Below are positions 1 to 64,000 of a DNA stretch of 64,000 nt, one piece after another. Positions within the stretch are counted from its first letter, which is position 1; the number at the start of each line of letters is the position of its first letter. Source of the DNA: Parabacteroides goldsteinii (lineage in GTDB: Bacteria; Bacteroidota; Bacteroidia; Bacteroidales; Tannerellaceae); assembly GCF_015550595.1 (NCBI RefSeq), contig NZ_JADNBB010000013.1:97497-161496 (forward strand), written 5' to 3'. The translations under genes were made by a program, and so were the position numbers. The notes under the pieces are model-generated. The model was not told where the DNA came from. It ran no database searches and worked only from the letters and a program-made list of their open reading frames with translations.

Positions 1-35
1 GCTATATAAAACGGAAGATTCAAAGTTCTGTTCCC

Positions 36-371
36 TTATTTTTGAAGCAATTTATCAATGTTCTCGATATAATCCAGTGAGTCGTCGATAAAGAAGCTCA
101 GTTCCGGAATGATACGTACCTGTTTGCCGATACGTTTACCTAGGTCGAAACGGATTGCTTTGGTATTGGCACGGATGGACTCCAGCAATTCTTCACCTTT
201 TTCGGAAGGGAAGATACTTAAGTATGCTTTGGCTACACCCAGGTCGGGGCTAACGCGCACTGCACTTACAGAAATCAGTATACCCGGCATTCCCTGGGTC
301 TGTTTCTGGAAAATATCGCCTAATTCTTTCTGGATCAGACGACCAATCTTATTCAGTCTTGTACTTTCCAT
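36..371 (-). CDS. rbfA: Ribosome-binding factor A
   Basis: A 111-aa protein of the usual RbfA length. RbfA binds the 30S subunit and helps mature the 5' end of 16S rRNA, which matters in the cold. The N-terminus (TRLNKIGRLIQKELGDIFQK) and the small KH-like fold with the segment VSAVRVSPDLGVAKAYLSIF are typical of the family. It is the last gene of a minus-strand run, 12 bp behind the O-methyltransferase gene, so the two are probably co-transcribed. The first 35 bases of the window hold no assignable gene. Confidence 0.93.
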   Translation of the reverse strand: MESTRLNKIGRLIQKELGDIFQKQTQGMPGILISVSAVRVSPDLGVAKAYLSIFPSEKGEELLESIRANTKAIRFDLGKRIGKQVRIIPELSFFIDDSLDYIENIDKLLQK

Positions 372-383
372 ATCGTTATAATT

Positions 384-1010
384 TTATTTTTTCCAAATCA
401 TTGTCAGGCCGTCGCGAAGTGGAAGGATCACTTTCTCCACTCGTGGGTCTGCTTTTATTTTATCATTAAAACTAAGAATACCGATGGTTTGTTTATCTGC
501 CGGGTGGGGTTTTTCCAATACTTTACCATCCCAAAGCGTATTATCGGCCAGGATCAAGCCGCCGGGGCGGACCTTCGGAAATACCAGATCGAAGTATTCT
601 GAGTATAATCGTTTGTCTGCATCGATAAACACAAGGTCGAATACTTCGTCAAGTTGAGGGATGATCTCCATCGCATCTCCGAAATGCAGTTTTATTTTCT
701 CTTTATAAGGGGAGCGGGAAAGATACTTCATGATAAAATCTTCCATTTCATCATTTATCTCAAGGGTGTGGATAAGTGCATCTTCATCAGTCCCTTCAGC
801 CAGACAGAGTGTGGCATAACCGGTGTAAGTTCCGATTTCCAGTACACGCCTTGGACGTAGCATGCGACAAAACATTTTCAGTATACGTCCCTGCAAATGC
901 CCGGACAGCATACGCGGACGCAGTAGGTTTACGTTGGCATCCCGGTTCAATGTGGATAGCAAGTCTCCTTCTTCGTCACTGTGAGAGAGAATGTATTCGT
1001 CTAATGTCAT
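384..1010 (-). CDS. SAM-dependent O-methyltransferase
   Basis: A 208-aa class I methyltransferase of the catechol/caffeoyl-CoA O-methyltransferase type (Methyltransf_3). The SAM-binding motif I is VLEIGTYTGYATLCLAEG, the acidic loop HTLEINDEM follows, and the metal-site segment is DLVFIDADKRLYSEYFD. The natural substrate is not known. It lies directly upstream of rbfA and is probably transcribed from the -7 box at 1034-1041. The ATG at 1010 fits the family N-terminus. Confidence 0.85.
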   Translation of the reverse strand: MTLDEYILSHSDEEGDLLSTLNRDANVNLLRPRMLSGHLQGRILKMFCRMLRPRRVLEIGTYTGYATLCLAEGTDEDALIHTLEINDEMEDFIMKYLSRSPYKEKIKLHFGDAMEIIPQLDEVFDLVFIDADKRLYSEYFDLVFPKVRPGGLILADNTLWDGKVLEKPHPADKQTIGILSFNDKIKADPRVEKVILPLRDGLTMIWKK

Positions 1011-1033
1011 TTAAATAAAGAATGTTTATACGT

Positions 1034-1041
1034 CAAATATA
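1034..1041 (-). promoter_or_regulatory. Bacteroidetes -7 box for the methyltransferase-rbfA pair
   Basis: On the minus strand this reads TATATTTG, matching the Bacteroidetes sigma-ABfr -7 consensus TAnnTTTG, 23 bases before the methyltransferase start. It abuts the pyk terminator hairpin, so termination and re-initiation sit side by side. Confidence 0.5.
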
Positions 1042-1043
1042 CA

Positions 1044-1079
1044 AAAGTTCGCTCTTACACAAAGGCAAAAGCGAACTTT
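1044..1079 (-). terminator. Rho-independent terminator behind pyk
   Basis: Inverted repeat AAAGTTCGCT / AGCGAACTTT with a 16-nt loop. On the minus strand it is followed by a T-rich stretch. It lies between the pyk stop and the methyltransferase promoter. Confidence 0.7.
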
Positions 1080-1093
1080 CGGTTTTATTTTAA

Positions 1094-2545
1094 TTATTCT
1101 TTAAAGGTCGGGAGAGAATAATTGTTTCCTGAATCCAACACTTTGCCAACATTGTTGATTTCGAGGAACGTTGTTCCTCCACCTTCACCGAAGCTTCCGC
1201 TCAGATAGGCAACCATGTCGTTGCGTGTGATACGCCCGCTTTTGATCAGTTCGTTCAGTGCACTGTAAAAGTAGTTACGACGGCTGTCATCCCACGGCTG
1301 GTATACAGCCCATACACCGTACGACAGGGAAAGCATGCGTGTTACACGTTGGTTGTAGCAGATGGCGAATACCGTAGATGTGCCACGGAAAGCAGCGAGA
1401 TAACGGGCGGTACGTCCGGTATAACTGTCGGTGATAATCGCTTTCACATGCAATTTGTTGGATGACTTTACGGCCTGTTTTGCCAGGTATGAAGTCACGT
1501 CCAGGTCATTACCTTCGATAGGTACGCGGATATCGTTTGCTGCAAGTTTTGTCTTTTCGGCTTCACGGGCAACCTTTGTCATTGTCTGGACGGCCTCGAG
1601 CGGATATTTACCATATGCCGTTTCGCCACTCAACATTAATGCGTCCGTACGGTAGTAGATTGCATTGGCAATATCGGTTACCTCCGCGCGGGTAGGACGC
1701 GGGTTCTTTATCATGGAGTGAAGCATCTGGGTCGCCACGATTACCGGTTTCTTCACTTCTACACACTTGCGGATCAGTACGCGTTGGATTCCCGGAATCT
1801 TTTCTGCAGGGACTTCAATACCCAGGTCGCCGCGGGCAATCATGATACCGTAAGCCACTTCCAGGATTTCGTCGATGTTGTCTACACCTTCCTGGTTTTC
1901 GATCTTGGCAATGATTTTGATCGGGCTTTTATGTTCGTCAAGGATATGTTGGATATCCAGTACATCCTGTTTATTTCTTACAAAAGAGTGGGCGATGAAA
2001 TCGAGATCGTTTTCGATAGCCCAAACGATATTTTTACGGTCTTTCTCTGTCAGTGAAGGCAAGTTGATGCGTACCCCCGGTACGTTTACGCTTTTGCGGC
2101 TACCCAATACGGCATCGTTTTCTACTTCACAGACCAGATAGTCGTCATGTTTCTCGATCACTTTCAATTCCAGGTCGCCATCGTCGATCAGGACATCGCT
2201 TCCAACTTCCAGGTCGCCGACAAAATTTTTGTATGATACATAGATGCAATCACGTGAGGTTTCACCGTTCGGGTCGCCTACGATCTTTACATGGTCGCCG
2301 GTTGTGAAAGATATCGGCTCCTGGGAGATAGTAGTGCGTACCTCAGGGCCTTTCGTATCCATCAGAATCCCGATGCGGTCGGATACGGAACGGACATTTG
2401 TAACAACACGGTTCAAACCTTCTTCCATCATGTGGGCCGTATTTAGGCGCACAACATTCATTCCTGCATTGTACAGTGAGCGGATAAATTCCACATCACA
2501 ACGTTGATCAGAAATCGTAGCAACAATCTTAGTATGCTTTAACAT
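1094..2545 (-). CDS. pyk: Pyruvate kinase
   Basis: A 483-aa glycolytic enzyme converting phosphoenolpyruvate and ADP to pyruvate and ATP. The N-terminus KIVATISDQRCDVEFIRSLY is the usual PK start, the substrate/metal region contains IKIIAKIENQEGV, and the PK signature is MIARGDLGIEVPAEKI. The B domain (about residues 70-165) and a C-terminal allosteric-type domain are present, so it is full length. The position beside aroQ and xerD fits a Bacteroidales core cluster. It ends at the hairpin at 1044-1079. Confidence 0.96.
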   Translation of the reverse strand: MLKHTKIVATISDQRCDVEFIRSLYNAGMNVVRLNTAHMMEEGLNRVVTNVRSVSDRIGILMDTKGPEVRTTISQEPISFTTGDHVKIVGDPNGETSRDCIYVSYKNFVGDLEVGSDVLIDDGDLELKVIEKHDDYLVCEVENDAVLGSRKSVNVPGVRINLPSLTEKDRKNIVWAIENDLDFIAHSFVRNKQDVLDIQHILDEHKSPIKIIAKIENQEGVDNIDEILEVAYGIMIARGDLGIEVPAEKIPGIQRVLIRKCVEVKKPVIVATQMLHSMIKNPRPTRAEVTDIANAIYYRTDALMLSGETAYGKYPLEAVQTMTKVAREAEKTKLAANDIRVPIEGNDLDVTSYLAKQAVKSSNKLHVKAIITDSYTGRTARYLAAFRGTSTVFAICYNQRVTRMLSLSYGVWAVYQPWDDSRRNYFYSALNELIKSGRITRNDMVAYLSGSFGEGGGTTFLEINNVGKVLDSGNNYSLPTFKE

Positions 2546-2583
2546 ATAACCTTATAAATATTATAACCTATTATTTCTTTAAG

Positions 2584-2727
2584 AGTTGACAGTTGGCAAG
2601 TGACAGTCGATTGTTAAAAAACTATCTGAACTGCTTCTCGTCGGGTGTCAGGCTCTAATAACCTTTTCTTTGTGTTTCGTCTTAGTTCTCCGTTAACTGT
2701 CAACTGTTATTTGTCAACTGTCAACTG
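2584..2727. repeat. GTTGACAGTTG-type dispersed repeat, inverted pair
   Basis: The pyk-aroQ spacer carries GTTGACAGTTGGCAAGTGACAG-like sequence at 2584-2606 and the opposite orientation (CTGTCAACTG units, repeated) at 2693-2727. The right-hand copy overlaps the 3' end of aroQ and encodes its last residues (QLTVDK). Such short simple-motif repeats occur between genes in several places here, for example the AATTGAAAATTG type at 35300-35415, 39267-39290 and 44184-44217. Confidence 0.55.
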
Positions 2728-3141
2728 AATAAGTGCTTCAAGTGCCAGCCGGTATGAATCCAGGCCGAATCCAAGGATCACTCCTTTGCAGGCTGCAGAG
2801 ATCATCGAAACATGACGGAACGATTCGCGTGCATGTACGTTTGAAATGTGTACTTCTACTACCGGAGTATTTACTGCTTTTATGGCGTCATGCAATGCGA
2901 TGGAAGTATGTGTATATGCTCCCGCATTCATTATAATACCATCGTATTCGAAACCCACTTCGTGGATTTTGTTTATCATTTCGCCTTCCACATTACTTTG
3001 ATAGTAGGCAATTTCGCATTGAGGATATCGGGCGCGTAGTTCGTCCAGGTAACTCTCGAAGGAAGCACTACCATACACTGTCGGCTCTCGTTTGCCCAAC
3101 AGGTTAAGATTAGGACCGTTAATAATCTGAATCTTCTTCAT
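2707..3141 (-). CDS. aroQ: 3-dehydroquinate dehydratase, type II
   Basis: A 144-aa shikimate-pathway enzyme that dehydrates 3-dehydroquinate to 3-dehydroshikimate. Family motifs are NGPNLNLLGKREPTVYG (catalytic tyrosine loop), YQSNVEGEMINKIHE, NAGAYTHTSIALHDAI, and EVHISNVHARESFRH with the catalytic histidine. It is divergent from xerD with about 100 bp between starts. The last codons lie inside a dispersed repeat, so the C-terminal tail LTVDK may be repeat-derived. Confidence 0.95.
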   Translation of the reverse strand: MKKIQIINGPNLNLLGKREPTVYGSASFESYLDELRARYPQCEIAYYQSNVEGEMINKIHEVGFEYDGIIMNAGAYTHTSIALHDAIKAVNTPVVEVHISNVHARESFRHVSMISAACKGVILGFGLDSYRLALEALIQLTVDK

Positions 3142-3157
3142 TTTGCTGTAACTTTAT

Positions 3158-3203
3158 TACCTTTGTACCACCTTGTACGGGCTGAAAATATCCGGCAAAG
3201 GTA
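3158..3203. promoter_or_regulatory. Divergent -7 boxes between aroQ and xerD
   Basis: TACCTTTG occurs on the plus strand at 3158-3165 (toward xerD) and on the minus strand at 3196-3203 (toward aroQ). Both match TAnnTTTG. No good -33 TTTG element at the usual 19-21 bp was found for either, so this is a tentative promoter pair. Confidence 0.4.
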
Positions 3204-3241
3204 GTGATTTTATTTGACACATACATAATTACCTGTCTACA

Positions 3242-4147
3242 ATGCAGCAAGGAAAAGATATAATCAGCAAATATAAGACCTGGCTCCGGCTGGAGAAGTC
3301 ATTATCTGCCAATTCGATAGAGGCTTACCTGACCGACCTTGATAAACTTACCCGCTTCATCGAATCGGAAGGAAAAGGGTATACCGACATTACCTATCAG
3401 GATTTACAGCAGTTTGTCGCCCAGTTACACGATATTGGAATTCATCCCCGTTCGCAGGCTCGTATCATTTCGGGTATTAAGTCGTTCTACCGCTTCATGT
3501 TACTGGACGAGTATATAACAGTTGATCCGACTGAATTGTTGGAGTCTCCCAAGATCGGATTAAAGTTGCCGGAGGTTCTGACCGTCAATGAGATAAATGA
3601 TATACTCGATTCTATCGACCTTTCTTTGCCAGAAGGCCAGCGTAACCGTGCTATGCTGGAGGTATTGTATAGCTGCGGGCTACGTGTTTCCGAACTTACT
3701 TCCCTGCGTTATTCGGATGTATATTTTGATGAAGGGTTTATCAAAGTAGAAGGGAAGGGAAGCAAGCAGCGTCTTGTCCCGATTTCCGATACGGCTATTC
3801 GTGAGATAAAGAATTATTTATTGGATCGTAATTTGGTTGCTGTTAAAAAAGGATATGAAGATATTCTATTCCTGAGCCGTCGTGGAACGGGACTTTCACG
3901 TATCATGGTGTTTCATGTGATCAAACAGCAAGCGGAGATGGCAGGTATACAAAAGAATGTGAGCCCTCATACTTTCCGCCACTCTTTTGCGACTCATTTA
4001 TTGGAAGGAGGAGCCAATCTTCGTGCTATACAGGATATGCTGGGACATGAAAAGATCACAACGACGGAGATATATACACATATCGACCGGGAATTCCTGC
4101 GTAAAGAAATATTGGAACATCATCCCCGGAGCCGTCACCGGGAATAA
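3242..4147 (+). CDS. xerD: Site-specific tyrosine recombinase XerD
   Basis: A 301-aa chromosome-dimer-resolution recombinase acting with XerC at dif. The N-terminal SAM-like core-binding domain covers about residues 5-90. The C-terminal catalytic domain shows the full set: Arg I in SCGLRVSELTSL, the beta-hairpin Lys in VEGKGSKQRLVP, the HTFRHSFATHLL box, LGHEKI and the tyrosine in TTEIYTHI. This contrasts with the two island integrases, which lack Arg I. It is a housekeeping gene, not part of the mobile region. Confidence 0.93.
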   Translation: MQQGKDIISKYKTWLRLEKSLSANSIEAYLTDLDKLTRFIESEGKGYTDITYQDLQQFVAQLHDIGIHPRSQARIISGIKSFYRFMLLDEYITVDPTELLESPKIGLKLPEVLTVNEINDILDSIDLSLPEGQRNRAMLEVLYSCGLRVSELTSLRYSDVYFDEGFIKVEGKGSKQRLVPISDTAIREIKNYLLDRNLVAVKKGYEDILFLSRRGTGLSRIMVFHVIKQQAEMAGIQKNVSPHTFRHSFATHLLEGGANLRAIQDMLGHEKITTTEIYTHIDREFLRKEILEHHPRSRHRE

Positions 4148-4159
4148 TGCTTTCCAGTA

Positions 4160-6160
4160 TTATTTTTCAAAATCTGAAATACGATTTATTCTACCGATCA
4201 GTTCATCGCCCAGTGTCCGTTTTGTGCTGATGTGTTCTTTGACTGCTGTAACGAATGGGTTTTGTTCGAATGCGCCACGTACAATTTCGAAGTCTTCTTC
4301 TTTCTCTTTCCGGGTGCCGTCTACGCCGAAACCGGTCATCGAGGTGAGGGAGAATTCTTTTTGTGCATCTTTATATAATAATTCGTCCAGGCTGATTACG
4401 GATGATTTCCACAACTCTACCAACCGGATGATCTCTGCAGCGGTGATCGTTTTTAGGTTGATGTTGTAATACGCTTCGATTTTTTCGTAAGCCCATGTCC
4501 ATTCCATATCGTAATAATGGCTGTGCATCGAATGGAAAAAAGCTTCTATCGTGGACAATGAATGAGTCTGTCCCGTTTCAATCTCACCGATCAGGTTATC
4601 CAGTTCCTCTTTGGGAAGGATTAATCCTGACAAGTCGATCCATTCACCAGAACCTATCTCCGATGTAGGTTGTAGTTGTTGTCGGACCTCTTCGATAGAG
4701 CGGAATTCTGTGCCTTCCAGTCTTTTGATCAAGGAGTTGCCCAGAAACTTGTTGATTGCCATTCCGTATAAATTCAGGGCATTTCGTAGAGACGAACCTT
4801 TAATGCGGGTATTTTGGAAATAATATATTTCAGATGTTTCACCCACCAGTTGCTGCAGGTTTTTCAGGATACCGACCGCCTTTATCATTTTATGGATCGT
4901 GTAGGGACTCAATAGGTTGTAGTTGATCATATCCAGGCGTTCCGGATCGGTTCGTTTATCACGTTTCGGCCATTTCTGGGCATCGCGGATCGTACCTACG
5001 CTTCTGAGATTGACACCGGGAACCAGATAAGTCTCATCGTCTTTCTCTATCAGGTAGGAGAAAGGCATGTCCGATGTGTCGCTATGATGGTGGTGGCGGC
5101 CCATGACCAGGGAGAATGCACCGATACGTGCCGGCCAAAGGATGTACGAGTCGCTGGTCGTCTTCGATCCCCTTTCTACAATCCCTTGGTGGATAGGTCC
5201 CAGTTTATACATATGATTGCTTTGGTTCGAACCGCTTCCGGCGTTCAGGAACGAATACATCCCTGCTATCAATAGGCTGCTTTTGTGCATGGAGACAGTG
5301 AACGGACCGGCAAAGATGGCGCAAGCTTCCCCATTTTCGAAAGCACAGTTACTGAATAATAATGAGTCGTGAGCCGAGAAGTTATGAGTCACATGGCAAG
5401 CTTGCCCGATGAAGCAGCGGATGATCTTGGCTGCGTCGGCAATAACCGCTCCTGACGAGAGGATGAAATCCTGGGCGATCACGCTGTCGCCGATATATAC
5501 CGGGGCTTGTTTGTTACTGTTGACCGAACCGTTTTCCAGGCGGGTGCAGTTTTCTATCGTTGTATGATCTCCGATCCGAACATTGCGGATGGTTCCCGTA
5601 TTGATAATCCTGACCTGTTTGCCGATCGTGCCATAATCGGATGTAATGCTTTCGGCATAATTGGCTATCAGTTCCTGTAAGTGCCGGATCAGTTCCGGTC
5701 GATGGCGGTAGAGGGCAATAACATAAGCCATTGAAGCGGAAAGGCTGTCGTAGATCGGGACTTCCCGGCCTCCGGTTTCGTTCAGAACCGATACGGCAAC
5801 ATTGTTACCAAAAGAAGTTGTTCCGTCTACGACCATTACATTTACGTTCTCGATAAAGCAATCGTCGTTGATACGGTAGTTGGCAATATAATTATGTATA
5901 TTCTCGATCAGGATATTGTCGCCTAAAAAACAGTTATGCAAACTTGCATTCCTGATCCCACTATGCTTCCTGACTCCGCCGGGCAATATAAATTCCTTTT
6001 CGAAGAGGCCCAATATGACACTTCCCGAAAACCGTACGTTGGAAAGGTATTTCGTATCAAAAGTGAGCGGGACAAACACCTGATCCCAGCTTTCTGCACG
6101 GCAGTCTTGAGATTGCAGGATTGTAATCTCTTCCGGCCGCAGGTTTCTTATTTTATCCAT
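4160..6160 (-). CDS. DUF4954 family left-handed beta-helix protein
   Basis: A 666-aa protein of the DUF4954 family. About residues 45-330 carry irregular hexapeptide-type repeats (for example GDHTTIENCTRLENGS and IGDSVIAQDFILSSGAVIADAAKII) that suggest a left-handed beta-helix like acyl- or nucleotidyl-sugar transferases. A GRHHHHSDTSDMPFS segment follows, and the C-terminal third is helical. The reaction is unknown. It is convergent with xerD (12 bp between stops) and 37 bp behind hflX, so it may be co-transcribed with hflX. Confidence 0.8.
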   Translation of the reverse strand: MDKIRNLRPEEITILQSQDCRAESWDQVFVPLTFDTKYLSNVRFSGSVILGLFEKEFILPGGVRKHSGIRNASLHNCFLGDNILIENIHNYIANYRINDDCFIENVNVMVVDGTTSFGNNVAVSVLNETGGREVPIYDSLSASMAYVIALYRHRPELIRHLQELIANYAESITSDYGTIGKQVRIINTGTIRNVRIGDHTTIENCTRLENGSVNSNKQAPVYIGDSVIAQDFILSSGAVIADAAKIIRCFIGQACHVTHNFSAHDSLLFSNCAFENGEACAIFAGPFTVSMHKSSLLIAGMYSFLNAGSGSNQSNHMYKLGPIHQGIVERGSKTTSDSYILWPARIGAFSLVMGRHHHHSDTSDMPFSYLIEKDDETYLVPGVNLRSVGTIRDAQKWPKRDKRTDPERLDMINYNLLSPYTIHKMIKAVGILKNLQQLVGETSEIYYFQNTRIKGSSLRNALNLYGMAINKFLGNSLIKRLEGTEFRSIEEVRQQLQPTSEIGSGEWIDLSGLILPKEELDNLIGEIETGQTHSLSTIEAFFHSMHSHYYDMEWTWAYEKIEAYYNINLKTITAAEIIRLVELWKSSVISLDELLYKDAQKEFSLTSMTGFGVDGTRKEKEEDFEIVRGAFEQNPFVTAVKEHISTKRTLGDELIGRINRISDFEK

Positions 6161-6197
6161 TGGTCAACTGGTTTGTGATTCTATTCGTTTTATGACT

Positions 6198-7412
6198 TTA
6201 CTCTTCTTCGTCGTATTGTTGGAAGAGGAAGTCATTGTAAGGAAAACGGGTGATATGTATTTGTTTAACTCGTTCGTATAACAATGCTTTTAAAGCATCT
6301 ATATTGGTACGTTCCTTGGCGGAGATGAAGATACAATTGTCCTGTAATTTGTTCATCCAGGTACGTTTCAACTCGTCCAGGTCAATATTTTCGCGTGTCC
6401 GAGGGGTGAGGTCGTCTTCGTCTTTCGGTACAAATGTGAAAGCATCTACTTTGTTGAAGACCATGATCATCGGCTTCTCTGTTTTGTCGATCTCTGCCAA
6501 GGTCTTGTTTACCACTTCGATCTGTTCTTCGAAAGTCGGGTGGGAGATATCCACTACATGTATGAGTAAATCGGCCTCACGCACTTCGTCGAGGGTCGAT
6601 TTGAACGACTCGACTAGTTCGGTTGGTAGTTTGCGGATAAAACCGACCGTGTCTGACAACAGGAACGGAAGGTTTTCGACAATCACCTTTCTGACGGTTG
6701 TGTCGAGTGTGGCGAACAATTTGTTTTCAGCAAATACATCGCTCTTGCTCAACTGATTCATCAATGTGGATTTACCTACGTTGGTATATCCGACCAATGC
6801 CACGCGGACCATCTTGCCGCGGTTCTTCCGTTGAACACTTTTCTGTTTGTCGATCTCTATCAAGTCACGCTTCAGCTTGGATATTTTATCCAGGATGATA
6901 CGTTTGTCGGTTTCGAGCTGGGTTTCACCCGGTCCGCGCATGCCGACACCACCCCGTTGACGTTCGAGGTGAGTCCACAAACGTGTTAGACGGGGCAGCA
7001 TGTATTTGTACTGAGCCAGTTCCACCTGTGTTTTAGCATTGGCGGTCTGTGCACGATGGGCAAATATATCGAGGATCAGGCTGGTACGATCGAGTATTTT
7101 TACCTGAAGTTCCTTTTCTATGTTACGAAGCTGTTTGGGAGACAGTTCGTCGTCGAAAATAACCAATCCGATTTCGTTTTCGATGACGTATTCTTTTATC
7201 TCCTGAAGTTTTCCGGTTCCGACAAAAGTAACGGGGTTCGGATAGTCCAGTTTCTGATAAAACTGTTTAACGGCTTCGGCTCCGGCCGTATCGGCAAGAA
7301 ATGCCAATTCGTCCAGATATTCTTTTACCTTCTGTTCGTTTTGCTCGGGGGTAATCAAACCAACGAGCACCGCTTTTTCTGTGAGCGCTTCTGATATGAT
7401 AAATTCTTTCAT
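6198..7412 (-). CDS. hflX: GTPase HflX
   Basis: A 404-aa Obg-HflX family GTPase that rescues or splits stalled ribosomes. The N-terminal HflX domain (about 1-190) contains GGVGMRGPGETQLE. The G domain has G1 GYTNVGKSTLMN, G3 DTVGFI and G4 NKVD. The ATG at 7412 gives the normal family N-terminus, but only four bases separate it from the putative -7 box at 7417-7424, so the message may be leaderless. Confidence 0.94.
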   Translation of the reverse strand: MKEFIISEALTEKAVLVGLITPEQNEQKVKEYLDELAFLADTAGAEAVKQFYQKLDYPNPVTFVGTGKLQEIKEYVIENEIGLVIFDDELSPKQLRNIEKELQVKILDRTSLILDIFAHRAQTANAKTQVELAQYKYMLPRLTRLWTHLERQRGGVGMRGPGETQLETDKRIILDKISKLKRDLIEIDKQKSVQRKNRGKMVRVALVGYTNVGKSTLMNQLSKSDVFAENKLFATLDTTVRKVIVENLPFLLSDTVGFIRKLPTELVESFKSTLDEVREADLLIHVVDISHPTFEEQIEVVNKTLAEIDKTEKPMIMVFNKVDAFTFVPKDEDDLTPRTRENIDLDELKRTWMNKLQDNCIFISAKERTNIDALKALLYERVKQIHITRFPYNDFLFQQYDEEE

Positions 7413-7416
7413 GCGA

Positions 7417-7424
7417 CAAAGATA
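7417..7424 (-). promoter_or_regulatory. -7 box immediately upstream of hflX
   Basis: The minus strand reads TATCTTTG, then four bases, then the hflX ATG. If it is used, the transcript would start at or next to the start codon. Confidence 0.45.
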
Positions 7425-7443
7425 ATCATTTCAATTATTTCTT

Positions 7444-7451
7444 TATATTTG
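7444..7451 (+). promoter_or_regulatory. -7 box for the secreted protein gene
   Basis: TATATTTG matches TAnnTTTG about 32 bases before the ATG at 7483. No clear TTTG element lies 19-21 bp upstream. Confidence 0.45.
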
Positions 7452-7482
7452 CGAACAGAATAACGATCAAAATAGTTTAGCT

Positions 7483-9249
7483 ATGAAAGAGAAACATTTA
7501 CGTATGTTTCGGCGCATCTTTGCCGGAACTGCAATTCTTGCAATTTTAGTGCCTGTCCGGGCACAAGTGTCTAATCCGTCTACGTGGTCCGATTTTGTGA
7601 AGGGAAGCGGGAATATGTTGGTTGTCGATACGTTTCGTATGCAGACGTTTTCGGGGTCGGATATTGATAATTGGAATTATACGGTTGGGAGTGGAACTGC
7701 TGTGGTGAATAATAAGTTAAAGATCCCCTTGAAAGGATGTGTCTCTTTTGAGCCTTATTCATTAGAAAGCTTCCAGAGAGTATCTGCTTTTATTACGTTT
7801 ACTGTTAAGGATATTGTTTCCGGTGAAAAACTATTAGTGGAACTTGATAATAAGGGTGGAAAAAGGGAAGGGACGGTCTATCCTAATGGAGAGCCACCGG
7901 CATTGTCCGTTCGGTTTGGAAATAACCCTTATCGCCTGGATTTCTCAACATCTGCGCCTGCTGCTAAAACAAAGAATGGTTATTTCCTTATTGATAGTAT
8001 TTTTGCTAGGGATACGATTCCCCAATATTCTTATTTTTCCGGTCAAGGTGACTGGTATGACAAGACTTGTTGGTCGCATCTTCCGCCTTTACGCCATCGG
8101 AGTGCATTGATTTCCGGAATGGCAACAATTAATTCTGTTGTAAAATGCCAAACAGCATCCCTTGGTGATGGTGGTAGTCTAAGGATTGTAAAAAACGGCC
8201 ATTTTATCGTAGATACTCTCTTTCTACATAGTACTGGCAATTTACCGACAAGCATTGATATTCCACTTACAACCTCTGATTTTTCACTGGCGGTACAAGG
8301 CGAACTGTCTGTGAAAGAGAATATAACCCTTCAGTATACTTTTCCTGAAAAAGGTAAATGGTATTTTCTCTCTTTTCCCTTTGATATTTACCAGAAAGGT
8401 ATTGATAGCCGTTTTCAATTAAAGGATGAGCATTTTGTCGGTAGCGGCAACTACTTATATGTACAAACTTATAATGGTGACAAACGAGCCTCCACTCAAA
8501 AGCCAACCGGAAATTGGGAAGTCTTCTCTCTTTCTGCTTCTTCGGGTAATCTTCTTATTTTTGAAAAAGGGAAAGGCTATCTGGTCGCATTGGATGTAGC
8601 CGCCTCTAATAACACATTGACTTTTTCTGTCGAGGCTAAAAAACTTCCTGTCGGTTTCGGGAAGATCGCTTCTATTCCTGTTAATATAGTCTCATCCACA
8701 GATGTAAACAACGATAATAGCGGTTGGTATCTTTGTGGTAACCCGTTACTTGCTCCGTTGAAACTCTCTCAAATAGAATCTACCTCTTCTCTCGATGGAA
8801 ACATTTATGTATATGATGGAAAGAATTATAAACCTTATGCAATAGGGAGCGATTATGCACTTCCTCCTCTTGCGGCTTTCTTCGTTAAAGCGACCTCCGC
8901 TACAGAACTGATTATTACGAGTGAATCGTCTGCGACAAATGCGGTATTGCTGAAATCCGGTTTTCCTTTGTATTCCGACTTATCGGAGCCGATAGATGTT
9001 AAAACTCAACAGGTTCAGGTAAATAAGAAGACCGGAGGAGGTATATTGAAGGGTAATACACTTTATCTGAACGATCTACCATCTGCAGGAAAGCTGAAAG
9101 TGATCGATGTTGCCGGACGTCTCGTTTATTCTTGTCCGGTGCCGTATGGTTCCTCTGTTCAATCATTACCTTTACGGCCCGGTTTATATATCCTGCTTAT
9201 TGATGCGGGTGGTTATCGCACCCAACACAAGTGTGTTCTGACCCAATGA
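7483..9249 (+). CDS. Secreted protein with C-terminal sorting-like domain
   Basis: A 588-aa protein I cannot assign to a function. It has a Sec signal peptide (about residues 1-28, ending near PVRAQ), a beta-rich middle, and a C-terminal domain of about 75 residues (KLKVIDVAGRLVYSCPVPY...LRPGLYILLIDAGG) that resembles the type A sorting domain of the type IX (Por) secretion system. The middle region WYFLSFPFDI...SGWYLCGNPLLAPLKL is the sort seen in T9SS cargo and related Bacteroidetes exoproteins. It is probably surface-attached or secreted. It is divergent from hflX. Confidence 0.65.
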   Translation: MKEKHLRMFRRIFAGTAILAILVPVRAQVSNPSTWSDFVKGSGNMLVVDTFRMQTFSGSDIDNWNYTVGSGTAVVNNKLKIPLKGCVSFEPYSLESFQRVSAFITFTVKDIVSGEKLLVELDNKGGKREGTVYPNGEPPALSVRFGNNPYRLDFSTSAPAAKTKNGYFLIDSIFARDTIPQYSYFSGQGDWYDKTCWSHLPPLRHRSALISGMATINSVVKCQTASLGDGGSLRIVKNGHFIVDTLFLHSTGNLPTSIDIPLTTSDFSLAVQGELSVKENITLQYTFPEKGKWYFLSFPFDIYQKGIDSRFQLKDEHFVGSGNYLYVQTYNGDKRASTQKPTGNWEVFSLSASSGNLLIFEKGKGYLVALDVAASNNTLTFSVEAKKLPVGFGKIASIPVNIVSSTDVNNDNSGWYLCGNPLLAPLKLSQIESTSSLDGNIYVYDGKNYKPYAIGSDYALPPLAAFFVKATSATELIITSESSATNAVLLKSGFPLYSDLSEPIDVKTQQVQVNKKTGGGILKGNTLYLNDLPSAGKLKVIDVAGRLVYSCPVPYGSSVQSLPLRPGLYILLIDAGGYRTQHKCVLTQ

Positions 9250-9266
9250 AAGCAAAAACTATCTTG

Positions 9267-9274
9267 TATCTTTG
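9267..9274 (+). promoter_or_regulatory. -7 box for the 70-aa membrane protein
   Basis: TATCTTTG on the plus strand, 33 bases before the ATG at 9307. It matches the Bacteroidetes -7 consensus; no matching -33 element is obvious. Confidence 0.4.
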
Positions 9275-9306
9275 CCTGTTGAAAATAACAAAGAAGAAAT
9301 ATCCTT

Positions 9307-9519
9307 ATGAAGAAGATTAATATTACAACCGGTGTCTTGCTGGTCTACCTGATTGTGATGAGTGTATGGGGGTGGCCCGGAAAGCAGCCTGATCCGGATT
9401 GGGTACAGTATTTCTCTGTGATGGGAGTATCTGTATTCGTTATCCTCCTATTGCGTTTTCTGCAGATCAAGCGGATGAAGATGCGTGACAAATGGCGGGA
9501 AGAAAATGAGAAAAAGTGA
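9307..9519 (+). CDS. Small two-helix membrane protein
   Basis: A 70-aa protein with two predicted transmembrane segments (about residues 8-24 and 38-54) joined by a short loop (PGKQPDPDW), and a basic/acidic C-terminal tail (QIKRMKMRDKWREENEKK). No function is recognised. It is the last core gene before the accessory region and has its own -7 box, so it appears to be a real gene. Confidence 0.6.
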   Translation: MKKINITTGVLLVYLIVMSVWGWPGKQPDPDWVQYFSVMGVSVFVILLLRFLQIKRMKMRDKWREENEKK

Positions 9520-9907
9520 TTTCAAATTCTTCCGAATGTAATTTGGATTTCTTCCGAGAGAAATTATTTTTTCTCCCGGAAGGAACATTTGTCCATAAAA
9601 AACTTATCGAAATTTAATAGGCGCTCCTATAGTTAGACAGAGTTTGTCAGAACGACGCGATGGGAGTGAAGGTTGAAATGTAGAATACATAAGGCCCATG
9701 TAAATAGTTTGGCTTTTGTGTTGATTTTGTCTCTGTGTATTTGTTAGACTTTTCAACAAAGTTATCAACAGGTTAATTTGCTGGAATTATATATATTAGC
9801 AATTTTATGAGTAGAATATGAACAGAAGGATATAACTTGTGGTGAATAACTTTTGTAAGTTATAAAAAGAAAAACAGCCTCAGAATAAATCTGAAGCTGT
9901 TTTCTTG
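9520..9907. other. Intergenic region at the core side of the island
   Basis: No gene was found. An imperfect inverted repeat CTTCCGAGAG / CTCCCGGAAG lies just downstream of the 70-aa gene (about 9551-9586). Near 9762 there is TTATCAACA, one mismatch from a DnaA box, which I do not interpret. The stretch ends with the terminator hairpin at 9872-9902 and the distal attachment repeat. Confidence 0.4.
9872..9902 (-). terminator. Probable original terminator of the tRNA-Lys gene
   Basis: Hairpin AAACAGCCTCAGA / TCTGAAGCTGTTT (one mismatch, 5-nt loop), followed on the minus strand by TTCTTTTTATA. It lies five bases beyond the distal attachment repeat, so before any insertion it would have been directly 3' of the tRNA-Lys gene now at 32446-32518. 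Confidence 0.65.
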
Positions 9908-9920
9908 GTGATCCGCCTGG
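9908..9920. repeat. Distal attachment site (tRNA-Lys 3' end remnant)
   Basis: GTGATCCGCCTGG is identical to the 3' end of the tRNA-Lys gene plus one flanking base. The match ends after CCTGG; the next bases (TTCATGAACC) only loosely resemble the T arm. It marks the outer edge of element B. Confidence 0.75.
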
Positions 9921-10106
9921 TTCATGAACCTTGCAGTATATTCTCCTATAAATCAATATCTTTGGAGTTATAAGCCTTGTACCTGTCACGTTTTAGTCCT
10001 AAAAAACTGTCCACTTCTGTCTAGTGCCTGTCTGCTTATATCTTGGGTTCAAAAGTATACATTCTTTCTAAATTACGCAAGTCTTTGATTATTAATATTT
10101 CAACCT

Positions 10107-10157
10107 AGGTGCAAGGTGCAAGCTATATATACATATATATGCTTGCACCTTGCACCT
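10107..10157. repeat. Long perfect hairpin downstream of the DUF1016 gene
   Basis: Arms AGGTGCAAGGTGCAAGC and its exact complement (17 bp) at 10107-10123 and 10141-10157. The 17-nt TA-rich loop is itself nearly self-complementary, so the stem may extend to about 25 bp. It lies 13 bp beyond the DUF1016 stop and could end that transcript, though no clear T run follows on the minus strand. Confidence 0.6.
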
Positions 10158-10170
10158 AACCTTTATCTTG

Positions 10171-11262
10171 TTATTCCACAAATTTGTTAAGTTCTTCTTC
10201 AACTTCCTCAATTGTTGGCAATTTGCTTTTCAGATTATCAGGAAGTAGCTCCTTTACATTAAACTCGCTAACTCCAATTGGTGACGAAATATTCTGCAAT
10301 GCATATTCAACTTCAATCCTATCCTTATCCCGACAGAGCAACATTCCGATGGTAGGATTATCATATTCTCCTCTTAGTGTATTATTAATCAGGTTTTGAT
10401 AGAAGTTTAGCTGCCCTAAGTGCTCAGGTTTAAAGTTTCCATTTTTAAGCTCTATAACTACGTAAGCTCTCAAAGGAATATGATAAAACAAGAGGTCGCA
10501 GAAATACTCCTTATTGTTCAAGTTCAAACAATATTGCTCCCCTACAAATGCAAACCCTTTACCTAATTCGAGAAGAAACTGGGTGATGTGAGTTACAAGT
10601 TGCTTTTCTATATCCCGTTCTCGTGCTTTTTGAGATACAGACACAAAATCAAACCAATACGGGTCTTTTACTACTTCCTGTGCCATATCGGCTGTTAGGG
10701 CTGGTAAGGTCTGCGAGAAGTTTGTTTGTCCTTGTCCGTAATGTTCGTAGAATTGTTGCTTGAACTGATTTTCTAAAATGCTTCTGCTCCAACTGTTATA
10801 TAGAGTTTGATGTGCATAGAATAATGCTTCTTCTATATTTTGAGCTTTACTAATTATCACCTTTTGATGTCCCCAAGGAATATCAAAGATAATCTTATAA
10901 TTATCAGCTATTTGTAATTGTCCCTCAACTTGGGGGACAATTGAGTTATTGGGCGAAATATGCATTTGCCCTGCATAAAACTCATAGAAATTCTTACTGT
11001 AGTATAGGTTCTGACGGGAAAAGCCCTGCATATCAGGAAACTCATTGCGCAAGTCTACTGAAAGCTTGTTTATTACCTTATCACCCCAATTTTGCTCTTT
11101 CAGTTTTAGAGAGATCATTTGTCCTAACCGCCAATAAAAGTGTATCAACTCTGTATTAGCTGTTTTTATCATTCGTATTTTAGTAGAACGAATTTGCTGT
11201 TTGATGGTTTTCAGCCACTCTATATATTCACTATCTATTGTACTAATAGGATTATCTTTCAT
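10171..11262 (-). CDS. DUF1016 / YhcG-type PDDEXK nuclease-like protein
   Basis: A 363-aa protein starting at the ATG at 11262 (MKDNPISTIDSEY). The N-terminal DUF1016 region contains YWRLGQMISLKLKEQNWGDKVI and GFSRQNLYYSKNFYEFY. The C-terminal PDDEXK-like core is seen in LNNKEYFCDLLFYHIPLRAYVVIELKNG (Asp and Glu-x-Lys). It is full length for the family. The role is unsettled: these proteins occur often on mobile islands and near restriction systems. The sequence suggests nuclease activity on DNA, but this is inference. Confidence 0.85.
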   Translation of the reverse strand: MKDNPISTIDSEYIEWLKTIKQQIRSTKIRMIKTANTELIHFYWRLGQMISLKLKEQNWGDKVINKLSVDLRNEFPDMQGFSRQNLYYSKNFYEFYAGQMHISPNNSIVPQVEGQLQIADNYKIIFDIPWGHQKVIISKAQNIEEALFYAHQTLYNSWSRSILENQFKQQFYEHYGQGQTNFSQTLPALTADMAQEVVKDPYWFDFVSVSQKARERDIEKQLVTHITQFLLELGKGFAFVGEQYCLNLNNKEYFCDLLFYHIPLRAYVVIELKNGNFKPEHLGQLNFYQNLINNTLRGEYDNPTIGMLLCRDKDRIEVEYALQNISSPIGVSEFNVKELLPDNLKSKLPTIEEVEEELNKFVE

Positions 11263-11263
11263 G

Positions 11264-11286
11264 TACCTTTGTTTTTTGCAAAGGTA
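11264..11286 (-). promoter_or_regulatory. -7 box within an inverted repeat at the DUF1016 start
   Basis: The minus strand has TACCTTTG at 11279-11286. The same octamer lies inverted at 11264-11271, giving TACCTTTG...CAAAGGTA just upstream of the ATG at 11262. The upstream copy is the likely -7 element; the symmetry may be an operator or coincidence. Confidence 0.4.
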
Positions 11287-11416
11287 AACAATTAAATATA
11301 ATGATAGTATGTTTTTGAAATACATTCTTTTAGCTTAGTAGTGGTGAAAGTTCATAGAACACTCCTAAAGTATTCCTTTGAATTGAATAGTGTTATGCTA
11401 ATACTTGGTTCCGAAA

Positions 11417-11457
11417 ATCTGTACCTACTAATATTACGCAAATTGTATCTGTTTCCA
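11417..11457. promoter_or_regulatory. Putative MocR operator upstream of the aminotransferase
   Basis: Two direct repeats, ATCTGTACCT at 11417-11426 and ATCTGTTTCC at 11448-11457, start 31 bp apart in the promoter region of the aminotransferase gene. The same motif occurs as a 30-bp-spaced pair before the MocR gene at 14131-14170. MocR/GabR/PdxR regulators are known to bind spaced direct repeats, so these are good operator candidates. Confidence 0.55.
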
Positions 11458-11513
11458 TTTACCTTTTATGCTTTACTTTGCAATATTTTAGTTCTCAAAT
11501 ACATTTAATGATT

Positions 11514-12710
11514 ATGAAGTTGAAATTTGCAAATAGAATGTCTTATATAAAGGCTTCGGAAATACGAGAAATACTCAAAGTGACAGAGCAAGAAGATGTT
11601 ATTTCATTTGCTGGTGGACTACCTGCCCCTGAATTATTTCCAATAGATGAAATTAATCAAATGACTCAAATAGTATTAAAGGAAGCAGGAACAAAAGCTC
11701 TCCAATATACTACTACTGAGGGGTATTCCCCTTTACGTGAATGGATTGCCAAACGAATGAATGAACGTTTAGGAACATCGTTTGATAAAGATAATATTCT
11801 TATCACACATGGATCACAGCAAGGATTGGATTTGTCAGGTAAAGTTTTCTTGGATGATGGTGACATCGTATTATGTGAAAGTCCTACTTATTTAGCTGCA
11901 ATTAGCGCATTTAAGTCATACGGATGTAGCTTTGTGGAGATACCTACGGATGAAGAGGGGATGAATATGACTGTATTGGAAGATGTACTGAATAATGCCC
12001 CCAAAGTGAAATTAATATATGTAATACCCACTTTCCAGAACCCCACCGGAAAAACATGGAGTTTGGAAAGACGCAAAAAACTTGCGGAACTATCTGCCCG
12101 ATATGATATTCCTGTTATTGAAGATAATCCCTACGGAGAATTAAGATTCGAGGGAGAATCTTTGCCCTCTATAAAATCATTTGATAAGGTTGGTAATATC
12201 TTGTGTGCTGGTAGTTTTTCTAAGATATTCTGTCCCGGCTTCCGGATTGGTTGGATTGCTGGCGATAAAGATATTATCCGCAAATATGTTCTAGTTAAAC
12301 AGGGTACAGATTTACAGTGTAACACGATAGCTCAAATGACTATTGCCGAGTATCTGAAACGGTATGATATTGATAAACATATTGGTAAAATCGTAGAAGT
12401 TTACAGAAAACGTAGAGATATAGCTATGGAGTATATAGAACGCTATTTTCCTGACAACATCAGATATACCTATCCACAAGGCGGATTATTCACTTGGATT
12501 GAATTACCCGAAGAGATTTCAGCACGTGAGATTCTGAAAAAGTGTATAGAACGAAAAATAGCTTTTGTTCCTGGTGGCTCATTCTATCCTGTCGAACACA
12601 AAGAAAATACACTTAGACTGAATTACTCCAATATGCCAGAAGAACGAATAATAAAGGGGCTTCAAATAATAGGAGAAGTTCTACAGGCATACATCAGCCC
12701 ATCAGAGTGA
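11514..12710 (+). CDS. PLP-dependent aminotransferase, MocR/LysN-like class I
   Basis: A 398-aa fold-type I aminotransferase starting at the ATG at 11514 (MKLKFANRMSYIKASEIREI). Motifs: SFAGGLPAPELFP near the N-terminus, VIPTFQNPTGKTWSLERRKKL, EDNPYGELRF, and the PLP lysine in GSFSKIFCPGFRIGWIAGD. Its closest recognisable relatives are 2-aminoadipate/aromatic aminotransferases, but the substrate cannot be told from sequence. It is tail-to-tail with the MocR gene, overlapping by 9 bp, and shares operator-like repeats with it, so it is probably that regulator's target. Confidence 0.85.
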   Translation: MKLKFANRMSYIKASEIREILKVTEQEDVISFAGGLPAPELFPIDEINQMTQIVLKEAGTKALQYTTTEGYSPLREWIAKRMNERLGTSFDKDNILITHGSQQGLDLSGKVFLDDGDIVLCESPTYLAAISAFKSYGCSFVEIPTDEEGMNMTVLEDVLNNAPKVKLIYVIPTFQNPTGKTWSLERRKKLAELSARYDIPVIEDNPYGELRFEGESLPSIKSFDKVGNILCAGSFSKIFCPGFRIGWIAGDKDIIRKYVLVKQGTDLQCNTIAQMTIAEYLKRYDIDKHIGKIVEVYRKRRDIAMEYIERYFPDNIRYTYPQGGLFTWIELPEEISAREILKKCIERKIAFVPGGSFYPVEHKENTLRLNYSNMPEERIIKGLQIIGEVLQAYISPSE

Positions 12711-14120
12711 CTCTTTGATTATATCTCCTAATCGTTTTAAACGTTCTTCAAGGAGTGGAGTCCATCGTTGCCCATAACTTAAGCGCATACAGTTCGTGTA
12801 TTGTTCTTGTAAGGTAAACATACGTCCGGGGGCTATGCTTATTTTCCGCTGCATAGCCCTGTAATAAAGCTCTGTTGTATTAATTCGCTTGTCTAACTCC
12901 ACCCAAAGCATAAATCCCCCCTGTGGAGTTACAATCTTTGTGTTTTCAGGGAAATGATCCATAATAGAATGAGCAAAATGAATACTATTTGCACAAAGCT
13001 CTCGACGAAGTTTACGCAAATGATTTTCGTATCTGTCATTCTCCATAAAGTTAGCGACGGCTTCCTGATTAAGAGTAGGTGTAGAGATTAGATGTATATT
13101 TTTCCGACGAATAATAGCCTCTTTAAATCTTCCGGGAGCAATCCAACCTACTCGATACCCTGGTGCTAACGTTTTAGATACAGCCCCACACCACAATACA
13201 ATTCCTTCTTTATCAAATGCTTTACAAGGTTTAGGTCTTGAATTTCCAAAGAAGATGTCGCCATACAAATCATCTTCGATTAATGGTATATTATGTTCAG
13301 CCAACATATTGACAACCTCTTTTTTGTGGTCATCAGGCATACAACTTCCTAATGGATTATTGAAATTACTTATAAGCAGACAAGCATTAATTTGTGGCAA
13401 AACTTTTTTTAGAGCATCGGGATCAATGCCTGTTTCGGGATTTGTTGGTAGTTCTAAAACACGTAATCCCAAACTATTGGCAAGCTGTAACATTCCAAAA
13501 TAAACTGGACTTTCGACGGCAATCGTATCTCCTGCCTTGGCAATCACAGATAAAGCTAAAGCAACAGCATTAGTGACTCCTGCTGTAGTTACTATATCTT
13601 CTTCTGTCAAATTTCCATTCCAGCTATAGGTGAAACGAGCTACAGCCTTACGCAAGTGGATGTTTCCCTGTGTTTCATCATACCGAGTACCATTACCCGG
13701 AAGTGTTTGCATTGCTCTTATTAGTTCCTTATTGAGTTTTGCTATTGGTAATAAAACATCTTCGGGCATCCCTAAAGAAAACCGGGTAATAGACTTATCT
13801 CCAATTTCTAATGAACGATATACTTCAGCAATTAATTCCACGACTTCTTTACTTTCATCTTTCACAGATGGTTGTGTGGTGGCTGGAGCAGATAAGCGTA
13901 TTGGCTTATAATTGACAATGTATCCCGATTTAGGGCGTGATATTATGTAGCCGTCCTTTTCCAATTCATAGTATGCTTGAATTGCTGTATTTAAACTTAC
14001 CCCATTTTCATTACTTATAGTGCGTAAAGAGGGCAGCTTTTCACCAGCTTTCCATACACCCTTTTTTATCTGCCAAGCAATATTTCTCGCTATTTCTTGA
14101 TATAAGACTTCTTTTTTCAT
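12702..14120 (-). CDS. MocR/PdxR-type GntR regulator with aminotransferase domain
   Basis: A 472-aa regulator. The N-terminal winged HTH (about 1-70) contains GEKLPSLRTISNENGVSLNT and ELEKDGYIISRPKSGYIV. After a linker comes an aminotransferase-fold domain with VESPVYFGMLQLANSLGL, SNFNNPLGSCMPDDHKKEV, EDDLYGDIFF and the PLP lysine in CGAVSKTLAPGYRVGWIAPG. Such proteins sense PLP or an amino compound, not catalyse. It is probably autoregulated through the repeats at 14131-14170 and controls the convergent aminotransferase gene. It is cargo of element B. Confidence 0.88.
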   Translation of the reverse strand: MKKEVLYQEIARNIAWQIKKGVWKAGEKLPSLRTISNENGVSLNTAIQAYYELEKDGYIISRPKSGYIVNYKPIRLSAPATTQPSVKDESKEVVELIAEVYRSLEIGDKSITRFSLGMPEDVLLPIAKLNKELIRAMQTLPGNGTRYDETQGNIHLRKAVARFTYSWNGNLTEEDIVTTAGVTNAVALALSVIAKAGDTIAVESPVYFGMLQLANSLGLRVLELPTNPETGIDPDALKKVLPQINACLLISNFNNPLGSCMPDDHKKEVVNMLAEHNIPLIEDDLYGDIFFGNSRPKPCKAFDKEGIVLWCGAVSKTLAPGYRVGWIAPGRFKEAIIRRKNIHLISTPTLNQEAVANFMENDRYENHLRKLRRELCANSIHFAHSIMDHFPENTKIVTPQGGFMLWVELDKRINTTELYYRAMQRKISIAPGRMFTLQEQYTNCMRLSYGQRWTPLLEERLKRLGDIIKESL

Positions 14121-14130
14121 AATTCACCTA

Positions 14131-14170
14131 ATCTGTATCCTGCAAATATACAAAAACTATATCTGTATCT
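14131..14170. promoter_or_regulatory. Putative MocR operator at its own promoter
   Basis: Direct repeats ATCTGTATCC (14131-14140) and ATCTGTATCT (14161-14170) are 30 bp apart, just upstream of the MocR start at 14120. The second copy continues as ATCTGTATCTACT, matching ATCTGTACCTACT at 11417 with one mismatch. The same architecture at both genes argues for a shared regulator. Confidence 0.6.
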
Positions 14171-14288
14171 ACTTTTGATTTAGAGTTACTTTTGCAAACT
14201 GATTTTAATGCTCTTCTTTGTATTCTAAATAAAAGGAAAATAGAGTATTGTATTTAGCCGTATAATATAAACCTATATAATAGATAAA

Positions 14289-15140
14289 ATGACAGTAAAA
14301 CAGCTTTCCAATGAACTGATATTGAAAATCAATGCAGAGATAGAAACATTTTGTATAGATAGTGATATATCTTCAAGTAAGGCTCTGTATATGATTGATT
14401 TCATCAGACCATTGTTTGAAGAACTAAGAGAGTATATACACAAATATAACTTTCGGGATAATGAGGAAGAGATAGACTTCTTTAAAAATAGCAAACCGTT
14501 AATTCTAAGTAAACTAATATACTACAATGATATTTATACGCTTGAATTAAGAAAGCCAAATGGCAATAAAGAGGTAGTCAAGGAGCATTACAAGAAAAAG
14601 CAATCGGCAATCGTAGACTTCTGTAATAATAATCTTGACTTCTATCAATATTATCGTTCCAAAGCAATACATTTGGATAAATATTACTTTCTCAGAGGGC
14701 ATGAGAACTACAAGTTATGCCATAATTGTGGCTTATTGGATAGAGATCCTTTGTTCTCGACCTGTTGTGATCATAGGGTAGCCAAGATGTTGGCTTATGA
14801 TATGTTGGAAATCTATTTGCATCAGAGATTACAAGATGTAGAGAGAACAGAAGTGATAGCAACCAGCCGAGCTTCTTTGCCTGATAATCCATTTCGATGG
14901 ACAGGAACTAAAGTTGCTGCTATTGAATTGGGATATGCTATATATGCTGCCGGAGTTCTAAACAATGGAAATGCTGATATAAAGGAAATAATGACCTATA
15001 TAGAGGCATCATTCAAAGTAGACTTAGGTGATTACTATCGTACTTATCTTACAATCAGGGAGCGTAAAAGAGATAGGACAGCCTTTCTTAATAGTCTTAT
15101 CGAAAAGCTCCTTCGGAAAATGGACGAAAACGACAATTAA
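14289..15140 (+). CDS. RteC-like protein
   Basis: A 283-aa protein resembling RteC, the regulator of excision in CTnDOT-type Bacteroides elements. The C-terminal part WTGTKVAAIELGYAIYAAGVLNNGNADIKEI and LGDYYRTYLTIRERKRDRTAFLN is characteristic. A CHNCGL...CCDH segment (about residues 140-160) could bind metal. RteC is known to activate excision genes; here no matching excision operon is present, so the gene is isolated. A second, frameshifted RteC-like gene lies in element A. Confidence 0.78.
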   Translation: MTVKQLSNELILKINAEIETFCIDSDISSSKALYMIDFIRPLFEELREYIHKYNFRDNEEEIDFFKNSKPLILSKLIYYNDIYTLELRKPNGNKEVVKEHYKKKQSAIVDFCNNNLDFYQYYRSKAIHLDKYYFLRGHENYKLCHNCGLLDRDPLFSTCCDHRVAKMLAYDMLEIYLHQRLQDVERTEVIATSRASLPDNPFRWTGTKVAAIELGYAIYAAGVLNNGNADIKEIMTYIEASFKVDLGDYYRTYLTIRERKRDRTAFLNSLIEKLLRKMDENDN

Positions 15141-15518
15141 TTTGCCTATAAAGTTTTACTAAATTATTTTCTCTTTTCGCAAGTTCCTCATAAACTATAT
15201 GGACTTTTGAAAAGAGAAAGTATTTTTTATCTGTATGCGAAAGATATAATGCAGTCTGCCAATCCTGCTATTTTGCAATAGTGCTTTCATACTATCTTGT
15301 AATCTTGCCATCTTGTAATCAAGAAAACAAGTTATCAAGAAATCAAGCTATCAATATTTCAAGAAAACAACATTGCAATACTTCACTTCAAAACTCATTG
15401 GTCGAGGAACGCCTAGCGGCAAGGGGCGGGACCACCCGTCCCGACGAGCGAATTATATTTAAATAAGCAAATGAATATTGTTTAATATTGAATGGTTGTT
15501 GGAGTAATTTGTGCTACA
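15141..15518. other. Gene-free region with oriT-like hairpin
   Basis: An AT-rich stretch with repeated ATCAAG-type motifs, then a GC-rich hairpin CGGGAC-CACCC-GTCCCG at 15427-15443 in an otherwise AT-rich setting. The segment TCAATATTTCAAGAAAACAA (15351-15370) recurs with one mismatch at 30374-30393 in element A, before an HTH gene. The GC-rich hairpin could be a transfer origin or a leftover of one, since relaxase genes usually lie beside such sites. No relaxase is present here. Confidence 0.35.
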
Positions 15519-16193
15519 TTACTTCTCGTTTGTTTTCTTTACTTCTCTTAATGTTAATGAATCAACAGTTTTTCCATTATAAGTTGTAGTCAATACTCTA
15601 CATTGTTTATTGGCAGGAACATCAACTAATGAGACTTCCTCTAATTCCATTTTAGTAATTACTCTTGTACATATTTCTCCATTATATAATTTCCCTTTTA
15701 TATGATTACATTTATTGTAGCTTTCATTGCATATTGAACAGTGGCTTTTTTTTACGATGCCACCAACGCTTGCAAACATCATTTCTGGGAAAAGTAATTT
15801 TTCATACCATTCAAGTCTTGTGATGTATCCATTTGCAGATATGGATTCATATGGGCAATTTCTAACTACACTTCCATAAGTGACTTGTGCCTTTACTAAA
15901 TTACTCCAAGCTTCGCTCATGTCATCCTCTTTTATATTTATGAGCATTTGCAACTCATACTGTACTGATTGTAAAGACAGATCAAGGCAAAAGGCGAGAT
16001 TAGCTTCATCACTTAATCCGTGTTCAATATATTTTCTTTTTAATTCTAACAAATTGTTTCTATATGTTTCTAGTGTTTCTATTTCTTCTTTTTGTATTTC
16101 GGAAGCAATAGTTATGAATGCTTTTTTTTGGGCAATAGATGCTACCTTATTGAATTCGCTAATTAGCAGGTTGGGGGGCAAAATATCTTTCAT
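15519..16193 (-). CDS. Unassigned cysteine-rich protein, second gene of cargo operon
   Basis: A 224-aa protein of unknown function. The N-terminal half is helical (about residues 10-110). Residues 152-175 hold a possible zinc site: Cys152, Cys155, Cys162, His164, Cys175 (HCSICNESYNKCNHIKGK). It is followed by EEVSLVDVPANKQC (185-198), a pattern also seen near the end of phage prohead-protease-like domains. Its ATG overlaps the stop of the upstream gene (ATGA), so the two are translationally coupled. It lies beside the integrase as element B cargo. A defence or phage-derived role is only a hypothesis. Confidence 0.6.
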   Translation of the reverse strand: MKDILPPNLLISEFNKVASIAQKKAFITIASEIQKEEIETLETYRNNLLELKRKYIEHGLSDEANLAFCLDLSLQSVQYELQMLINIKEDDMSEAWSNLVKAQVTYGSVVRNCPYESISANGYITRLEWYEKLLFPEMMFASVGGIVKKSHCSICNESYNKCNHIKGKLYNGEICTRVITKMELEEVSLVDVPANKQCRVLTTTYNGKTVDSLTLREVKKTNEK

Positions 16194-16672
16194 TTCATTG
16201 CTTTTATTATTTTGGGTAAGTCTTTTAAGCCTTCAGAGTCTCCGCTATAACTAATCCTCTTTATTTTTCCCTCTTCCTCTGTTTCGATATAAAAGTCTAC
16301 TTTAGCTGTCTTTTTACCAAATGAACCTTTGCAAAGATCATAGATATAATTTGATAATACATTTAAAGAGATAGAAACAATTGATGGGTTTTCTGTTAAT
16401 AGTGAAAGGCTAAAAAAGATTGCAGGTAGATAAATATCTGCATTTTTTCTAGTTCGATAGAGTTCAGTATCATTTCCTAATACAGTAATATCAAGGTTTT
16501 CCTTCCTGAAAATTTTGTTTAAATCGAGCATGCTATCTGTAAAAACAAAATCTTCTTTCCGCTTTACTTCTTCAATATTCTCTGGAAAGAAAGTTAATGT
16601 ACTTGGGAGTATTAAATTCAACTCTTCAAGTTTAGCCTGCAAATTAATATCTTCAATTTTATAATCCATCAT
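16190..16672 (-). CDS. Unassigned small protein, first gene of cargo operon
   Basis: A 160-aa protein with no recognised family. The N-terminal half looks globular (LPSTLTFFPENIEEVKRKEDF). The C-terminal half has helix SLNVLSNYIYDLCKG, a beta-hairpin with TAKVDFYIETEEEGKIKRISY, then SGDSEGLKDLPKIIKAMK. This strand-turn-strand plus helix is loosely like small adaptor components (effector-associated type) of bacterial conflict systems, but the match is weak. It overlaps the downstream gene by 4 bp and has an elaborate repeat-rich upstream region at 16680-16793. Confidence 0.55.
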   Translation of the reverse strand: MMDYKIEDINLQAKLEELNLILPSTLTFFPENIEEVKRKEDFVFTDSMLDLNKIFRKENLDITVLGNDTELYRTRKNADIYLPAIFFSLSLLTENPSIVSISLNVLSNYIYDLCKGSFGKKTAKVDFYIETEEEGKIKRISYSGDSEGLKDLPKIIKAMK

Positions 16673-16679
16673 TTATTTA

Positions 16680-16793
16680 TTTTTAAAACACCATTAGCAA
16701 AAGACTTGAATATTGACTCAAAAACTATTTCAGTATGTTAATGCGTTTTTAAAACATCATTTTACTGAAACTACTTTCAAGTCATTAGCAAAA
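16680..16793. promoter_or_regulatory. Repeat-rich control region of the two-gene operon
   Basis: This region lies just upstream of the operon. CATTAGCAAAA occurs twice in direct orientation (16692-16702 and 16783-16793). Between the copies GACTTGAA...TTTCAGTA (16703-16735) is mirrored by TACTGAAA...TTCAAGTC (16763-16783). TTTTTAAAACAYCATT also occurs twice (16680 and 16746). Nested direct and inverted repeats suggest a protein-binding control region. Confidence 0.5.
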
Positions 16794-16975
16794 ATACGAA
16801 TAATATGTTTACCATTGTAATTGGTCGTTTAAAAACTTTCTGATAAAATATCTGAAATGTCTTGAAAGTAAAGAGTGAGTTTGGAAGAAGTTGGGGATTT
16901 CTATTGATGAGTAGGATTAAGTTGAGTAATTTTTCTTTCATTGGAAACACGACTTCGGAGTGCTTTTCTAAAAAG

Positions 16976-17013
16976 GTTCAGAGCTGCTGGGATAAATCTC
17001 AGCAGCTCTGAAC
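16976..17013 (-). terminator. Terminator of element B integrase
   Basis: A perfect 14-bp stem (GTTCAGAGCTGCTG and complement) with a 10-nt loop, followed on the minus strand by CCTTTTTAG. It lies 46 bp beyond the integrase stop. Confidence 0.8.
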
Positions 17014-17059
17014 ACACCTTGCTGTTATCTGACGATAACTAATTTCAGTAACCTGAAAT

Positions 17060-18271
17060 TCATTTAGCAATATCTAGCTTTTGTGCTAACATTTCCATAT
17101 CATTGCTAACCTTTACATCGGTGATCCTCGCATATATTTGAGTGGCTCTGATATTGGTATGACCTAAGATTTTGGAAACAGTTTCGATAGGTACACCATT
17201 GCTTATCAGCACCGAAGTCGCACAAGAATGACGCGCAACATGAAAGGTCAGGTTCTTATTTATACCGCAAATGGAAGCAATTTCTTTCAAATAATCGTTT
17301 ACTTTTTGGTTACTTATAATCGGTAAAATCATTCCGTTTGGCAACTTGTCTTTGTATTTTTCAAGGATAGCTTTCGGTATTTCGAGTAGCCGAACATTGG
17401 AAGTTACATTCGTTTTGTGTCGTTTGGTCATTATCCACAAATTGCCATCGAATGAGATACGAATATTATCTTTGGTAAGCTCACATACATCAATGTATGA
17501 AAGTGCCGTATAGCAACTGAAAATGAATAGATCCCGTACATGTTCCAGCCTTTTAGAAGCAAACTTCTTATTATAAATGGTGGTTATCTCTTCCATTGTA
17601 AGATAATCCCTGTCTGTTTGCTCAAACCGTACCTTATAATTCCCGAAAGGATCAGCAGTAACCAACCCAGTGTTCTTTGCGAAGTTCACAACGGTTCTAA
17701 AGCGTTGTACAAACTTCATCGCTGTGTTGTGGGTACATTCGTGATGGTTCTTAATATACAGCAGGAAGTTATCAATGAACACCACGTTTATTTCTTTGAT
17801 AAGCATATCCGAAACTGAATACTTGAACTTCATAAACTCTATAAGACGTTTCTTTGTCAGTTCGTAACGGGAATAAGTTTTATCTGCCGTATTCATCTTT
17901 ACCTTCTGCAAGTATTGTTCATTGTGCATTTCAAAGAACTCTATTAAGGTTTTACCCCGTTCAATCTTACCTAAAAAGGCGTTTTTTACCCGTTCAGAGG
18001 TCACATAACCGTCTTGTTCCAACAAAGCATGATAATGTTGGTGTACGGTGCTGCGGATGCTATCTAACATGGTGTTGATACTTATTGCTTCGGCGCTTCT
18101 CCCTGCTGCCTTTCCTGCGCTGACGCTCCAATTAGCGGGATTTATCTCCATTTGGGTGTTGAACTGCGACACAATTTGGTCGATGGTTATGCGTGCGATG
18201 ATTGGTGCATTGCCGTTCTTCTTTGCTGCATTTCGTTTTACGAAAAATAATAGTTTGAAAGTTGTTCTCAT
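17060..18271 (-). CDS. Tyrosine integrase of element B
   Basis: A 403-aa Bacteroidetes-type integrase with an arm-binding N-terminal domain (about 1-100), a SAM-like core-binding domain (about 105-210) and a catalytic domain. Catalytic boxes: FHVARHSCATSVL, KILGHTNIRATQIYARI with the nucleophilic Tyr. At the usual Arg I position it has SCYTALSYIDVCEL, with no arginine, as known for IntDOT-like enzymes. It is transcribed away from the inner attachment site at 18538-18556 and presumably recombines the tRNA-Lys 3' end. Confidence 0.9.
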   Translation of the reverse strand: MRTTFKLLFFVKRNAAKKNGNAPIIARITIDQIVSQFNTQMEINPANWSVSAGKAAGRSAEAISINTMLDSIRSTVHQHYHALLEQDGYVTSERVKNAFLGKIERGKTLIEFFEMHNEQYLQKVKMNTADKTYSRYELTKKRLIEFMKFKYSVSDMLIKEINVVFIDNFLLYIKNHHECTHNTAMKFVQRFRTVVNFAKNTGLVTADPFGNYKVRFEQTDRDYLTMEEITTIYNKKFASKRLEHVRDLFIFSCYTALSYIDVCELTKDNIRISFDGNLWIMTKRHKTNVTSNVRLLEIPKAILEKYKDKLPNGMILPIISNQKVNDYLKEIASICGINKNLTFHVARHSCATSVLISNGVPIETVSKILGHTNIRATQIYARITDVKVSNDMEMLAQKLDIAK

Positions 18272-18371
18272 AATCTCATTTTTTTAATTGCAAAATTACT
18301 TTGATTGATTGAAAATGAGACATTTGCAGCCAAGACAAATGTGGACAGAGGTTAGCCAATTTTGGACATTC

Positions 18372-18458
18372 CGTGACCTGTTTTTCTGGAATTTGGATTG
18401 GTCACGAATTGGTCATAGAAGTGTGTCTTTTCGTGACCTTTTCGTGTCTTTGGTCACG
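18372..18458. repeat. Four alternating CGTGACC sites beside the integrase
   Basis: CGTGACC at 18372-18378 and 18432-18438, and its complement GGTCACG at 18400-18406 and 18452-18458, form two inverted pairs between the integrase start and the attachment site. A degenerate fifth copy GGTCATA lies at 18411. The location fits arm-type integrase or excisionase binding sites. The equivalent region in element A has a different inverted pair at 32295-32331. Confidence 0.6.
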
Positions 18459-18476
18459 GACATTATACAAAGAAAA

Positions 18477-18508
18477 AACTCCTGCAATACCTTGATATTG
18501 TAGGAGTT
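18477..18508 (-). terminator. Terminator beside the middle attachment site
   Basis: Hairpin AACTCCTGCAATA / TATTGTAGGAGTT (one mismatch, 6-nt loop), followed on the minus strand by a T-rich run. Its position relative to the attachment repeat mirrors the hairpins at 9872-9902 and 32389-32421. It would have served as tRNA-Lys terminator when element B alone occupied the site. Confidence 0.7.
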
Positions 18509-18537
18509 GTCTTCTTTAAGTCTTGTTTTGACTTGTC

Positions 18538-18556
18538 TTTCAGTGATCCGCCTGGG
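18538..18556. repeat. Middle attachment site (tRNA-Lys 3' end copy)
   Basis: TTTCAGTGATCCGCCTGGG is identical to the 3' end and downstream flank of the tRNA-Lys gene at 32443-32461; the next base differs. It is the boundary shared by the two stacked elements. Confidence 0.85.
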
Positions 18557-18718
18557 ATTCTCCTAAGAGAGTTACCACGCTGATTTTTAAAACTTTATAT
18601 TTTCAGCTTCAAGCATATCCCATGAATTATCCCACTAATTTGCTACGTGCTTTTGCGGTAGTTTGCTCATGGAGAATACTAAGGGCAAAGATAGTCAATT
18701 TATTTAATACATTCAATT

Positions 18719-21700
18719 TTAAATATGAGAATTACGTATATCATCAACAGATGTATTGTTACAACAATTATTATACCAATCCGTTGCAAGGGCTTTTAAA
18801 TTCTTTCCTTTCCTTTTTATGTCCATTTTTGATAAAAATGTAACTGTGCATGATAGTAGGTCCATATCAATCTCTTCGACGAATAATCGTTTATACACAT
18901 CTATAATCATATTCTTACGCAAAGTTACCACCTCTATATCTTTTTCAAATAATGATTTTTTTTGTATCTGTTCTGATATATTTACTATTAAATTTTTAGA
19001 TTTTGCACTTTCTTTTATTTTTATTGTAAATTCATTTGAGAATACGAGATCATATATTTCAATGAGTTTGTTCTCATTTTTATAACAATCACATCCTATA
19101 TAGAAACTGTTATCATCATCAGTTGTCATGTTGTATTCTTGGAAATTTACTTTTATTTTATTCTCAACTAAAGAAAGTCTAAGTATAAATAATTCTTTTA
19201 GAAAGAGTGCGTTTCTTCCTAGAAAATAATACAACTCGTTGAGTCTAATAATTTTCATTTTCGCCTTACTCCTTTTCAATCTTCCAATATAGGCTAGAGC
19301 CTGTTTATTTAATATATTATTGGCATTCCCTGTTAGAGTAAAATCTTTTAAAAATCCCTTATCTTTATATTTGAGACTTACTATTCTTTCTCTAGCAACA
19401 TCTAATTGAACATAAGATGCTGGAAAATTATATAGAACATTAGCCTTTATATGAACATCATCATTAACAATACCTTTATATTTTCCTGCAATTTTAATCC
19501 CTTCATTCATAATTATTGCACGATCATTTCCTTGAAAATCTACTATAACTCCATATTTATACTTCGTTATTCCTTCTTCTATTTTCTCAAAAGGCAAATC
19601 TACTATTTCGTCTTCTTCAAATGGAATAAATAGGATATCTTTTTTAGATTTATATGATTCAAATAGATTATTAGGAGCAATTTCTAATAGTTTATTGTTG
19701 ATTTCATCATCTATGACAATTTTTAAACTAGGATTTAAGACTGTATTAGTTACATATCTGATTATGTTATTAAAAGCAAATTTATTTTTGTCATCTTCAT
19801 ACAAAGTGATTTCTGTACCAGCCGTTTGAATCGGGGCTTTTTTAACAAAAAAACATCCTTCATAGTTTGGTATATGAAGATCTATCCCTTCTTTATCCTC
19901 TTCAATACTTTTAGTTAAAACAGACACCTCTTTACAAGCTAAAAAAACAGAAAGAAATCCAATCCCAAAATTACTAATAGGTTTTGATTTTATATCTATA
20001 TCTTCCAACAACTCTTCATAATCGTCAGATGTATAATAGCTTCGACCTATGCTTGTAAAATATCGTTCAATTTTATATAAATCCATTCCTATTCCGTTAT
20101 CTCTTATTTTTATACATTTAATATTTTTCCCATTGTTTTGTACTTCTGTGAATAAGATATATACAGAGTCGTCAAAAATATCATGTGTAATCTTCTTTCT
20201 TAATGAAATAGCATCGATTGAATTTTGTATTAATTCTCTTATAAAAACCTCTTTTTGTTTATACAAGTGCTCACCTGTAAGTAGAGGTAATAATTTAGGG
20301 ATGTATGCTTCAAAATTATAATTATCTAGATCGTACCCGAATTTTTCAACTTTTGGTCTGATATAATATAACTTTAATCCTATTTCTTTAAAAGCATCTT
20401 CGATTTTTAATATGCGATCTTCAAAGTTTTTTATAATTAGCACTACCGCTTTGTGTACCGTAGGTTCTTTACACTTTAAATTAACAATAGCACTTCTTCG
20501 GTCTGAATCTCCTACAAAATTTATAGATGCTATAGGAATGTTTATATGAAAATGATTCTCTTCTAACTTAAAATTAACTTTATTCTTAATACCCTCATTT
20601 TTAAAATAAAATTCCCCATACCTACTCAATGCTAAATATAAATCAACAAAATGTATCGAAGATATTATATAAGAAGTTGTTTTTTTTAGTCTAAAAAAGG
20701 ATTCATTTTCAAAAAAAAGCTTGAATTTTTTATTGTAGTTATCGCTTCTAATTATTTCCATCAATTCGCATAAGCTTTTCATGTACTCTTCATCATTAAT
20801 AATATTGCTTAGATGTTCTTTTACAGCAATAAGCATTGTGTTATTATTCTCGCCTCCTATTTTATTGTTAAAGGCTAAGATGCGATAGTGAATGCACAAA
20901 AGCATAATGTAGATAATCTCACTTTTTTGAGTTAGAAATTTTCTGGTATCATTAAATACAGTGAGTGTACTACTTACATAACTAATGATATTATTGATAT
21001 TGGCATAATATGATATGTTATCATTTTCTTGTATATCATAAATATATTTGTTATATAAATTGTTATTTTTAACTTTTAATATATCTAACAATTCAACATA
21101 TCCAATAGATGGCGTTTCTTGTGGTGGAACAGATATTGGAATTGTACTTTGACATTCCATTCCTATATATGAATATTTAGTTACCAAAGCGTCTGTTACT
21201 TCGTTTAAAGAGTGAACTTCAACAACTTCAAATGATTTTTCTCCTCTATCTGACCCAATGGTTCCTGCTGAAAAAACATGCATAATCTTATTAGGATTGT
21301 TGTAAAACTTATTGGTCACAATTGGTCGAGCTATTGAGGCATGTTTATGCCCATGTAAAATTATGGATACATTATTAGCAAAAAAATAATCAACAACAGC
21401 AGCAAAATTGCGTATCATGCTACTATCACCATATTTATTATATATTTCAGGAAAAGGATATATATGATGATGAAAAGCAACAATAACTCTATAACTTTCT
21501 ATATCAGTAATATTTTGCAGTAAATTATCAAATGTATCAGTTAGCTGTTCCATTGATATTTCCCCATAATCATCAAATTCATATTTGGATGACAGAAGTA
21601 ATGATTTTATTTCATTTTCCCTCTCTGTTCCCAGTGCTAAAGATGAAAGATTTAGCTTGTCAATCCATTGCCGATCCTGATTTGTTATTTGTTGGACTAA

Positions 21701-22162
21701 AGCACAAGAATTCAATCCTATTATTACTATTTTTTTATCATATTCAATTCTAGTTGTTGACAAATGAATAGGATCATATAAAATTTCGTATCTATCTAAT
21801 GTATAAAATGAAATTAGAAATTTCTTATATAAAGAATATATATCTTTATCATCATTTCTGATTATATCATGATTGCCAGGAACAAAGATAAAATCGTTTT
21901 CTGTTATAATTTTGTTATTTCCAAGAGATAGTTTATTTAGTCTTGTCATTAGCTTTTTGAAAAAGCCAATTGCTAATTCTAATATTTTTTCTCTATCTAG
22001 AGTTTTTCCATAAAAAATATCGCCAGAACAAATTATGTAGTCTATATACTGTTCGTTCTCCTTTAAATCATTGCATATGTTGATATGGAAACTTTCAACG
22101 CCTGAGTTGTCCAATTCACCAAAGTGAAGATCTGATATATGTAGACAAGATATTGTGCCCAT
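18719..22162 (-). CDS. Metallophosphoesterase fused to Hsp90-like ATPase
   Basis: A 1147-aa protein starting at the ATG at 22162. Residues 1-300 are a calcineurin-like phosphoesterase with all metal motifs: DLH (11-13), GD (47-48), GNHD (96-99), HHH (231-233) and GHKH (271-274). Residues about 300-600 are helical and unassigned. Residues about 635-790 are a GHKL ATPase of the HtpG/Hsp90 type: RELIQNSIDA (N box, Glu643/Asn647), DNGIGM (688-693), NFGIGF (731-736) and AGTEITLY. An Hsp90 middle-like region follows (FPASYVQLDVARERIV). The reaction and partners are unknown. It is a single-gene cargo unit at the end of element A, very AT-rich, with its own -7 box. A defence role is inferred from context only. 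Confidence 0.85.
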   Translation of the reverse strand: MGTISCLHISDLHFGELDNSGVESFHINICNDLKENEQYIDYIICSGDIFYGKTLDREKILELAIGFFKKLMTRLNKLSLGNNKIITENDFIFVPGNHDIIRNDDKDIYSLYKKFLISFYTLDRYEILYDPIHLSTTRIEYDKKIVIIGLNSCALVQQITNQDRQWIDKLNLSSLALGTERENEIKSLLLSSKYEFDDYGEISMEQLTDTFDNLLQNITDIESYRVIVAFHHHIYPFPEIYNKYGDSSMIRNFAAVVDYFFANNVSIILHGHKHASIARPIVTNKFYNNPNKIMHVFSAGTIGSDRGEKSFEVVEVHSLNEVTDALVTKYSYIGMECQSTIPISVPPQETPSIGYVELLDILKVKNNNLYNKYIYDIQENDNISYYANINNIISYVSSTLTVFNDTRKFLTQKSEIIYIMLLCIHYRILAFNNKIGGENNNTMLIAVKEHLSNIINDEEYMKSLCELMEIIRSDNYNKKFKLFFENESFFRLKKTTSYIISSIHFVDLYLALSRYGEFYFKNEGIKNKVNFKLEENHFHINIPIASINFVGDSDRRSAIVNLKCKEPTVHKAVVLIIKNFEDRILKIEDAFKEIGLKLYYIRPKVEKFGYDLDNYNFEAYIPKLLPLLTGEHLYKQKEVFIRELIQNSIDAISLRKKITHDIFDDSVYILFTEVQNNGKNIKCIKIRDNGIGMDLYKIERYFTSIGRSYYTSDDYEELLEDIDIKSKPISNFGIGFLSVFLACKEVSVLTKSIEEDKEGIDLHIPNYEGCFFVKKAPIQTAGTEITLYEDDKNKFAFNNIIRYVTNTVLNPSLKIVIDDEINNKLLEIAPNNLFESYKSKKDILFIPFEEDEIVDLPFEKIEEGITKYKYGVIVDFQGNDRAIIMNEGIKIAGKYKGIVNDDVHIKANVLYNFPASYVQLDVARERIVSLKYKDKGFLKDFTLTGNANNILNKQALAYIGRLKRSKAKMKIIRLNELYYFLGRNALFLKELFILRLSLVENKIKVNFQEYNMTTDDDNSFYIGCDCYKNENKLIEIYDLVFSNEFTIKIKESAKSKNLIVNISEQIQKKSLFEKDIEVVTLRKNMIIDVYKRLFVEEIDMDLLSCTVTFLSKMDIKRKGKNLKALATDWYNNCCNNTSVDDIRNSHI

Positions 22163-22195
22163 TTCTGTAAAATTGATTATTAAAACTTTCAAATA

Positions 22196-22203
22196 CAAAG
22201 ATA
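22196..22203 (-). promoter_or_regulatory. -7 box for the phosphoesterase-Hsp90 gene
   Basis: The minus strand reads TATCTTTG, 33 bases upstream of the ATG at 22162. No clear -33 element. It indicates a promoter separate from the mobilisation genes upstream. Confidence 0.45.
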
Positions 22204-22282
22204 GAAATAATTGTTATTTTTAGAAAATTTTCTTTATGTTGCTTTTCTTTGTTGATTTTGTTGCATCAAAGCTATTAGAACT

Positions 22283-23068
22283 TTACAGCTTTCGTCCTTT
22301 TTTCTTTTGAATTCTTAATTTGGCCATTTTTTCTTTAAAACAGAATGGAAACTCAACTTCCAGCACAAGAGAGGTAAAAGGATCAAAATTCTGTTCTCGT
22401 AATTTAAGTTGTTCGGAGATTGAACCGTTCTTCATCGTATTGTGATAGTCGAATGATTCCGGTTGTTGACGGTCGTAGTCAAATAGTTTATCAAAACCTT
22501 GTTCCGCTTGTTGGAATAGGTTTACACGATCAAAGCCACCTTTAATTATTCCGTTCTTAGTGTTCTTATGATTGGTAAGTGGTGACGACTTCTTTTTATT
22601 GGTTTGGTCTTTCCGGCTCACAATCAAATGACAGTGCATATTCAATTCATTATCTGAACGGTTACGATCAAAATGAATTTTGCCATAAAACTTTATATCC
22701 GAAGCAGATAGTTCTTTATTGAAGTTCTTGGCATATTCAGGAATAAATACTTTACGAATATATCTTTTCATTGCTTCGGCTTGTTCCTGTTCTGTATTAC
22801 CCATTGCTCTAAGTTCTTTTTCCGATGGGCAGACATGGATAGCGTAGAACTTAGCATCTGTTTTTAGAAGTTGTCCGATATTGGTATCTATATCTTTTAT
22901 GACCTTTGATTTATAGATGTCATCCTCCGTCAGATTGAAAAATCCATCAATATAGGTTCCTTTCTCCATCCGTTCCAAATCCTCATGTTCCAAATAATTT
23001 GCTAGTTGTCGGCTACTACCAGCATTATTATATGTTCCGCTTGATGGCGGAGCAAAATCTATGTGCAT
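22283..23068 (-). CDS. MobB-like mobilisation protein (DUF5712)
   Basis: A 261-aa protein of the Bacteroides mobilisation family DUF5712. It starts MHIDFAPPSSGTYNNAGSSRQLANYLEHED. The HxH-type segment NMHCHLIVSRKDQTNKKKSS is the likely metal-binding centre of a relaxase-type nuclease. Four bp separate it from bfmA upstream, so the two form an operon read away from the oriT-like region. The tail is lysine-rich (KLRIQKKKGRKL). It presumably acts with BfmA in DNA nicking at oriT. Confidence 0.82.
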   Translation of the reverse strand: MHIDFAPPSSGTYNNAGSSRQLANYLEHEDLERMEKGTYIDGFFNLTEDDIYKSKVIKDIDTNIGQLLKTDAKFYAIHVCPSEKELRAMGNTEQEQAEAMKRYIRKVFIPEYAKNFNKELSASDIKFYGKIHFDRNRSDNELNMHCHLIVSRKDQTNKKKSSPLTNHKNTKNGIIKGGFDRVNLFQQAEQGFDKLFDYDRQQPESFDYHNTMKNGSISEQLKLREQNFDPFTSLVLEVEFPFCFKEKMAKLRIQKKKGRKL

Positions 23069-23072
23069 AATC

Positions 23073-23657
23073 CTATATATTTATCAGATTGCTGATTTCG
23101 GCTTTTAGATTCTCTTTCCTTTTGCTATCCATCACCCCGCAAGCAGAAAGTTCCGAATAGAGTTGTATAAGGTGAAGTAGTTTTTTATAATCCCGTTGGT
23201 GTATTTGATAGAGTGCATTAATCTGTTTGGACTGATTGTTTATAACATCGGCATGATTGCCGAACTGCTCACTTAACTTTTTAAGCACGGCTGTTTGTTT
23301 CTCCTGACTGGCTTCCAGTTGAGAGAGAATAAGAGTTTCCAGAGTTTTGCCGATAGCATTGAAGCGCAAAGCGATAGAATTTGTTGCCCGTATCATGGGA
23401 TTCAGTTGTTCTTCCTCATAGTGACGGATAAAGCGGATAATATCATCCTGCCTCTTATTTATTTTCGCCAGTTCTGATTTTACAGATTCAGGGGCTTCGG
23501 ATGGGTTGATATGTGCCTTATCTATATATCCGAATGCCAACTTTACAACTTCGCTCTTTTTCAGTGAATAGCGTTTGCATATCTTCTCTACCAAAGCTGC
23601 CGTTTCCTTGTCTATGGAAATGGTAGTGAATATCGTTTTTCGACTGCTATTTGGCAT
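23073..23657 (-). CDS. BfmA/BtgA-type mobilisation protein
   Basis: A 194-aa protein of the BfmA/BtgA family that assists relaxase binding at the transfer origin. The N-terminus (TISIDKETAALVEKICKRYSLKKSEVVKLAF) looks like a ribbon-helix-helix DNA-binding domain; the rest is coiled coil. It starts directly beside the hairpin-rich region at 23761-23839 and is coupled to the MobB gene. Confidence 0.85.
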   Translation of the reverse strand: MPNSSRKTIFTTISIDKETAALVEKICKRYSLKKSEVVKLAFGYIDKAHINPSEAPESVKSELAKINKRQDDIIRFIRHYEEEQLNPMIRATNSIALRFNAIGKTLETLILSQLEASQEKQTAVLKKLSEQFGNHADVINNQSKQINALYQIHQRDYKKLLHLIQLYSELSACGVMDSKRKENLKAEISNLINI

Positions 23658-23760
23658 GGTAATTACTTTTTTATAGAAATATGAATAGATAAATGCCTGA
23701 TAATAAGCATTGAAAAGAAAATGCTTATTACAGGTGTCATTACAGCGTGTTCTTGTAATA

Positions 23761-23839
23761 CGCTAAAGCCGAAGGCTTTGCCCCGCAGGGCAAGAGGGAA
23801 GAACAGGACTTGTCCAGTTCCCTCTTGCTCGATTTAGCG
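23761..23839. other. Putative transfer origin (oriT)
   Basis: Nested inverted repeats: outer CGCTAAA / TTTAGCG (23761-23767, 23833-23839), hairpin TTGCCC-CGCA-GGGCAA (23778-23793), and an 11-bp stem GCAAGAGGGAA / TTCCCTCTTGC (23790-23800, 23818-23828). It lies just upstream of bfmA, where oriT occurs in related Bacteroides mobilizable elements. The nick site cannot be placed from sequence alone. Confidence 0.6.
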
Positions 23840-23941
23840 AAACGGGCTGAACCGATAGGTGAGGCAGTTTGTGTTAAATCGTGGTGGTGGCACAGAGGAA
23901 TAGCCTGAACACAGGCTTCTTTTCTCTGCTACTTTTTGCTA

Positions 23942-24274
23942 TCAGGGCTGGTTTGCTAACTGATTGGCTTTTTCAAACTGCTTGTAGGTTTGAAAATCAG
24001 CATATTCGCGAACGAAAGCCCGAATATCACTTGCTCTGTAGTATGTTTTCCGTCCAATGGTAAAGTAGGGAAGTACACCTTTTGCCCGATAGCGTTGTAG
24101 GGTTCTGAAAGATGCTTTCAACAGAAAGGCTAAGTCTTGATTATCCAACAGCCTTTCGTTTTCATCGAATACAGTATCGGTATTGACAAGAGATTTCAAG
24201 TCTTGCCCGATTTCGGTGAGTTTTTTGGATAGCTTCTCCATCCACTTCTCGAAGTTTTCGTTGTCTATATACAT
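23942..24274 (-). CDS. HTH (MerR/excisionase-like) protein
   Basis: A 110-aa protein with a helix-turn-helix of the HTH_17 type: LLDNQDLAFLLKASFRTLQRYRAKGVLPYFTIGRKTYYRASDI (about 43-85). N- and C-terminal flanks are helical. Such proteins act as excisionases or regulators in Bacteroides mobile elements. It lies between the oriT-like region and the RteC-like pseudogene, on the same strand. Confidence 0.75.
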   Translation of the reverse strand: MYIDNENFEKWMEKLSKKLTEIGQDLKSLVNTDTVFDENERLLDNQDLAFLLKASFRTLQRYRAKGVLPYFTIGRKTYYRASDIRAFVREYADFQTYKQFEKANQLANQP

Positions 24275-24360
24275 TTTGCTTCAATTTTAAGTTCAACATT
24301 ATTATTATCAATCGATTGATGAAGCAAATTTCGGAAGAACAATGCAAATAAGTGTCTGAT

Positions 24361-24982
24361 TTATAGATAGCCTTTCTTTTCACTTTCTTCGATAATGGCT
24401 TTGCGAAGTAAATCCAAAAACTCCGTGCGTTTATTGGCTTTCCGGCAAATTACATTCTCATGCTTTTTATGAATGTCCCCCAACTTGATGTTGAAAAGCC
24501 ATTCAAAGGTTCTACCAATTTCCGCTAGTGGTGATTCTTTTCCAGTATAAGTAACTACTCTTTTCGTAAGAAATAATCCACTAACCAGTTCCATGATTTT
24601 AACGAGATAGGTTTCATCTGTTAGATACAATGGTGAGGATGGCAAGTTGTTATTTCGGTTCTGAAACGAACTTGGATATTGGATTTTTAGATTGAACAGT
24701 TCTAGTTCTGAATTGACAATAGCCAGTGTCTTTTGTAAGAACAGCTTTTTAAGCGCATTTTTCCCCCTGTCCGTAAAGAGGTGCTGTTTCAAGTGAAGCT
24801 ATCTCAATACGGGTAGCTACAAGAATCCGATAAGTAGTTGAATAGTCATTTTTATTACTCACGGTTCTAATTTGTTCAACAAATTCACCATAGGCATCTC
24901 GCATTTCTTCATTAGTAACTTCCTGTGAGGCTTTAGACAATAGTCCAAATATCCTCATTTGTAATAAATCATTCATAAGCAT
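24361..24982 (-). pseudogene. Frameshifted RteC-like gene
   Basis: Two overlapping minus-strand frames, 24749-24982 (N-terminal 77 aa) and 24361-24792 (C-terminal part), look like one gene. If one G is removed from the run of five G around 24757-24761, the frames join as APLYGQGKNALKKLFLQ and give a single protein of about 207 aa. The C-terminal half (IGRTFEWLFNIKLGDIHKK...KRTEFLDLL) matches the RteC pattern seen at 14289-15140. A sequencing error or phase-variable run is possible; the second frame would otherwise start at a TTG. Confidence 0.65.
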
Positions 24983-25068
24983 TAAATTAGTCGTTTATAC
25001 ATTATATATTGACGCTGATTTGTAGTTGCGAATGATTTTAGTGCTATCATACTCTTTCTGATAAGAGT

Positions 25069-27696
25069 TTAAAAATATATTTTCCAACTTATGCTTGGAA
25101 TAATTGGCGCATAGCGTTTTTCCTCAATAGCGTTTGTTGCAATATTGTATGCGTATCCTGTCTGTTTGAAACCATTGGCATTTAAAATCATAAATGAAAA
25201 CTCATGAGCTATTTTTTTCTTATTAACCCGAAGACGGAGAGTTAAATCTGTAGTAAATGAATTGGGTAGTTTTAAACTGTATGCATGTGCTTCATCTTCT
25301 TTGATTCCATGTTCTATTTGTGACTTTTCGTTGTCGATTGGAGTATAACGATAGCCACCTTGATATGTTAAGCGTATATTGGCACTGAATACTTTATTCT
25401 TATTTTTGCCAAATATCCACTCTTTTCCAACTAAGCCATTTGTGATAAAGCGTTGATCCATTCTCGTATTTCTCCAAACATTGTCTCCTCCCATATACTC
25501 GGATTTAAATAGTGATCCTGTAAGTAAAGCATACCAGCCATTTCTCAAATAACGCTCTAATGTAATATCAAGTCCATAGTTACGCCCTTTTCCATTATTA
25601 ATGAGCATTTTGTCTAGTCCGTAGCCATTGTAATTTAAAATGGAGAATGAAGAGTTTGGTTCTACTGGTATTGAGTACAAATATTGAAAGTACGGTTCTA
25701 TTTTCAGATAAAGATTATCTGTTATCCTATTTCCATAGGATAGCGAAAAATGATGTGCTTTACTAAAATCCAGATCTTTATTAACTAGCTTATTTCCTGT
25801 TTTAGGGGTTTGAACATAGTAATAATCTAATCGACTGCGTGTACTATTGAGACCATACGCAAAAGATAGTGTTTGATTTTTTTGTAGTTTCCACTTTATG
25901 CTAAAACGTGGTTCTAAAGTCCAATGATTGTTTAAACCAAAATACTGTCCAGTTAAACCAATACTGGCATCTATGTTTTTATGAAGGCTAAAAACAGAAC
26001 TAGTGAATGCCGAGAATGTAAAATCGGTATGACTTCCATCTGCTATTTGGTGCATAGGCTTATACAAACCAAAATCATCACTTATGTTAAAATCAAGATC
26101 ATAGCTCATTCGAGTGATTGTAAACCCAGTACGATTAAAATGTTTTTTGCTTATTTTGCTGTGTAGATAAGAGTTTAGAATTATATCTGTATTGCTGTTT
26201 TTCATATCTGCCATCCGATGAAAAAACATTTTATCGTCTGCTTGATCAATTATAGCATGAACTTTTGTATAAGTTGTAGCTAAAGATGTTTTAATGTACG
26301 AATTTTGTCTACAATATATTTTATGCCCAATTCCAAACATTCCTTTAGTAAACGTATTATCTGATTTTTGCTTATCAGATGTATATTCCCAATTCTCTGG
26401 ATTTTCTTCATTTTTCTGCAAAACTTTGTCCAATAATCCCAGCCCCCATACTGTAAAAATTCCAGCTTTCTTTGTAGGGAAATTGAATTTAAAAGCTAAG
26501 TCTTGATAATTAAGCCCCTCATCAGTTCCACTAATAGCATCTGATAGCCCAGAGAAAGAGTATCTATAGTTAAATAAATAGGAACTATTATTCTTTTTAT
26601 TAATAGGACCTTCTGAGGCTAAATCAAGCCCCCAAACACCTAGTTGAAAAGCATGTTCGTAATTTTGGCTATTTCCCGTTCGCATGGACATATCAAATAT
26701 ACCTGCTAGCGCATTATTGTACTCTGCGGAGAAAGCACCATTGAAGAAATCCGAGTTTCCCAATACATTAGAACTCAAACCACTCAATAAACCTCCTCCT
26801 AATCCTGTCATATCTGCATAATGTGTAGGATTAGATATCTCTACACCTTCCATACGCCATTGAGAATATTGTGGAGAGTTTCCTCTTACTACAAGAGCAT
26901 TTGTGTTTATTCCTCCTGCTACTCCGGCAAAAGAGGAGACCAAACGTGCCGGATCATCAAAGCCACCAGCAAAACGACTTGCTTCTTCAGTTGTTAAAAC
27001 TCGTCCTCCGGTTAATGCCATTGGATTTAATGCCACTTCCTTATTTGTATTGGGGCGTATTACTACTTCGGATAATAAATGTATATCCTCTTTAAGGGAA
27101 ATATTCAAAATGACTTCTTTAGCTGAAGTGACTACCAATTCATTAATGGCATGAGGTTCATAACCTAAGCAGCTTGTTTTAATATTGTATCTGCCTATTG
27201 AAACGTTCTTTATTGTGAAACGCCCAAGACTATCGCTGACGGCAGTTAATTCAGGATTATCGACAACACTAATTAGGGCAGAGTACACAGGTTGTCCAGA
27301 TATGGCATCTATAATGCTTCCTTTTATTATTTGTGTGACCTTTTTTGTCTTTATAGTTTGCTTCTCTATCGATATAGGATAAATGATGATGTGATACCCG
27401 TTTATCTTATAGGTATGCTTAGTTTCTTTCAAAGCTATTTTCAATACAGTATTTATATCTGTATTCTTTAAAGAAAGAGAGATTCTTTTACTTAGATCCA
27501 AAGCCGATTGTTCATAGGCTATACTGTATGTCGTTTGCTTCTCTATTTGTTCAAAAAGAGCTTTTAATGAGATATTTTTATCTTGTATCGTTATCTTATT
27601 TTCTTTACTTTGAGCAATAACCATATATGGAAGAAATGCAAAGAATAGAATTATAGCAATCTTATATGATTGATTGTTACTGATAAATTGATTCAT
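25069..27696 (-). CDS. TonB-dependent receptor with STN signalling domain
   Basis: An 875-aa outer membrane receptor. Signal peptide about 1-28; STN domain about 32-108 (ISLKALFEQIEKQTTYSIAY); carboxypeptidase-regulatory-like domain about 125-205; plug domain about 225-340 (ALVVRGNSPQYSQWRMEGVE); then the beta-barrel ending in aromatic IYF. The STN domain implies transmembrane signalling to the FecR protein and sigma factor encoded just upstream. No SusD gene follows. The ligand is unknown. It is cargo of a mobile element, unusual for a receptor of this kind. Confidence 0.88.
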   Translation of the reverse strand: MNQFISNNQSYKIAIILFFAFLPYMVIAQSKENKITIQDKNISLKALFEQIEKQTTYSIAYEQSALDLSKRISLSLKNTDINTVLKIALKETKHTYKINGYHIIIYPISIEKQTIKTKKVTQIIKGSIIDAISGQPVYSALISVVDNPELTAVSDSLGRFTIKNVSIGRYNIKTSCLGYEPHAINELVVTSAKEVILNISLKEDIHLLSEVVIRPNTNKEVALNPMALTGGRVLTTEEASRFAGGFDDPARLVSSFAGVAGGINTNALVVRGNSPQYSQWRMEGVEISNPTHYADMTGLGGGLLSGLSSNVLGNSDFFNGAFSAEYNNALAGIFDMSMRTGNSQNYEHAFQLGVWGLDLASEGPINKKNNSSYLFNYRYSFSGLSDAISGTDEGLNYQDLAFKFNFPTKKAGIFTVWGLGLLDKVLQKNEENPENWEYTSDKQKSDNTFTKGMFGIGHKIYCRQNSYIKTSLATTYTKVHAIIDQADDKMFFHRMADMKNSNTDIILNSYLHSKISKKHFNRTGFTITRMSYDLDFNISDDFGLYKPMHQIADGSHTDFTFSAFTSSVFSLHKNIDASIGLTGQYFGLNNHWTLEPRFSIKWKLQKNQTLSFAYGLNSTRSRLDYYYVQTPKTGNKLVNKDLDFSKAHHFSLSYGNRITDNLYLKIEPYFQYLYSIPVEPNSSFSILNYNGYGLDKMLINNGKGRNYGLDITLERYLRNGWYALLTGSLFKSEYMGGDNVWRNTRMDQRFITNGLVGKEWIFGKNKNKVFSANIRLTYQGGYRYTPIDNEKSQIEHGIKEDEAHAYSLKLPNSFTTDLTLRLRVNKKKIAHEFSFMILNANGFKQTGYAYNIATNAIEEKRYAPIIPSISWKIYF

Positions 27697-27758
27697 TTTT
27701 GTATATTTGTATGTTGATTATTCATTTAACTTCACGGTTTGATGATATTTGACTTTTC

Positions 27759-27796
27759 AGAACTGGGTTGAGGGTCTCAAGCTGCTTCCCAGTTCT
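27759..27796. promoter_or_regulatory. Hairpin between FecR and receptor genes
   Basis: AGAACTGGG / CCCAGTTCT stem with a 20-nt loop between the fecR-like and TonB receptor genes. The T run follows only on the plus strand; on the minus strand, where the genes are read, it is a hairpin without T run and may lower receptor transcription or stabilise the upstream mRNA. Confidence 0.45.
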
Positions 27797-27821
27797 TTTT
27801 TTATTCATAGGCAAAACGTTC

Positions 27822-28775
27822 TTAATGTATTATTACTTTGTCGTTTTTTACTTCATAAGTAAATCCAACTATATCTCCTAGTATTTTAAGCACCTCATTT
27901 TGATTTTCTCCTTTTAAGAATTTTACAGTGTATAATTTGGAAGCATAGGTGCTATCTCTATATTCGATTGCTATATCAAACTTCCTTTCTAGTGTCCGTA
28001 CTATTTCTGCAAATGAAACATTTATGAATATCAGATTACCTGTAATCCAATTAGTAGTCTCTGCTGCTGGAATTTCTACAATTTCTATTTTAGAGGTGCT
28101 TCTATTATAAGTTAGCTGCTGATTGGGCTTTAGTACCCTAAAATCTTTTGAAGGAGTACTTACTTCCACCTTTCCACTTGTCAAAGTGGTTGTAATATTT
28201 TTGTCAGTTGAGTATGATTTTACATTGAATTTTGTACCTAGCACTTTTACAGATAGTTGATTCGTTTGTACAATAAACGGTTTTGAGGAATCTTTTTTGA
28301 CAGCAAAGTAAGCCTCCCCATCTAGTTGTACAACTCTTTCTTTAGGGGAGAAAGTTTTGAGATATTTCACTGTTGTTCCTGCGTTAATCCATATCTTAGA
28401 ACTATCGGGTAGTAATATTTGCTTTGTTTCGCCATGTGCAGTAGATATTTCAATCAAACGATTTTGATTAGATGTATAGTATAAATATCCACCAATGATG
28501 AAGAATAATGGAATAAGTGCTGCTGCAATACGAGCAGTTCTAGAAAAGAATGGTGTTTTCAAATATCCAATCTTTCTGTTAGTGCGTTTTAAGGCTGAGT
28601 ATGTATCTGAGTTAGCTTCTATATCTAGTTCATTCCAATATTCAAAAGAAGCTTTTTCTTTTTCAGCACTACCATTTTCCTGTATTATCCATTTTTGAAT
28701 TCGCTCCTCTATCTCAGGCGAGAATCGATTGGGTAGGTATTCTTTAATTATTTTGCTTGTATTCTTTTTCTCCAT
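27822..28775 (-). CDS. FecR-type anti-sigma factor
   Basis: A 317-aa single-pass inner membrane regulator, starting at the ATG at 28775 (MEKKNTSKII). Cytoplasmic N-terminus about 1-75, one membrane helix (IAAALIPLFFIIGGYLYY), then a periplasmic FecR domain (EISTAHGETKQILLPDSSKIWINAGT) and a C-terminal DUF4974 domain (NVSFAEIVRTLERKFDIAI). It passes the signal from the receptor's STN domain to the sigma factor. Confidence 0.9.
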   Translation of the reverse strand: MEKKNTSKIIKEYLPNRFSPEIEERIQKWIIQENGSAEKEKASFEYWNELDIEANSDTYSALKRTNRKIGYLKTPFFSRTARIAAALIPLFFIIGGYLYYTSNQNRLIEISTAHGETKQILLPDSSKIWINAGTTVKYLKTFSPKERVVQLDGEAYFAVKKDSSKPFIVQTNQLSVKVLGTKFNVKSYSTDKNITTTLTSGKVEVSTPSKDFRVLKPNQQLTYNRSTSKIEIVEIPAAETTNWITGNLIFINVSFAEIVRTLERKFDIAIEYRDSTYASKLYTVKFLKGENQNEVLKILGDIVGFTYEVKNDKVIIH

Positions 28776-28849
28776 TTTGTTGCATTTTACTATATATACA
28801 AGCAAGTGGTAAGAATCTCAGTGAAAAGATAGCTGTTTTTTTTGAAAAA

Positions 28850-29404
28850 TTAGATGATAGAGATGAAAAAGAGAGAAATGACTTTTCTTATATCCTTTAA
28901 AGCAAGGCTTAGTTGGCTTTCGACATTTCTTTTGGTAGTATTTAATTTTGTTGATATTTCTTCATTGCTCAATCCGTCTTTACGACTCAACTGGTAAATT
29001 CTTCTTCGCTGATTAGGCATTTTCTCAACAACATCATCTATCAGTAAACCTAACTCTTTCGCTATTAGATTTTCTTCAGAGGTAGGTGTTGTACATTCCG
29101 AATTTATTAAGCTATGCACATAAGCATCGTGTACATACTTATGCTTTAAAAAGTTGAGAGCAGCATTTCTGGCAATTGTATGCAGGAAAGATTCAAAGGA
29201 TTTGCCAATATCAATAGATTGACGATTAAACCAAATATTTGCAAATATATCTTCTGCCAGTTCCTCTGCATCTACTTCGGATTTTATATAATTGAAAATG
29301 AACGTCTTTATTTTGTTGTAGTAAGTAATGAATATAATCTCAAACGCCTTGTGGTTACCTGACCTCAAGGCTTCAATTGTTTTTATATCAATACTTCGGT
29401 TCAT
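28850..29404 (-). CDS. ECF sigma-70 factor (FecI-like)
   Basis: A 184-aa extracytoplasmic-function sigma factor. Sigma region 2 is about 10-75 (FEIIFITYYNKIKTFIFNYIK, ELAEDIFANIW); region 4 is about 120-170 (RRRIYQLSRKDGLSNEEISTKLNTTKRNVESQL). It is first in the order sigma, fecR, TonB receptor, the standard signalling layout in Bacteroidetes. Confidence 0.9.
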   Translation of the reverse strand: MNRSIDIKTIEALRSGNHKAFEIIFITYYNKIKTFIFNYIKSEVDAEELAEDIFANIWFNRQSIDIGKSFESFLHTIARNAALNFLKHKYVHDAYVHSLINSECTTPTSEENLIAKELGLLIDDVVEKMPNQRRRIYQLSRKDGLSNEEISTKLNTTKRNVESQLSLALKDIRKVISLFFISII

Positions 29405-29727
29405 CTTGTCGAGTTTCTATTCAGCATAGCAAAAGAAGCAATTATTTATTTCTCAATGATGTTCTTTGAGAAATTTTAAGTAGGTGAGAAGCTTATTATT
29501 CTTTTTTATCATGTTGCTATGGTTGGAAGTATGACGATTAAATCAATTGTGTAAACACAGGAAGCTGTGATACATTAGATTCGGAATTTTTCTATTGTTG
29601 CGTTCTATGCCACCAACAACCTGTTGATACCACTCTCGGACAGTTTTGAAAACGGCTCTTGATTCTTCTTTCATTTGCCGATGAAAATAGAATCAACACG
29701 TTTTATAAACCATTAAAAATTAAATGT
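29405..29727. other. Gene-free region between sigma factor and HTH gene
   Basis: Divergent promoters are expected here. A small inverted repeat TTTCTCAA / TTGAGAAA lies near 29449-29473. No gene or known RNA recognised. Confidence 0.4.
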
Positions 29728-30042
29728 ATGGAAGTAGTAACCATCGAAAAAAGAACATTCTCGTATATCTGCGAGAGGCTCACAGAGTTTGCCAAACGGA
29801 TAGAAAGTTTGTGCAGCACTCATACTCAGAAAGTAGAAAACTGGCTGGATAGTCAGGAAGTGTGCCTGTTGTTAGGCTTTAGCAAGCGAACGCTGCAATA
29901 TTACCGAAGTAGTGGGCGACTAACTTATTCTCAAATTGGGAGCAAGATTTATTATAAGTCTTCCGATATTGAAAGAATTATTGCAGACAGTGAAACACAA
30001 AATCAATCATCCAAACAAATCATGCCTTATGAAAAGAACTAA
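29728..30042 (+). CDS. HTH excisionase-like protein
   Basis: A 104-aa protein starting at the ATG at 29728 (MEVVTIEKRTFSYICERL). The HTH_17-type domain is WLDSQEVCLLLGFSKRTLQYYRSSGRLTYSQIGSKIYYKSSDI. It overlaps the DUF3876 start by 14 bp and is probably in one operon with DUF3876 and a second HTH gene. Possibly controls integration or excision. Confidence 0.78.
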   Translation: MEVVTIEKRTFSYICERLTEFAKRIESLCSTHTQKVENWLDSQEVCLLLGFSKRTLQYYRSSGRLTYSQIGSKIYYKSSDIERIIADSETQNQSSKQIMPYEKN

Positions 30043-30322
30043 AGAAGATTATCCGTCCTTCAACTTGTTTTCTATTGTCGGCACATGGGAAAGTGTTAAT
30101 CTGAATCCTACAGTTATCATCTATCGGAACGATAAAGAGTATCTTCTTTCTATTATATATGTATCGGAAATTACTAAACAGGCTTCACCCGCTATTTATG
30201 AGATACAGCAAGATGGTAGCCAGTATTTTATTGCCATTGCATCCAAACGGCTTTATATAGATTATGATTCGCCAAAAGACGTACTTAGCATTTCATCGCT
30301 GGGTGACTATCTGCGTAACTAA
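30029..30322 (+). CDS. DUF3876 protein
   Basis: A 97-aa protein starting at the ATG at 30029 (MKRTKEDYPSFNLFSIVGTWE). It is a small beta-rich domain of the DUF3876 family, which occurs beside HTH genes in Bacteroides mobile elements. Function unknown. Confidence 0.75.
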   Translation: MKRTKEDYPSFNLFSIVGTWESVNLNPTVIIYRNDKEYLLSIIYVSEITKQASPAIYEIQQDGSQYFIAIASKRLYIDYDSPKDVLSISSLGDYLRN

Positions 30323-30403
30323 TCTATCAACCAGCTAATCATCTACCTGATTAGCCATCTAGCAATCTTGAAATCAATATTTCAATAAAACAATCTTTCA
30401 ATC

Positions 30404-30697
30404 ATGGAACTAATAAATAAAGATACCCCACAAGTCAAAGAATTTATTTCTTCACTCGATTCGATGCTGAATGGCATTGAATCTATAGTCAAGCATTACA
30501 AGCCCCACTTGAACGGGGAACGCTTTCTTTCTAATAATGAAGTTTCCAAGAAACTGAATGTCAGTCTGCGAACCCTGCAAGAATGGCGAGATACAGGGCT
30601 AATCCCCTTTATCCAGATAAAAGGTAAAATCATCTATCGGCAAAGTGATATTGATAAGCTATTGCAAAAGCACTACTTTGAAAGCTGGAAGGAATAA
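30404..30697 (+). CDS. HTH excisionase-like protein
   Basis: A 97-aa protein with HTH_17 domain RFLSNNEVSKKLNVSLRTLQEWRDTGLIPFIQIKGKIIYRQSDI. It is preceded by the motif TCAATATTTCAATAAAACAA (30374-30393) shared with element B. Third small HTH gene of element A; its place beside the integrase makes it the best excisionase candidate. Confidence 0.78.
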   Translation: MELINKDTPQVKEFISSLDSMLNGIESIVKHYKPHLNGERFLSNNEVSKKLNVSLRTLQEWRDTGLIPFIQIKGKIIYRQSDIDKLLQKHYFESWKE

Positions 30698-30718
30698 CCT
30701 ACCACCCTCGAAAACATT

Positions 30719-30906
30719 GTTTTTCGGAATTTAATTTGAATCATTGACTTTTCCAGTGAAGTATTTAGTCTGTGCAAGTCTTTAGATAAAAATACGCTCG
30801 AAATGCAATGAGAGGAAGATTTTTATCTAAACCGAAGGCTTGGACTTGAACAGGCTAAATACGGAACTTACCTTTGTCAATGTTTCATATTGAGTTCTGG
30901 AAAACT
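30719..30906. repeat. Long imperfect inverted repeat near the integrase
   Basis: About 75-nt arms at 30719-30796 and 30819-30906. Matching blocks from outside in: GTTTTC, CATTGAC, GTATTTAG, CTGT, CAAGTC and AGATAAAAAT. The pattern suggests a long interrupted cruciform or a folded RNA. It is larger and less perfect than a terminator and lies between convergent genes. Confidence 0.6.
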
Positions 30907-30915
30907 TACTTTAAA

Positions 30916-30963
30916 AGAAAAAGGATTGAGAAAATGAAATTCATTCTTCCCAATCCTTTTTCT
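30916..30963. terminator. Terminator of element A integrase
   Basis: A perfect 13-bp stem AGAAAAAGGATTG / CAATCCTTTTTCT with a 22-nt loop, rich in T on both strands; it can stop the integrase message (minus) and the HTH operon (plus). Confidence 0.75.
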
Positions 30964-30982
30964 ATATGGGCTACTGCCTTTA

Positions 30983-32203
30983 TTATATAGCCAATTCCGA
31001 CAGACAGCTATTTACTTTTTGCATATCCTTGAAAATATTCTGATCCAGTACTCGTGCATAGTGTTTGGTTACGCTTGTATCTGCGTGTCCTAACATCTTA
31101 GCAACATTTTCCATACTCACGCCATTCGCTAGGCATATAGAGGTGGCATAGGAATGTCGGGCTGAATGTGTGCACAGATTTTTCTGCAACCCGCATACAT
31201 CGGCAATCTCTTTCAAATAGCTGTTCATGCGCTGATTGCTCAAAACAGGCAATAGTTTTCCGGTACATTCTGCCACATTTTTATACTTTTCAATTATAGA
31301 AATTGCCACAGGTAGCACAGGTATATTACACATGATTTTTGTCTTTTGACGGTTCTTCCTTATCCAAAGTTCCCCTTTATTGTCCCTTACTAAGTGTTCA
31401 GGAGATAAATCTTTCACGTCACTGAACGCCAAGCCAGTAAATATGCAAAAGACAAAAACGTCCCGTACCTGTTCTACTCGTTTAATTGTAAACTCTTTAG
31501 CGAGAATGATTTTAATCTCGTCCATCGTCAGAAATTCGGGATCAGTTTCTTCCAGTTTGAAGCGGTAGTAAGCAAATGGATCTTTCTTTATCCAGTCGTT
31601 TTCCAGAGCAATGCGGATAATTTTCTTCAAATTCTTCAATCGGGTGATAGCGGAGTTCTGCGCGCAACCTTTTTCAATCTTCAAGAAAGCATCGAACTTA
31701 GAAATGAAGTTGGCTTCCAAGTTGTTCAGGGCAATATCCGATAACTGATATTCTTTCTTGATGAATTCCTCCAAATATCGGGTAGTGGTTTCATACCGTT
31801 GAACGGTTTTACTAACAAAGTCTTTGCCGATCAGCTTACGACTTTGTTCGTTGTGTTCTCTGAATATTTGCAAAAGGGTTTTGCTTTCTTCATCTACACC
31901 ATAATACAGTTTTCTCACAAGATCAACGGTGATAACCTTGTCGGAAGTTTCCAGTTCCCTATAAATTTGGTGTATGCGTGAGCGTGTGATTTCTATGTAA
32001 TGGTTCAGTTCCACTGACATACGGTCTTTTCCTTTTGAATTCTCTTTTGCTTGATTCCATAGGTTTACGGGACAACTTCTTTTGATAGAAATGTCTACCA
32101 TACAGCCGTTTACAGTGATTCTCATGCACACAGGTGCTTCTCCGTTCTTTAATAACTTGGCTTTTTTGATAAAGAACAAAACAGAAAATGATTTTCTAGC
32201 CAT
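30983..32203 (-). CDS. Tyrosine integrase of element A
   Basis: A 406-aa integrase with the same layout as the element B enzyme: arm-binding N-terminus, SAM-like core-binding domain and catalytic domain. Catalytic boxes: THSARHSYATSICL, KMLGHADTSVTKHYARV. The Arg I position reads IFTGLAFSDVKDL without arginine, as in IntDOT-like enzymes. It starts 242 bp from the tRNA-Lys 3' end and is read away from it. The two island integrases are related but clearly distinct, so the elements inserted independently at the same site. Confidence 0.9.
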   Translation of the reverse strand: MARKSFSVLFFIKKAKLLKNGEAPVCMRITVNGCMVDISIKRSCPVNLWNQAKENSKGKDRMSVELNHYIEITRSRIHQIYRELETSDKVITVDLVRKLYYGVDEESKTLLQIFREHNEQSRKLIGKDFVSKTVQRYETTTRYLEEFIKKEYQLSDIALNNLEANFISKFDAFLKIEKGCAQNSAITRLKNLKKIIRIALENDWIKKDPFAYYRFKLEETDPEFLTMDEIKIILAKEFTIKRVEQVRDVFVFCIFTGLAFSDVKDLSPEHLVRDNKGELWIRKNRQKTKIMCNIPVLPVAISIIEKYKNVAECTGKLLPVLSNQRMNSYLKEIADVCGLQKNLCTHSARHSYATSICLANGVSMENVAKMLGHADTSVTKHYARVLDQNIFKDMQKVNSCLSELAI

Positions 32204-32294
32204 TTTTACATCGTTTTTAGAGTTACAAAACTATGTATTCTCTTCCAAAGTAGTGCTATGCAAAAGACTATGAATCAGTGAGAAATATGCAAAT

Positions 32295-32331
32295 TCGTGG
32301 GACTTTTTCGAACTAAATTTTAGTCCCACGA
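32295..32331. repeat. Inverted pair beside element A integrase
   Basis: TCGTGGGACT (32295-32304) and its exact complement (32322-32331), with 17 bp between, lie between the integrase start and the attachment site. They are the positional counterpart of the CGTGACC array in element B and may be integrase arm or operator sites. Confidence 0.5.
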
Positions 32332-32388
32332 TTTATCCACCGATAATATGCTTGAAATGGCTATTTTCTGCTACCTATCAGAAAAAAG

Positions 32389-32421
32389 AAATCCCTGATA
32401 ATGTTTGATTATCAGGGATTT
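32389..32421 (-). terminator. Current tRNA-Lys terminator, supplied by element A
   Basis: A perfect 14-bp stem AAATCCCTGATAAT / ATTATCAGGGATTT, 5-nt loop, followed on the minus strand by TTCTTTTTTC. It lies 25 bp 3' of the tRNA gene inside element A. Confidence 0.8.
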
Positions 32422-32445
32422 GCTTGATTTTTCTTTTGTTTTCAG

Positions 32446-32518
32446 TGATCCGCCTGGGGTTCGAACCCAGGACCCCATCCTTAAAAGGGATGTGCTCTAC
32501 CTGCTGAGCTAGCGAATC
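32446..32518 (-). tRNA. tRNA-Lys (anticodon TTT)
   Basis: A 73-nt tRNA: acceptor stem GATTCGC / GCGGATC with discriminator A, D arm GCTC...GAGC, anticodon arm CATCC-CTTTTAA-GGATG and T arm CTGGG-TTCGAAC-CCCAG. CCA is not encoded. Its 3' end is the attachment site of both elements; the insertion leaves the gene intact because the elements restore the 3' end. Confidence 0.97.
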
Positions 32519-32569
32519 ATCATTTGAATACTCTGTATCGCGGTATGCTTTACTTCTGTATTGCGGGTG

Positions 32570-32599
32570 CAAAGGTAGGGTTTATTTTTGAATTTGCAA
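32570..32599 (-). promoter_or_regulatory. tRNA-Lys promoter
   Basis: The minus strand shows TTG, 19 bp, then TACCTTTG, a good fit to the Bacteroidetes TTTG-N19-21-TAnnTTTG promoter, about 52 bp upstream of the tRNA. Confidence 0.65.
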
Positions 32600-32633
32600 T
32601 AGTAGGGCTAACTTTTTTTCAAAAAAAGTACAT

Positions 32634-33764
32634 TTATTTTTCTTCTGAAGGTTGATTATCGGCAGGAGGTGGTGGGGTAGTGTCCTCTTCCATTAAGATA
32701 AAACGCTTATAATAAGACAGACAGAGGGTTGTGAGCGGCAATGCGATGATCAATCCGATAAATCCCAGTAAAGTTCCCCAAATGGAGAGAGAAAGAAGGA
32801 TGATGGCCGGATTTAGTCCCATCGCTTTTCCCATTATGCGGGGGGTGAGATATAAATCTTGAATGCACTGTACGATTCCGAGTATCAACAAACCCGATCC
32901 GAAAATGAGCCAGAAGTTTTGTCCCGTTTCCGCTGATTTAAGTAGACTGAGGATTACCATTGGTATCAAGCCGATGGCTTGCAGGTAGGGGATCAGGTTG
33001 AGGACGCCGATAAATAGTCCCAATGTGACGGCCAGCGGGAAACCTACGATCTTGAAGCCGATAGCCAGCAAGACACCTACGCATAAGGCGATCAACGATT
33101 GCCCTCGGAAATAGCGGTTCATACTCTGCTCCACATCATCGGCCAGTCCTTTTACGAAAGTACGCTGGCGGGCGGGAATCAGGTTGATCCAGCCGTTCGC
33201 TATCTTTTCGTAATCGAGTAGGATAAATATGAAATATAAAAGTATCACAAAGACGATCGTTATGCTGAACAGGATGGAGAACGTGTTCGACAGGATGTTC
33301 CAGACTTTGGGGGCCAACTGTTTGATTGCATTCTGTATGTTTTCGCGGCTGAGGAGTTCCATCAGCTGGTTGATATCGACGTTGTTTTCCAGATATTCGA
33401 TCCACGATTCGGGAATGAGCGGAATATGCCCTTCACCTGGGTTATGCGTGCGCATCAGGCTGAGTGTCCTGTCTGCCTCCTGGGCCACCGACGGGACAAC
33501 CAGCGTAGCTGCCAGGCCAATGATCAGCGAAGCGGAAAGGATAACCGCAACGATAGCCAGAATACGGCTTTTCAGTTTGAGCTTGTATTGAAAAAACTTG
33601 ACGAAAGGCTGCATCAGATAGGCTAGCAACCACGCGATCAGGAAAGGAAGCAACGCGTTTCGCAGGACTGCGATCAGATAGAGCAAACCGCTGATGATAA
33701 CGATACTGAAAACAATACGGGTTACCCGGTCGAATGTAAATGGTCTTTCAAACAATGAGTTCAT
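32634..33764 (-). CDS. AI-2E family transporter
   Basis: A 376-aa polytopic membrane protein of the AI-2E/PerM/YdiK family, with about eight transmembrane helices; typical segments are LPFLIAWLLAYLMQPFVKFFQ near the N-terminus and GLFIGVLNLIPYLQAIGLIPM. Substrate unknown; family members export autoinducer-2 or work as ion antiporters. The C-terminal tail is acidic and proline-rich (EEDTTPPPPADNQPSEEK). It is core, next to tRNA-Lys. Confidence 0.87.
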   Translation of the reverse strand: MNSLFERPFTFDRVTRIVFSIVIISGLLYLIAVLRNALLPFLIAWLLAYLMQPFVKFFQYKLKLKSRILAIVAVILSASLIIGLAATLVVPSVAQEADRTLSLMRTHNPGEGHIPLIPESWIEYLENNVDINQLMELLSRENIQNAIKQLAPKVWNILSNTFSILFSITIVFVILLYFIFILLDYEKIANGWINLIPARQRTFVKGLADDVEQSMNRYFRGQSLIALCVGVLLAIGFKIVGFPLAVTLGLFIGVLNLIPYLQAIGLIPMVILSLLKSAETGQNFWLIFGSGLLILGIVQCIQDLYLTPRIMGKAMGLNPAIILLSLSIWGTLLGFIGLIIALPLTTLCLSYYKRFILMEEDTTPPPPADNQPSEEK

Positions 33765-33823
33765 ATTTTAATTTTTATCTTTGCCTGCAACAAAGATAGA
33801 ATAAAGTAGAATAGGACAACAAG

Positions 33824-35299
33824 ATGATAAAGAAAATATTATGTGCCGCCCTGATGCTATGCTGCTCTTGGCAGCCCCAGGCACAAACTCCCCAGCCAGT
33901 AAAGCAACTATTGAATGCTCCTTACATGAAAGGAGCTACCTTTTCGATTGTGGTGAAAGACCTGCAGGACGGGAAGACTTTGTATAGTTATGATACAGAC
34001 CGACTGGTGTCGCCTGCCTCAGTGTTGAAGACGGTTGCAACTGCAACAGCCCTGGAGATACTGGGAGAGGATTTTTGCTACGAAACTTCCCTGGAGTATG
34101 ACGGGACGATAAAAGAAGGTGTGCTCAACGGAAACCTTTATATAAAAGGAGGTGGCGACCCATCGCTTGGCTCGTCCCATTTTGCACCTGACAAAAGTAC
34201 GTACCGGCCTGCGCAGAATACCTTCATGCCTGAATGGATAGCGGCATTGAAAAAGGCCGGCATACGGAAGATAAACGGGGCGGTAGTGTCCGATGAGAGT
34301 ATTTTCGATACCGAGGGTTCGTCCATCAAATGGCTGCGTGAGGATATGGGGAATTATTATGCACCGGGAAGCTATGGCCTTTCTGTATTCGACAATATGT
34401 ATAAGTTAGCGCTGAAGACGGGGGCTCCCGATACCCGTCCGGTGGTAAGGGGAACTGATCCGGCTTTGCCGACCGTTCATTTTGTCAATTACCTGAAAGC
34501 TGCTCCGGTAGCTTCAGACAGTGCCTATATTATCGGTGCACCGCTGTCTGACGAACGTTATTTGTATGGCGTTCTCCCTTCCAACCGTGAAAGTTATATA
34601 TTGAAAGGGGATATTCCCGATCCGGCCTTATTCTTGGCGCGCTACCTGACTGCCGGACTCGAACGGGAAGGCATCGAGGTGACGGGTGAACCGAGCTGTT
34701 TCCGTATCGAGTCGGAAGCCGGAAAATGGAAGGAGAGTGAAAGGAAAACAATCGTTACTACTTATTCGCCGGCCTTGAAGGAGATTGCGAGTGTCACCAA
34801 CCATGTCAGCCATAACCTGTTTGCCGATGCGTTGCTCAAGACGGTTGGATTGCAATATCAACCACGGCGGAACGAGGTAATCTCTTCCTTCGGACGAGGT
34901 GTGCAGGTGGTTGCCGATCATTGGCGGAAGAAAGGACTGGATGTTTTCCCGTTGCGGATGAACGATGGAAGCGGACTGGCTCCGGCTGATAAGGTTTCGG
35001 CCGGCTTTATTGTGGATATGCTGGTGTATATGGCCACGAAATCGGATGCGTCGGAGGCTTTTATCGCTTCGTTGCCGGAAGCCGGTGTGGAAGGTTCGGT
35101 GCGGAACCTGCTGAAAGGGACTAGACTACAGGGAAAGGCCCGCTTGAAAAGTGGCGGTATCACTGGTGTGAGAAGTTATGCCGGATATATAACCAAGGAT
35201 GGCAAGACGTATGCTGTCGCCGTTTTCTCCAACAACTATTCCTGTAGTATGGGGGAAATGACGAAGGCGTTGGAAAAGTTGTTGTTACAACTTTTCTAA
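33824..35299 (+). CDS. dacB: D-alanyl-D-alanine carboxypeptidase/endopeptidase (PBP4 type)
   Basis: A 491-aa periplasmic peptidoglycan hydrolase of family S13. Signal peptide about 1-20 (ending QPQAQ). Active-site motifs: SxxK in VSPASVLKTVAT, SxN in VSHNLFADAL, and KSG in LKSGGITGVRSYAG. It trims or cleaves D-Ala cross-links. Divergent from the transporter gene with about 60 bp between starts. Confidence 0.9.
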   Translation: MIKKILCAALMLCCSWQPQAQTPQPVKQLLNAPYMKGATFSIVVKDLQDGKTLYSYDTDRLVSPASVLKTVATATALEILGEDFCYETSLEYDGTIKEGVLNGNLYIKGGGDPSLGSSHFAPDKSTYRPAQNTFMPEWIAALKKAGIRKINGAVVSDESIFDTEGSSIKWLREDMGNYYAPGSYGLSVFDNMYKLALKTGAPDTRPVVRGTDPALPTVHFVNYLKAAPVASDSAYIIGAPLSDERYLYGVLPSNRESYILKGDIPDPALFLARYLTAGLEREGIEVTGEPSCFRIESEAGKWKESERKTIVTTYSPALKEIASVTNHVSHNLFADALLKTVGLQYQPRRNEVISSFGRGVQVVADHWRKKGLDVFPLRMNDGSGLAPADKVSAGFIVDMLVYMATKSDASEAFIASLPEAGVEGSVRNLLKGTRLQGKARLKSGGITGVRSYAGYITKDGKTYAVAVFSNNYSCSMGEMTKALEKLLLQLF

Positions 35300-35415
35300 T
35301 TGAAAGTTGAAAGTAGAGAATCGAAAATTAAGAGTCAGGAACTATTTCGGCTTTTATCGATTTGTTCACTGAACACGAAGCCTAATTCTCAATTCTTAAT
35401 TTTCAATTTTCAATT
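35300..35415. repeat. Dispersed TTGAAAATTG repeat, inverted pair
   Basis: TTGAAAGTTGAAAGT... at the left and TTCTTAATTTTCAATTTTCAATT at the right are inverted copies of the same simple motif, filling the space between convergent dacB and the response regulator. Related copies are at 39267-39290 and 44184-44217. The fold may act as a bidirectional terminator. Confidence 0.5.
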
Positions 35416-35416
35416 A

Positions 35417-36163
35417 TTAAGGCAGTAGCGACCTCTGTGCCAGGAATTCCATGAATTTCTGCTTGTAGTTGTCGGAGATCGGGATGTATTCTTTACCGAA
35501 GACGATGCGGTTGCGTTCGATCACTTTGATTTTTTCCGGCTGTACGATGAAGGAGCGATGCACGCGGATAAAGCGGTTCGCTGGCAACATGTCTTCCATT
35601 GTTTTCATGCTTACGAGGGAGAGGATGGGATGCGGTTCGCCTTCTACAAATATCTTGACGTAGTCTTTCAATCCTTCGATATACAGGATTTTACGCAATT
35701 CGATCTGCATCAGTTTGTATTCCGTTTTGATGAAGATGCTTTCGATTTCATTCTTCTCTTGTACGGGTGGGACCACTGCCGGTTCCATCGTGTTGTTACG
35801 CAGTAATTCGTACCATTGGAGCGCTTTGTTGGCCGATTTAAGGAAGTCGGGATAACTGATCGGCTTTAACAGGTAATCGAGTGCGTTTACTTTATAGCTA
35901 TCGAGTGCGTATTGGCTGAAAGCGGTGGTGAAGATGATCCGCGTATCTGCTTCCAGGATGCGTGAGAACTCCATACCGCTGAGTTCAGGCATCTGAATGT
36001 CGAGGAGAAGCAAGTCGACCGGCTCCTTGCTTAGGATCGGGAGTGCGTTGACGGCACTGTTGTATTTTCCCGCCAGGCAGAGGAAAGGCGTCTTGTTTAC
36101 ATAACTTTCCAGCAGGCTGATTGCCAGTGGTTCGTCATCAATGATAGCACAGGTCAGTTTCAT
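35417..36163 (-). CDS. LytTR-family response regulator
   Basis: A 248-aa regulator: receiver domain (about 1-120) with phospho-acceptor Asp in LLLLDIQMPELSG and switch Lys in YLLKPIS; LytTR DNA-binding domain about 145-245 (YIEGLKDYVKIFVEGE, RFIRVHRSFIVQP). Its start overlaps the kinase stop by 4 bp. It probably controls the efflux operon upstream of it on the same strand. Confidence 0.92.
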   Translation of the reverse strand: MKLTCAIIDDEPLAISLLESYVNKTPFLCLAGKYNSAVNALPILSKEPVDLLLLDIQMPELSGMEFSRILEADTRIIFTTAFSQYALDSYKVNALDYLLKPISYPDFLKSANKALQWYELLRNNTMEPAVVPPVQEKNEIESIFIKTEYKLMQIELRKILYIEGLKDYVKIFVEGEPHPILSLVSMKTMEDMLPANRFIRVHRSFIVQPEKIKVIERNRIVFGKEYIPISDNYKQKFMEFLAQRSLLP

Positions 36164-37254
36164 ACGCTTTCATTTTTAGGTTCGTTTATGAGTTGCAGTT
36201 CCAACATGCTGTAATAGCTGTCGCCGTCTATTCCGCACGAGAAGATATGCCGGTTGGGATAGAGCAGGGCCAACCGTTTTCGCAGGTTGCTGATGCCTAT
36301 GCCCGAGCCGCTTTTGTCCTGTTCTGCATCTTTGGGGAAATAACTATTACGCAGGTAGCAGACAACAAGGTCGCCGGTCTGGTGGATATCCAGATGGATG
36401 TACGACGGTTTGTTATTGCTTACGCCATGCTTGAAGGCATTCTCGATCAGCGAAATAAACAGGAGCGGGGCTATTTCGGCATCCGGACGGACGGCGGATA
36501 TTTCTGTTTTCAGCTCCACATTTTCCGGCAGACGGATACGCATCAGTTCCACATAATTGCGGATGAAGTCGAGTTCCTTTTCCAATCCGACGAGTTGTTG
36601 GCTGCTTTCGTAGAGTACGTAGCGGAGCAGGCGGCTCAAATCGTGCACGGCCTCCTGTGCCCGTTCGGGACTGAAAGCGATCAGACTGTAGATATTGTTG
36701 AGCGTGTTGAACAGAAAATGCGGGTTAAGCTGGCTTTTCAGGTTCTGCAGTTCAGCTTCGGCACGGCTCTTCTCCAGTTCGCGGCGTGCCGACTCGACTG
36801 CATACCAGCCGTTCGTCATCTTGATGGCTACACTCAGGCCGGCCACCAGCCCGTAAAGCAATGCGTTGACGAAGAAAAAGCCGATTACTTCCTGCCATTC
36901 CTTTTCCGGACGCATACGGTGAAACTCCGGTGGTGGCAACAGGTGCATCAATAGGTGCACCAGGACCATGGCTGTCGCGATCAGGATCACGTTGCTGAGG
37001 AAGAACTTCCAGGCGTGTTTGGAGAACAGGTAATGCTTCACCAGGAAGAAGTAATTTATATAAAACACCACCATGAAAGAGAGCGGAACAATAATAGACC
37101 GTATATAACTTTCTACGGTTATCTCCTGCGTCTCCCTGCCTGTAAAGAAAAAGGGGAGCCCGATCAGGATGCCCCAGGCAACGATGTGTATGAGGCTACC
37201 CATTCCCCGGAAGGGGGGAGATACGTGTGTCGGTGTTGTTCCTGCTGTATTCAT
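36160..37254 (-). CDS. LytS-type sensor histidine kinase
   Basis: A 364-aa kinase with four N-terminal membrane helices (about 20-160) and a cytoplasmic His_kinase domain: phospho-acceptor region LNPHFLFNTLNNIYSL and ATP-binding N box LFISLIENAFKHG. No separate sensor domain, so the signal is likely read in the membrane. It lies between the ABC permease and the response regulator and forms a two-component pair with the latter. Confidence 0.92.
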   Translation of the reverse strand: MNTAGTTPTHVSPPFRGMGSLIHIVAWGILIGLPFFFTGRETQEITVESYIRSIIVPLSFMVVFYINYFFLVKHYLFSKHAWKFFLSNVILIATAMVLVHLLMHLLPPPEFHRMRPEKEWQEVIGFFFVNALLYGLVAGLSVAIKMTNGWYAVESARRELEKSRAEAELQNLKSQLNPHFLFNTLNNIYSLIAFSPERAQEAVHDLSRLLRYVLYESSQQLVGLEKELDFIRNYVELMRIRLPENVELKTEISAVRPDAEIAPLLFISLIENAFKHGVSNNKPSYIHLDIHQTGDLVVCYLRNSYFPKDAEQDKSGSGIGISNLRKRLALLYPNRHIFSCGIDGDSYYSMLELQLINEPKNESV

Positions 37255-37290
37255 ATTTACAAAGATATTAAATTATTGACAGCTGATATA

Positions 37291-38511
37291 TTATTCGTAG
37301 CGTATTGCTTCGATCGGGTCGAGTTGGGCTGCTTTTTTAGCCGGATACCATCCGAAGAATACTCCGGTGACGGTACAGACGGCAAACGACAGCATCACAC
37401 TCCACGGTTGTATATAGATCGGGAAATGGGCTGCCACATTGACCACCAGGGCCGCTCCTACGCCCAATACCACACCTATCAGCCCACCTGTTACGCTGAT
37501 CAGGATAGACTCGATGAGGAACTGCGCCAGGATGTCGATTCCTTTGGCACCGATACTCATGCGCAGGCCGATTTCGCGGGTACGTTCCGTGACGCTGACA
37601 TACATGATGTTCATAATTCCAATACCACCCACGAGTAGCGAAATACCGGCCACAGCCGCCAACAACACGGTCATCATGTCCGTAGTACTTGTCAACATCG
37701 TGCTCAACTCCTGCTGACTACGGATGGTAAAATCATCATCGTCACTTTCCTTCAACTTATGGTTGCGGCGCAGTATTTCGGTAATCTCATCGATGGCTTG
37801 GTCGGTGTATTCCTCTTTGAGGGCCGAACAGGTGATGCCTTGCAGATGGGTGATGGCCAGGACTTTTTTCTGAATAGTTGTGTATGGAGCTAAGATTAGG
37901 TCGTCCTGGTCCATTCCCATGCTGTTGTATCCTTTACTTTCCAATACACCTACGATGCGGAAAGGTAATTTCTGAAAACGTATGACTTTGCCTACGGGGC
38001 TTTCGCCACCCGTGAAAAGGTTGTCGACTACGGTTTTGCCGACCACGCATACCTTGGCAGCTGTCTGGATGTCCTGTTCGGTGAACATTTCTCCGTCACC
38101 TACTTTGTAACGGCGTATTTCCAGGTAATCCGGGCTGATACCGTAAACCGTTGTCGGAGCATTATTGGCTCCATAAATGGCCTGTCCGCTACTGTTGACC
38201 GATGGGGAAACCGCTGATATGTAACGGGTTTCATCGACAATGTTCTGATAATCCTCCAGTTTCAGCGTTTCCATGGCCGATGCATCCTGGCGTACACCGC
38301 CGCGCACGTCGGCTCCCGGATGTATCATGATCATGTTGGAGCCCATCTCGCTGATCTGGGCTTGTATGCTCCGCTTGGAGCCTTGCCCGATGGCCAGCAT
38401 CGTGATCACCGAAGCTACGCCGATGATGATGCCGAGCATGGTCAGGAAACCGCGCAGCTTGTTGTTTGCAAGGGCACGGAGGGCTATTTTTATGAGGTTT
38501 GTTCCGTTCAT
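37291..38511 (-). CDS. MacB-type ABC transporter permease
   Basis: A 406-aa protein with the FtsX/MacB architecture: one N-terminal helix (LTMLGIIIGVASVITMLAIGQG), a large periplasmic domain (about 45-270), and three C-terminal helices ending KKAAQLDPIEAIRYE. The ATPase is on a separate protein (gene 2 bp upstream). It works as a mechanotransmission pump with the adaptor and TolC-like channel. Confidence 0.92.
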   Translation of the reverse strand: MNGTNLIKIALRALANNKLRGFLTMLGIIIGVASVITMLAIGQGSKRSIQAQISEMGSNMIMIHPGADVRGGVRQDASAMETLKLEDYQNIVDETRYISAVSPSVNSSGQAIYGANNAPTTVYGISPDYLEIRRYKVGDGEMFTEQDIQTAAKVCVVGKTVVDNLFTGGESPVGKVIRFQKLPFRIVGVLESKGYNSMGMDQDDLILAPYTTIQKKVLAITHLQGITCSALKEEYTDQAIDEITEILRRNHKLKESDDDDFTIRSQQELSTMLTSTTDMMTVLLAAVAGISLLVGGIGIMNIMYVSVTERTREIGLRMSIGAKGIDILAQFLIESILISVTGGLIGVVLGVGAALVVNVAAHFPIYIQPWSVMLSFAVCTVTGVFFGWYPAKKAAQLDPIEAIRYE

Positions 38512-38513
38512 TG

Positions 38514-39254
38514 TTAATCGTCGTTTTTAGGCAGTTTGGCCAGAGCCTCTGCTGCATTCAGGATATTCGTATTGACCGTATCTGCCGTGACATGGCCGTC
38601 TCTCAACTGGATGTTGCGGCTGCTGTATTGGGCGATCTCCGGGTTATGCGTTACGAAGATGATGGTACGTCCTTCGGCATGCAGCTTCTGGAAAAGTACC
38701 AGTATCTCGAATGAAGTGCGTGTATCCAGGTTTCCGGTAGCTTCGTCGGCCAGGATCACGGCCGGATCGTTCACCAAGGCACGGGCGATGGCTACACGTT
38801 GCATCTGTCCGCCGGACATCTGGTTGCTCTTGTGCATCAGACGATCGCCCAGTCCGACAGCCATCAAGGCTTCGACGGCTTTCTGGTGGCGGGCGGAGGC
38901 ACTGTAAGAGGGATTATACATCAGTGGAAGTTCCACGTTTTCAACAGCTGTTGTTTTGGGCAACAGGTTGTAGCTCTGGAACACAAAGCCGATCTTCCGG
39001 TTACGCAGTGTAGCGCGGGCGTTCTTTCCCATCGTGCGGACTGAAACGCCATCGAGGTAGTATTCGCCTTTGGTCGGTGTGTCGAGACATCCCAACGTAT
39101 TCAGTAGCGTACTTTTCCCGGAGCCGGAGGTTCCCATGATGGTGACGAACTCGCCTTCATAAATAGTGAAGCTGACGCCTCGCAAAGCATGGACGGTTTC
39201 GTCGCCGACCTGGAAATCGCGCTTGATATTATCTAGTTTGATGATCTCTTTCAT
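38514..39254 (-). CDS. MacB-type ABC transporter ATPase
   Basis: A 246-aa ATPase beginning at the ATG at 39254 (MKEIIKLDNIKRDFQ). Walker A GTSGSGKSTLLNTLG, Q loop FVFQSYNLLP, signature MSGGQMQRVAIARAL, Walker B VILADEATGNLD. Same family as LolD/MacB ATPases. Partner of the permease gene downstream. Confidence 0.93.
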   Translation of the reverse strand: MKEIIKLDNIKRDFQVGDETVHALRGVSFTIYEGEFVTIMGTSGSGKSTLLNTLGCLDTPTKGEYYLDGVSVRTMGKNARATLRNRKIGFVFQSYNLLPKTTAVENVELPLMYNPSYSASARHQKAVEALMAVGLGDRLMHKSNQMSGGQMQRVAIARALVNDPAVILADEATGNLDTRTSFEILVLFQKLHAEGRTIIFVTHNPEIAQYSSRNIQLRDGHVTADTVNTNILNAAEALAKLPKNDD

Positions 39255-39266
39255 TACTGTCAGGTG

Positions 39267-39290
39267 ATTTTCAATTCTCAATTTTCAATT
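39267..39290. repeat. Dispersed AATTCTCAATTTTCAATT repeat
   Basis: TTTTCAATTCTCAATTTTCAATT between the adaptor stop and the ATPase start, the same motif as at 35388-35414 and, inverted, at 44184-44217. Confidence 0.5.
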
Positions 39291-40500
39291 ACTTCTTCTT
39301 GCTTCCCGGAGGTCCTGGCATGAACGGGCTTTTTTCTGTTGTAGCGGCTACCTGGGCAGGAGCATCGGAAGTCAGATCTACAGCTATCTCCTCACCTTCG
39401 GTCAATCCTTCGGTTACCTCGATCATATTGCCGCTGGTCGAACCTACGGTGATCACTTTCGGATGGAGTTGTTGTCCTTCTTTAACCCAGACGATACGTT
39501 TGCCGGTTGGTGCTTCCTGTGCACTGTTGTCGGCGGTCAGTCCGGTGCCTGTCAAGAGTTCTTCTTCGGGAACGAAACGCAACGATTTGGTCGGGATTGT
39601 CAGCACATTTTCACGCTCGAGCGTGTAGATGGTGATGTTGGCCGTCAGGCGCGGCTTCAGTTTCAGGTCGGGATTGTCGGCGGTGATAACCACTTCGTAA
39701 GTCACGACGGTTGAAGTGGAAGTCGACGAACTGCTGCTGCTACTGCTGCTGTCGCCCAGGCGGATCTGCCATACTGTTCCTTCGAATACGTCGTTCGGAT
39801 AAGCGTCGACGGTAAAGCTGACGCGCTGTCCGTTTTCTACATTGCCTATATCGGCTTCATCCACGTCGGCAATCACCTGCATCTTCGTCAGGTCGGCTGC
39901 GATGGTGAACAGGGTCGGGGTTTCGAAGCCGGCAGCCACTGTCTGTCCTTCTTCTACTGCACGGTTGATGACAACGCCATCGATCGGACTGGTGATGGTG
40001 GCGTATTCAAGGTTACGATTCACTTTCACCATCGAAGCCTGGCTTTGCTCGTATGCAGCTTTCGACTTCTCATAGTTGTAAGTGGCTGTTTCGTAATCGG
40101 AATCACTAATCAGTTTCTTGTCGAAAAGTACTTTGCTACGTGCATAATTTTTCTGTTGGTATTTATATTCGCTCTTGCTGCTGGCCAACTGTGCCTGGGC
40201 GGAAGCGAGTTCGGCTTTCAGGTTGACTTTATCCATTTCTGCGATCAGTTGTCCGGCTTTTACTACGTCGTTGTAATCGGCGTACAGCTTGTCGATGATA
40301 CCGGACACCTGTGTTCCGACTTCGACTTCTGTAACCGGTTCAACTGTTCCGGTTGCCGTCACTGTGTTTGAGATGGAACTGCGGCCCACTTTGGCTGTTT
40401 CGAGCCTGATGCCGCCTTTCGTCGATTTGCCTGTGAAGAACCAGATGCCTCCGGCTACGACCACCACGGCTATTATACCGATAATAAGTTTCTTGTTCAT
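39289..40500 (-). CDS. Efflux periplasmic adaptor (MacA/HlyD type)
   Basis: A 403-aa membrane-fusion protein. N-terminal anchor (LIIGIIAVVVVAGGIWFF), lipoyl/barrel-sandwich halves around a coiled-coil hairpin (about 90-180), beta-barrel, and a C-terminal MPD region. Residues about 252-265 are a run of Ser and Thr (SSSSSSSSSTSTST), an unusual low-complexity insertion in the beta-barrel domain. Links the ABC permease to the TolC-like channel. Confidence 0.9.
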   Translation of the reverse strand: MNKKLIIGIIAVVVVAGGIWFFTGKSTKGGIRLETAKVGRSSISNTVTATGTVEPVTEVEVGTQVSGIIDKLYADYNDVVKAGQLIAEMDKVNLKAELASAQAQLASSKSEYKYQQKNYARSKVLFDKKLISDSDYETATYNYEKSKAAYEQSQASMVKVNRNLEYATITSPIDGVVINRAVEEGQTVAAGFETPTLFTIAADLTKMQVIADVDEADIGNVENGQRVSFTVDAYPNDVFEGTVWQIRLGDSSSSSSSSSTSTSTVVTYEVVITADNPDLKLKPRLTANITIYTLERENVLTIPTKSLRFVPEEELLTGTGLTADNSAQEAPTGKRIVWVKEGQQLHPKVITVGSTSGNMIEVTEGLTEGEEIAVDLTSDAPAQVAATTEKSPFMPGPPGSKKK

Positions 40501-40535
40501 ATCTTTATCTGTTTTTATTCGTTCCTGGATATTTT

Positions 40536-41891
40536 TTAGAGCAGATTGATCTCTTCTCCCTGGTAGAAGCGCAGCAATCCGGCATTGAGTATAGCTGTGT
40601 ATTTTGCCTGGAGCGTTTCCTGTTGTGCACTCAGCAGGTTGTTCTTTTCGGTGAGTAGCTCAACAGTGTTCTTCATGCCCAGGTTGAACTGTTCGCTGAC
40701 GAGGGCGTAGCTGGCTTGTGTACTTTTCAGCTTTTGGGTGGCCGCTACATATTGCTGTTGTGCGCTGTTGGCACTGAGCCAAAGACTTTCGATCGTCTTG
40801 TAAAGCGTTTTCTGTTCGTCCATCAGGTCCAGTTGGCTGGTCTGCCGCTGTAATTTAGCCTTATTGATCGCACTTTTGGTCTGCCGCTTGTCGAAAATAG
40901 GGATGCTTAAAGTCAATCCCAGTGAGTTGTTCCAGTTCTGTTTTACTTGCTCGCTGAAACTGAAATCACTACCGTTGGCATTGGTCGTTCCGATTCCTGC
41001 GCTGAGGCTGAGGGTCGGGATGTATCCGGCACGTGCAATCTTGATATTCATATCCGAAGCTTCTATGTTCAGCTTACCTGACTCTATTTCGGGACGCAGG
41101 TTAAGAGCAGTCTGATAAACATCGTCTTTGGTAGGAAGCGGGATTAGTACACTGCTGTCGTCCAGTTGCGGCAGGTAAAGGTTCATTTCGAAATCACCGT
41201 CCAACTCGAGGAGTTGTTTCAGTTGCAGTTTGTAGTTCTGAAGGGTGGTCTGTGAAGTAACTAGCAGGTAGTTGTCGTTGCTCACCTGTGCCTCCAGTTG
41301 GGCAAGGTCGCTCGAAGCAATGCTTCCGGCGTCGAATAATGCCTGTCCGCGCTCGAACTCTTTCCGGCTTACTTCCAGGGTCGACTCGTTCACTTTTACT
41401 GCTTCAGCAGAATACAGTATTTGTACGTACAGCTGGGTGATACTTTCCTCGATGGAGTTTTCACTCTGGTCGACGGTAAGTTCGGCTATGCGGGAATTCA
41501 ACTGTTGTTGTTTGACAGTGTTCACACGTTTACTTCCGTTGTAGACTGTCCAGTTGGCATCGATACCGTAGCTGCCGTTGTACGAGGTTTTGCTCTCACT
41601 GGTAGTGATGTTATCACCACTGATGATGGTTCCGCTGGCACTGTTCGGACGGTTTACGATACGCTGGCTGACGTTTCCGCTCAAAGAGGGGAGAAAATCC
41701 GCTTTCGCTGTCTTTACGTCTTCCTGCGTGCTTTCGACATTGATACGGTTACGACGGATAGTGATGTTATGCTCCAATGCATAATCAATACAGTCGCGAA
41801 GCTTCCACTGCTTCGGCATGTCGTCCTCTGCTTTCATTCCGGCAGGCAGAAGGAGCAGACAGGAGAGGATGATTAGAGATACTTGTTTCAT
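40536..41891 (-). CDS. TolC-family outer membrane efflux channel
   Basis: A 451-aa protein starting at the ATG at 41891 (MKQVSLIILSCLLLLPAGMK, signal peptide). Two OEP repeats with long coiled-coil helices (for example SITQLYVQILYSAEAVKVNE and ESLWLSANSAQQQYVAATQK). First gene of the run channel, adaptor, ATPase, permease, kinase, regulator. Together these make a tripartite pump, probably exporting a peptide, antibiotic or lipid-like compound under two-component control. Confidence 0.9.
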   Translation of the reverse strand: MKQVSLIILSCLLLLPAGMKAEDDMPKQWKLRDCIDYALEHNITIRRNRINVESTQEDVKTAKADFLPSLSGNVSQRIVNRPNSASGTIISGDNITTSESKTSYNGSYGIDANWTVYNGSKRVNTVKQQQLNSRIAELTVDQSENSIEESITQLYVQILYSAEAVKVNESTLEVSRKEFERGQALFDAGSIASSDLAQLEAQVSNDNYLLVTSQTTLQNYKLQLKQLLELDGDFEMNLYLPQLDDSSVLIPLPTKDDVYQTALNLRPEIESGKLNIEASDMNIKIARAGYIPTLSLSAGIGTTNANGSDFSFSEQVKQNWNNSLGLTLSIPIFDKRQTKSAINKAKLQRQTSQLDLMDEQKTLYKTIESLWLSANSAQQQYVAATQKLKSTQASYALVSEQFNLGMKNTVELLTEKNNLLSAQQETLQAKYTAILNAGLLRFYQGEEINLL

Positions 41892-42039
41892 AATGCTTTC
41901 GTTTTGCGACCTAAACAATCTTTTTACCTTTATTTTCTGAAGCAAAACTACTTCGCATTAAATTCCTATACAATTAGAATAGAAATAGAAGGTTGGTTCA
42001 TAGACGAAAGTGAGGATTTTACCGATAAGTGGAAAATGA

Positions 42040-42068
42040 CAAAGGCAGGTCTTAACGGCCTGCCTTTG
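42040..42068. terminator. Terminator behind the DUF1080 gene
   Basis: CAAAGGCAGG / CCTGCCTTTG perfect 10-bp stem, 9-nt loop, 25 bp beyond the DUF1080 stop. Confidence 0.65.
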
Positions 42069-42093
42069 TGTATTGTGAATAAGTTCGTATTTC

Positions 42094-42879
42094 TTACATT
42101 TCTCTCAGCCAGATATTCCGGAAGCTGATCGGTTCGCTGGGGTCGCCATGGCTTTGCAGGACGATCGGGCCGGCTCCGTGGGGAACGACTTTCGGGAAGC
42201 CGATATATTCGGTTGTTCCGAGGATTGTCGTGTTATTCTGCAAAACGATACCATTCTGGATAACGGTGATACGCGGAGGTACTCGATAAGTCCCGTCTTC
42301 CTTGAATATCGGAGCAGTGTAGATAATATCATATACATTCCATTCTCCCGGCTTGCGCATAGCGTTTGCCAATGGAGGTGTCTGTTTGTAGATACTTCCG
42401 GTCTGTCCGTTCACGTATGTTTCATTGTTATAGCAGTCGAGCACCTGTACTTCATACATTCCTTGCATAAAGATACCGCTGTTGCCGCGTGCCTGACTTT
42501 TTCCGGTAATATTTTCAGGAACGCACCATTCGATGTGCAGTTGATAATTGTTGAATTTTTGCTTGGTCTGGATATCGCCTGTTTTTTTGTTTACAGTGAA
42601 TACACCGTCGTGAACGGTCCATTGCGCCGGTTCGCCTTTAGTGTTTTCCCAGGCAGAGAGGTCTTTGCCGTCGAACAGGACGATTGCATCCGATGGAGCC
42701 GAATTGGTCTTGATATCTCCCGGTGTAACGATCTTGGGCTGGGGAGTCCAGTATTCCGACATGCCCGGAGTCATCTTTTCGGGTTGCGGATACTCTTTCT
42801 CTTGTGCACTTAGATTAACACAAGCTGTACAAGCCATTGCGGCCAGTACAGCCTTGATAGTAATGTCTTTCTTCCTCAT
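42094..42879 (-). CDS. Secreted DUF1080 (3-keto-disaccharide hydrolase-like) protein
   Basis: A 261-aa protein with signal peptide about 1-25 (ending NLSAQ). The jelly-roll DUF1080 domain contains FDGKDLSAWENTKGEPAQWTVHDGVFTV, HIEWCVPENITG and GNSGIFMQGMYEVQVLD. Some DUF1080 proteins hydrolyse 3-keto-glycosides; substrate here is unknown. It is monocistronic. A lipoprotein paralogue lies at 52424-53278. Confidence 0.87.
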   Translation of the reverse strand: MRKKDITIKAVLAAMACTACVNLSAQEKEYPQPEKMTPGMSEYWTPQPKIVTPGDIKTNSAPSDAIVLFDGKDLSAWENTKGEPAQWTVHDGVFTVNKKTGDIQTKQKFNNYQLHIEWCVPENITGKSQARGNSGIFMQGMYEVQVLDCYNNETYVNGQTGSIYKQTPPLANAMRKPGEWNVYDIIYTAPIFKEDGTYRVPPRITVIQNGIVLQNNTTILGTTEYIGFPKVVPHGAGPIVLQSHGDPSEPISFRNIWLREM

Positions 42880-42969
42880 GGTCTAAATAATTTTAGGTTT
42901 ACAATTAAGTAATTGCAAAGCTACGTAATTATTTGCCACGTTGTAATCAGTTTGTCTAAAAAAACTGAC

Positions 42970-43434
42970 TTATTGATTATGACAGAAAAGGCGTTTTTCG
43001 GCCAAAGCTTCGTATTTTGTTCCCGGTCGTCCGTAGTTGCAGTACGGATAAATGCTGATGCCGCCCCGTGGGGTGAAGATTCCTGTCACTTCGATATACT
43101 TCGGGTCCATTAATTGGATCAGGTCTTTCATGATAATGTTTACACAGTCTTCATGGAAAGCGCCGTGGCTGCGGAAGCTGAACAGGTATAATTTCAAACT
43201 TTTGCTTTCAACCATCTTTACATCGGGGATATAGTCGATGTGTATCGTAGCAAAGTCCGGCTGTCCAGTGATCGGGCAAAGGCTCGTAAATTCAGGGCAG
43301 TTGAAACGTACCCAGTAATCGTTGCCAGGATGTTTGTTGGTGAATGCTTCGAGCACTTCAGGGGCATAGTCCTGTTTATATTCGGTAGAACCGCCCAGCA
43401 GGTGCAGTTCGTTTTCTTCTTTTCTTGTATCCAT
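42970..43434 (-). CDS. queF: NADPH-dependent preQ0 reductase (preQ1 synthase)
   Basis: A 154-aa unimodular QueF that reduces 7-cyano-7-deazaguanine to preQ1 in queuosine biosynthesis. The catalytic Cys is in [21 protein letters not shown]; the substrate motif is [21 protein letters not shown]. It lies 4 bp downstream of queC, in one operon with it. Confidence 0.95.
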
Positions 43435-43438
43435 AATT

Positions 43439-44104
43439 TTATTTCTTCTTCTTCTTTTTTAGGTATTTCTCCAGTCCTTCTTTGCGCAACTTGCAAGCGG
43501 GGCAATGGCCGCAACCATCGGCAGGGACTCCGTTGTAGCAGGTCAGTGTCTGTGTGCGAACCAGGTCGAATACGCCCAGTTCGTCGGAGAGTTGCCATAC
43601 TTCGCTCTTGTCGCGGTCCATCAGCGGTGTGTGGATCACGAACTGTTCGTCCATGGCAAGGTTGAGCGTCACATTCAACGATCGGACAAAGGTGTCACGG
43701 CAATCCGGGTATCCACTGAAGTCAGCTTCCGAAACACCCGTAACGAGGTGAAAGATGCCTTTGCTTCGTGCCATAATGGCGGCGAAGGTGAGGAATACCA
43801 TGTTTCTGCCGGGGACGAATGTGTTCGGATAACTGTCGGCGGGTTTGTCTTCATCCATCGTGATAGAAGTGTCTGTCAGCGAGTTGGGAGCCAGTTGGCT
43901 GATCAGGGAAACGTCTAGTAACTGGAACGGGACATTGGCGTCTGCAGCAATCTTACGTGCAATATCAATTTCTAGAGAGTGTTTCTGACCGTAAGTAAAA
44001 CATACGGCTTCTACACGTGTAAAATGCTTCTTCGCCCAGAAAAGGCAGGTCGTGGAGTCTTGTCCACCGGAGAAGCATACCAAAGCGGCTTCTTGATGTT
44101 TCAT
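43439..44104 (-). CDS. queC: 7-cyano-7-deazaguanine synthase
   Basis: A 221-aa enzyme, starting at the ATG at 44104 ([17 protein letters not shown]), that makes preQ0 from carboxydeazaguanine and ammonia with ATP. PP-loop [13 protein letters not shown]; zinc-binding cysteines near the C-terminus in [16 protein letters not shown]. The C-terminus is lysine-only (KYLKKKKKK). Putative -7 box TATCTTTG (minus strand) at 44169-44176. Confidence 0.95.
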
Positions 44105-44168
44105 ATTTTTCTTGTTTTTAATACGTGGTTTAGCAAGCACACGGTAAAGAAAGCATTCCTTTACGCTG

Positions 44169-44217
44169 CAAAGATACTTTTTTAATTGAAAATGGAGAAT
44201 TGAGAATTGAAAATTGA
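44169..44217. repeat. queC -7 box and dispersed AATTGAAAATTG repeat
   Basis: 44169-44176 reads TATCTTTG on the minus strand, a likely queC -7 element. Immediately upstream, 44184-44217 is AATTGAAAATGGAGAATTG... followed by AGAATTGAAAATTGA, a copy of the dispersed simple-motif repeat. Confidence 0.5.
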
Positions 44218-44342
44218 GGGGGATAATTGGAGTTGTTGCACAGAAATGATGTAATTGTGCGGCACATTTTCTTTAAAAGTGTGCAATGTTGAAGAAAAGT
44301 ATTTATCTTTGCTGCCGTTTTTGTAATAAAGAAAAGTAAAAT

Positions 44343-45722
44343 ATGAAAAAAGTATTATTAGGTGCGGCATTGATGATGATGCCTCTGCTTTCTTTCGCTG
44401 GTGGATATTTGACAAATACTAATCAGCATGCAGCCTTTTTAAGATCACTTTCGCGAGGTGCTGCAATTGATATAGATGGTGCTTTGTCTAACCCGGCGGG
44501 CCTTTCTTTCTTGCCGACAGATGGTTTTCGTGTAGGCGTGAGTATACAGAGTGCTTTCCAGACTAGAGATATCGATGCCTCTTTTGGCACATATAATGGC
44601 TTTGATCCGGTAAATAAGGTTCCGACAGTAAGTGATGTTCCCTATAAAAAGTATTACAAAGGAAAGGCTGCTGCTCCCGTCATTCCGAGTGTTTTTGCGG
44701 CTTATAAAAAAGGTGACTGGACTATTTCCGGATTCTTCGCCATCACGGGAGGAGGAGGTAAGGCCTCGTTTAACGATGGTTTGCCCATGTTCGAATCGGC
44801 TGCTATGGCTGGTATATTCAAGGAAAGTTTGACGAACTATATGAAGACAGGCGGTAAAAGTCCTATCGTCACTCCGGACATGTATACTATTAATAGTGCG
44901 ATGGATGGTAAACAATTTATTTATTCTCTGCAACTTGGTTTGGGATACAAAATCACGGATTGGCTTTCTGCCTTTGCCGGTGGACGCATGAATTATTTTT
45001 CAGGAAACTATGACGGTTATCTGAATGCAAAACTGAAGCAAAATTTGGGTGGTGCGGAATTGATGCCGCTGGCCTTGAATTGCGATCAGACTGGTTGGGG
45101 ATTGACGCCGGTTTTAGGTGTTGATGTGAAATACGGCAAGTTTAATTTCGGTGCCAAGTATGAGTTCAAAACCAACTTGAACATTGAAAACGATACAAAG
45201 AAGTTGGATTATCCCGAAAGTGCGGAAGATTTGGTTGGTGCTTACAAGCATGGTGTAAATACGCCGAATGATATTCCTTCCATGCTTTCTGTGGCTGCCT
45301 CTTATCAGTTTTTACCCATGTTAAAGGCCTCTGTTGAGTACCACTTCTTCGACGACAAGAAAGCCGGAATGGCTGGCGGAAAGCAGAAAGCGCTGGAACG
45401 GGGCACGAATGAATACCTGCTGGGTATCGAATGGGATGTGATCAAGCGGTTGACAATTAGCGGTGGCGCTCAGATTACAGATTACGGTTTGGCTGACGAA
45501 TTTCAGAGCGATACCAGCTTCTCTTGCGACTCTTACTCATTGGGCTTCGGAGCCAAAGTGATGTTGAGCGAGAAGATGGCTTTGAACGTGGGTTATATGT
45601 GGACAACCTACCATGATTATACAAAAAAATCGAACGATTACAGTGGCACGGGCCTTCCCGGAACTAACGTATATAGCCGTACTAATAAAGTATTCGGTTT
45701 AAGTCTGGATTACGCTTTTTAA
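44343..45722 (+). CDS. FadL/OmpP1-type outer membrane porin
   Basis: A 459-aa beta-barrel with signal peptide about 1-20 (MKKVLLGAALMMMPLLSFAG). Features of the FadL/TodX family: AAFLRSLSRGAAIDIDGALSNPAGLSFLP near the N-terminus (hatch region) and C-terminal aromatic FGLSLDYAF. Predicted to move hydrophobic molecules across the outer membrane. A TATCTTTG -7 box lies at about 44306-44313. Confidence 0.88.
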   Translation: MKKVLLGAALMMMPLLSFAGGYLTNTNQHAAFLRSLSRGAAIDIDGALSNPAGLSFLPTDGFRVGVSIQSAFQTRDIDASFGTYNGFDPVNKVPTVSDVPYKKYYKGKAAAPVIPSVFAAYKKGDWTISGFFAITGGGGKASFNDGLPMFESAAMAGIFKESLTNYMKTGGKSPIVTPDMYTINSAMDGKQFIYSLQLGLGYKITDWLSAFAGGRMNYFSGNYDGYLNAKLKQNLGGAELMPLALNCDQTGWGLTPVLGVDVKYGKFNFGAKYEFKTNLNIENDTKKLDYPESAEDLVGAYKHGVNTPNDIPSMLSVAASYQFLPMLKASVEYHFFDDKKAGMAGGKQKALERGTNEYLLGIEWDVIKRLTISGGAQITDYGLADEFQSDTSFSCDSYSLGFGAKVMLSEKMALNVGYMWTTYHDYTKKSNDYSGTGLPGTNVYSRTNKVFGLSLDYAF

Positions 45723-45751
45723 CCTATACATATATATAATTATCAAAAGAG

Positions 45752-45780
45752 AGGACTAGTCTTGATGGCGAGTCCTTTTT
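45752..45780 (+). terminator. Terminator of the FadL-like gene
   Basis: AGGACT / AGTCCT stem followed by a T run, 30 bp beyond the stop. Confidence 0.7.
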
Positions 45781-45870
45781 TCTTGTCCTGATCGAAAGTT
45801 TACTGTTAATTCCCCACTATTTTGACAGGTGTGGGGGGAAAGCCCCATATGTATGGGGAAAAATACCCAT

Positions 45871-45958
45871 TGCGGTGGGGTAAAATGCCCATTGCGGTGG
45901 GGTAAAATGCCCATTGCGGTGGGGTAAAATGCCCATTGCGGTGGGGTAAAATGCCCAT
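45871..45958. repeat. 22-bp tandem repeat, four perfect copies
   Basis: Unit TGCGGTGGGGTAAAATGCCCAT repeated four times without spacers, with degenerate copies on both sides (45826-45870 and 45959-45982). Each unit holds TGGG...CCCA, so small hairpins can form on either strand. It lies between the FadL gene and a small secreted protein gene. Not a CRISPR. Confidence 0.85.
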
Positions 45959-46007
45959 TATAGTGGGAATATTATTGTGGGGAAGTCATGTAAAATAAAA
46001 GGAAGTC

Positions 46008-46349
46008 TTAGCGGATAGCTACTTTGCGAACAGTGTCGCCGATGCGGATGATATAGTAACCTTTGGCAATGTTTACAGTATATTCGCCGTCAGGTTGTTT
46101 CATTTCGAATTCTTTTACGCGGATACCGACAACACTGTAGATTTCAAGTTTACTCCCGATGGGAGCATTCTTTACAACGATCTTGTTGTCATAGGCACTG
46201 ATCGAAACGGAATCGGGTTTTGCCTGTGGCGTAGCTATCTGGGAAGCAGCTACAGCGCGCGTCGAGTCGGCCGCCTGCTGTGCCTTCACAGTGAGCGAGT
46301 TACCAACGTAAACGCTGATCAATAGAATTATGGAAAATAATATTCTCAT
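46008..46349 (-). CDS. Small secreted protein with sorting-domain-like C-terminus
   Basis: A 113-aa protein, starting at the ATG at 46349 (MRILFSIILLISVYVGNSL, signal peptide). A short low-complexity linker leads to a single domain of about 65 residues (KNAPIGSKLEIYSVVGIRVKEFE...AKGYYIIRIGDTVRKVAI) that resembles the type A sorting domain of the type IX system. It is almost nothing but signal peptide plus this domain, which is odd for a cargo protein. Function unknown. Confidence 0.6.
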   Translation of the reverse strand: MRILFSIILLISVYVGNSLTVKAQQAADSTRAVAASQIATPQAKPDSVSISAYDNKIVVKNAPIGSKLEIYSVVGIRVKEFEMKQPDGEYTVNIAKGYYIIRIGDTVRKVAIR

Positions 46350-46436
46350 ATTCGAAACCCTAAATTCGTACAAATGTATGAATAATTTTGAATATGGGTG
46401 ATATTTAGTCGTTATTATTTGAGAAAAGCCGCTTCA

Positions 46437-47351
46437 TTAGATGGAAAGGACCATGCCTTCGTTTCCCAGAATGGTGTCGGGATATATCTCTCGGGCTTCC
46501 TTATGAAGTACGGCAAGATCTTCGTAACGCGCGGAATAATGTCCGATAACTAACCGCTTGACACCGGCCTTGAGAGCAATCTCTGCTGCCTGGCGGGCGG
46601 TAGAATGGAATGTCTCTTTGGCACGTGCCTTGTCGCTTTCCATGAATGTCGCTTCGTGGTAAAGAAGATCTACTCCTTCGATAATCGGGATAATGGAAGG
46701 CGAATAGGCAGTATCTGAACAATAGGCATATCGTTTAGGAGCTACCGAAGGGCGTGTCAGCCGTGAGTTGGGAATGATTTCGCCTTCCGGTGTGATATAG
46801 TCTTTCCCTTGTTTGATGTCTTTCATCCATTTGACGGGCACTTGGTAAAAGTCGGTCATCTCGCGGATGATATGTGCTTCTTTCGGCTTTTCGGCAAACA
46901 GGAATCCACAAGTCGGTATCCGGTGTTTCAGCGGAATGGAGTAGACCGAGAGGGAACGGTCTTCCATGATCAGCGAATGGCTGTAAGTGTCTATATGATT
47001 GAAGCGGACTTCATAAGGCATTCCTTTGCAAAAGGTGTCGAGCACAGGGCGCATATAGTTTTCGATCTCCTTCGGAGCATGGATAACCAGGTCGCCGGTA
47101 CGTCCCAGCATACCGAGCGTAGAGAGCAGGCCGGGCAAACCGAAACAGTGGTCGCCATGCAAATGAGAGATAAATATATGGTTCAAGCGGCTGAATTTGA
47201 TACGCATATTACGCATCTGCACCTGGGTGCCTTCGCCACAGTCTATCATATATAATTTATCCCTTAAATCTACCACCTGAGAAGTTGCCAGATGCCGCGT
47301 GGTCGGTAACGCAGAACCACATCCTAAAATGTTTAAGTTAAAATCAGCCAT
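46437..47351 (-). CDS. rnz: Ribonuclease Z
   Basis: A 304-aa tRNA 3' processing endonuclease, starting at the ATG at 47351 (MADFNLNILGCGSALPTTRH). Metallo-beta-lactamase motif FISHLHGDHCFGLPG, flexible arm region in the middle, and C-terminal HSTARQAAEIALKAGVKRLVIGHYSARYED. A TATCTTTG -7 box lies about 26 nt upstream. It would process tRNAs lacking encoded CCA, as the tRNA-Lys here. Confidence 0.93.
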   Translation of the reverse strand: MADFNLNILGCGSALPTTRHLATSQVVDLRDKLYMIDCGEGTQVQMRNMRIKFSRLNHIFISHLHGDHCFGLPGLLSTLGMLGRTGDLVIHAPKEIENYMRPVLDTFCKGMPYEVRFNHIDTYSHSLIMEDRSLSVYSIPLKHRIPTCGFLFAEKPKEAHIIREMTDFYQVPVKWMKDIKQGKDYITPEGEIIPNSRLTRPSVAPKRYAYCSDTAYSPSIIPIIEGVDLLYHEATFMESDKARAKETFHSTARQAAEIALKAGVKRLVIGHYSARYEDLAVLHKEAREIYPDTILGNEGMVLSI

Positions 47352-47655
47352 AAAGGAATACCTTGGATATTTGTTTGCAAAGATAATACAAAAGCATCTG
47401 TGTTCTGTGAAAAATAGCAAAAAATGCAGCTCGATTGTTCGTAAGATGAGTTGGATTACATATATTTGTTTGCTGTCCTAATGGAAGCAAAATATTGTAA
47501 GCGAAAAGACTTAAGATATTTTATTCTAAGCCTTAACTAACTTTTTCTTTTTGTTTAAAACGGTTAAATGTAGAAACGGCCAAGCGTGAGCTTCGCCGTT
47601 TCCTTTGTTTTATAGGGGAGGTATCTGCAGGGGCGGTTCGCGAACCGCCCGTACA
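47352..47655. other. Region between cydB and rnz with hairpins
   Basis: AAACGGC / GCCGTTT hairpin (about 47573-47599) and the GC-rich palindrome at 47631-47650. No gene. Confidence 0.5.
47631..47650. repeat. GGGCGGTTCG palindrome (REP-like)
   Basis: A perfect 20-bp palindrome GGGCGGTTCGCGAACCGCCC within GGGGCGG...CCGCCCGTACA. It resembles the hairpin at 54769-54801 (GTAGGGGCGGG...). Six bp beyond the cydB stop, probably ending or protecting the cyd message. Confidence 0.6.
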
Positions 47656-48810
47656 TTAATAGGTATGTCCGTCTTTGTCTTCCATTTCTTGTGCGTCGAT
47701 CTTGTGAAGGTCGAGCGAACGCCATGCATAGAAGATGTAAGCCAGAACGAAAGGTACCAGGATTGATACATAACTCATCACTTTCAGCGTGAACGGACTT
47801 GACGAGCTGTTCTGGATTGTCAACGAACTTTGCAGGTCCGTGATGGACGGATAATAAGCCGTGTTGTTCCATCCGGCACAAAGCAGCAACGCCAATACGG
47901 TAAGGACGGTTCCTGTTCCTGCAAACCAGATCCCTTTCCGCCAGGTTGTCGACAAGATTGTTTTGATAATACCGAATAAAACAAGTACGACACCCGCCAG
48001 CAGAACCACCAGTACAGCCGGCATCTGGATCAGGTTAATGAAATATTTATAGGGCTGCATAAACACTTCCTGTGTTTGGGGATCTACTGCGAAACCATCT
48101 GCCAGCAATAAACGTACAAGGAATATCAGGAAGAATACAAGGAATAAAGCAGTCTCCGGGATCAGGCGTTTCCGGCAACGGGTCACTATATCTTTATTAT
48201 CAATATTGTTGATGAAATAAAGTAAAGCCTGTACGCGTGCCAGGAAGAATACAGCCAGTCCGAGGCAAACATTCCAGAATACAAAGGCCGCTTCCAATCC
48301 ATGCAGTGAGTTGTTCCAGGTGGAAATAACCGGCATGGCGATATCAGTCATCTGTCCTTTATTAACCGAAAATTCTGCTCCGTTGAAGAAAGTCCCGACA
48401 GCAGTTCCCAGCAGGATCGGTCCGACTACACCATTGATGATCAGGAATATCTGATATGTTTTCTTTCCCAGTAAATTTCCTTTCTTTGCCTGGTATTCAT
48501 ACGATACGGCTTGAATAACGAAACAAAGCAGGATCAGCATCCATACCCAATAGGCACCGCCGAAACTGGTAGAGTAGAACAAGGGGAAAGAGGCAAAGAA
48601 CGCACCACCGAAAGTAACCAGTGTCGTAAAGGTGAATTCCCATTTACGTCCGGTTGAGTTGAGTAACATCTTTTGTTCCAGTTCCGTTTTTCCAATCGAG
48701 AAAAGCAACGACTGTCCTCCCTGAACGAAAAGCAGGAATACTAACAGTGCTCCCAGCAGGGAAACGAGGAACCACCAGTAATGTTGTAATAATATATATG
48801 TACTGTCCAT
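47656..48810 (-). CDS. cydB: Cytochrome bd oxidase subunit II
   Basis: A 384-aa polytopic subunit of the bd-type quinol oxidase. N-terminus YILLQHYWWFLVSLLGALLVFLLFVQGG, with eight or more helices. Partner of CydA 11 bp upstream. Serves micro-oxic respiration and oxygen removal in gut Bacteroidales. Confidence 0.94.
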   Translation of the reverse strand: MDSTYILLQHYWWFLVSLLGALLVFLLFVQGGQSLLFSIGKTELEQKMLLNSTGRKWEFTFTTLVTFGGAFFASFPLFYSTSFGGAYWVWMLILLCFVIQAVSYEYQAKKGNLLGKKTYQIFLIINGVVGPILLGTAVGTFFNGAEFSVNKGQMTDIAMPVISTWNNSLHGLEAAFVFWNVCLGLAVFFLARVQALLYFINNIDNKDIVTRCRKRLIPETALFLVFFLIFLVRLLLADGFAVDPQTQEVFMQPYKYFINLIQMPAVLVVLLAGVVLVLFGIIKTILSTTWRKGIWFAGTGTVLTVLALLLCAGWNNTAYYPSITDLQSSLTIQNSSSSPFTLKVMSYVSILVPFVLAYIFYAWRSLDLHKIDAQEMEDKDGHTY

Positions 48811-48821
48811 GGTGTATGTTT

Positions 48822-50387
48822 TTAGTTATCATTGTTAGTAGATACGGTAGGGCCTTTCTTGATCGCTTTCACCATGATTCCGACTTCTGCGATCAGTAAG
48901 ATCGTAAAGAGGATCAGGAAAAGGAAGAATGTAATTTGAACTGACGAAGTAGCCAGTTTCGAGATAGAGGCACTGGTCGGCAGTATGTCCTGTATCGCCC
49001 AGGGTTGGCGTCCCACTTCGGCAACCACCCATCCTGCTTGTCCGGCTATATAACCGAGCGGTATCGACCAGAGACAAACCCATTGGAGCCAGCGGGTGTC
49101 TTTGAACTTATCTTTTTTGCTCCAGATAAGGGCGACGATAAAGAGCAGGATAAAGTATCCGCCCAGAATAACCATGATCCGGAACGAGTAGAAGGTCATT
49201 CCTACATGAGGAACCAGTTCGCCCGGATCTTTGATATATCCGTAACCGAAATAGGGGAAGTTTTCATCGAGCGTTGCGCGGTATTGTTTGGCGGCAACCT
49301 CGTCTTTCTCTTTGACCGCTTTGCGGTAGTTGGCCAGTGACTGGATAGCCAGTTGGCCTTTGGCAATCTTCTCGGCTGCCGAAAGAGCCGGAGTGCCGTC
49401 GGCAGTAGGATAACCTCCGTCGATCAGGTTGGTGATGCCCGGCACGTAGCCGTCCATTTTGCGTTCTGCCAGCAACGATAGCATCTTTGGGATCTGTATA
49501 TTGAAGATGAATGGTTCTACATTATCATTATAGCTAGTCTTTTCCGGGTTCAACATCCCAATGCCGACCAGGCCGACACCGTTTCCTCCTTCATAAAGGC
49601 CTTCCATGGCGGCAAGCTTCATCGGCTGCTTCTGAGCTACCTGATAAGCCGAACCGTCACCGGTCCAAAGGATCAATAAGGAAGCGACCAGGCCGAATAT
49701 GGCTCCGATCTTGATACTTTCCAGTGCGAAACGGGTTTCCCGCTTTTTCAACAGATACCAGCTGCTGATTCCTATCACAAACAAAGCGCCTACGATCCAG
49801 CCGGATAAAACCGTGTGGAAGAACTTATTGATGGCTACCGGCGATAAGGCAACCGCCCAAAAGTCGAACATCTCGTTGCGGACCGTGTCGGGGTTGAACT
49901 CCATACCTACCGGATACTGCATCCATGCATTGGCAATCAGAATCCAGAGAGCAGACAAAGTGGCTCCGATAATGGTCAGCCAGGTAGAAGCGAGGTGGAA
50001 GCGTTTGCTCACTTTATCCCAGCCGAAGAACATGACTGCGATAAACGTAGCTTCCATAAAGAAAGCGAGGATACCTTCGATAGCCAGTGGCGCTCCGAAA
50101 ATATCACCGACAAACCAGCTGTAATTCGACCAGTTCGTCCCAAACTCAAATTCAAGGATAAGACCGGTGGCAACACCGATTGCGAAGTTAATACCGAACA
50201 GCTTCATCCAGAACTGAGCTGTTTTTTTCCAGAATTCGTCACCTGTTTTGTAATAAATGGTTTCCAGTATTGCCTGGATCACGCCAAGCCCTAAAGTAAG
50301 GGGTACAAAAAGCCAGTGATACATGGCCGTGAGAGCAAACTGAGCCCTCGACCAGTCAATCAAAGAAGTGTCAATGCTTGCGATCAT
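48822..50387 (-). CDS. cydA: Cytochrome bd oxidase subunit I
   Basis: A 521-aa subunit holding the haems. The haem-ligand His lies in MYHWLFVPLTLGLGV near the N-terminus; GWIVGALFVIGISSWYLLKK, the Q-loop region and the GWVVAEVGRQPWAIQ segment are typical. First structural gene of the operon after DUF4492. Confidence 0.95.
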   Translation of the reverse strand: MIASIDTSLIDWSRAQFALTAMYHWLFVPLTLGLGVIQAILETIYYKTGDEFWKKTAQFWMKLFGINFAIGVATGLILEFEFGTNWSNYSWFVGDIFGAPLAIEGILAFFMEATFIAVMFFGWDKVSKRFHLASTWLTIIGATLSALWILIANAWMQYPVGMEFNPDTVRNEMFDFWAVALSPVAINKFFHTVLSGWIVGALFVIGISSWYLLKKRETRFALESIKIGAIFGLVASLLILWTGDGSAYQVAQKQPMKLAAMEGLYEGGNGVGLVGIGMLNPEKTSYNDNVEPFIFNIQIPKMLSLLAERKMDGYVPGITNLIDGGYPTADGTPALSAAEKIAKGQLAIQSLANYRKAVKEKDEVAAKQYRATLDENFPYFGYGYIKDPGELVPHVGMTFYSFRIMVILGGYFILLFIVALIWSKKDKFKDTRWLQWVCLWSIPLGYIAGQAGWVVAEVGRQPWAIQDILPTSASISKLATSSVQITFFLFLILFTILLIAEVGIMVKAIKKGPTVSTNNDN

Positions 50388-50398
50388 AACTATATTAA

Positions 50399-50626
50399 TT
50401 AAGGAGTTATTGCCCGTTGGATCAATTCACCTGATACGTGTTCCTCTTTCTCGGAATCATTATCAAATTTTCCGAGGTAATTAGGAAAGAAAAACAGTTT
50501 TAATATAAAAAACATGATGAATAGTTTGACCAAAATAATCAGCCATAGTGTCTTACCCAGTTTCATTGATCGAAATCCTTCCAGGTAAAAATGGTAAATT
50601 CGAATGAGTATTGGTTCCTTTTTCAT
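50399..50626 (-). CDS. DUF4492 small membrane protein
   Basis: A 75-aa protein with one transmembrane helix (LWLIILVKLFIMFFILKLFFF) after a basic amphipathic N-terminus (RIYHFYLEGFRSMKLGK). DUF4492 genes commonly precede cydA in Bacteroidetes, so it is a likely accessory subunit or assembly factor of the bd oxidase. 11 bp upstream of cydA. Confidence 0.85.
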   Translation of the reverse strand: MKKEPILIRIYHFYLEGFRSMKLGKTLWLIILVKLFIMFFILKLFFFPNYLGKFDNDSEKEEHVSGELIQRAITP

Positions 50627-50805
50627 GTTTACGTCTTCATTTATATAACAGATATAAGGTAAATATGTTTTCTGTAAGACAAATATAACAGAAAGGGTGA
50701 CTTTTCCAACCCCTAACTATATAGATAATATTTATGAAAAAATAGACATTGTCTATAAGCTCTGTTAAAAAAAACTATTTTGAAAAAGAAAGCCGGATGT
50801 ACAGG

Positions 50806-50836
50806 CTTGTTGTTCTTTTGGCATTGGTTATATTTG
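50806..50836 (+). promoter_or_regulatory. Promoter of the oxidoreductase-DUF1080 operon
   Basis: CTTG, 19 bp, then TATATTTG, a good fit to the Bacteroidetes promoter consensus, about 78 bp before the ATG at 50915. Confidence 0.65.
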
Positions 50837-50914
50837 CGACAGTTTTTGTTTTTAAGACGTGACATTTTAATCGAAATATTATTATTAAGTGCTAATCTAT
50901 AAAAAATTATTACT

Positions 50915-52402
50915 ATGTCAAACATCACTAGAAGATCATTTCTTCAAAGAGGCGCAGCAGCTGCTGCAGCTTTGACCATTGTCCCCGGTTCCGTTCTTGG
51001 AAAAAGTCATGGACATATCGCTCCAACAGATAAATTGAATATTGCAGGCGTTGGTATCGGCGGTATGGGTAATGCTAACTTGAAGAATGTTGAAAAAACA
51101 GAGAACATCGTAGCTCTGTGTGACGTGGATTGGAAGTATGCGAAACCGGTTTTCGACCGTCATCCGAATGCCAAGAAATATTGGGATTTCCGCAAGATGT
51201 ATGATGAAATGGGTAAGTCGATCGATGCCGTTATCTGTGCAACAGCCGACCATACACATGCTATCGTTACTGCCGATGCAATTACGTTGGGTAAACACGT
51301 ATATTGCCAGAAGCCGTTGACTCACTCTGTTTATGAATCTCGTCTGCTTACTAATCTGGCTAAAGAATATAATGTAGCAACACAGATGGGTAACCAGGGT
51401 TCTTCAGATGAAGGTACCGATTTGGTTTGCGAATGGATCTGGAATGGTGAGATCGGCGAAGTGACAAAGGTGGAATGTGCTACCGACCGTCCTATCTGGC
51501 CACAGGGACTGAATGCTCCTGAAAAAGTGGATAAGATTCCTTCTACATTGAATTGGGATTTGTTCTCTGGCCCGGCGCAGGTTCGTGCTTACAATAAAAT
51601 CTACCACCCATGGAACTGGCGCGGATGGTGGGCTTATGGTACAGGAGCATTAGGTGATATGGCTTGCCATATTATGCATCAGCCGTTTAAAGCCTTGAAA
51701 CTGGGTTATCCTACAAAGGTTCAGGGATCTTCCACGCTGTTATTGCAGGATTGTGCTCCTAATGCGCAGCATGTTAAGTTGACATTCCCGGCTCGCGACA
51801 ATATGCCTAAACTGGCTTTACCGGAAGTTGAAATTCACTGGTATGATGGTGGTATGATGCCGGATCGTCCTGCTGGCTTCCCTGAAGGAAAACAATTGAT
51901 GGGCCCTGGTGGAGGTCTGTGTATTTTCCACGGTACAAAAGATACGTTGATTTGCGGTTGCTACGGTCAGCAACCTTGGTTGTTGTCAGGACGTGTTCCT
52001 GCTGCTCCTAAAGTTTGCCGTCGTGTTCCGAATGCAATGAGCGGTGGTCATGAAATGGATTGGGTTCGTGCTTGTAAAGAAAATGCTTCCAGCCGTGTGA
52101 AGACTAAATCTGATTTCTCAGAAGCAGGTCCGTTTAACGAAATGGTTGTAATGGGTGTATTGGCTGTTCGTTTGCAGAACTTGAACAAAGAGTTGCTGTG
52201 GGATGGTCCTAATATGCAGTTCACAAACATCAAGGATGATGAAATGATCAAGATTCTGATTAAGGATGATTTTAAGATTGTTGATGGTGACCCGAAATTC
52301 AACAAGATCTGGACTGATCCTATCAATGCTAAACAGTTTGCAAACGAACTGATCAAGCACAATTATCGCAATGGTTGGAAATTGCCAGATATGCCTAGAT
52401 AA
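50915..52402 (+). CDS. Gfo/Idh/MocA oxidoreductase with twin-arginine signal
   Basis: A 495-aa NAD(P)-dependent oxidoreductase. The Tat-type signal is SNITRRSFLQRGAAAAAAL (RR at 6-7). Rossmann fold with NIAGVGIGGMGNANL, and the EKP-like motif in GKHVYCQKPLTHSVYESRLL. Probably oxidises or reduces a sugar at C3 in the periplasm. The DUF1080 lipoprotein gene follows 21 bp behind; together they may carry out 3-keto-glycoside metabolism, as known for such pairs. Confidence 0.88.
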   Translation: MSNITRRSFLQRGAAAAAALTIVPGSVLGKSHGHIAPTDKLNIAGVGIGGMGNANLKNVEKTENIVALCDVDWKYAKPVFDRHPNAKKYWDFRKMYDEMGKSIDAVICATADHTHAIVTADAITLGKHVYCQKPLTHSVYESRLLTNLAKEYNVATQMGNQGSSDEGTDLVCEWIWNGEIGEVTKVECATDRPIWPQGLNAPEKVDKIPSTLNWDLFSGPAQVRAYNKIYHPWNWRGWWAYGTGALGDMACHIMHQPFKALKLGYPTKVQGSSTLLLQDCAPNAQHVKLTFPARDNMPKLALPEVEIHWYDGGMMPDRPAGFPEGKQLMGPGGGLCIFHGTKDTLICGCYGQQPWLLSGRVPAAPKVCRRVPNAMSGGHEMDWVRACKENASSRVKTKSDFSEAGPFNEMVVMGVLAVRLQNLNKELLWDGPNMQFTNIKDDEMIKILIKDDFKIVDGDPKFNKIWTDPINAKQFANELIKHNYRNGWKLPDMPR

Positions 52403-52423
52403 CAGTTTTAAACTTACATAAAA

Positions 52424-53278
52424 ATGAAGAAGTCAGTATTATTTGCAAGTGCCGCGCTGATGATGTGTTATTTCACATCTTGTGGCGGTGGAAAGAAAAC
52501 AGAAGACGCTGCTGCCGATGCAACAGCCGAAACAAAAACAGAAGCAGCCGTGCCTGAATACACATTATTAGATTTACCGACTGTAGATTTATCTACATTC
52601 CCGAAAGATGCCGACGGTTGGATTACTATGTTTGATGGTAAAACATTGAATGGCTGGAGAGGATATGACCGCGAAGATGTTCCTAATGCTTGGGAAGTAA
52701 ACGACGGCGCAATCCATATTAAAGGATCCGGTGCCGGTGAAGCCGGTGCAAAAGACGGTGGTGACCTGGTTTTTGCTCACAAGTTTAAAAACTTCGAATT
52801 GGAATGGGAATGGAAAGTGGCTAAAGGCGCCAACTCTGGTGTATTTATCCTGATCCAGGAAGTAGAAGGCCAGCCTTCTTATATCTCTTCTCCTGAATAT
52901 CAGATCCTGGACAATGCAAACCATCCGGATGCCAAGTTGGGTAAAGATGGTAATCGTATGTCTGCTTCCCTGTATGATATGATTCCTGCTAAACCGCAGA
53001 ACTCTAAACCGTTCGGCGAATGGAACAAATCAAAGATCATGTGTTACAAAGGTACAGTTGTTCATTATCAGAACGATGAACCGGTTGTTGAATATCACTT
53101 GTGGACTCAGCAGTGGAAAGAAATGCTGGATGCAAGTAAGTTCAGCAAAGACAAATGGCCGTTGGCTTACGAACTGCTGTTGAACTGTGGTGGACCTAAC
53201 AAAGAAGGTTTCATCGGTTTGCAGGATCATGGCGACGACGTTTGGTATCGTAACATCAAGATCAAAGTATTAGACTAA
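52424..53278 (+). CDS. DUF1080 lipoprotein (3-keto-glycoside hydrolase-like)
   Basis: A 284-aa lipoprotein (lipobox TSC at residues 18-20; signal MKKSVLFASAALMMCYF), then an Ala/Thr/Glu-rich linker and a DUF1080 jelly roll: MFDGKTLNGWRGYDREDVPNAW, FELEWEWKVAKGANSGVFIL. Co-transcribed with the oxidoreductase, so probably cleaves its keto-sugar product. Confidence 0.88.
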   Translation: MKKSVLFASAALMMCYFTSCGGGKKTEDAAADATAETKTEAAVPEYTLLDLPTVDLSTFPKDADGWITMFDGKTLNGWRGYDREDVPNAWEVNDGAIHIKGSGAGEAGAKDGGDLVFAHKFKNFELEWEWKVAKGANSGVFILIQEVEGQPSYISSPEYQILDNANHPDAKLGKDGNRMSASLYDMIPAKPQNSKPFGEWNKSKIMCYKGTVVHYQNDEPVVEYHLWTQQWKEMLDASKFSKDKWPLAYELLLNCGGPNKEGFIGLQDHGDDVWYRNIKIKVLD

Positions 53279-53307
53279 TTTCGTAATTTACGGATAACTA
53301 ACTTATT

Positions 53308-53351
53308 AATACCCGGAATCGGCAATATGCCCGACTCCGGGTATTTTTTTC
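53308..53351 (+). terminator. Terminator of the oxidoreductase operon
   Basis: AATACCCGGA / TCCGGGTATT with an inner CGG / CCG pair, followed by a run of T. Confidence 0.85.
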
Positions 53352-53442
53352 CAAAAAAGTTTCTTTATCTTGTAACCTTTCCTCCGGAGTGTTAGTCTTA
53401 TCTGTAAACGAAACAATTAGAAACATTTTAAATATTGAAATT

Positions 53443-53808
53443 ATGGAAGAATGGTTAATTCCTTTGGTTGCGATTATTTGTGCGGTTGGTCTGCCTGTAC
53501 TGTTGCTTATGATACTTGTCATCAGAACAACCCGGACAAAGCATGAAGAGCGTATGGCTATGATCGAAAAGGGTATCGTACTGGAAGAGCCTGAGCGGAA
53601 GGTAAATAAATACAATGCTCTACGCAATGGTTTACTGATGGTCGGACTTGCATTGGGCGCTATGGCTGGTATTTGTTTGGATGATACGATGCCGAGTGAC
53701 TGGCAAGGTTTTTCAGTTGTTATCTTTACTGTTTTGGGTGGAGGTCTTGCCTATCTCATTTATTTCTTCATTGTTCTGAAGATGATGGAAAAGGAGAAAG
53801 AACAATAA
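53443..53808 (+). CDS. DUF6249-like membrane protein
   Basis: A 121-aa protein from the ATG at 53443 (MEEWLIPLVAIICAVGLPV). Three transmembrane segments (about 5-28, 60-80, 90-113) and a cytoplasmic TRTKHEERMAMIEKGI segment. The gene is followed 10 bp later by a sigma factor gene, suggesting one operon of membrane protein, sigma factor and anti-sigma-like protein. Confidence 0.7.
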   Translation: MEEWLIPLVAIICAVGLPVLLLMILVIRTTRTKHEERMAMIEKGIVLEEPERKVNKYNALRNGLLMVGLALGAMAGICLDDTMPSDWQGFSVVIFTVLGGGLAYLIYFFIVLKMMEKEKEQ

Positions 53809-53818
53809 AACCGGATTG

Positions 53819-54382
53819 ATGGACGAACAAAAGTGGATAAAAAGCATTCTGGCAGGGGATACCAAAAGTTTCTCCTGCCTCGTCGCGAAGTACCAGCAGA
53901 TGGCATTCAATATTGCTTTCCGTATACTGGAGAATCGCGAGGAGGCAGAAGAAGTCGTGCAGGATGCTTTTGTGAAGATGTATCGTGCGCTTCCGTCTTT
54001 CCAGTTTGGCAGTAAGTTCTCTACCTGGTTCTATAAAATAGTTTACAATACTGCAATAACGGCGCAAAGAAAGCAATCTCTTTTCGAGAGTTACGATGAT
54101 GCCGTTGCAACCGATCTGACAACCAGTGAAGTGGATAGTGCGACTGCTATCCTGGAACGGGAAGACCGGAAAGAAATAATTGCCCGAGTACTGAAAAAGT
54201 TACCGGCTGACGAAAGCCTGGTGCTTACTCTCTTTTACCTGGAGGAGTGTTCTATTGCTGACATCGGTCAGATCACGGAAATGACTCCTTCCAATATTAA
54301 AATAAAATTGTTTCGCGGACGTAAACACTTCTACGAAACCTTGCAGTTGATGATGAAGAATGAAACAGCATATGTGTTATGA
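53819..54382 (+). CDS. ECF-type sigma-70 factor
   Basis: A 187-aa sigma factor from the ATG at 53819 (MDEQKWIKSILAGDTKSF). Region 2 contains RILENREEAEEVVQDAFVKMY; region 4 contains LEECSIADIGQITEMTPSNIKIKLFRGRKHFYE. Its stop overlaps the next start by ATGA, so the following membrane protein is probably its anti-sigma partner. Confidence 0.9.
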   Translation: MDEQKWIKSILAGDTKSFSCLVAKYQQMAFNIAFRILENREEAEEVVQDAFVKMYRALPSFQFGSKFSTWFYKIVYNTAITAQRKQSLFESYDDAVATDLTTSEVDSATAILEREDRKEIIARVLKKLPADESLVLTLFYLEECSIADIGQITEMTPSNIKIKLFRGRKHFYETLQLMMKNETAYVL

Positions 54383-54753
54383 ATAAGTCGGATAAAGATA
54401 TAAACCGTTTGACCAGGAAAATCCTGAAGGAAGGAATGGTCGAACCGTCTCCGGATCTGAGCCTGAAGATCATGGATCTGATTATGCAGGAAGAGCCTCT
54501 GAAAGTGCCGGAAGTGAAGAAGGTAAAGTGGCATTCCGGAATGTCGCCTTTTATGATAATTGGTATAATTATTGTGTATCTCGTGGCATTTGCCGGATTA
54601 TTGATGCTTGTCGGTCGGCAACCCGAAGGAAACGTTAACCATCTGTTGACTGGTTTAAAAGAAAAGTTGCCGTTTATCCTGACGGTGGTGGCTATCGTCG
54701 GGTCGTTGATATTTTATTCTACTTTGGACAAGGTCTTGGCGTTACGGTATTGA
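54379..54753 (+). CDS. Anti-sigma-like membrane protein
   Basis: A 124-aa protein with an N-terminal cytoplasmic helix region (DKDINRLTRKILKEGMVEPS) and two membrane helices (about 54-78 and 96-114). No enzyme motif. Translationally coupled to the sigma gene, so an anti-sigma role is likely but inferred. Confidence 0.6.
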   Translation: MNKSDKDINRLTRKILKEGMVEPSPDLSLKIMDLIMQEEPLKVPEVKKVKWHSGMSPFMIIGIIIVYLVAFAGLLMLVGRQPEGNVNHLLTGLKEKLPFILTVVAIVGSLIFYSTLDKVLALRY

Positions 54754-54768
54754 TGGGATGTAGTGTCG

Positions 54769-54801
54769 TTTGTAGGGGCGGGGTTTGCCCGCCCCTACAA
54801 A
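54769..54801. repeat. GTAGGGGCGGG hairpin (REP-like)
   Basis: TTTGTAGGGGCGGG and its exact complement (14 bp) around a 5-nt loop, between convergent genes. Same core as the palindrome at 47631-47650. Could act as a bidirectional terminator. Confidence 0.7.
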
Positions 54802-54829
54802 ACCTGTTATTTGGGTTCAATATTTTCTA

Positions 54830-55906
54830 TTATAACGCCTTTACACTTATATTGCTATAATTATTCCCATCGAAATAAATGCGTCCATTGTTTCCGCCAT
54901 TGATTTCATAATAATGGTTTGTCTTATCCTCTGTTGAAGTTTTGGTGACATTGAAACCTTTGACATTATGGTTGCCATATTTCATGTTTTCGGCAGCCAC
55001 TTTGAAAGAAGCTTTCGAAGGGATATTCACATTCAGGTTACCGTAGCGGGCATCTATTGTCAGGCTTTTGAAATTAGCAGAAAGCTCTTTTATGTTTAGT
55101 GAGCTGTAAGCCAATTCACTGACATCCAGTGACTCCTTGACGGAACCAATCGTCGCTTCACTGTATTTGATCTCCATATTTCCCCTGTCGAGACTCTCTA
55201 TCTTCACATTTCCATATTTGTTTTCCAGGTTGAGCTGTGAGCAATTCTTGATCTCCATATTGGAATACTTGTTATCTGCGTTCAGTAGGTTGGCATTTCC
55301 GACTGATACCTTACCGCAATAGCCAAAATCCAGATTAGCCTTCGTTACATTATTAATATCCACATTTCCATATTTCACTTCCAGGTTAAGAAGTTCTGTG
55401 AAGCTACCTGCATTCAGGTTGCCATATTTCACCTGTATGGTGCTTTTGCCTTCATTCTTATCCGGCAGGTTGATATTTCCGTATTTCTGTGACAGATTGA
55501 TTGCCAGCTTGGAAGGAATACTGATGTAATAATTGATTGTGAAACGTTCGTTGTTGTTATTGCTCGATCGCTGTTCTTTGAGCGATGTAATGGCAGAAAC
55601 AGTATTTCCGTTCTTTTTCAACTCGATCTGGACACGGTCCAGAGTAGCTTGTGCAGCCTCTTCGGTCTCCGCTTTCGCCTCTATTTCGACGCGGATAAGT
55701 GCTTCATTCTTATTCCAGTGCGTTACGGTGATGTTGCCGTAGCGGTTATCGGCAAGCAGCAGGTCGCTCAAACTGATACTGAATGATTGACTGATCTCTT
55801 TCTTCTTGATCCTCTCCGGTTTTCCGGCCCGGCCGCAAACGGTACTTACGATAAGCAACATCGCCAGAAGTAATAGTGAACGGCTTTTTGTTTGTTTTGT
55901 ATTCAT
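54830..55906 (-). CDS. DUF4097-like secreted protein with KYGN repeats
   Basis: A 358-aa protein with signal peptide about 1-26. The mature part is a beta-strand repeat array in which KYGN or KYSN recurs about every 20-25 residues (QKYGNI, VKYGNL, VKYGNV, NKYSNM, NKYGNV, IKYSEA, ARYGNL, MKYGNH). This suggests a beta-helix of the head-GIN/DUF4097 type. Third gene of a sigma, anti-sigma, adhesin-like unit (56996 to 54830). Function unknown. Confidence 0.75.
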   Translation of the reverse strand: MNTKQTKSRSLLLLAMLLIVSTVCGRAGKPERIKKKEISQSFSISLSDLLLADNRYGNITVTHWNKNEALIRVEIEAKAETEEAAQATLDRVQIELKKNGNTVSAITSLKEQRSSNNNNERFTINYYISIPSKLAINLSQKYGNINLPDKNEGKSTIQVKYGNLNAGSFTELLNLEVKYGNVDINNVTKANLDFGYCGKVSVGNANLLNADNKYSNMEIKNCSQLNLENKYGNVKIESLDRGNMEIKYSEATIGSVKESLDVSELAYSSLNIKELSANFKSLTIDARYGNLNVNIPSKASFKVAAENMKYGNHNVKGFNVTKTSTEDKTNHYYEINGGNNGRIYFDGNNYSNISVKAL

Positions 55907-55918
55907 GATGTATCTTAT

Positions 55919-56464
55919 TTATTTGTTGTCGTTTTCATTCTCTGTCGTTACCCGCTCCATCTGTTCCAGCATGAAGTTCAGTGTCTCGATACTTGTGCTG
56001 TAATGCTGGTTCATGGCAAACAGTGCATCGTTTGAGCAGGGCAGCGTAGGTAGGATTGTCTTTTCAAACATATAATTGTCTTTGAGTATCTTCCTGCTTT
56101 CCTGTAACAGACCGGCTGCGCCCGGAGCTTGTTCTTTTTTATACAATGTCTCCATCTGTGCCAGGATATCGTCTATCTGCATATTGTAATAGACACGCAG
56201 TTCGTTGATCTCCTCCTGTGCCTTGCAGGTTTTCTGAATGGCTGCCTTCTGATGGATGGGGGCAGGCGTACCGCCCGGCATCCGGAACAAAAACAACAGG
56301 GCAATAGATGCTGCAGCAGCAAAAGCGCACAAGCTGTATAGTTTGAAACGGTTCTTACGCGCAGGAGCCAGTTTCTTTTCGAAGCGATCGAAGTGACCTT
56401 CCGGCAGAAGGTCATCTTCAAAAGCTTCTCTATTGGTGTCTATGAAATTCTTTAACTTGTCCAT
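55919..56464 (-). CDS. Anti-sigma-like membrane protein
   Basis: A 181-aa protein: cytoplasmic N-terminus (LPEGHFDRFEKKLAPARKNRFK), one membrane helix (LCAFAAAASIALLFLF) and a periplasmic helical domain with coiled-coil character. It lies 1 bp behind the sigma gene, so it is probably its anti-sigma or sensor. Confidence 0.65.
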   Translation of the reverse strand: MDKLKNFIDTNREAFEDDLLPEGHFDRFEKKLAPARKNRFKLYSLCAFAAAASIALLFLFRMPGGTPAPIHQKAAIQKTCKAQEEINELRVYYNMQIDDILAQMETLYKKEQAPGAAGLLQESRKILKDNYMFEKTILPTLPCSNDALFAMNQHYSTSIETLNFMLEQMERVTTENENDNK

Positions 56465-56465
56465 G

Positions 56466-56996
56466 TCAATTGACTGATATAATGTCTAACAATTTGCGCT
56501 TTGCCCGCAGATACTGACTGCGTACGCTTGGCGGCTGAATATTCAGGATAGAGGCAATCTCTTCCATATCATACCCCTCAAAGAGGTAAAGAGAGAGGAT
56601 CACACGGTAACCGGCCGGCAGTTTGGCAGTCGCTTCTTTTATCTGCTTTACCGAATACTGTATATCTTCCTCGCTGGGTTCATCGGATTCGGGATCGGCA
56701 TAGTTGTCCGACAATTCGTCCCATTCCGGAGTCTGGCGGCGAACATAATCAATGGCCGTATGGACTGCTATCCGGTGCATCCAGGCTTCGAAACACAGAT
56801 TGTCTTTATACTGATCGATGCGGGTGAAGATTTTCAGGAACGCATCCTGCATGGCTTCTTCCGCTTCTGAGGTGTTGCCGACGATACGCAGGCAGGCAAT
56901 GTACAATCGCTGTGCGAATTGTTTGTACAGGGCCAGTTGCGCGCTTCGCTTTCCGTTCCGGCAACCTTCTATCAGTTGTTCTGTAGTTTCGTTCAT
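56466..56996 (-). CDS. ECF-type sigma-70 factor
   Basis: A 176-aa sigma factor from the ATG at 56996 (MNETTEQLIEGCRNGKRSAQ). Region 2 contains VGNTSEAEEAMQDAFLKIFTRI; region 4 contains YLFEGYDMEEIASILNIQPPSVRSQYLRAKRKL. First gene of the run sigma, anti-sigma-like, DUF4097-like. Confidence 0.9.
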   Translation of the reverse strand: MNETTEQLIEGCRNGKRSAQLALYKQFAQRLYIACLRIVGNTSEAEEAMQDAFLKIFTRIDQYKDNLCFEAWMHRIAVHTAIDYVRRQTPEWDELSDNYADPESDEPSEEDIQYSVKQIKEATAKLPAGYRVILSLYLFEGYDMEEIASILNIQPPSVRSQYLRAKRKLLDIISVN

Positions 56997-57063
56997 TTGT
57001 TTATATAAACGGAGGGCAAGTTGCAAACGTTGCATCTCCGGCTACGAATTTATACAAAAAAAA

Positions 57064-57088
57064 GAAAGACATCATCACGATGTCTTTC
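57064..57088 (-). terminator. Terminator of the NigD-like gene
   Basis: GAAAGACATC / GATGTCTTTC perfect stem with a 5-nt loop; on the minus strand a run of T follows. Confidence 0.8.
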
Positions 57089-57130
57089 TCCCTGAACTAA
57101 ATGATAAAAATAAAAGTTATGTGGGAAGGT

Positions 57131-57874
57131 TTAATTTGTCGTTTGAAAATCCTCAGTTCCCATCACCGGGGCTCTCCCCGTTGCCGAACCGGATTTGTAT
57201 TTAAGTTCAATCGTTTCGTCTCCATCATACGATTTGTACTTGATTTTCATCGTCACTGTCTCACCTCCTGTTTCCGGCAGACTGTTCAGTCTGAATGAAG
57301 CTAATCCCCAGCCTTCGGCGCCTGACAGGCTACCGTTTGCATTATGGCGGAATTCCAGTTCGTATGTATCGGAGTTTTCCATTTTTACGAGATTCATAAA
57401 ATGTTTGCTTCCGTACTCAAAGTAAGTGGCAAACTGGAAGTTTATATATCCGTCTTCAATCCATACTGACTTCATCGTCACCGGATCTTTACCGTAATAT
57501 TCATCGTTTTTATCTCCCAGGTCTGGTGCGATCGATTTGGTCAGAACTGTATCTATCCTGTTCAGGCGGATCACATAATCCTGTTCGATGTTCATATCTT
57601 TACCCGGTCCGAGTAATGTAAAGTTGATGAATGCTCTTCTTTCTTTACTTACATCGAAGTTCGGAGTGGTAACACCGGCTGCCGGCCAAAATGAAATAGA
57701 ATCGTCCCACTGGAGATAATATGAGTTGTTGCCAAGCGGTTTGACAGTTGCTACACCGACACTATATTTATCGGGAGAATAGCCGTCATCATCCAGGCAA
57801 GAGTATAATGTAGAAGATACCAAAACAGTACCTAATACCAATAAAAAAGTCTTCAACGTCTTCATAGCTTTCAT
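57131..57874 (-). CDS. NigD-like lipoprotein
   Basis: A 247-aa protein with lipobox SSTLYSC in a signal peptide of about 26 residues, then an OB-like N-terminal and a C-terminal beta-rich domain of the NigD family (Bacteroidetes). NigD was named from a Prevotella nigrescin locus; the role of most members is unknown. Monocistronic. Confidence 0.78.
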   Translation of the reverse strand: MKAMKTLKTFLLVLGTVLVSSTLYSCLDDDGYSPDKYSVGVATVKPLGNNSYYLQWDDSISFWPAAGVTTPNFDVSKERRAFINFTLLGPGKDMNIEQDYVIRLNRIDTVLTKSIAPDLGDKNDEYYGKDPVTMKSVWIEDGYINFQFATYFEYGSKHFMNLVKMENSDTYELEFRHNANGSLSGAEGWGLASFRLNSLPETGGETVTMKIKYKSYDGDETIELKYKSGSATGRAPVMGTEDFQTTN

Positions 57875-57955
57875 ATCACATTGTTATTTCCCATTCTATA
57901 TTAAGCTAGATGGGAGAAATTTACGAAATGCTGCAAAGATGTATGATAAAAGATG

Positions 57956-59089
57956 TTAATCTCTCAGTGACTGGTAGATAAGTTCGGCCGTGCGACGGGA
58001 AGCCCCCGGTTTTCCGAGCAGGTGGATCACTTCGTCGTATCCTTCAAGCATCTGATTGCGATAGGTTGGATCATTCAGTATTCTATCCAGCTCTTCATGG
58101 ATTTGGCGGGTAGAGAAGCGGGCACCGAACAATTCTTGTACCACTTCGCGGCCGGCAATCAGGTTGACCAGTGAGATATATTTGGTATGGAAGAAATTGC
58201 GGAAGATAAAGCTTGCCAACCGTCCGGCTACCACGTAGTAGCACACTACCTGCGGCACACGGAACAGGGATGTTTCAAGCGTGGCCGTTCCGGAAGTGAC
58301 TAGTGCGGCGTGGCTGTGTTGCAGCAGGTCGTAGGTCTTGCCGAAGACGATCCGGGCCTGATGGTTACCGATATATTGTTTGTAGTATTCCGGCTCGAGT
58401 CCGGGTGCTCCGGCAATAACCGGTTGATAATCCGGATAGGAGGCGGCTACTTCGAGCATGGTCGGGAGATTGTCTTTGATCTCCTGCCGGCGGCTTCCGG
58501 CAAGGAGGGCGAGGATTGGTTTGTCAGGCAGTCCTTCGTCTATTATGAATGTATCGGGTCCGGCAGCTTGCTTCTCTTTATATTGTGCAACTGAGTCTAC
58601 CGAAGGATTTCCTACATAGTCCACCGAGTAGTTCAGCTTGTGGAAGAATTCCGTTTCGAAGGGCAGGATGCAGAACATACGGTCTACGTAACGGCGGAAG
58701 TCCTTGATGCGGTACTGTTTCCACGCCCATATCTTCGGCGATATATAATAATAGACAGGCAGGTGTAATACCGTTTTTACGAATTTGGCTATTTTCAGAT
58801 TAAATCCCGGATAATCGATCAGTATGACTACGTCCGGCTGATATCTGCGGATATCTTCCTCGCAAGTCTTCATATTATTCAGGATTGTACGCAGGTTGAG
58901 CAACACCGGGATAAAGCCCATAAAGGCCATTTCCCTGTAATGCTTTACTAAAGTGCCGCCTACGGCCTGCATCAGGTCTCCCCCGAAGAAGCGGAAATCC
59001 GCTTCCGGGTCTTTCTCTTTCAATGCAGCCATCAGGTTCGACGCATGTAAATCGCCGGAAGCTTCACCTGCGATCAGAAAATATTTCAT
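57956..59089 (-). CDS. lpxB: Lipid-A-disaccharide synthase
   Basis: A 377-aa glycosyltransferase (family GT19) joining UDP-diacylglucosamine and lipid X to the lipid A disaccharide. Start at the ATG at 59089 ([20 protein letters not shown]), which overlaps the surE stop (ATGA). Motifs: [31 protein letters not shown] and [18 protein letters not shown]. Translationally coupled to surE. Confidence 0.94.
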
Positions 59090-59850
59090 AATCCCCAATC
59101 GTTATATTTGTTCATCCAATCGTAATCCGTCACGTCTAGTTTGCAGGGGACCAGGGAGGCATATCCGCTGTCGAGTGCCAGTGTATCGTTGTCCGGGTGT
59201 ATCGGTTTGGCATTCTCGAAAGAGCCGGTCAGCCAGAATACAGGTTTCCCGCTTCCGTTTTCCGAACGTTTAAATTCCTTTACCCATTTTCCGGCAGCCT
59301 GGCGACAGATCTTCATCCCCTTTACAGCATCGGTCTTTGGTACGTTCAGGTTCAGGTAAGTACCTGCGGGCAGTCCTTCTTTCAATACACGACGGGCCAC
59401 CATACGTCCAAGCCGGCAACATTCCGTAAAGTCGGCATCCTCATGATGATCAAGTAGAGATACTCCCAGGGAAGGGACACCGAACACACAACCTTCGGCT
59501 GCTGCTCCCATTGTACCTGAATAAAGGACGCTGATAGCCATATTTCCCCCGTGGTTGATACCCGAAACCAATAGGTCGGGCTTGCGTTCGAGAACTTCGT
59601 TGATAGCCAGTTTCACGCAATCGACCGGAGTGCCGGTACATTTATATACCGTCAGTCCTTTTTCTTTCTTCACCAATGAATATTGGAGAGGGTTCTCTGC
59701 CGTGATAGCGCTACTCATTCCCGAACGGGGACCATCGGGAGCCATAACAATCACTTCTCCAAGGTCGAGCAGGCATTCTATTAACTCATTAATTCCTTTG
59801 GCGTTTACGCCGTCATCGTTTGTAATCAGGATAAGCGGTCTATCGTTCAT
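59086..59850 (-). CDS. surE: 5'-nucleotidase SurE
   Basis: A 254-aa metal-dependent nucleotidase. Active-site motifs: [15 protein letters not shown] at the N-terminus, [13 protein letters not shown] and [22 protein letters not shown]. First gene of the surE-lpxB pair. Confidence 0.94.
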
Positions 59851-60071
59851 CGCGTACTTATTTTTATAATTACTTCTACAAATGTAACGATAATCTTTTG
59901 ATGGCGGATGCTTTTAATTTATTCTAACGTTCGATGTGGGTGTTCTGCTCTTGTTATATGGCCCTCTGGTGATGCTTGCGTACAGTAAGGTTTTTCATTA
60001 GCATATCTAAGGCCGGAGTATAGCATAATTAAGGTGAAAGGTCAGTAATATCAAAAACGTAAGGCATAGAA

Positions 60072-60127
60072 TACAAATATGTAAGGCATACCTTTCAAAA
60101 AAGCAAGGCTTGCCTTACATATTTGTA
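60072..60127. repeat. Perfect 16-bp inverted repeat
   Basis: TACAAATATGTAAGGC (60072-60087) and its complement (60112-60127) around a 24-nt loop. GTAAGGCATA also occurs twice in direct orientation (60059 and 60081). No T run follows, so it is not a simple terminator. Confidence 0.65.
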
Positions 60128-60386
60128 ATCATAGCCTTTCTTTTATAAAAGTAGGGAGGAAAGGGATAAATCATTAGGTACTTCCGGATTAGTTATCTTA
60201 ATGAAAGAACTTAGTTGTTTAGGGGAGATAAATCGTAGTTATGGAGGGTTGAGGTCAGAGTATGAGAATCCGAAATTCGAGGTATATATGAGGTGGAATA
60301 ATTAATGTACGCGTGTACATATAATATATAGGATCTGTTTTTTTGAGGGATGACTTATATAATATGGGTTGCAGGAATCGTAGGAG

Positions 60387-60581
60387 TGACGAGGAAAAAC
60401 GATCGTTTATTCTCGTCAACAAAAGTAAGCATTTGTTTCATTTCTGCAATTCTTTTAGGTCGTTTTTTTTCAATGTTATATGCTTTCTTATCAATAGAAT
60501 AGCATAGTTTGTATGAAAACGCATATTTGGAGGACGAACACAAAATCAATGACGAGAAAAAACGATCGTTTTCGCTAGTCA
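60387..60581. promoter_or_regulatory. Putative invertible promoter segment
   Basis: Two 32-bp near-palindromic repeats, 60387-60418 and 60550-60581, share the core AAAACGATCGTTT and match each other in inverted orientation with four mismatches. Between them, on the minus strand, lies TTG, 19 bp, TACTTTTG (60449-60420), a full Bacteroidetes promoter pointing away from the DUF6383 gene. Inversion would point it at that gene. Parabacteroides distasonis surface glycoproteins are known to be phase-varied by promoter inversion. Confidence 0.65.
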
Positions 60582-60663
60582 TAGGATAAAGAAGTATACA
60601 AATGAGCGATCGTATTGAATAAGAACTTATTACACTTTAGTATTAATATTAAATTTTAGAATT

Positions 60664-63600
60664 ATGAACAAAAAGTTTTCTACTTTGATGGCTGTTGCTT
60701 TGATGACAGGCTCATTCTCCATGAGCGCGATTGCAAGTACAGCCATGTTTGCAGCTCCCACTGCAATTGAAACTAAAGCAGCTGCAGCTTCTAATGCATT
60801 AGAAGTAACTAAGCTTCCAACTGAAGATGTTGATGCTGCTGCTGGTCAATTATCTGGATATACAGCTAATTCTCGTTTGGTTGTGTATGCTATTAGTTCT
60901 GGTACTTATGTGGCTACAGGTGATAAATTTATCCAATATGATAAGACTGGATCTAAAATGGCAAACTATGCCGGAGCATCTGCGGCTTCTTTTTACTGGA
61001 CATTAGACGGAAAGAATTTGAAGGATCAGGATGGTAATATTCTAGTATTAGCCAATGAGCAACAATTTGTAATGGTACCAGTAAAGAAAACTGGAACAAA
61101 TGTTGCTACTTCTTATTTTGCACTGCAAGTAGGAGATGAGTTCGTTACTTCTACTGATGGAACAACTTTTACGCTTACCAGCTCTCAGGATATTAATGAC
61201 GCAGCTCTTTTTGCTTCTGTAGAAGCTGCTCATAGTGCAGAATTTGCAGTTTCAGGAAATGATTTGAATAAATCGTTAGGTAATGGTTTTGAGTTAACAA
61301 TTGCAAAGGCCGCTGGTAGTACAGCTACAGTTTCTGGAGCTACAGCGTTCTCTGGCGTTTTGAAAGCAACTAATGCTACGACTGCTTCATTAGCTGATAA
61401 GACAAAGTTCTATCAGTTGACAAATTCTGATGGTAAGTATGTTGTTTTGAATGTGACTAAGAAAGATGGTTTAACTACGGATGCTAACGCAGAAGGCACA
61501 TTTGAACTTGTTTCAAAAGCTGAGCTTGAAGGTACTAATGCTGCAAATTATCGTTCTTTCTACCATATCACTAAAGCGGATAATGGAGAAGAAGGAGTTT
61601 TGGTTGAAGTTGCTACTGTGGAAACAGGTACAACTCCATTCCGTCTCTATATTTCATCATTACAAACTACAAACGTTTTGAGTGCTGCTGATGTTGCTGC
61701 AGTTACTGACTCTTGGGCATATGCTAAATTAGCTGGTGAAAATACAGTTGATCTAAAAACTCTGTTGAAAGGTCAGTTTGTAAAAGTAAATTACGTAAAA
61801 ACAGGCAAAGAAGCGACTGCTGATAAATACAAAGTAGACGGTATCCTGTCTGTAAGAAACGATGCAAATACAGCAGCAGGAAATACGGCTGATTATGTGG
61901 CAAAATCAAGCGTAATTGCTGAAGCTCCTGAAGCTCAGTGGGCTTTAACTTACGATGGCACAAATCTTACTTTGACAAACCGTGAAAATACAAATGCAAC
62001 ATTAGTAGTAACAGGTTTGCGCACTACTAATCAAGCAAATGTTTATAAAGTAGCAGCTGCTGGTACTGCAATTGATGGTGACTTGATCACAATCACATTT
62101 GTAGAAAATCATACAAAAACAGACGGTTACAAGGTTGTAGCTGAAAACGTATTGCGTAATCAAACATTCTATCTGGGTCAGTCTCGTCAGACTGCTGATG
62201 GCGATATGAACGCTTACTGGGCAGAAAACCACGGTACTCACCAGATCGGTGCTACTGTAGACGAAGCTCTAGCTACTAAGTGGAACTTGAACTTGATAAA
62301 GAAGTCTGCAAGTTTGAATGACGGTAAGAACGCAACAGAAATAGACTCTGTTCTTGTTGTAAGTACAATGAACGTATGGAATGCAACTAAAAAAGAATTA
62401 ACTGAAAAGAAAGATACATTGGTTATTCTTCCATATGCATTCCAGAATAGAGAAAATAGTGAGTTCGTTAAAATGAATGACGATGCTAAGTTGAAATATT
62501 ACATCTGTGATGAAGATAACTTAGATAACGATACTCGTACTGCACAGCGTTTCGCTCTGAAGATGAAGCCTAACGATACATATAACTATGTAACTTTGGC
62601 TAAAAATAGTTATACTACATCTCCTAATATTGATGATGTAGCTCTGGTTGGTGCAAACAAAGTATATCAGGCAAACAGTACAGAAAAAGGAACTTGGGCT
62701 GACATGTTCACTTATGCTGGTGATGCAAACTCTTTGATGGTTGTTAAAGAAGTTGGTGATCCTGAATACCGTAAAATCAAAGTTGAATGGGGTGATACTA
62801 TCAGCATTTATCGTCAGGAAAACGACGCTCAGAAATTGTATGAAAAACTGGATGCTAAATCTGTTGTTGAAAAAGATACATTGAGCTTCCTGAATATAGA
62901 TAACGATTATCAGTTCAAAATGAATCCGGCTATCTTTGCTGATACTGCTTATATCAACCGTGGTACAGGTGACGATGCTAACACTTGCTATCAGTATCTG
63001 TTGGTTGTTGAACCTAGTTTCGGTTATCACAAAGAAGGTTGTAACGTACCGGGCCACCCACAGACTATTGGAGCTATTGATACAGTGTATGGTCGTTTCT
63101 TGGTTAACTTGATTGATACAGCTAACATATATGGTAAGACTCATCTGCATAACAATCCTTATATCAATAAGATTGAAGCAGACGAAAACTTGGCTAAATT
63201 GTCATTCGTTGATGGTTACCATACTGGTGATAAACTATATATTCCGCGTCATAATAACACTGACACTTTGGTGTTAGATATGAACTCTCCGGCATTCAAT
63301 GTGGCTAAGTTCGCATTCCGTTATGTAGATAACGAAGCTGGTACATTTAAGATCCAGACTCAGTGGAAAGAATACAATCCTAGCATTGAAAAAGAAAAAG
63401 ATCTTGCAAGAAGCCAGGAAGGTTACCTGAGATGGGTTAACGGTACAGTTGTTGTTACAAACGGTTATACAAATGGTGACGTATTCAATATGAACGAAAA
63501 CGTTAAACTGAATCCGGTTGCTAACGAAAAAGAACCTTCGTTATCTACAATCTCTGTAATCGCTACAGACGGTGGCGTTATCATCTCTGGTGCTCAGGGT

Positions 63601-63744
63601 AAGAAAGTTACTATCAGCAACGTTCTTGGTCAGACAGTTGCTAACACAGTAATCTCTTCTGATAAGGCTGAAATCGCTGCTCCTGCTGGTGTAGTTGTTG
63701 TAGCTGTTGAAGGCGAAGCTGCTGTTAAAGCAATCGTTAAATAA
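60664..63744 (+). CDS. Large DUF6383 surface protein, S-layer-like
   Basis: A 1026-aa secreted protein with signal peptide about 1-30 (ending SAIASTAMFA), a long beta-rich body and a C-terminal DUF6383 domain (GGVIISGAQGKKVTISNVLGQ...AAVKAIVK). DUF6383 is found mainly in Parabacteroides. Many D-S/T-hydrophobic motifs (DTLVI, DTISI, DTLSF, DTAYI, DTVYG, DTANI) match the Bacteroidetes O-glycosylation signal, so a glycosylated cell-surface or S-layer protein is likely. Expression is probably phase-variable through the segment at 60387-60581. Ends at the terminator at 63929-63960. Confidence 0.8.
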   Translation: MNKKFSTLMAVALMTGSFSMSAIASTAMFAAPTAIETKAAAASNALEVTKLPTEDVDAAAGQLSGYTANSRLVVYAISSGTYVATGDKFIQYDKTGSKMANYAGASAASFYWTLDGKNLKDQDGNILVLANEQQFVMVPVKKTGTNVATSYFALQVGDEFVTSTDGTTFTLTSSQDINDAALFASVEAAHSAEFAVSGNDLNKSLGNGFELTIAKAAGSTATVSGATAFSGVLKATNATTASLADKTKFYQLTNSDGKYVVLNVTKKDGLTTDANAEGTFELVSKAELEGTNAANYRSFYHITKADNGEEGVLVEVATVETGTTPFRLYISSLQTTNVLSAADVAAVTDSWAYAKLAGENTVDLKTLLKGQFVKVNYVKTGKEATADKYKVDGILSVRNDANTAAGNTADYVAKSSVIAEAPEAQWALTYDGTNLTLTNRENTNATLVVTGLRTTNQANVYKVAAAGTAIDGDLITITFVENHTKTDGYKVVAENVLRNQTFYLGQSRQTADGDMNAYWAENHGTHQIGATVDEALATKWNLNLIKKSASLNDGKNATEIDSVLVVSTMNVWNATKKELTEKKDTLVILPYAFQNRENSEFVKMNDDAKLKYYICDEDNLDNDTRTAQRFALKMKPNDTYNYVTLAKNSYTTSPNIDDVALVGANKVYQANSTEKGTWADMFTYAGDANSLMVVKEVGDPEYRKIKVEWGDTISIYRQENDAQKLYEKLDAKSVVEKDTLSFLNIDNDYQFKMNPAIFADTAYINRGTGDDANTCYQYLLVVEPSFGYHKEGCNVPGHPQTIGAIDTVYGRFLVNLIDTANIYGKTHLHNNPYINKIEADENLAKLSFVDGYHTGDKLYIPRHNNTDTLVLDMNSPAFNVAKFAFRYVDNEAGTFKIQTQWKEYNPSIEKEKDLARSQEGYLRWVNGTVVVTNGYTNGDVFNMNENVKLNPVANEKEPSLSTISVIATDGGVIISGAQGKKVTISNVLGQTVANTVISSDKAEIAAPAGVVVVAVEGEAAVKAIVK

Positions 63745-63796
63745 TAAATGACTTATTTATAAAGGAAATTTATAATCAAAAATTGTCTTTCATGTG

Positions 63797-63819
63797 ATGG
63801 TTCTCCTTCGGGGAACCAT
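63797..63819 (+). repeat. Hairpin in the 3' UTR of the DUF6383 gene
   Basis: ATGGTTCTCC / GGGGAACCAT with a short loop and no T run. A possible mRNA-stabilising structure. Confidence 0.45.
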
Positions 63820-63928
63820 TAAGTAACCTGCGATTGGTGAACAGGTGAATGACGAAATATTAAGTAATAAAATAAAGTTCATCTGTTAAGTACTCCTGCG
63901 AAGGAGGAAAGCAGATAAAAAACAAGAG

Positions 63929-63960
63929 GTTGTGTCAAAATGCTGACACAACCTTTTTTC
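63929..63960 (+). terminator. Terminator of the DUF6383 gene
   Basis: GGTTGTGTCA / TGACACAACC perfect 10-bp stem with a 6-nt loop and a run of T. Confidence 0.9.
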
Positions 63961-64000
63961 ATGATTTACAGTCTTCGTATATTTCCTTTTGCCTATGCGG

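What the first reader, a model, noticed from the sequence alone, without database searches (positions are those of the whole stretch)
18719..22162. Metallophosphoesterase-Hsp90-like ATPase fusion as island cargo
Seen: one 1147-aa protein combines an intact calcineurin-like phosphoesterase (DLH, GD, GNHD, HHH, GHKH motifs) with an intact Hsp90/HtpG-type GHKL ATPase (N box, DNGIGM, NFGIGF) and an Hsp90 middle-like region, joined by about 300 unassigned residues. Known: GHKL ATPases and metallophosphoesterases both occur in phage-defence systems, and cargo at the edge of a mobilizable element is often defence. Inferred: a single-gene system in which ATP-driven conformational change of the Hsp90 part gates a phosphoesterase acting on nucleic acid, nucleotide or protein phosphate. 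I know of no described system with this architecture.
Basis: partly seen in the sequence, partly recalled or inferred. Interest (0 to 1): 0.9.

Follow-up and report, generated by a model that had tools for sequence, protein, structure and literature searches.

The report
Hsp90-gated phosphoesterase, likely phage defence
A mobile DNA element in a bacterium carries one gene whose protein joins a calcineurin-like phosphate-cutting enzyme domain to an Hsp90-type ATPase domain, in the slot where most examined sister elements carry genes resembling known or candidate anti-virus genes, so it is likely a new form of single-protein phage defence in which the Hsp90 part would switch the enzyme on.

Summary
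On the minus strand, 22162..18719 encodes a 1147-aa protein with a calcineurin-like metallophosphoesterase (MPP), a middle region predicted to fold, and an Hsp90-type N+M ATPase. In 113 sequences of at least 1000 aa (the window protein and 112 homologues) the MPP ligand set is intact in 110 and the ATPase set in 113. The gene is the outermost gene of a 13.9-kb tRNA-Lys-integrated mobilizable element with att repeats; a close relative has the empty site. In sister elements the slot after the relaxase is rich in defence-like genes: 9 of 10 tested match PADLOC at E<=1e-10. The window MPP's top NCBIfam family is DS-9A, a published anti-phage metallophosphatase (10 of 10 members match; 3 of 10 control MPPs match weakly, never best). 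Nearest published logics: DS-8 (metallophosphatase-NACHT) and VcSduA (GHKL ATPase-nuclease). Best reading: a single-gene defence protein, a new variant of metallophosphatase immunity with an Hsp90-type switch. No function was tested; substrate, trigger and direction of gating are unknown. My ten literature searches found no described MPP-Hsp90 system.

The parts
18719..22162 (-). MPP-Hsp90 fusion gene (1147 aa from ATG 22162; the ORF extends to a TTG at 22198)
21122..22162 (-). calcineurin-like phosphoesterase domain, residues 13-359
   Evidence: Pfam, DS9_1_antiphage top NCBIfam family of this stretch, fold match to YydB model/Rv0805/Lmo2642/GpdQ
20339..21121 (-). middle region, residues 360-620: helical bundle, then a small alpha/beta unit; weakly HD-like/PPX-like
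19745..20326 (-). Hsp90-type GHKL ATPase domain, residues 625-818
19205..19744 (-). Hsp90 middle-domain-like region, residues 819-998, with invariant R936
18722..19204 (-). poorly conserved C-terminal region, residues 999-1159; candidate sensor (inferred)
   Evidence: mean identity to the window protein 0.05-0.11 per 40-residue block for 1001-1159
18538..18560 (+). att repeat at the far end of the element (22 of 23 nt of the tRNA-Lys end)
32440..32462 (+). att repeat at the tRNA-Lys 3' end
32445..32518 (-). tRNA-Lys (ttt), integration target
30983..32203 (-). tyrosine integrase of the element, next to the tRNA
22283..23068 (-). MobB-type relaxase (DUF5712), 261 aa, directly upstream of the fusion gene
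   Evidence: MobB below its NCBIfam cut-off
23073..23657 (-). BfmA/BtgA-type mobilization protein
23942..24274 (-). HTH_17 protein
24361..24792 (-). RteC-like protein (C-terminal part of the profile)
9908..9920 (+). third, 13-nt att copy: outer end of a second, tandem element and left junction against the empty site
17060..18271 (-). tyrosine integrase of the second, tandem element

Best explanation
This is likely a single-gene anti-phage defence protein in which an Hsp90-type ATPase module would switch on an attached phosphoesterase that is predicted to cut a nucleotide or nucleic acid during infection. Anatomy (shown by sequence and model): an N-terminal MPP related to DS-9A and DS-8, a conserved middle region, an Hsp90-type GHKL plus middle domain with the ATPase motifs intact, and a fast-diverging C-terminus. 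Inferred steps: (1) the variable C-terminus and/or clamp cavity recognises a phage product; (2) ATP-dependent closure of a dimer, relayed through the middle region, repositions the paired MPP domains; (3) the MPP hydrolyses a cyclic or modified nucleotide, or nucleic acid, and stops phage growth. The gene travels as cargo of a tRNA-Lys-integrated mobilizable element (shown).
For: Effector kinship: DS9_1_antiphage is the top NCBIfam family of the window MPP (1.5e-21) and is hit by 10 of 10 members of A2 (window plus nine; best 6e-33); DS8_antiphage by 4 of 10. Of 10 other MPPs of the same genome (of 14 others found), 3 hit DS9_1, at E 1.6e-3 to 3.6e-3, never best. Published: metallophosphatase catalytic mutants of DS-8 and DS-9A, and an ATPase-site mutant of DS-8, lose defence (PMC13092281, section 7 read). 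Switch precedent: VcSduA, a GHKL ATPase fused to a nuclease, needs both sites (PMC12137116, section 12 read). Context: slot next to MobB; 9 of 10 sister slots match PADLOC at E<=1e-10; in this same genome a sister slot holds a protein matching a cytidylate cyclase (E 3e-64 to 8jsf). The gene sits directly between Gabija GajAB and PD-Lambda-4_A in a Tissierellales MAG (L011). Both active sites conserved: 110 and 113 of 113. Rare and patchy: 1 of 38, 1 of 395, 1 of 394, 1 of 391, each being the genome the sample was centred on. Transfer between lineages: the window protein pairs with a partial Proteocatella MAG protein (a Bacillota genus, recalled), support 100/99, and an archaeal member falls inside an otherwise clostridial clade. 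The genome has a separate HtpG-like locus (687-aa frame, C52).
Against: No activity or protection was measured. DS-9A and DS-8 curated cut-offs are not reached (76.8 of 420 and 28.7 of 790 bits). The protein itself has no PADLOC match at E<=1. Of 13 homologue loci, I saw strong matches to named systems in L011 and L003 and candidate or methylase families in L005 (ten proteins chosen by eye); one search scanned 90 neighbours of all 13 but shows 25 of 84 families without naming the member, so others may exist (PDC-S05 at 1.2e-139 is unplaced). L007, L012 and L015 read as ordinary chromosome. All 10 MPP members also match SbcD (best 4.6e-12), so a nuclease is open. Domain placement in the model is uncertain (pTM 0.53), and no dimer was modelled.
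Confidence: 0.55

Rival explanations
1. The same switch, but the MPP is a nuclease of SbcD/Mre11 kind that cuts phage DNA, so the protein works as an ATP-gated restriction-like nuclease rather than a nucleotide hydrolase.
For: SbcD (TIGR00619) matches 10 of 10 MPP members, and the best PDB profile hits are SbcD/Mre11 (E 8.7e-6). VcSduA is a GHKL ATPase-nuclease.
Against: The best SbcD profile hits cover only about the first 50 positions. DS9_1 matches better, and the closest listed folds over the whole domain are a YydB model, Rv0805, Lmo2642 and GpdQ; the last three I know as nucleotidyl or glycerophosphodiester phosphodiesterases.
Confidence: 0.2
2. A toxin-like maintenance or exclusion device of the mobile element: the MPP is harmful when released and the Hsp90 part holds it in check; phage defence is incidental.
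For: Cargo of a mobilizable element; single gene without an obvious antitoxin beside it.
Against: Tested sister slots mostly match defence families; a homologue lies between Gabija and PD-Lambda-4 genes.
Confidence: 0.1
3. A regulator that degrades cyclic-nucleotide signals of other defence systems (the genome also has a cytidylate-cyclase-like element), not a stand-alone system.
For: Fold close to class III cyclic-nucleotide phosphodiesterases such as Rv0805; cytidylate-cyclase-like protein in the same genome.
Against: No recurrent cyclase was seen by eye among neighbours of the 13 loci, though the L013 neighbour has a weak nucleotidyltransferase match beside a HEPN domain; in the window the gene sits alone in its slot.
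Confidence: 0.08
4. A specialised chaperone or stress protein without immune role.
For: Hsp90 N+M architecture.
Against: A separate HtpG-like locus is present; occurrence is patchy and mobile; a phosphoesterase with conserved metal site is fused to it in 110 of 113 sequences.
Confidence: 0.07

Closest known systems
DS-8 (PMC13092281): metallophosphatase + NACHT, one protein, validated by its authors
   Same: One polypeptide with a related MPP effector and an ATP-using switch domain; NCBIfam DS8_antiphage hits 4 of 10 MPP members
   Different: Switch is a Hsp90-type GHKL plus middle domain, with no NACHT match; far below the DS8 cut-off (28.7 of 790 bits)
DS-9 (PMC13092281): metallophosphatase DS-9A + HAD phosphatase, two genes
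   Same: Top NCBIfam family of the window MPP (1.5e-21), hit by 10 of 10 members
   Different: No HAD partner gene beside the window gene; ATPase fused in; 76.8 bits against a cut-off of 420
VcSduA, Shedu type I-D (PMC12137116): GHKL ATPase + DUF4263 nuclease
   Same: GHKL ATPase and catalytic effector in one polypeptide; both sites needed there
   Different: Effector is a PD-(D/E)xK nuclease; similar proteins were earlier annotated paraMORC3, not Hsp90; domain order reversed
HtpG / TRAP1 / Hsp90
   Same: N domain and middle domain fold and motifs, invariant R936
   Different: Fused to an MPP; HtpG cut-off not reached (90.1 of 371 bits); no convincing Hsp90 C-terminal dimerization domain seen
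HD-CE domain (PF24391) + Hsp90-type GHKL proteins, e.g. L134 (808 aa)
   Same: GHKL part clearly related, including the stretch just before the N-box (hhalign 97.6%, E 4.1e-12)
   Different: N-terminal domain is HD-CE, no MPP; the window linker shows no sequence relation to it (0.12%)
YydB (PDB 9a6c_B, an integrative model from crosslinking and deep learning)
   Different: Separate protein; the entry pairs it with YydD; function not given there

Membership tests
Calcineurin-like metallophosphoesterase superfamily | Metal-ligand motif blocks D-x-H, GD, GNH, H, GHxH | tested here: met
   intact in 110 of 113 sequences of at least 1000 aa; 2 are N-truncated, 1 has H110Q
Calcineurin-like metallophosphoesterase superfamily | Fold | tested here: met
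Hsp90/HtpG family | Bergerat (GHKL) motifs and middle-domain arginine | tested here: met
Hsp90/HtpG family | NCBIfam HtpG curated cut-off | tested here: not met
   90.1 bits against 371
Hsp90/HtpG family | C-terminal dimerization domain | tested here: inconclusive
   some alignments reach residue 1149, but to chain positions up to about 550 that I take to be middle domain; the C-terminus is poorly conserved
DS-9A (NF053862) | NCBIfam curated cut-off | tested here: not met
   76.8 bits against 420
DS-9A (NF053862) | Adjacent HAD phosphatase gene | tested here: not met
   the window neighbours are MobB and an integrase; not tested at the other loci
DS-8 (NF053861) | NACHT domain fused to the metallophosphatase | tested here: not met
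   no NACHT in the Pfam scan at E<=1; 28.7 bits against 790
Shedu / VcSduA | DUF4263 nuclease domain | tested here: not met
   absent from the Pfam scan at E<=1
Shedu / VcSduA | GHKL ATPase fused to a catalytic effector | tested here: met
HD-CE-GHKL proteins | HD-CE domain (PF24391) | tested here: not met
   not among Pfam hits of 12 linker sequences; hhalign to one HD-CE protein 0.12%
tRNA-integrating mobilizable element | Relaxase, tyrosine integrase, direct repeats from the tRNA end, empty site | tested here: met
   the empty site lacks both tandem elements together
Anti-phage defence system | Measured phage protection | not testable with these tools
   needs an experiment

The most novel reading that the evidence does not exclude
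An Hsp90-family chaperone clamp has been turned into an immune switch: the clamp reads a phage protein as a client, and its ATP cycle fires a covalently attached cyclic-nucleotide-type phosphodiesterase. This would be a third wiring of metallophosphatase immunity next to NACHT (DS-8) and HAD (DS-9), with homologues in Bacteroidota and Bacillota and partial ones in a Desulfobacterales MAG and an archaeal MAG.
Probability: 0.4. Interest if true: 0.82.

Novelty: new variant of a known kind. Interest (0 to 1): 0.63.

Why it matters
It would show that Hsp90-type clamps can act as infection switches, add an architecture to the newly recognised metallophosphatase branch of bacterial immunity (whose substrates are unknown, and which its discoverers link to human SMPDL3A), and give a compact single-gene system in which sensor, switch and effector can be dissected. 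The relaxase-adjacent slot is also a practical place to look for further undescribed defence genes.

Tried and rejected
Plasmids and phages: tblastn found partial matches only, 168 and 14 records, none covering 80% of the query; the rows listed fall in the ATPase part and are HtpG where named. Viral contigs: no relative. Genome survey by even sampling found no new member beyond the centre genomes; (class, 395 genomes) a second hit, 84 residues with a stop at 3.8e-4, was dropped as spurious. With the alignment query often only 2 candidates per genome were scored, so these are lower bounds. The genome-contig scan kept 80 of 115 loci; rows from L017 on match only the ATPase part, and I read them as HtpG-type loci. 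I used 13 homologue loci: L003-L007 and L009-L016. L008 was left out because it is a second contig of the L006 genome. L016 covers only the ATPase part, and L014 only the part from the middle region on.

Different architectures sharing the core: the second protein search (P0001 540-960; best 120 of 1089 listed) and the third (P0075 1-350; best 120 of 212 listed) showed both domains in nearly all rows. Of the listed rows without a precomputed Metallophos hit, I read P0052 and P0061 and P0123, P0124, P0128, P0130, P0135; each starts inside or after the MPP, with no other N-terminal domain. P0023 was tested by motif only and P0181 not at all. My regex motif test was too strict (47 of 136 failed) and was replaced by the column test.

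Neighbour enrichment: 90 neighbours of the 13 loci gave 84 PADLOC families at E<=1e-20 (25 shown), against 2 for 90 neighbours of 13 htpG-type control loci. The control list was cut by hand from 181 ORFs to those nearest the match. The 84 are inflated by redundant Gabija models and include generic hits from a ClpB-like protein and a sigma54-type regulator, so I rest little on it.

Sister-slot test: 20 regions fetched of 44 other MobB matches listed. Rule: the longest ORF among those printed (at least 100 aa, first seven per region) after MobB and before the att core or integrase where one was seen, for the first ten loci by MobB rank with cargo. L148 (small ORF, then a transposase-like ORF), L153 and L155 (integrases next) were passed over. 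For L149, L150, L157 and L159 the far end of the slot was not seen. L163 and L165 gave no PDB hit.

Literature: ten searches of the held open library found no MPP-Hsp90 system. Subscription papers are mostly absent and supplements could not be opened, so DefensePredictor's full list of predictions was not checked.
Full report
WHAT IS THERE. The fusion is real and on the minus strand (18719..22162; ORF to 22198). Pfam finds Metallophos and HATPase_c_3 above cut-off. NCBIfam adds HtpG (1.2e-25) and DS9_1_antiphage (5e-20), both below their cut-offs. PADLOC finds nothing at E<=1. The first protein search gave 267 proteins at E<=1e-3; of the 120 listed nearly all carry both Pfam domains.

CONSERVATION. 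In 113 sequences of at least 1000 aa (the window protein and 112 homologues, identity to it 31-60%, median 35%), all eight MPP sites are kept in 110 and all eight ATPase sites, R936 included, in 113. The three failures are two N-truncated sequences and one with H110Q. Conservation peaks in the middle and ATPase regions (mean identity 0.53-0.70 per block for residues 561-680) and collapses at the C-terminus (0.05-0.11 for 1001-1159). A conserved effector and switch with a diverging end is what I would expect of a defence protein with a variable sensor; that reading is inference.

THE ELEMENT. A 22-of-23-nt copy of the tRNA-Lys end (32440-32462) lies at 18538-18560; no other place in the window reaches 16 of 23. 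Between them are an integrase beside the tRNA, a sigma/FecR/TonB-like set (by eye), an RteC-like protein, BfmA, a MobB relaxase and, outermost, the fusion gene. A third, 13-nt copy at 9908 marks a second, tandem element with its own integrase (17060-18271). In G037 of the same genus the two flanks are contiguous: the alignment jumps from window 9920 (92.1% identity over 3.2 kb) to 32439 (96.0% over 1.66 kb), with the att core at the join, so both elements are absent there. The fusion gene has 27.3% G+C against 41.0% for the window.

THE SLOT. Relatives of this MobB occur in 29 of 197 genomes, the own genome included. I fetched 20 downstream regions and, by a rule given under Tried and rejected, tested the longest slot ORF of ten: NsnA 7.8e-130, PbeA 2.3e-14, beta 6.4e-38, PD-T7-5 2.6e-12, MTase_II 1.4e-103, none, QatC 2e-98, PDC-M60A 2.8e-55, NsnA 3.1e-54, PDC-M68B 4.3e-34. 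That is 9 of 10; five of the nine are matches to named systems or a methylase at E<=1e-30, two are PDC families, which I take to be PADLOC's candidates, and two are weak. In this same genome another MobB element carries a protein matching a cytidylate cyclase (3e-64 to 8jsf). The att core recurs beyond MobB in 6 of 20 regions. The fusion gene therefore sits in what looks like a defence-cargo slot.

OTHER LOCI. In L011 (Tissierellales MAG) the gene is directly flanked by GajA (2.9e-194) and GajB (2.2e-226) on one side and PD-Lambda-4_A (2.2e-85) on the other. In L003 (Chitinophaga) a protein matching LmuA (1e-117; also RTasMBL, 1.2e-78) lies about 7.6 kb downstream. In L005 a PDC-S06-like protein (1.1e-37) follows the gene. 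In L013 (Dysgonomonas) a relaxase and a HEPN protein precede it. L007, L012 and L015 show genes that read as ordinary. The gene is rare: 1 of 38 genus genomes, 1 of 395 in the phylum sample, 1 of 394 and 1 of 391 in two Bacillota samples, each time the centre genome itself. The tree joins the window protein to a partial Proteocatella MAG protein (100/99) and puts an archaeal half-gene inside an otherwise clostridial clade; MAG binning errors are possible.

KINSHIP OF THE EFFECTOR. DS9_1_antiphage is hit by 10 of 10 MPP domains and DS8_antiphage by 4 of 10. SbcD is also hit by 10 of 10, less strongly at best (4.6e-12 against 6e-33). Ten other MPPs of the same genome hit DS9_1 in 3 cases, at 1.6e-3 or worse, never best. 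In print, DS-8 (metallophosphatase-NACHT) and DS-9 (metallophosphatase plus HAD) protect against phage and need the metallophosphatase site (PMC13092281: abstract, section 7 and passages seen). VcSduA shows that a GHKL ATPase fused to an effector can be a single-gene system needing both sites (PMC12137116: section 12 and passages seen). A 2020 eLife study predicted calcineurin-type phosphodiesterases as nucleotide effectors in conflict systems (PMC7159879: passages seen).

MECHANISM. Shown: domain make-up, conservation, mobility, slot. Inferred: trigger recognition by the C-terminus or clamp, ATP-dependent closure as the switch, nucleotide or nucleic-acid hydrolysis as output. Not shown: any activity. 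I rate defence as the function at about 0.7 and the full gated mechanism at 0.55. A nuclease output is the main rival.

NOVELTY. It fails membership of DS-8, DS-9A, Shedu, HD-CE-GHKL and HtpG on at least one defining feature each, but works, if the reading is right, like DS-8 with an Hsp90-type module in place of NACHT. I therefore call it a new variant of a known kind.

Noticed in passing
window 9908-18560: A second element in tandem at the same tRNA-Lys site, with its own integrase, RteC, a PDC-S02 protein (10171-11325, PADLOC 6.3e-140) and two GntR/aminotransferase-type genes (by eye).
   Followed up: partly
window 25069-29404: A sigma factor, FecR-like anti-sigma and TonB-dependent receptor-like set (by eye) lies inside the 13.9-kb element between integrase and mobilization genes, unusual cargo for so small an element.
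   Followed up: no
L147, L149-L152, L156-L159, L162: The slot just after MobB in related mobilizable elements looks like a defence hotspot (Qat, Nsn-like, beta-like, methylase, cytidylate cyclase); undescribed genes there are candidates.
   Followed up: partly
L157:1401-6295: A 1080-aa PDC-M60A-like protein followed by two receiver-domain-like proteins (by eye) in the same slot; a DefensePredictor figure legend lists HATPase and REC among domains of predicted, unvalidated systems.
   Followed up: no
L134:108-2531: An 808-aa protein with an HD-CE domain and a related Hsp90-type GHKL part; its HD part also matches an RT_UG24 defence profile (1.5e-13). Function unknown.
   Followed up: partly
L014 and L099: In a Methanimicrococcus MAG the gene is in two pieces on two contigs, the ATPase piece on a contig with a tRNA-modification gene that reads as archaeal, the pieces near virus-like or integrase-like genes (by eye).
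   Followed up: partly
window 22283-23068: MobB here is 261 aa, against 290-323 aa in the 20 sister loci; its 3' end appears shortened at the junction with the cargo gene.
   Followed up: no
window 15519-16193: A weak, below-cut-off match to the caudovirus prohead protease S78 family (E 0.0013) in the second element.
   Followed up: no
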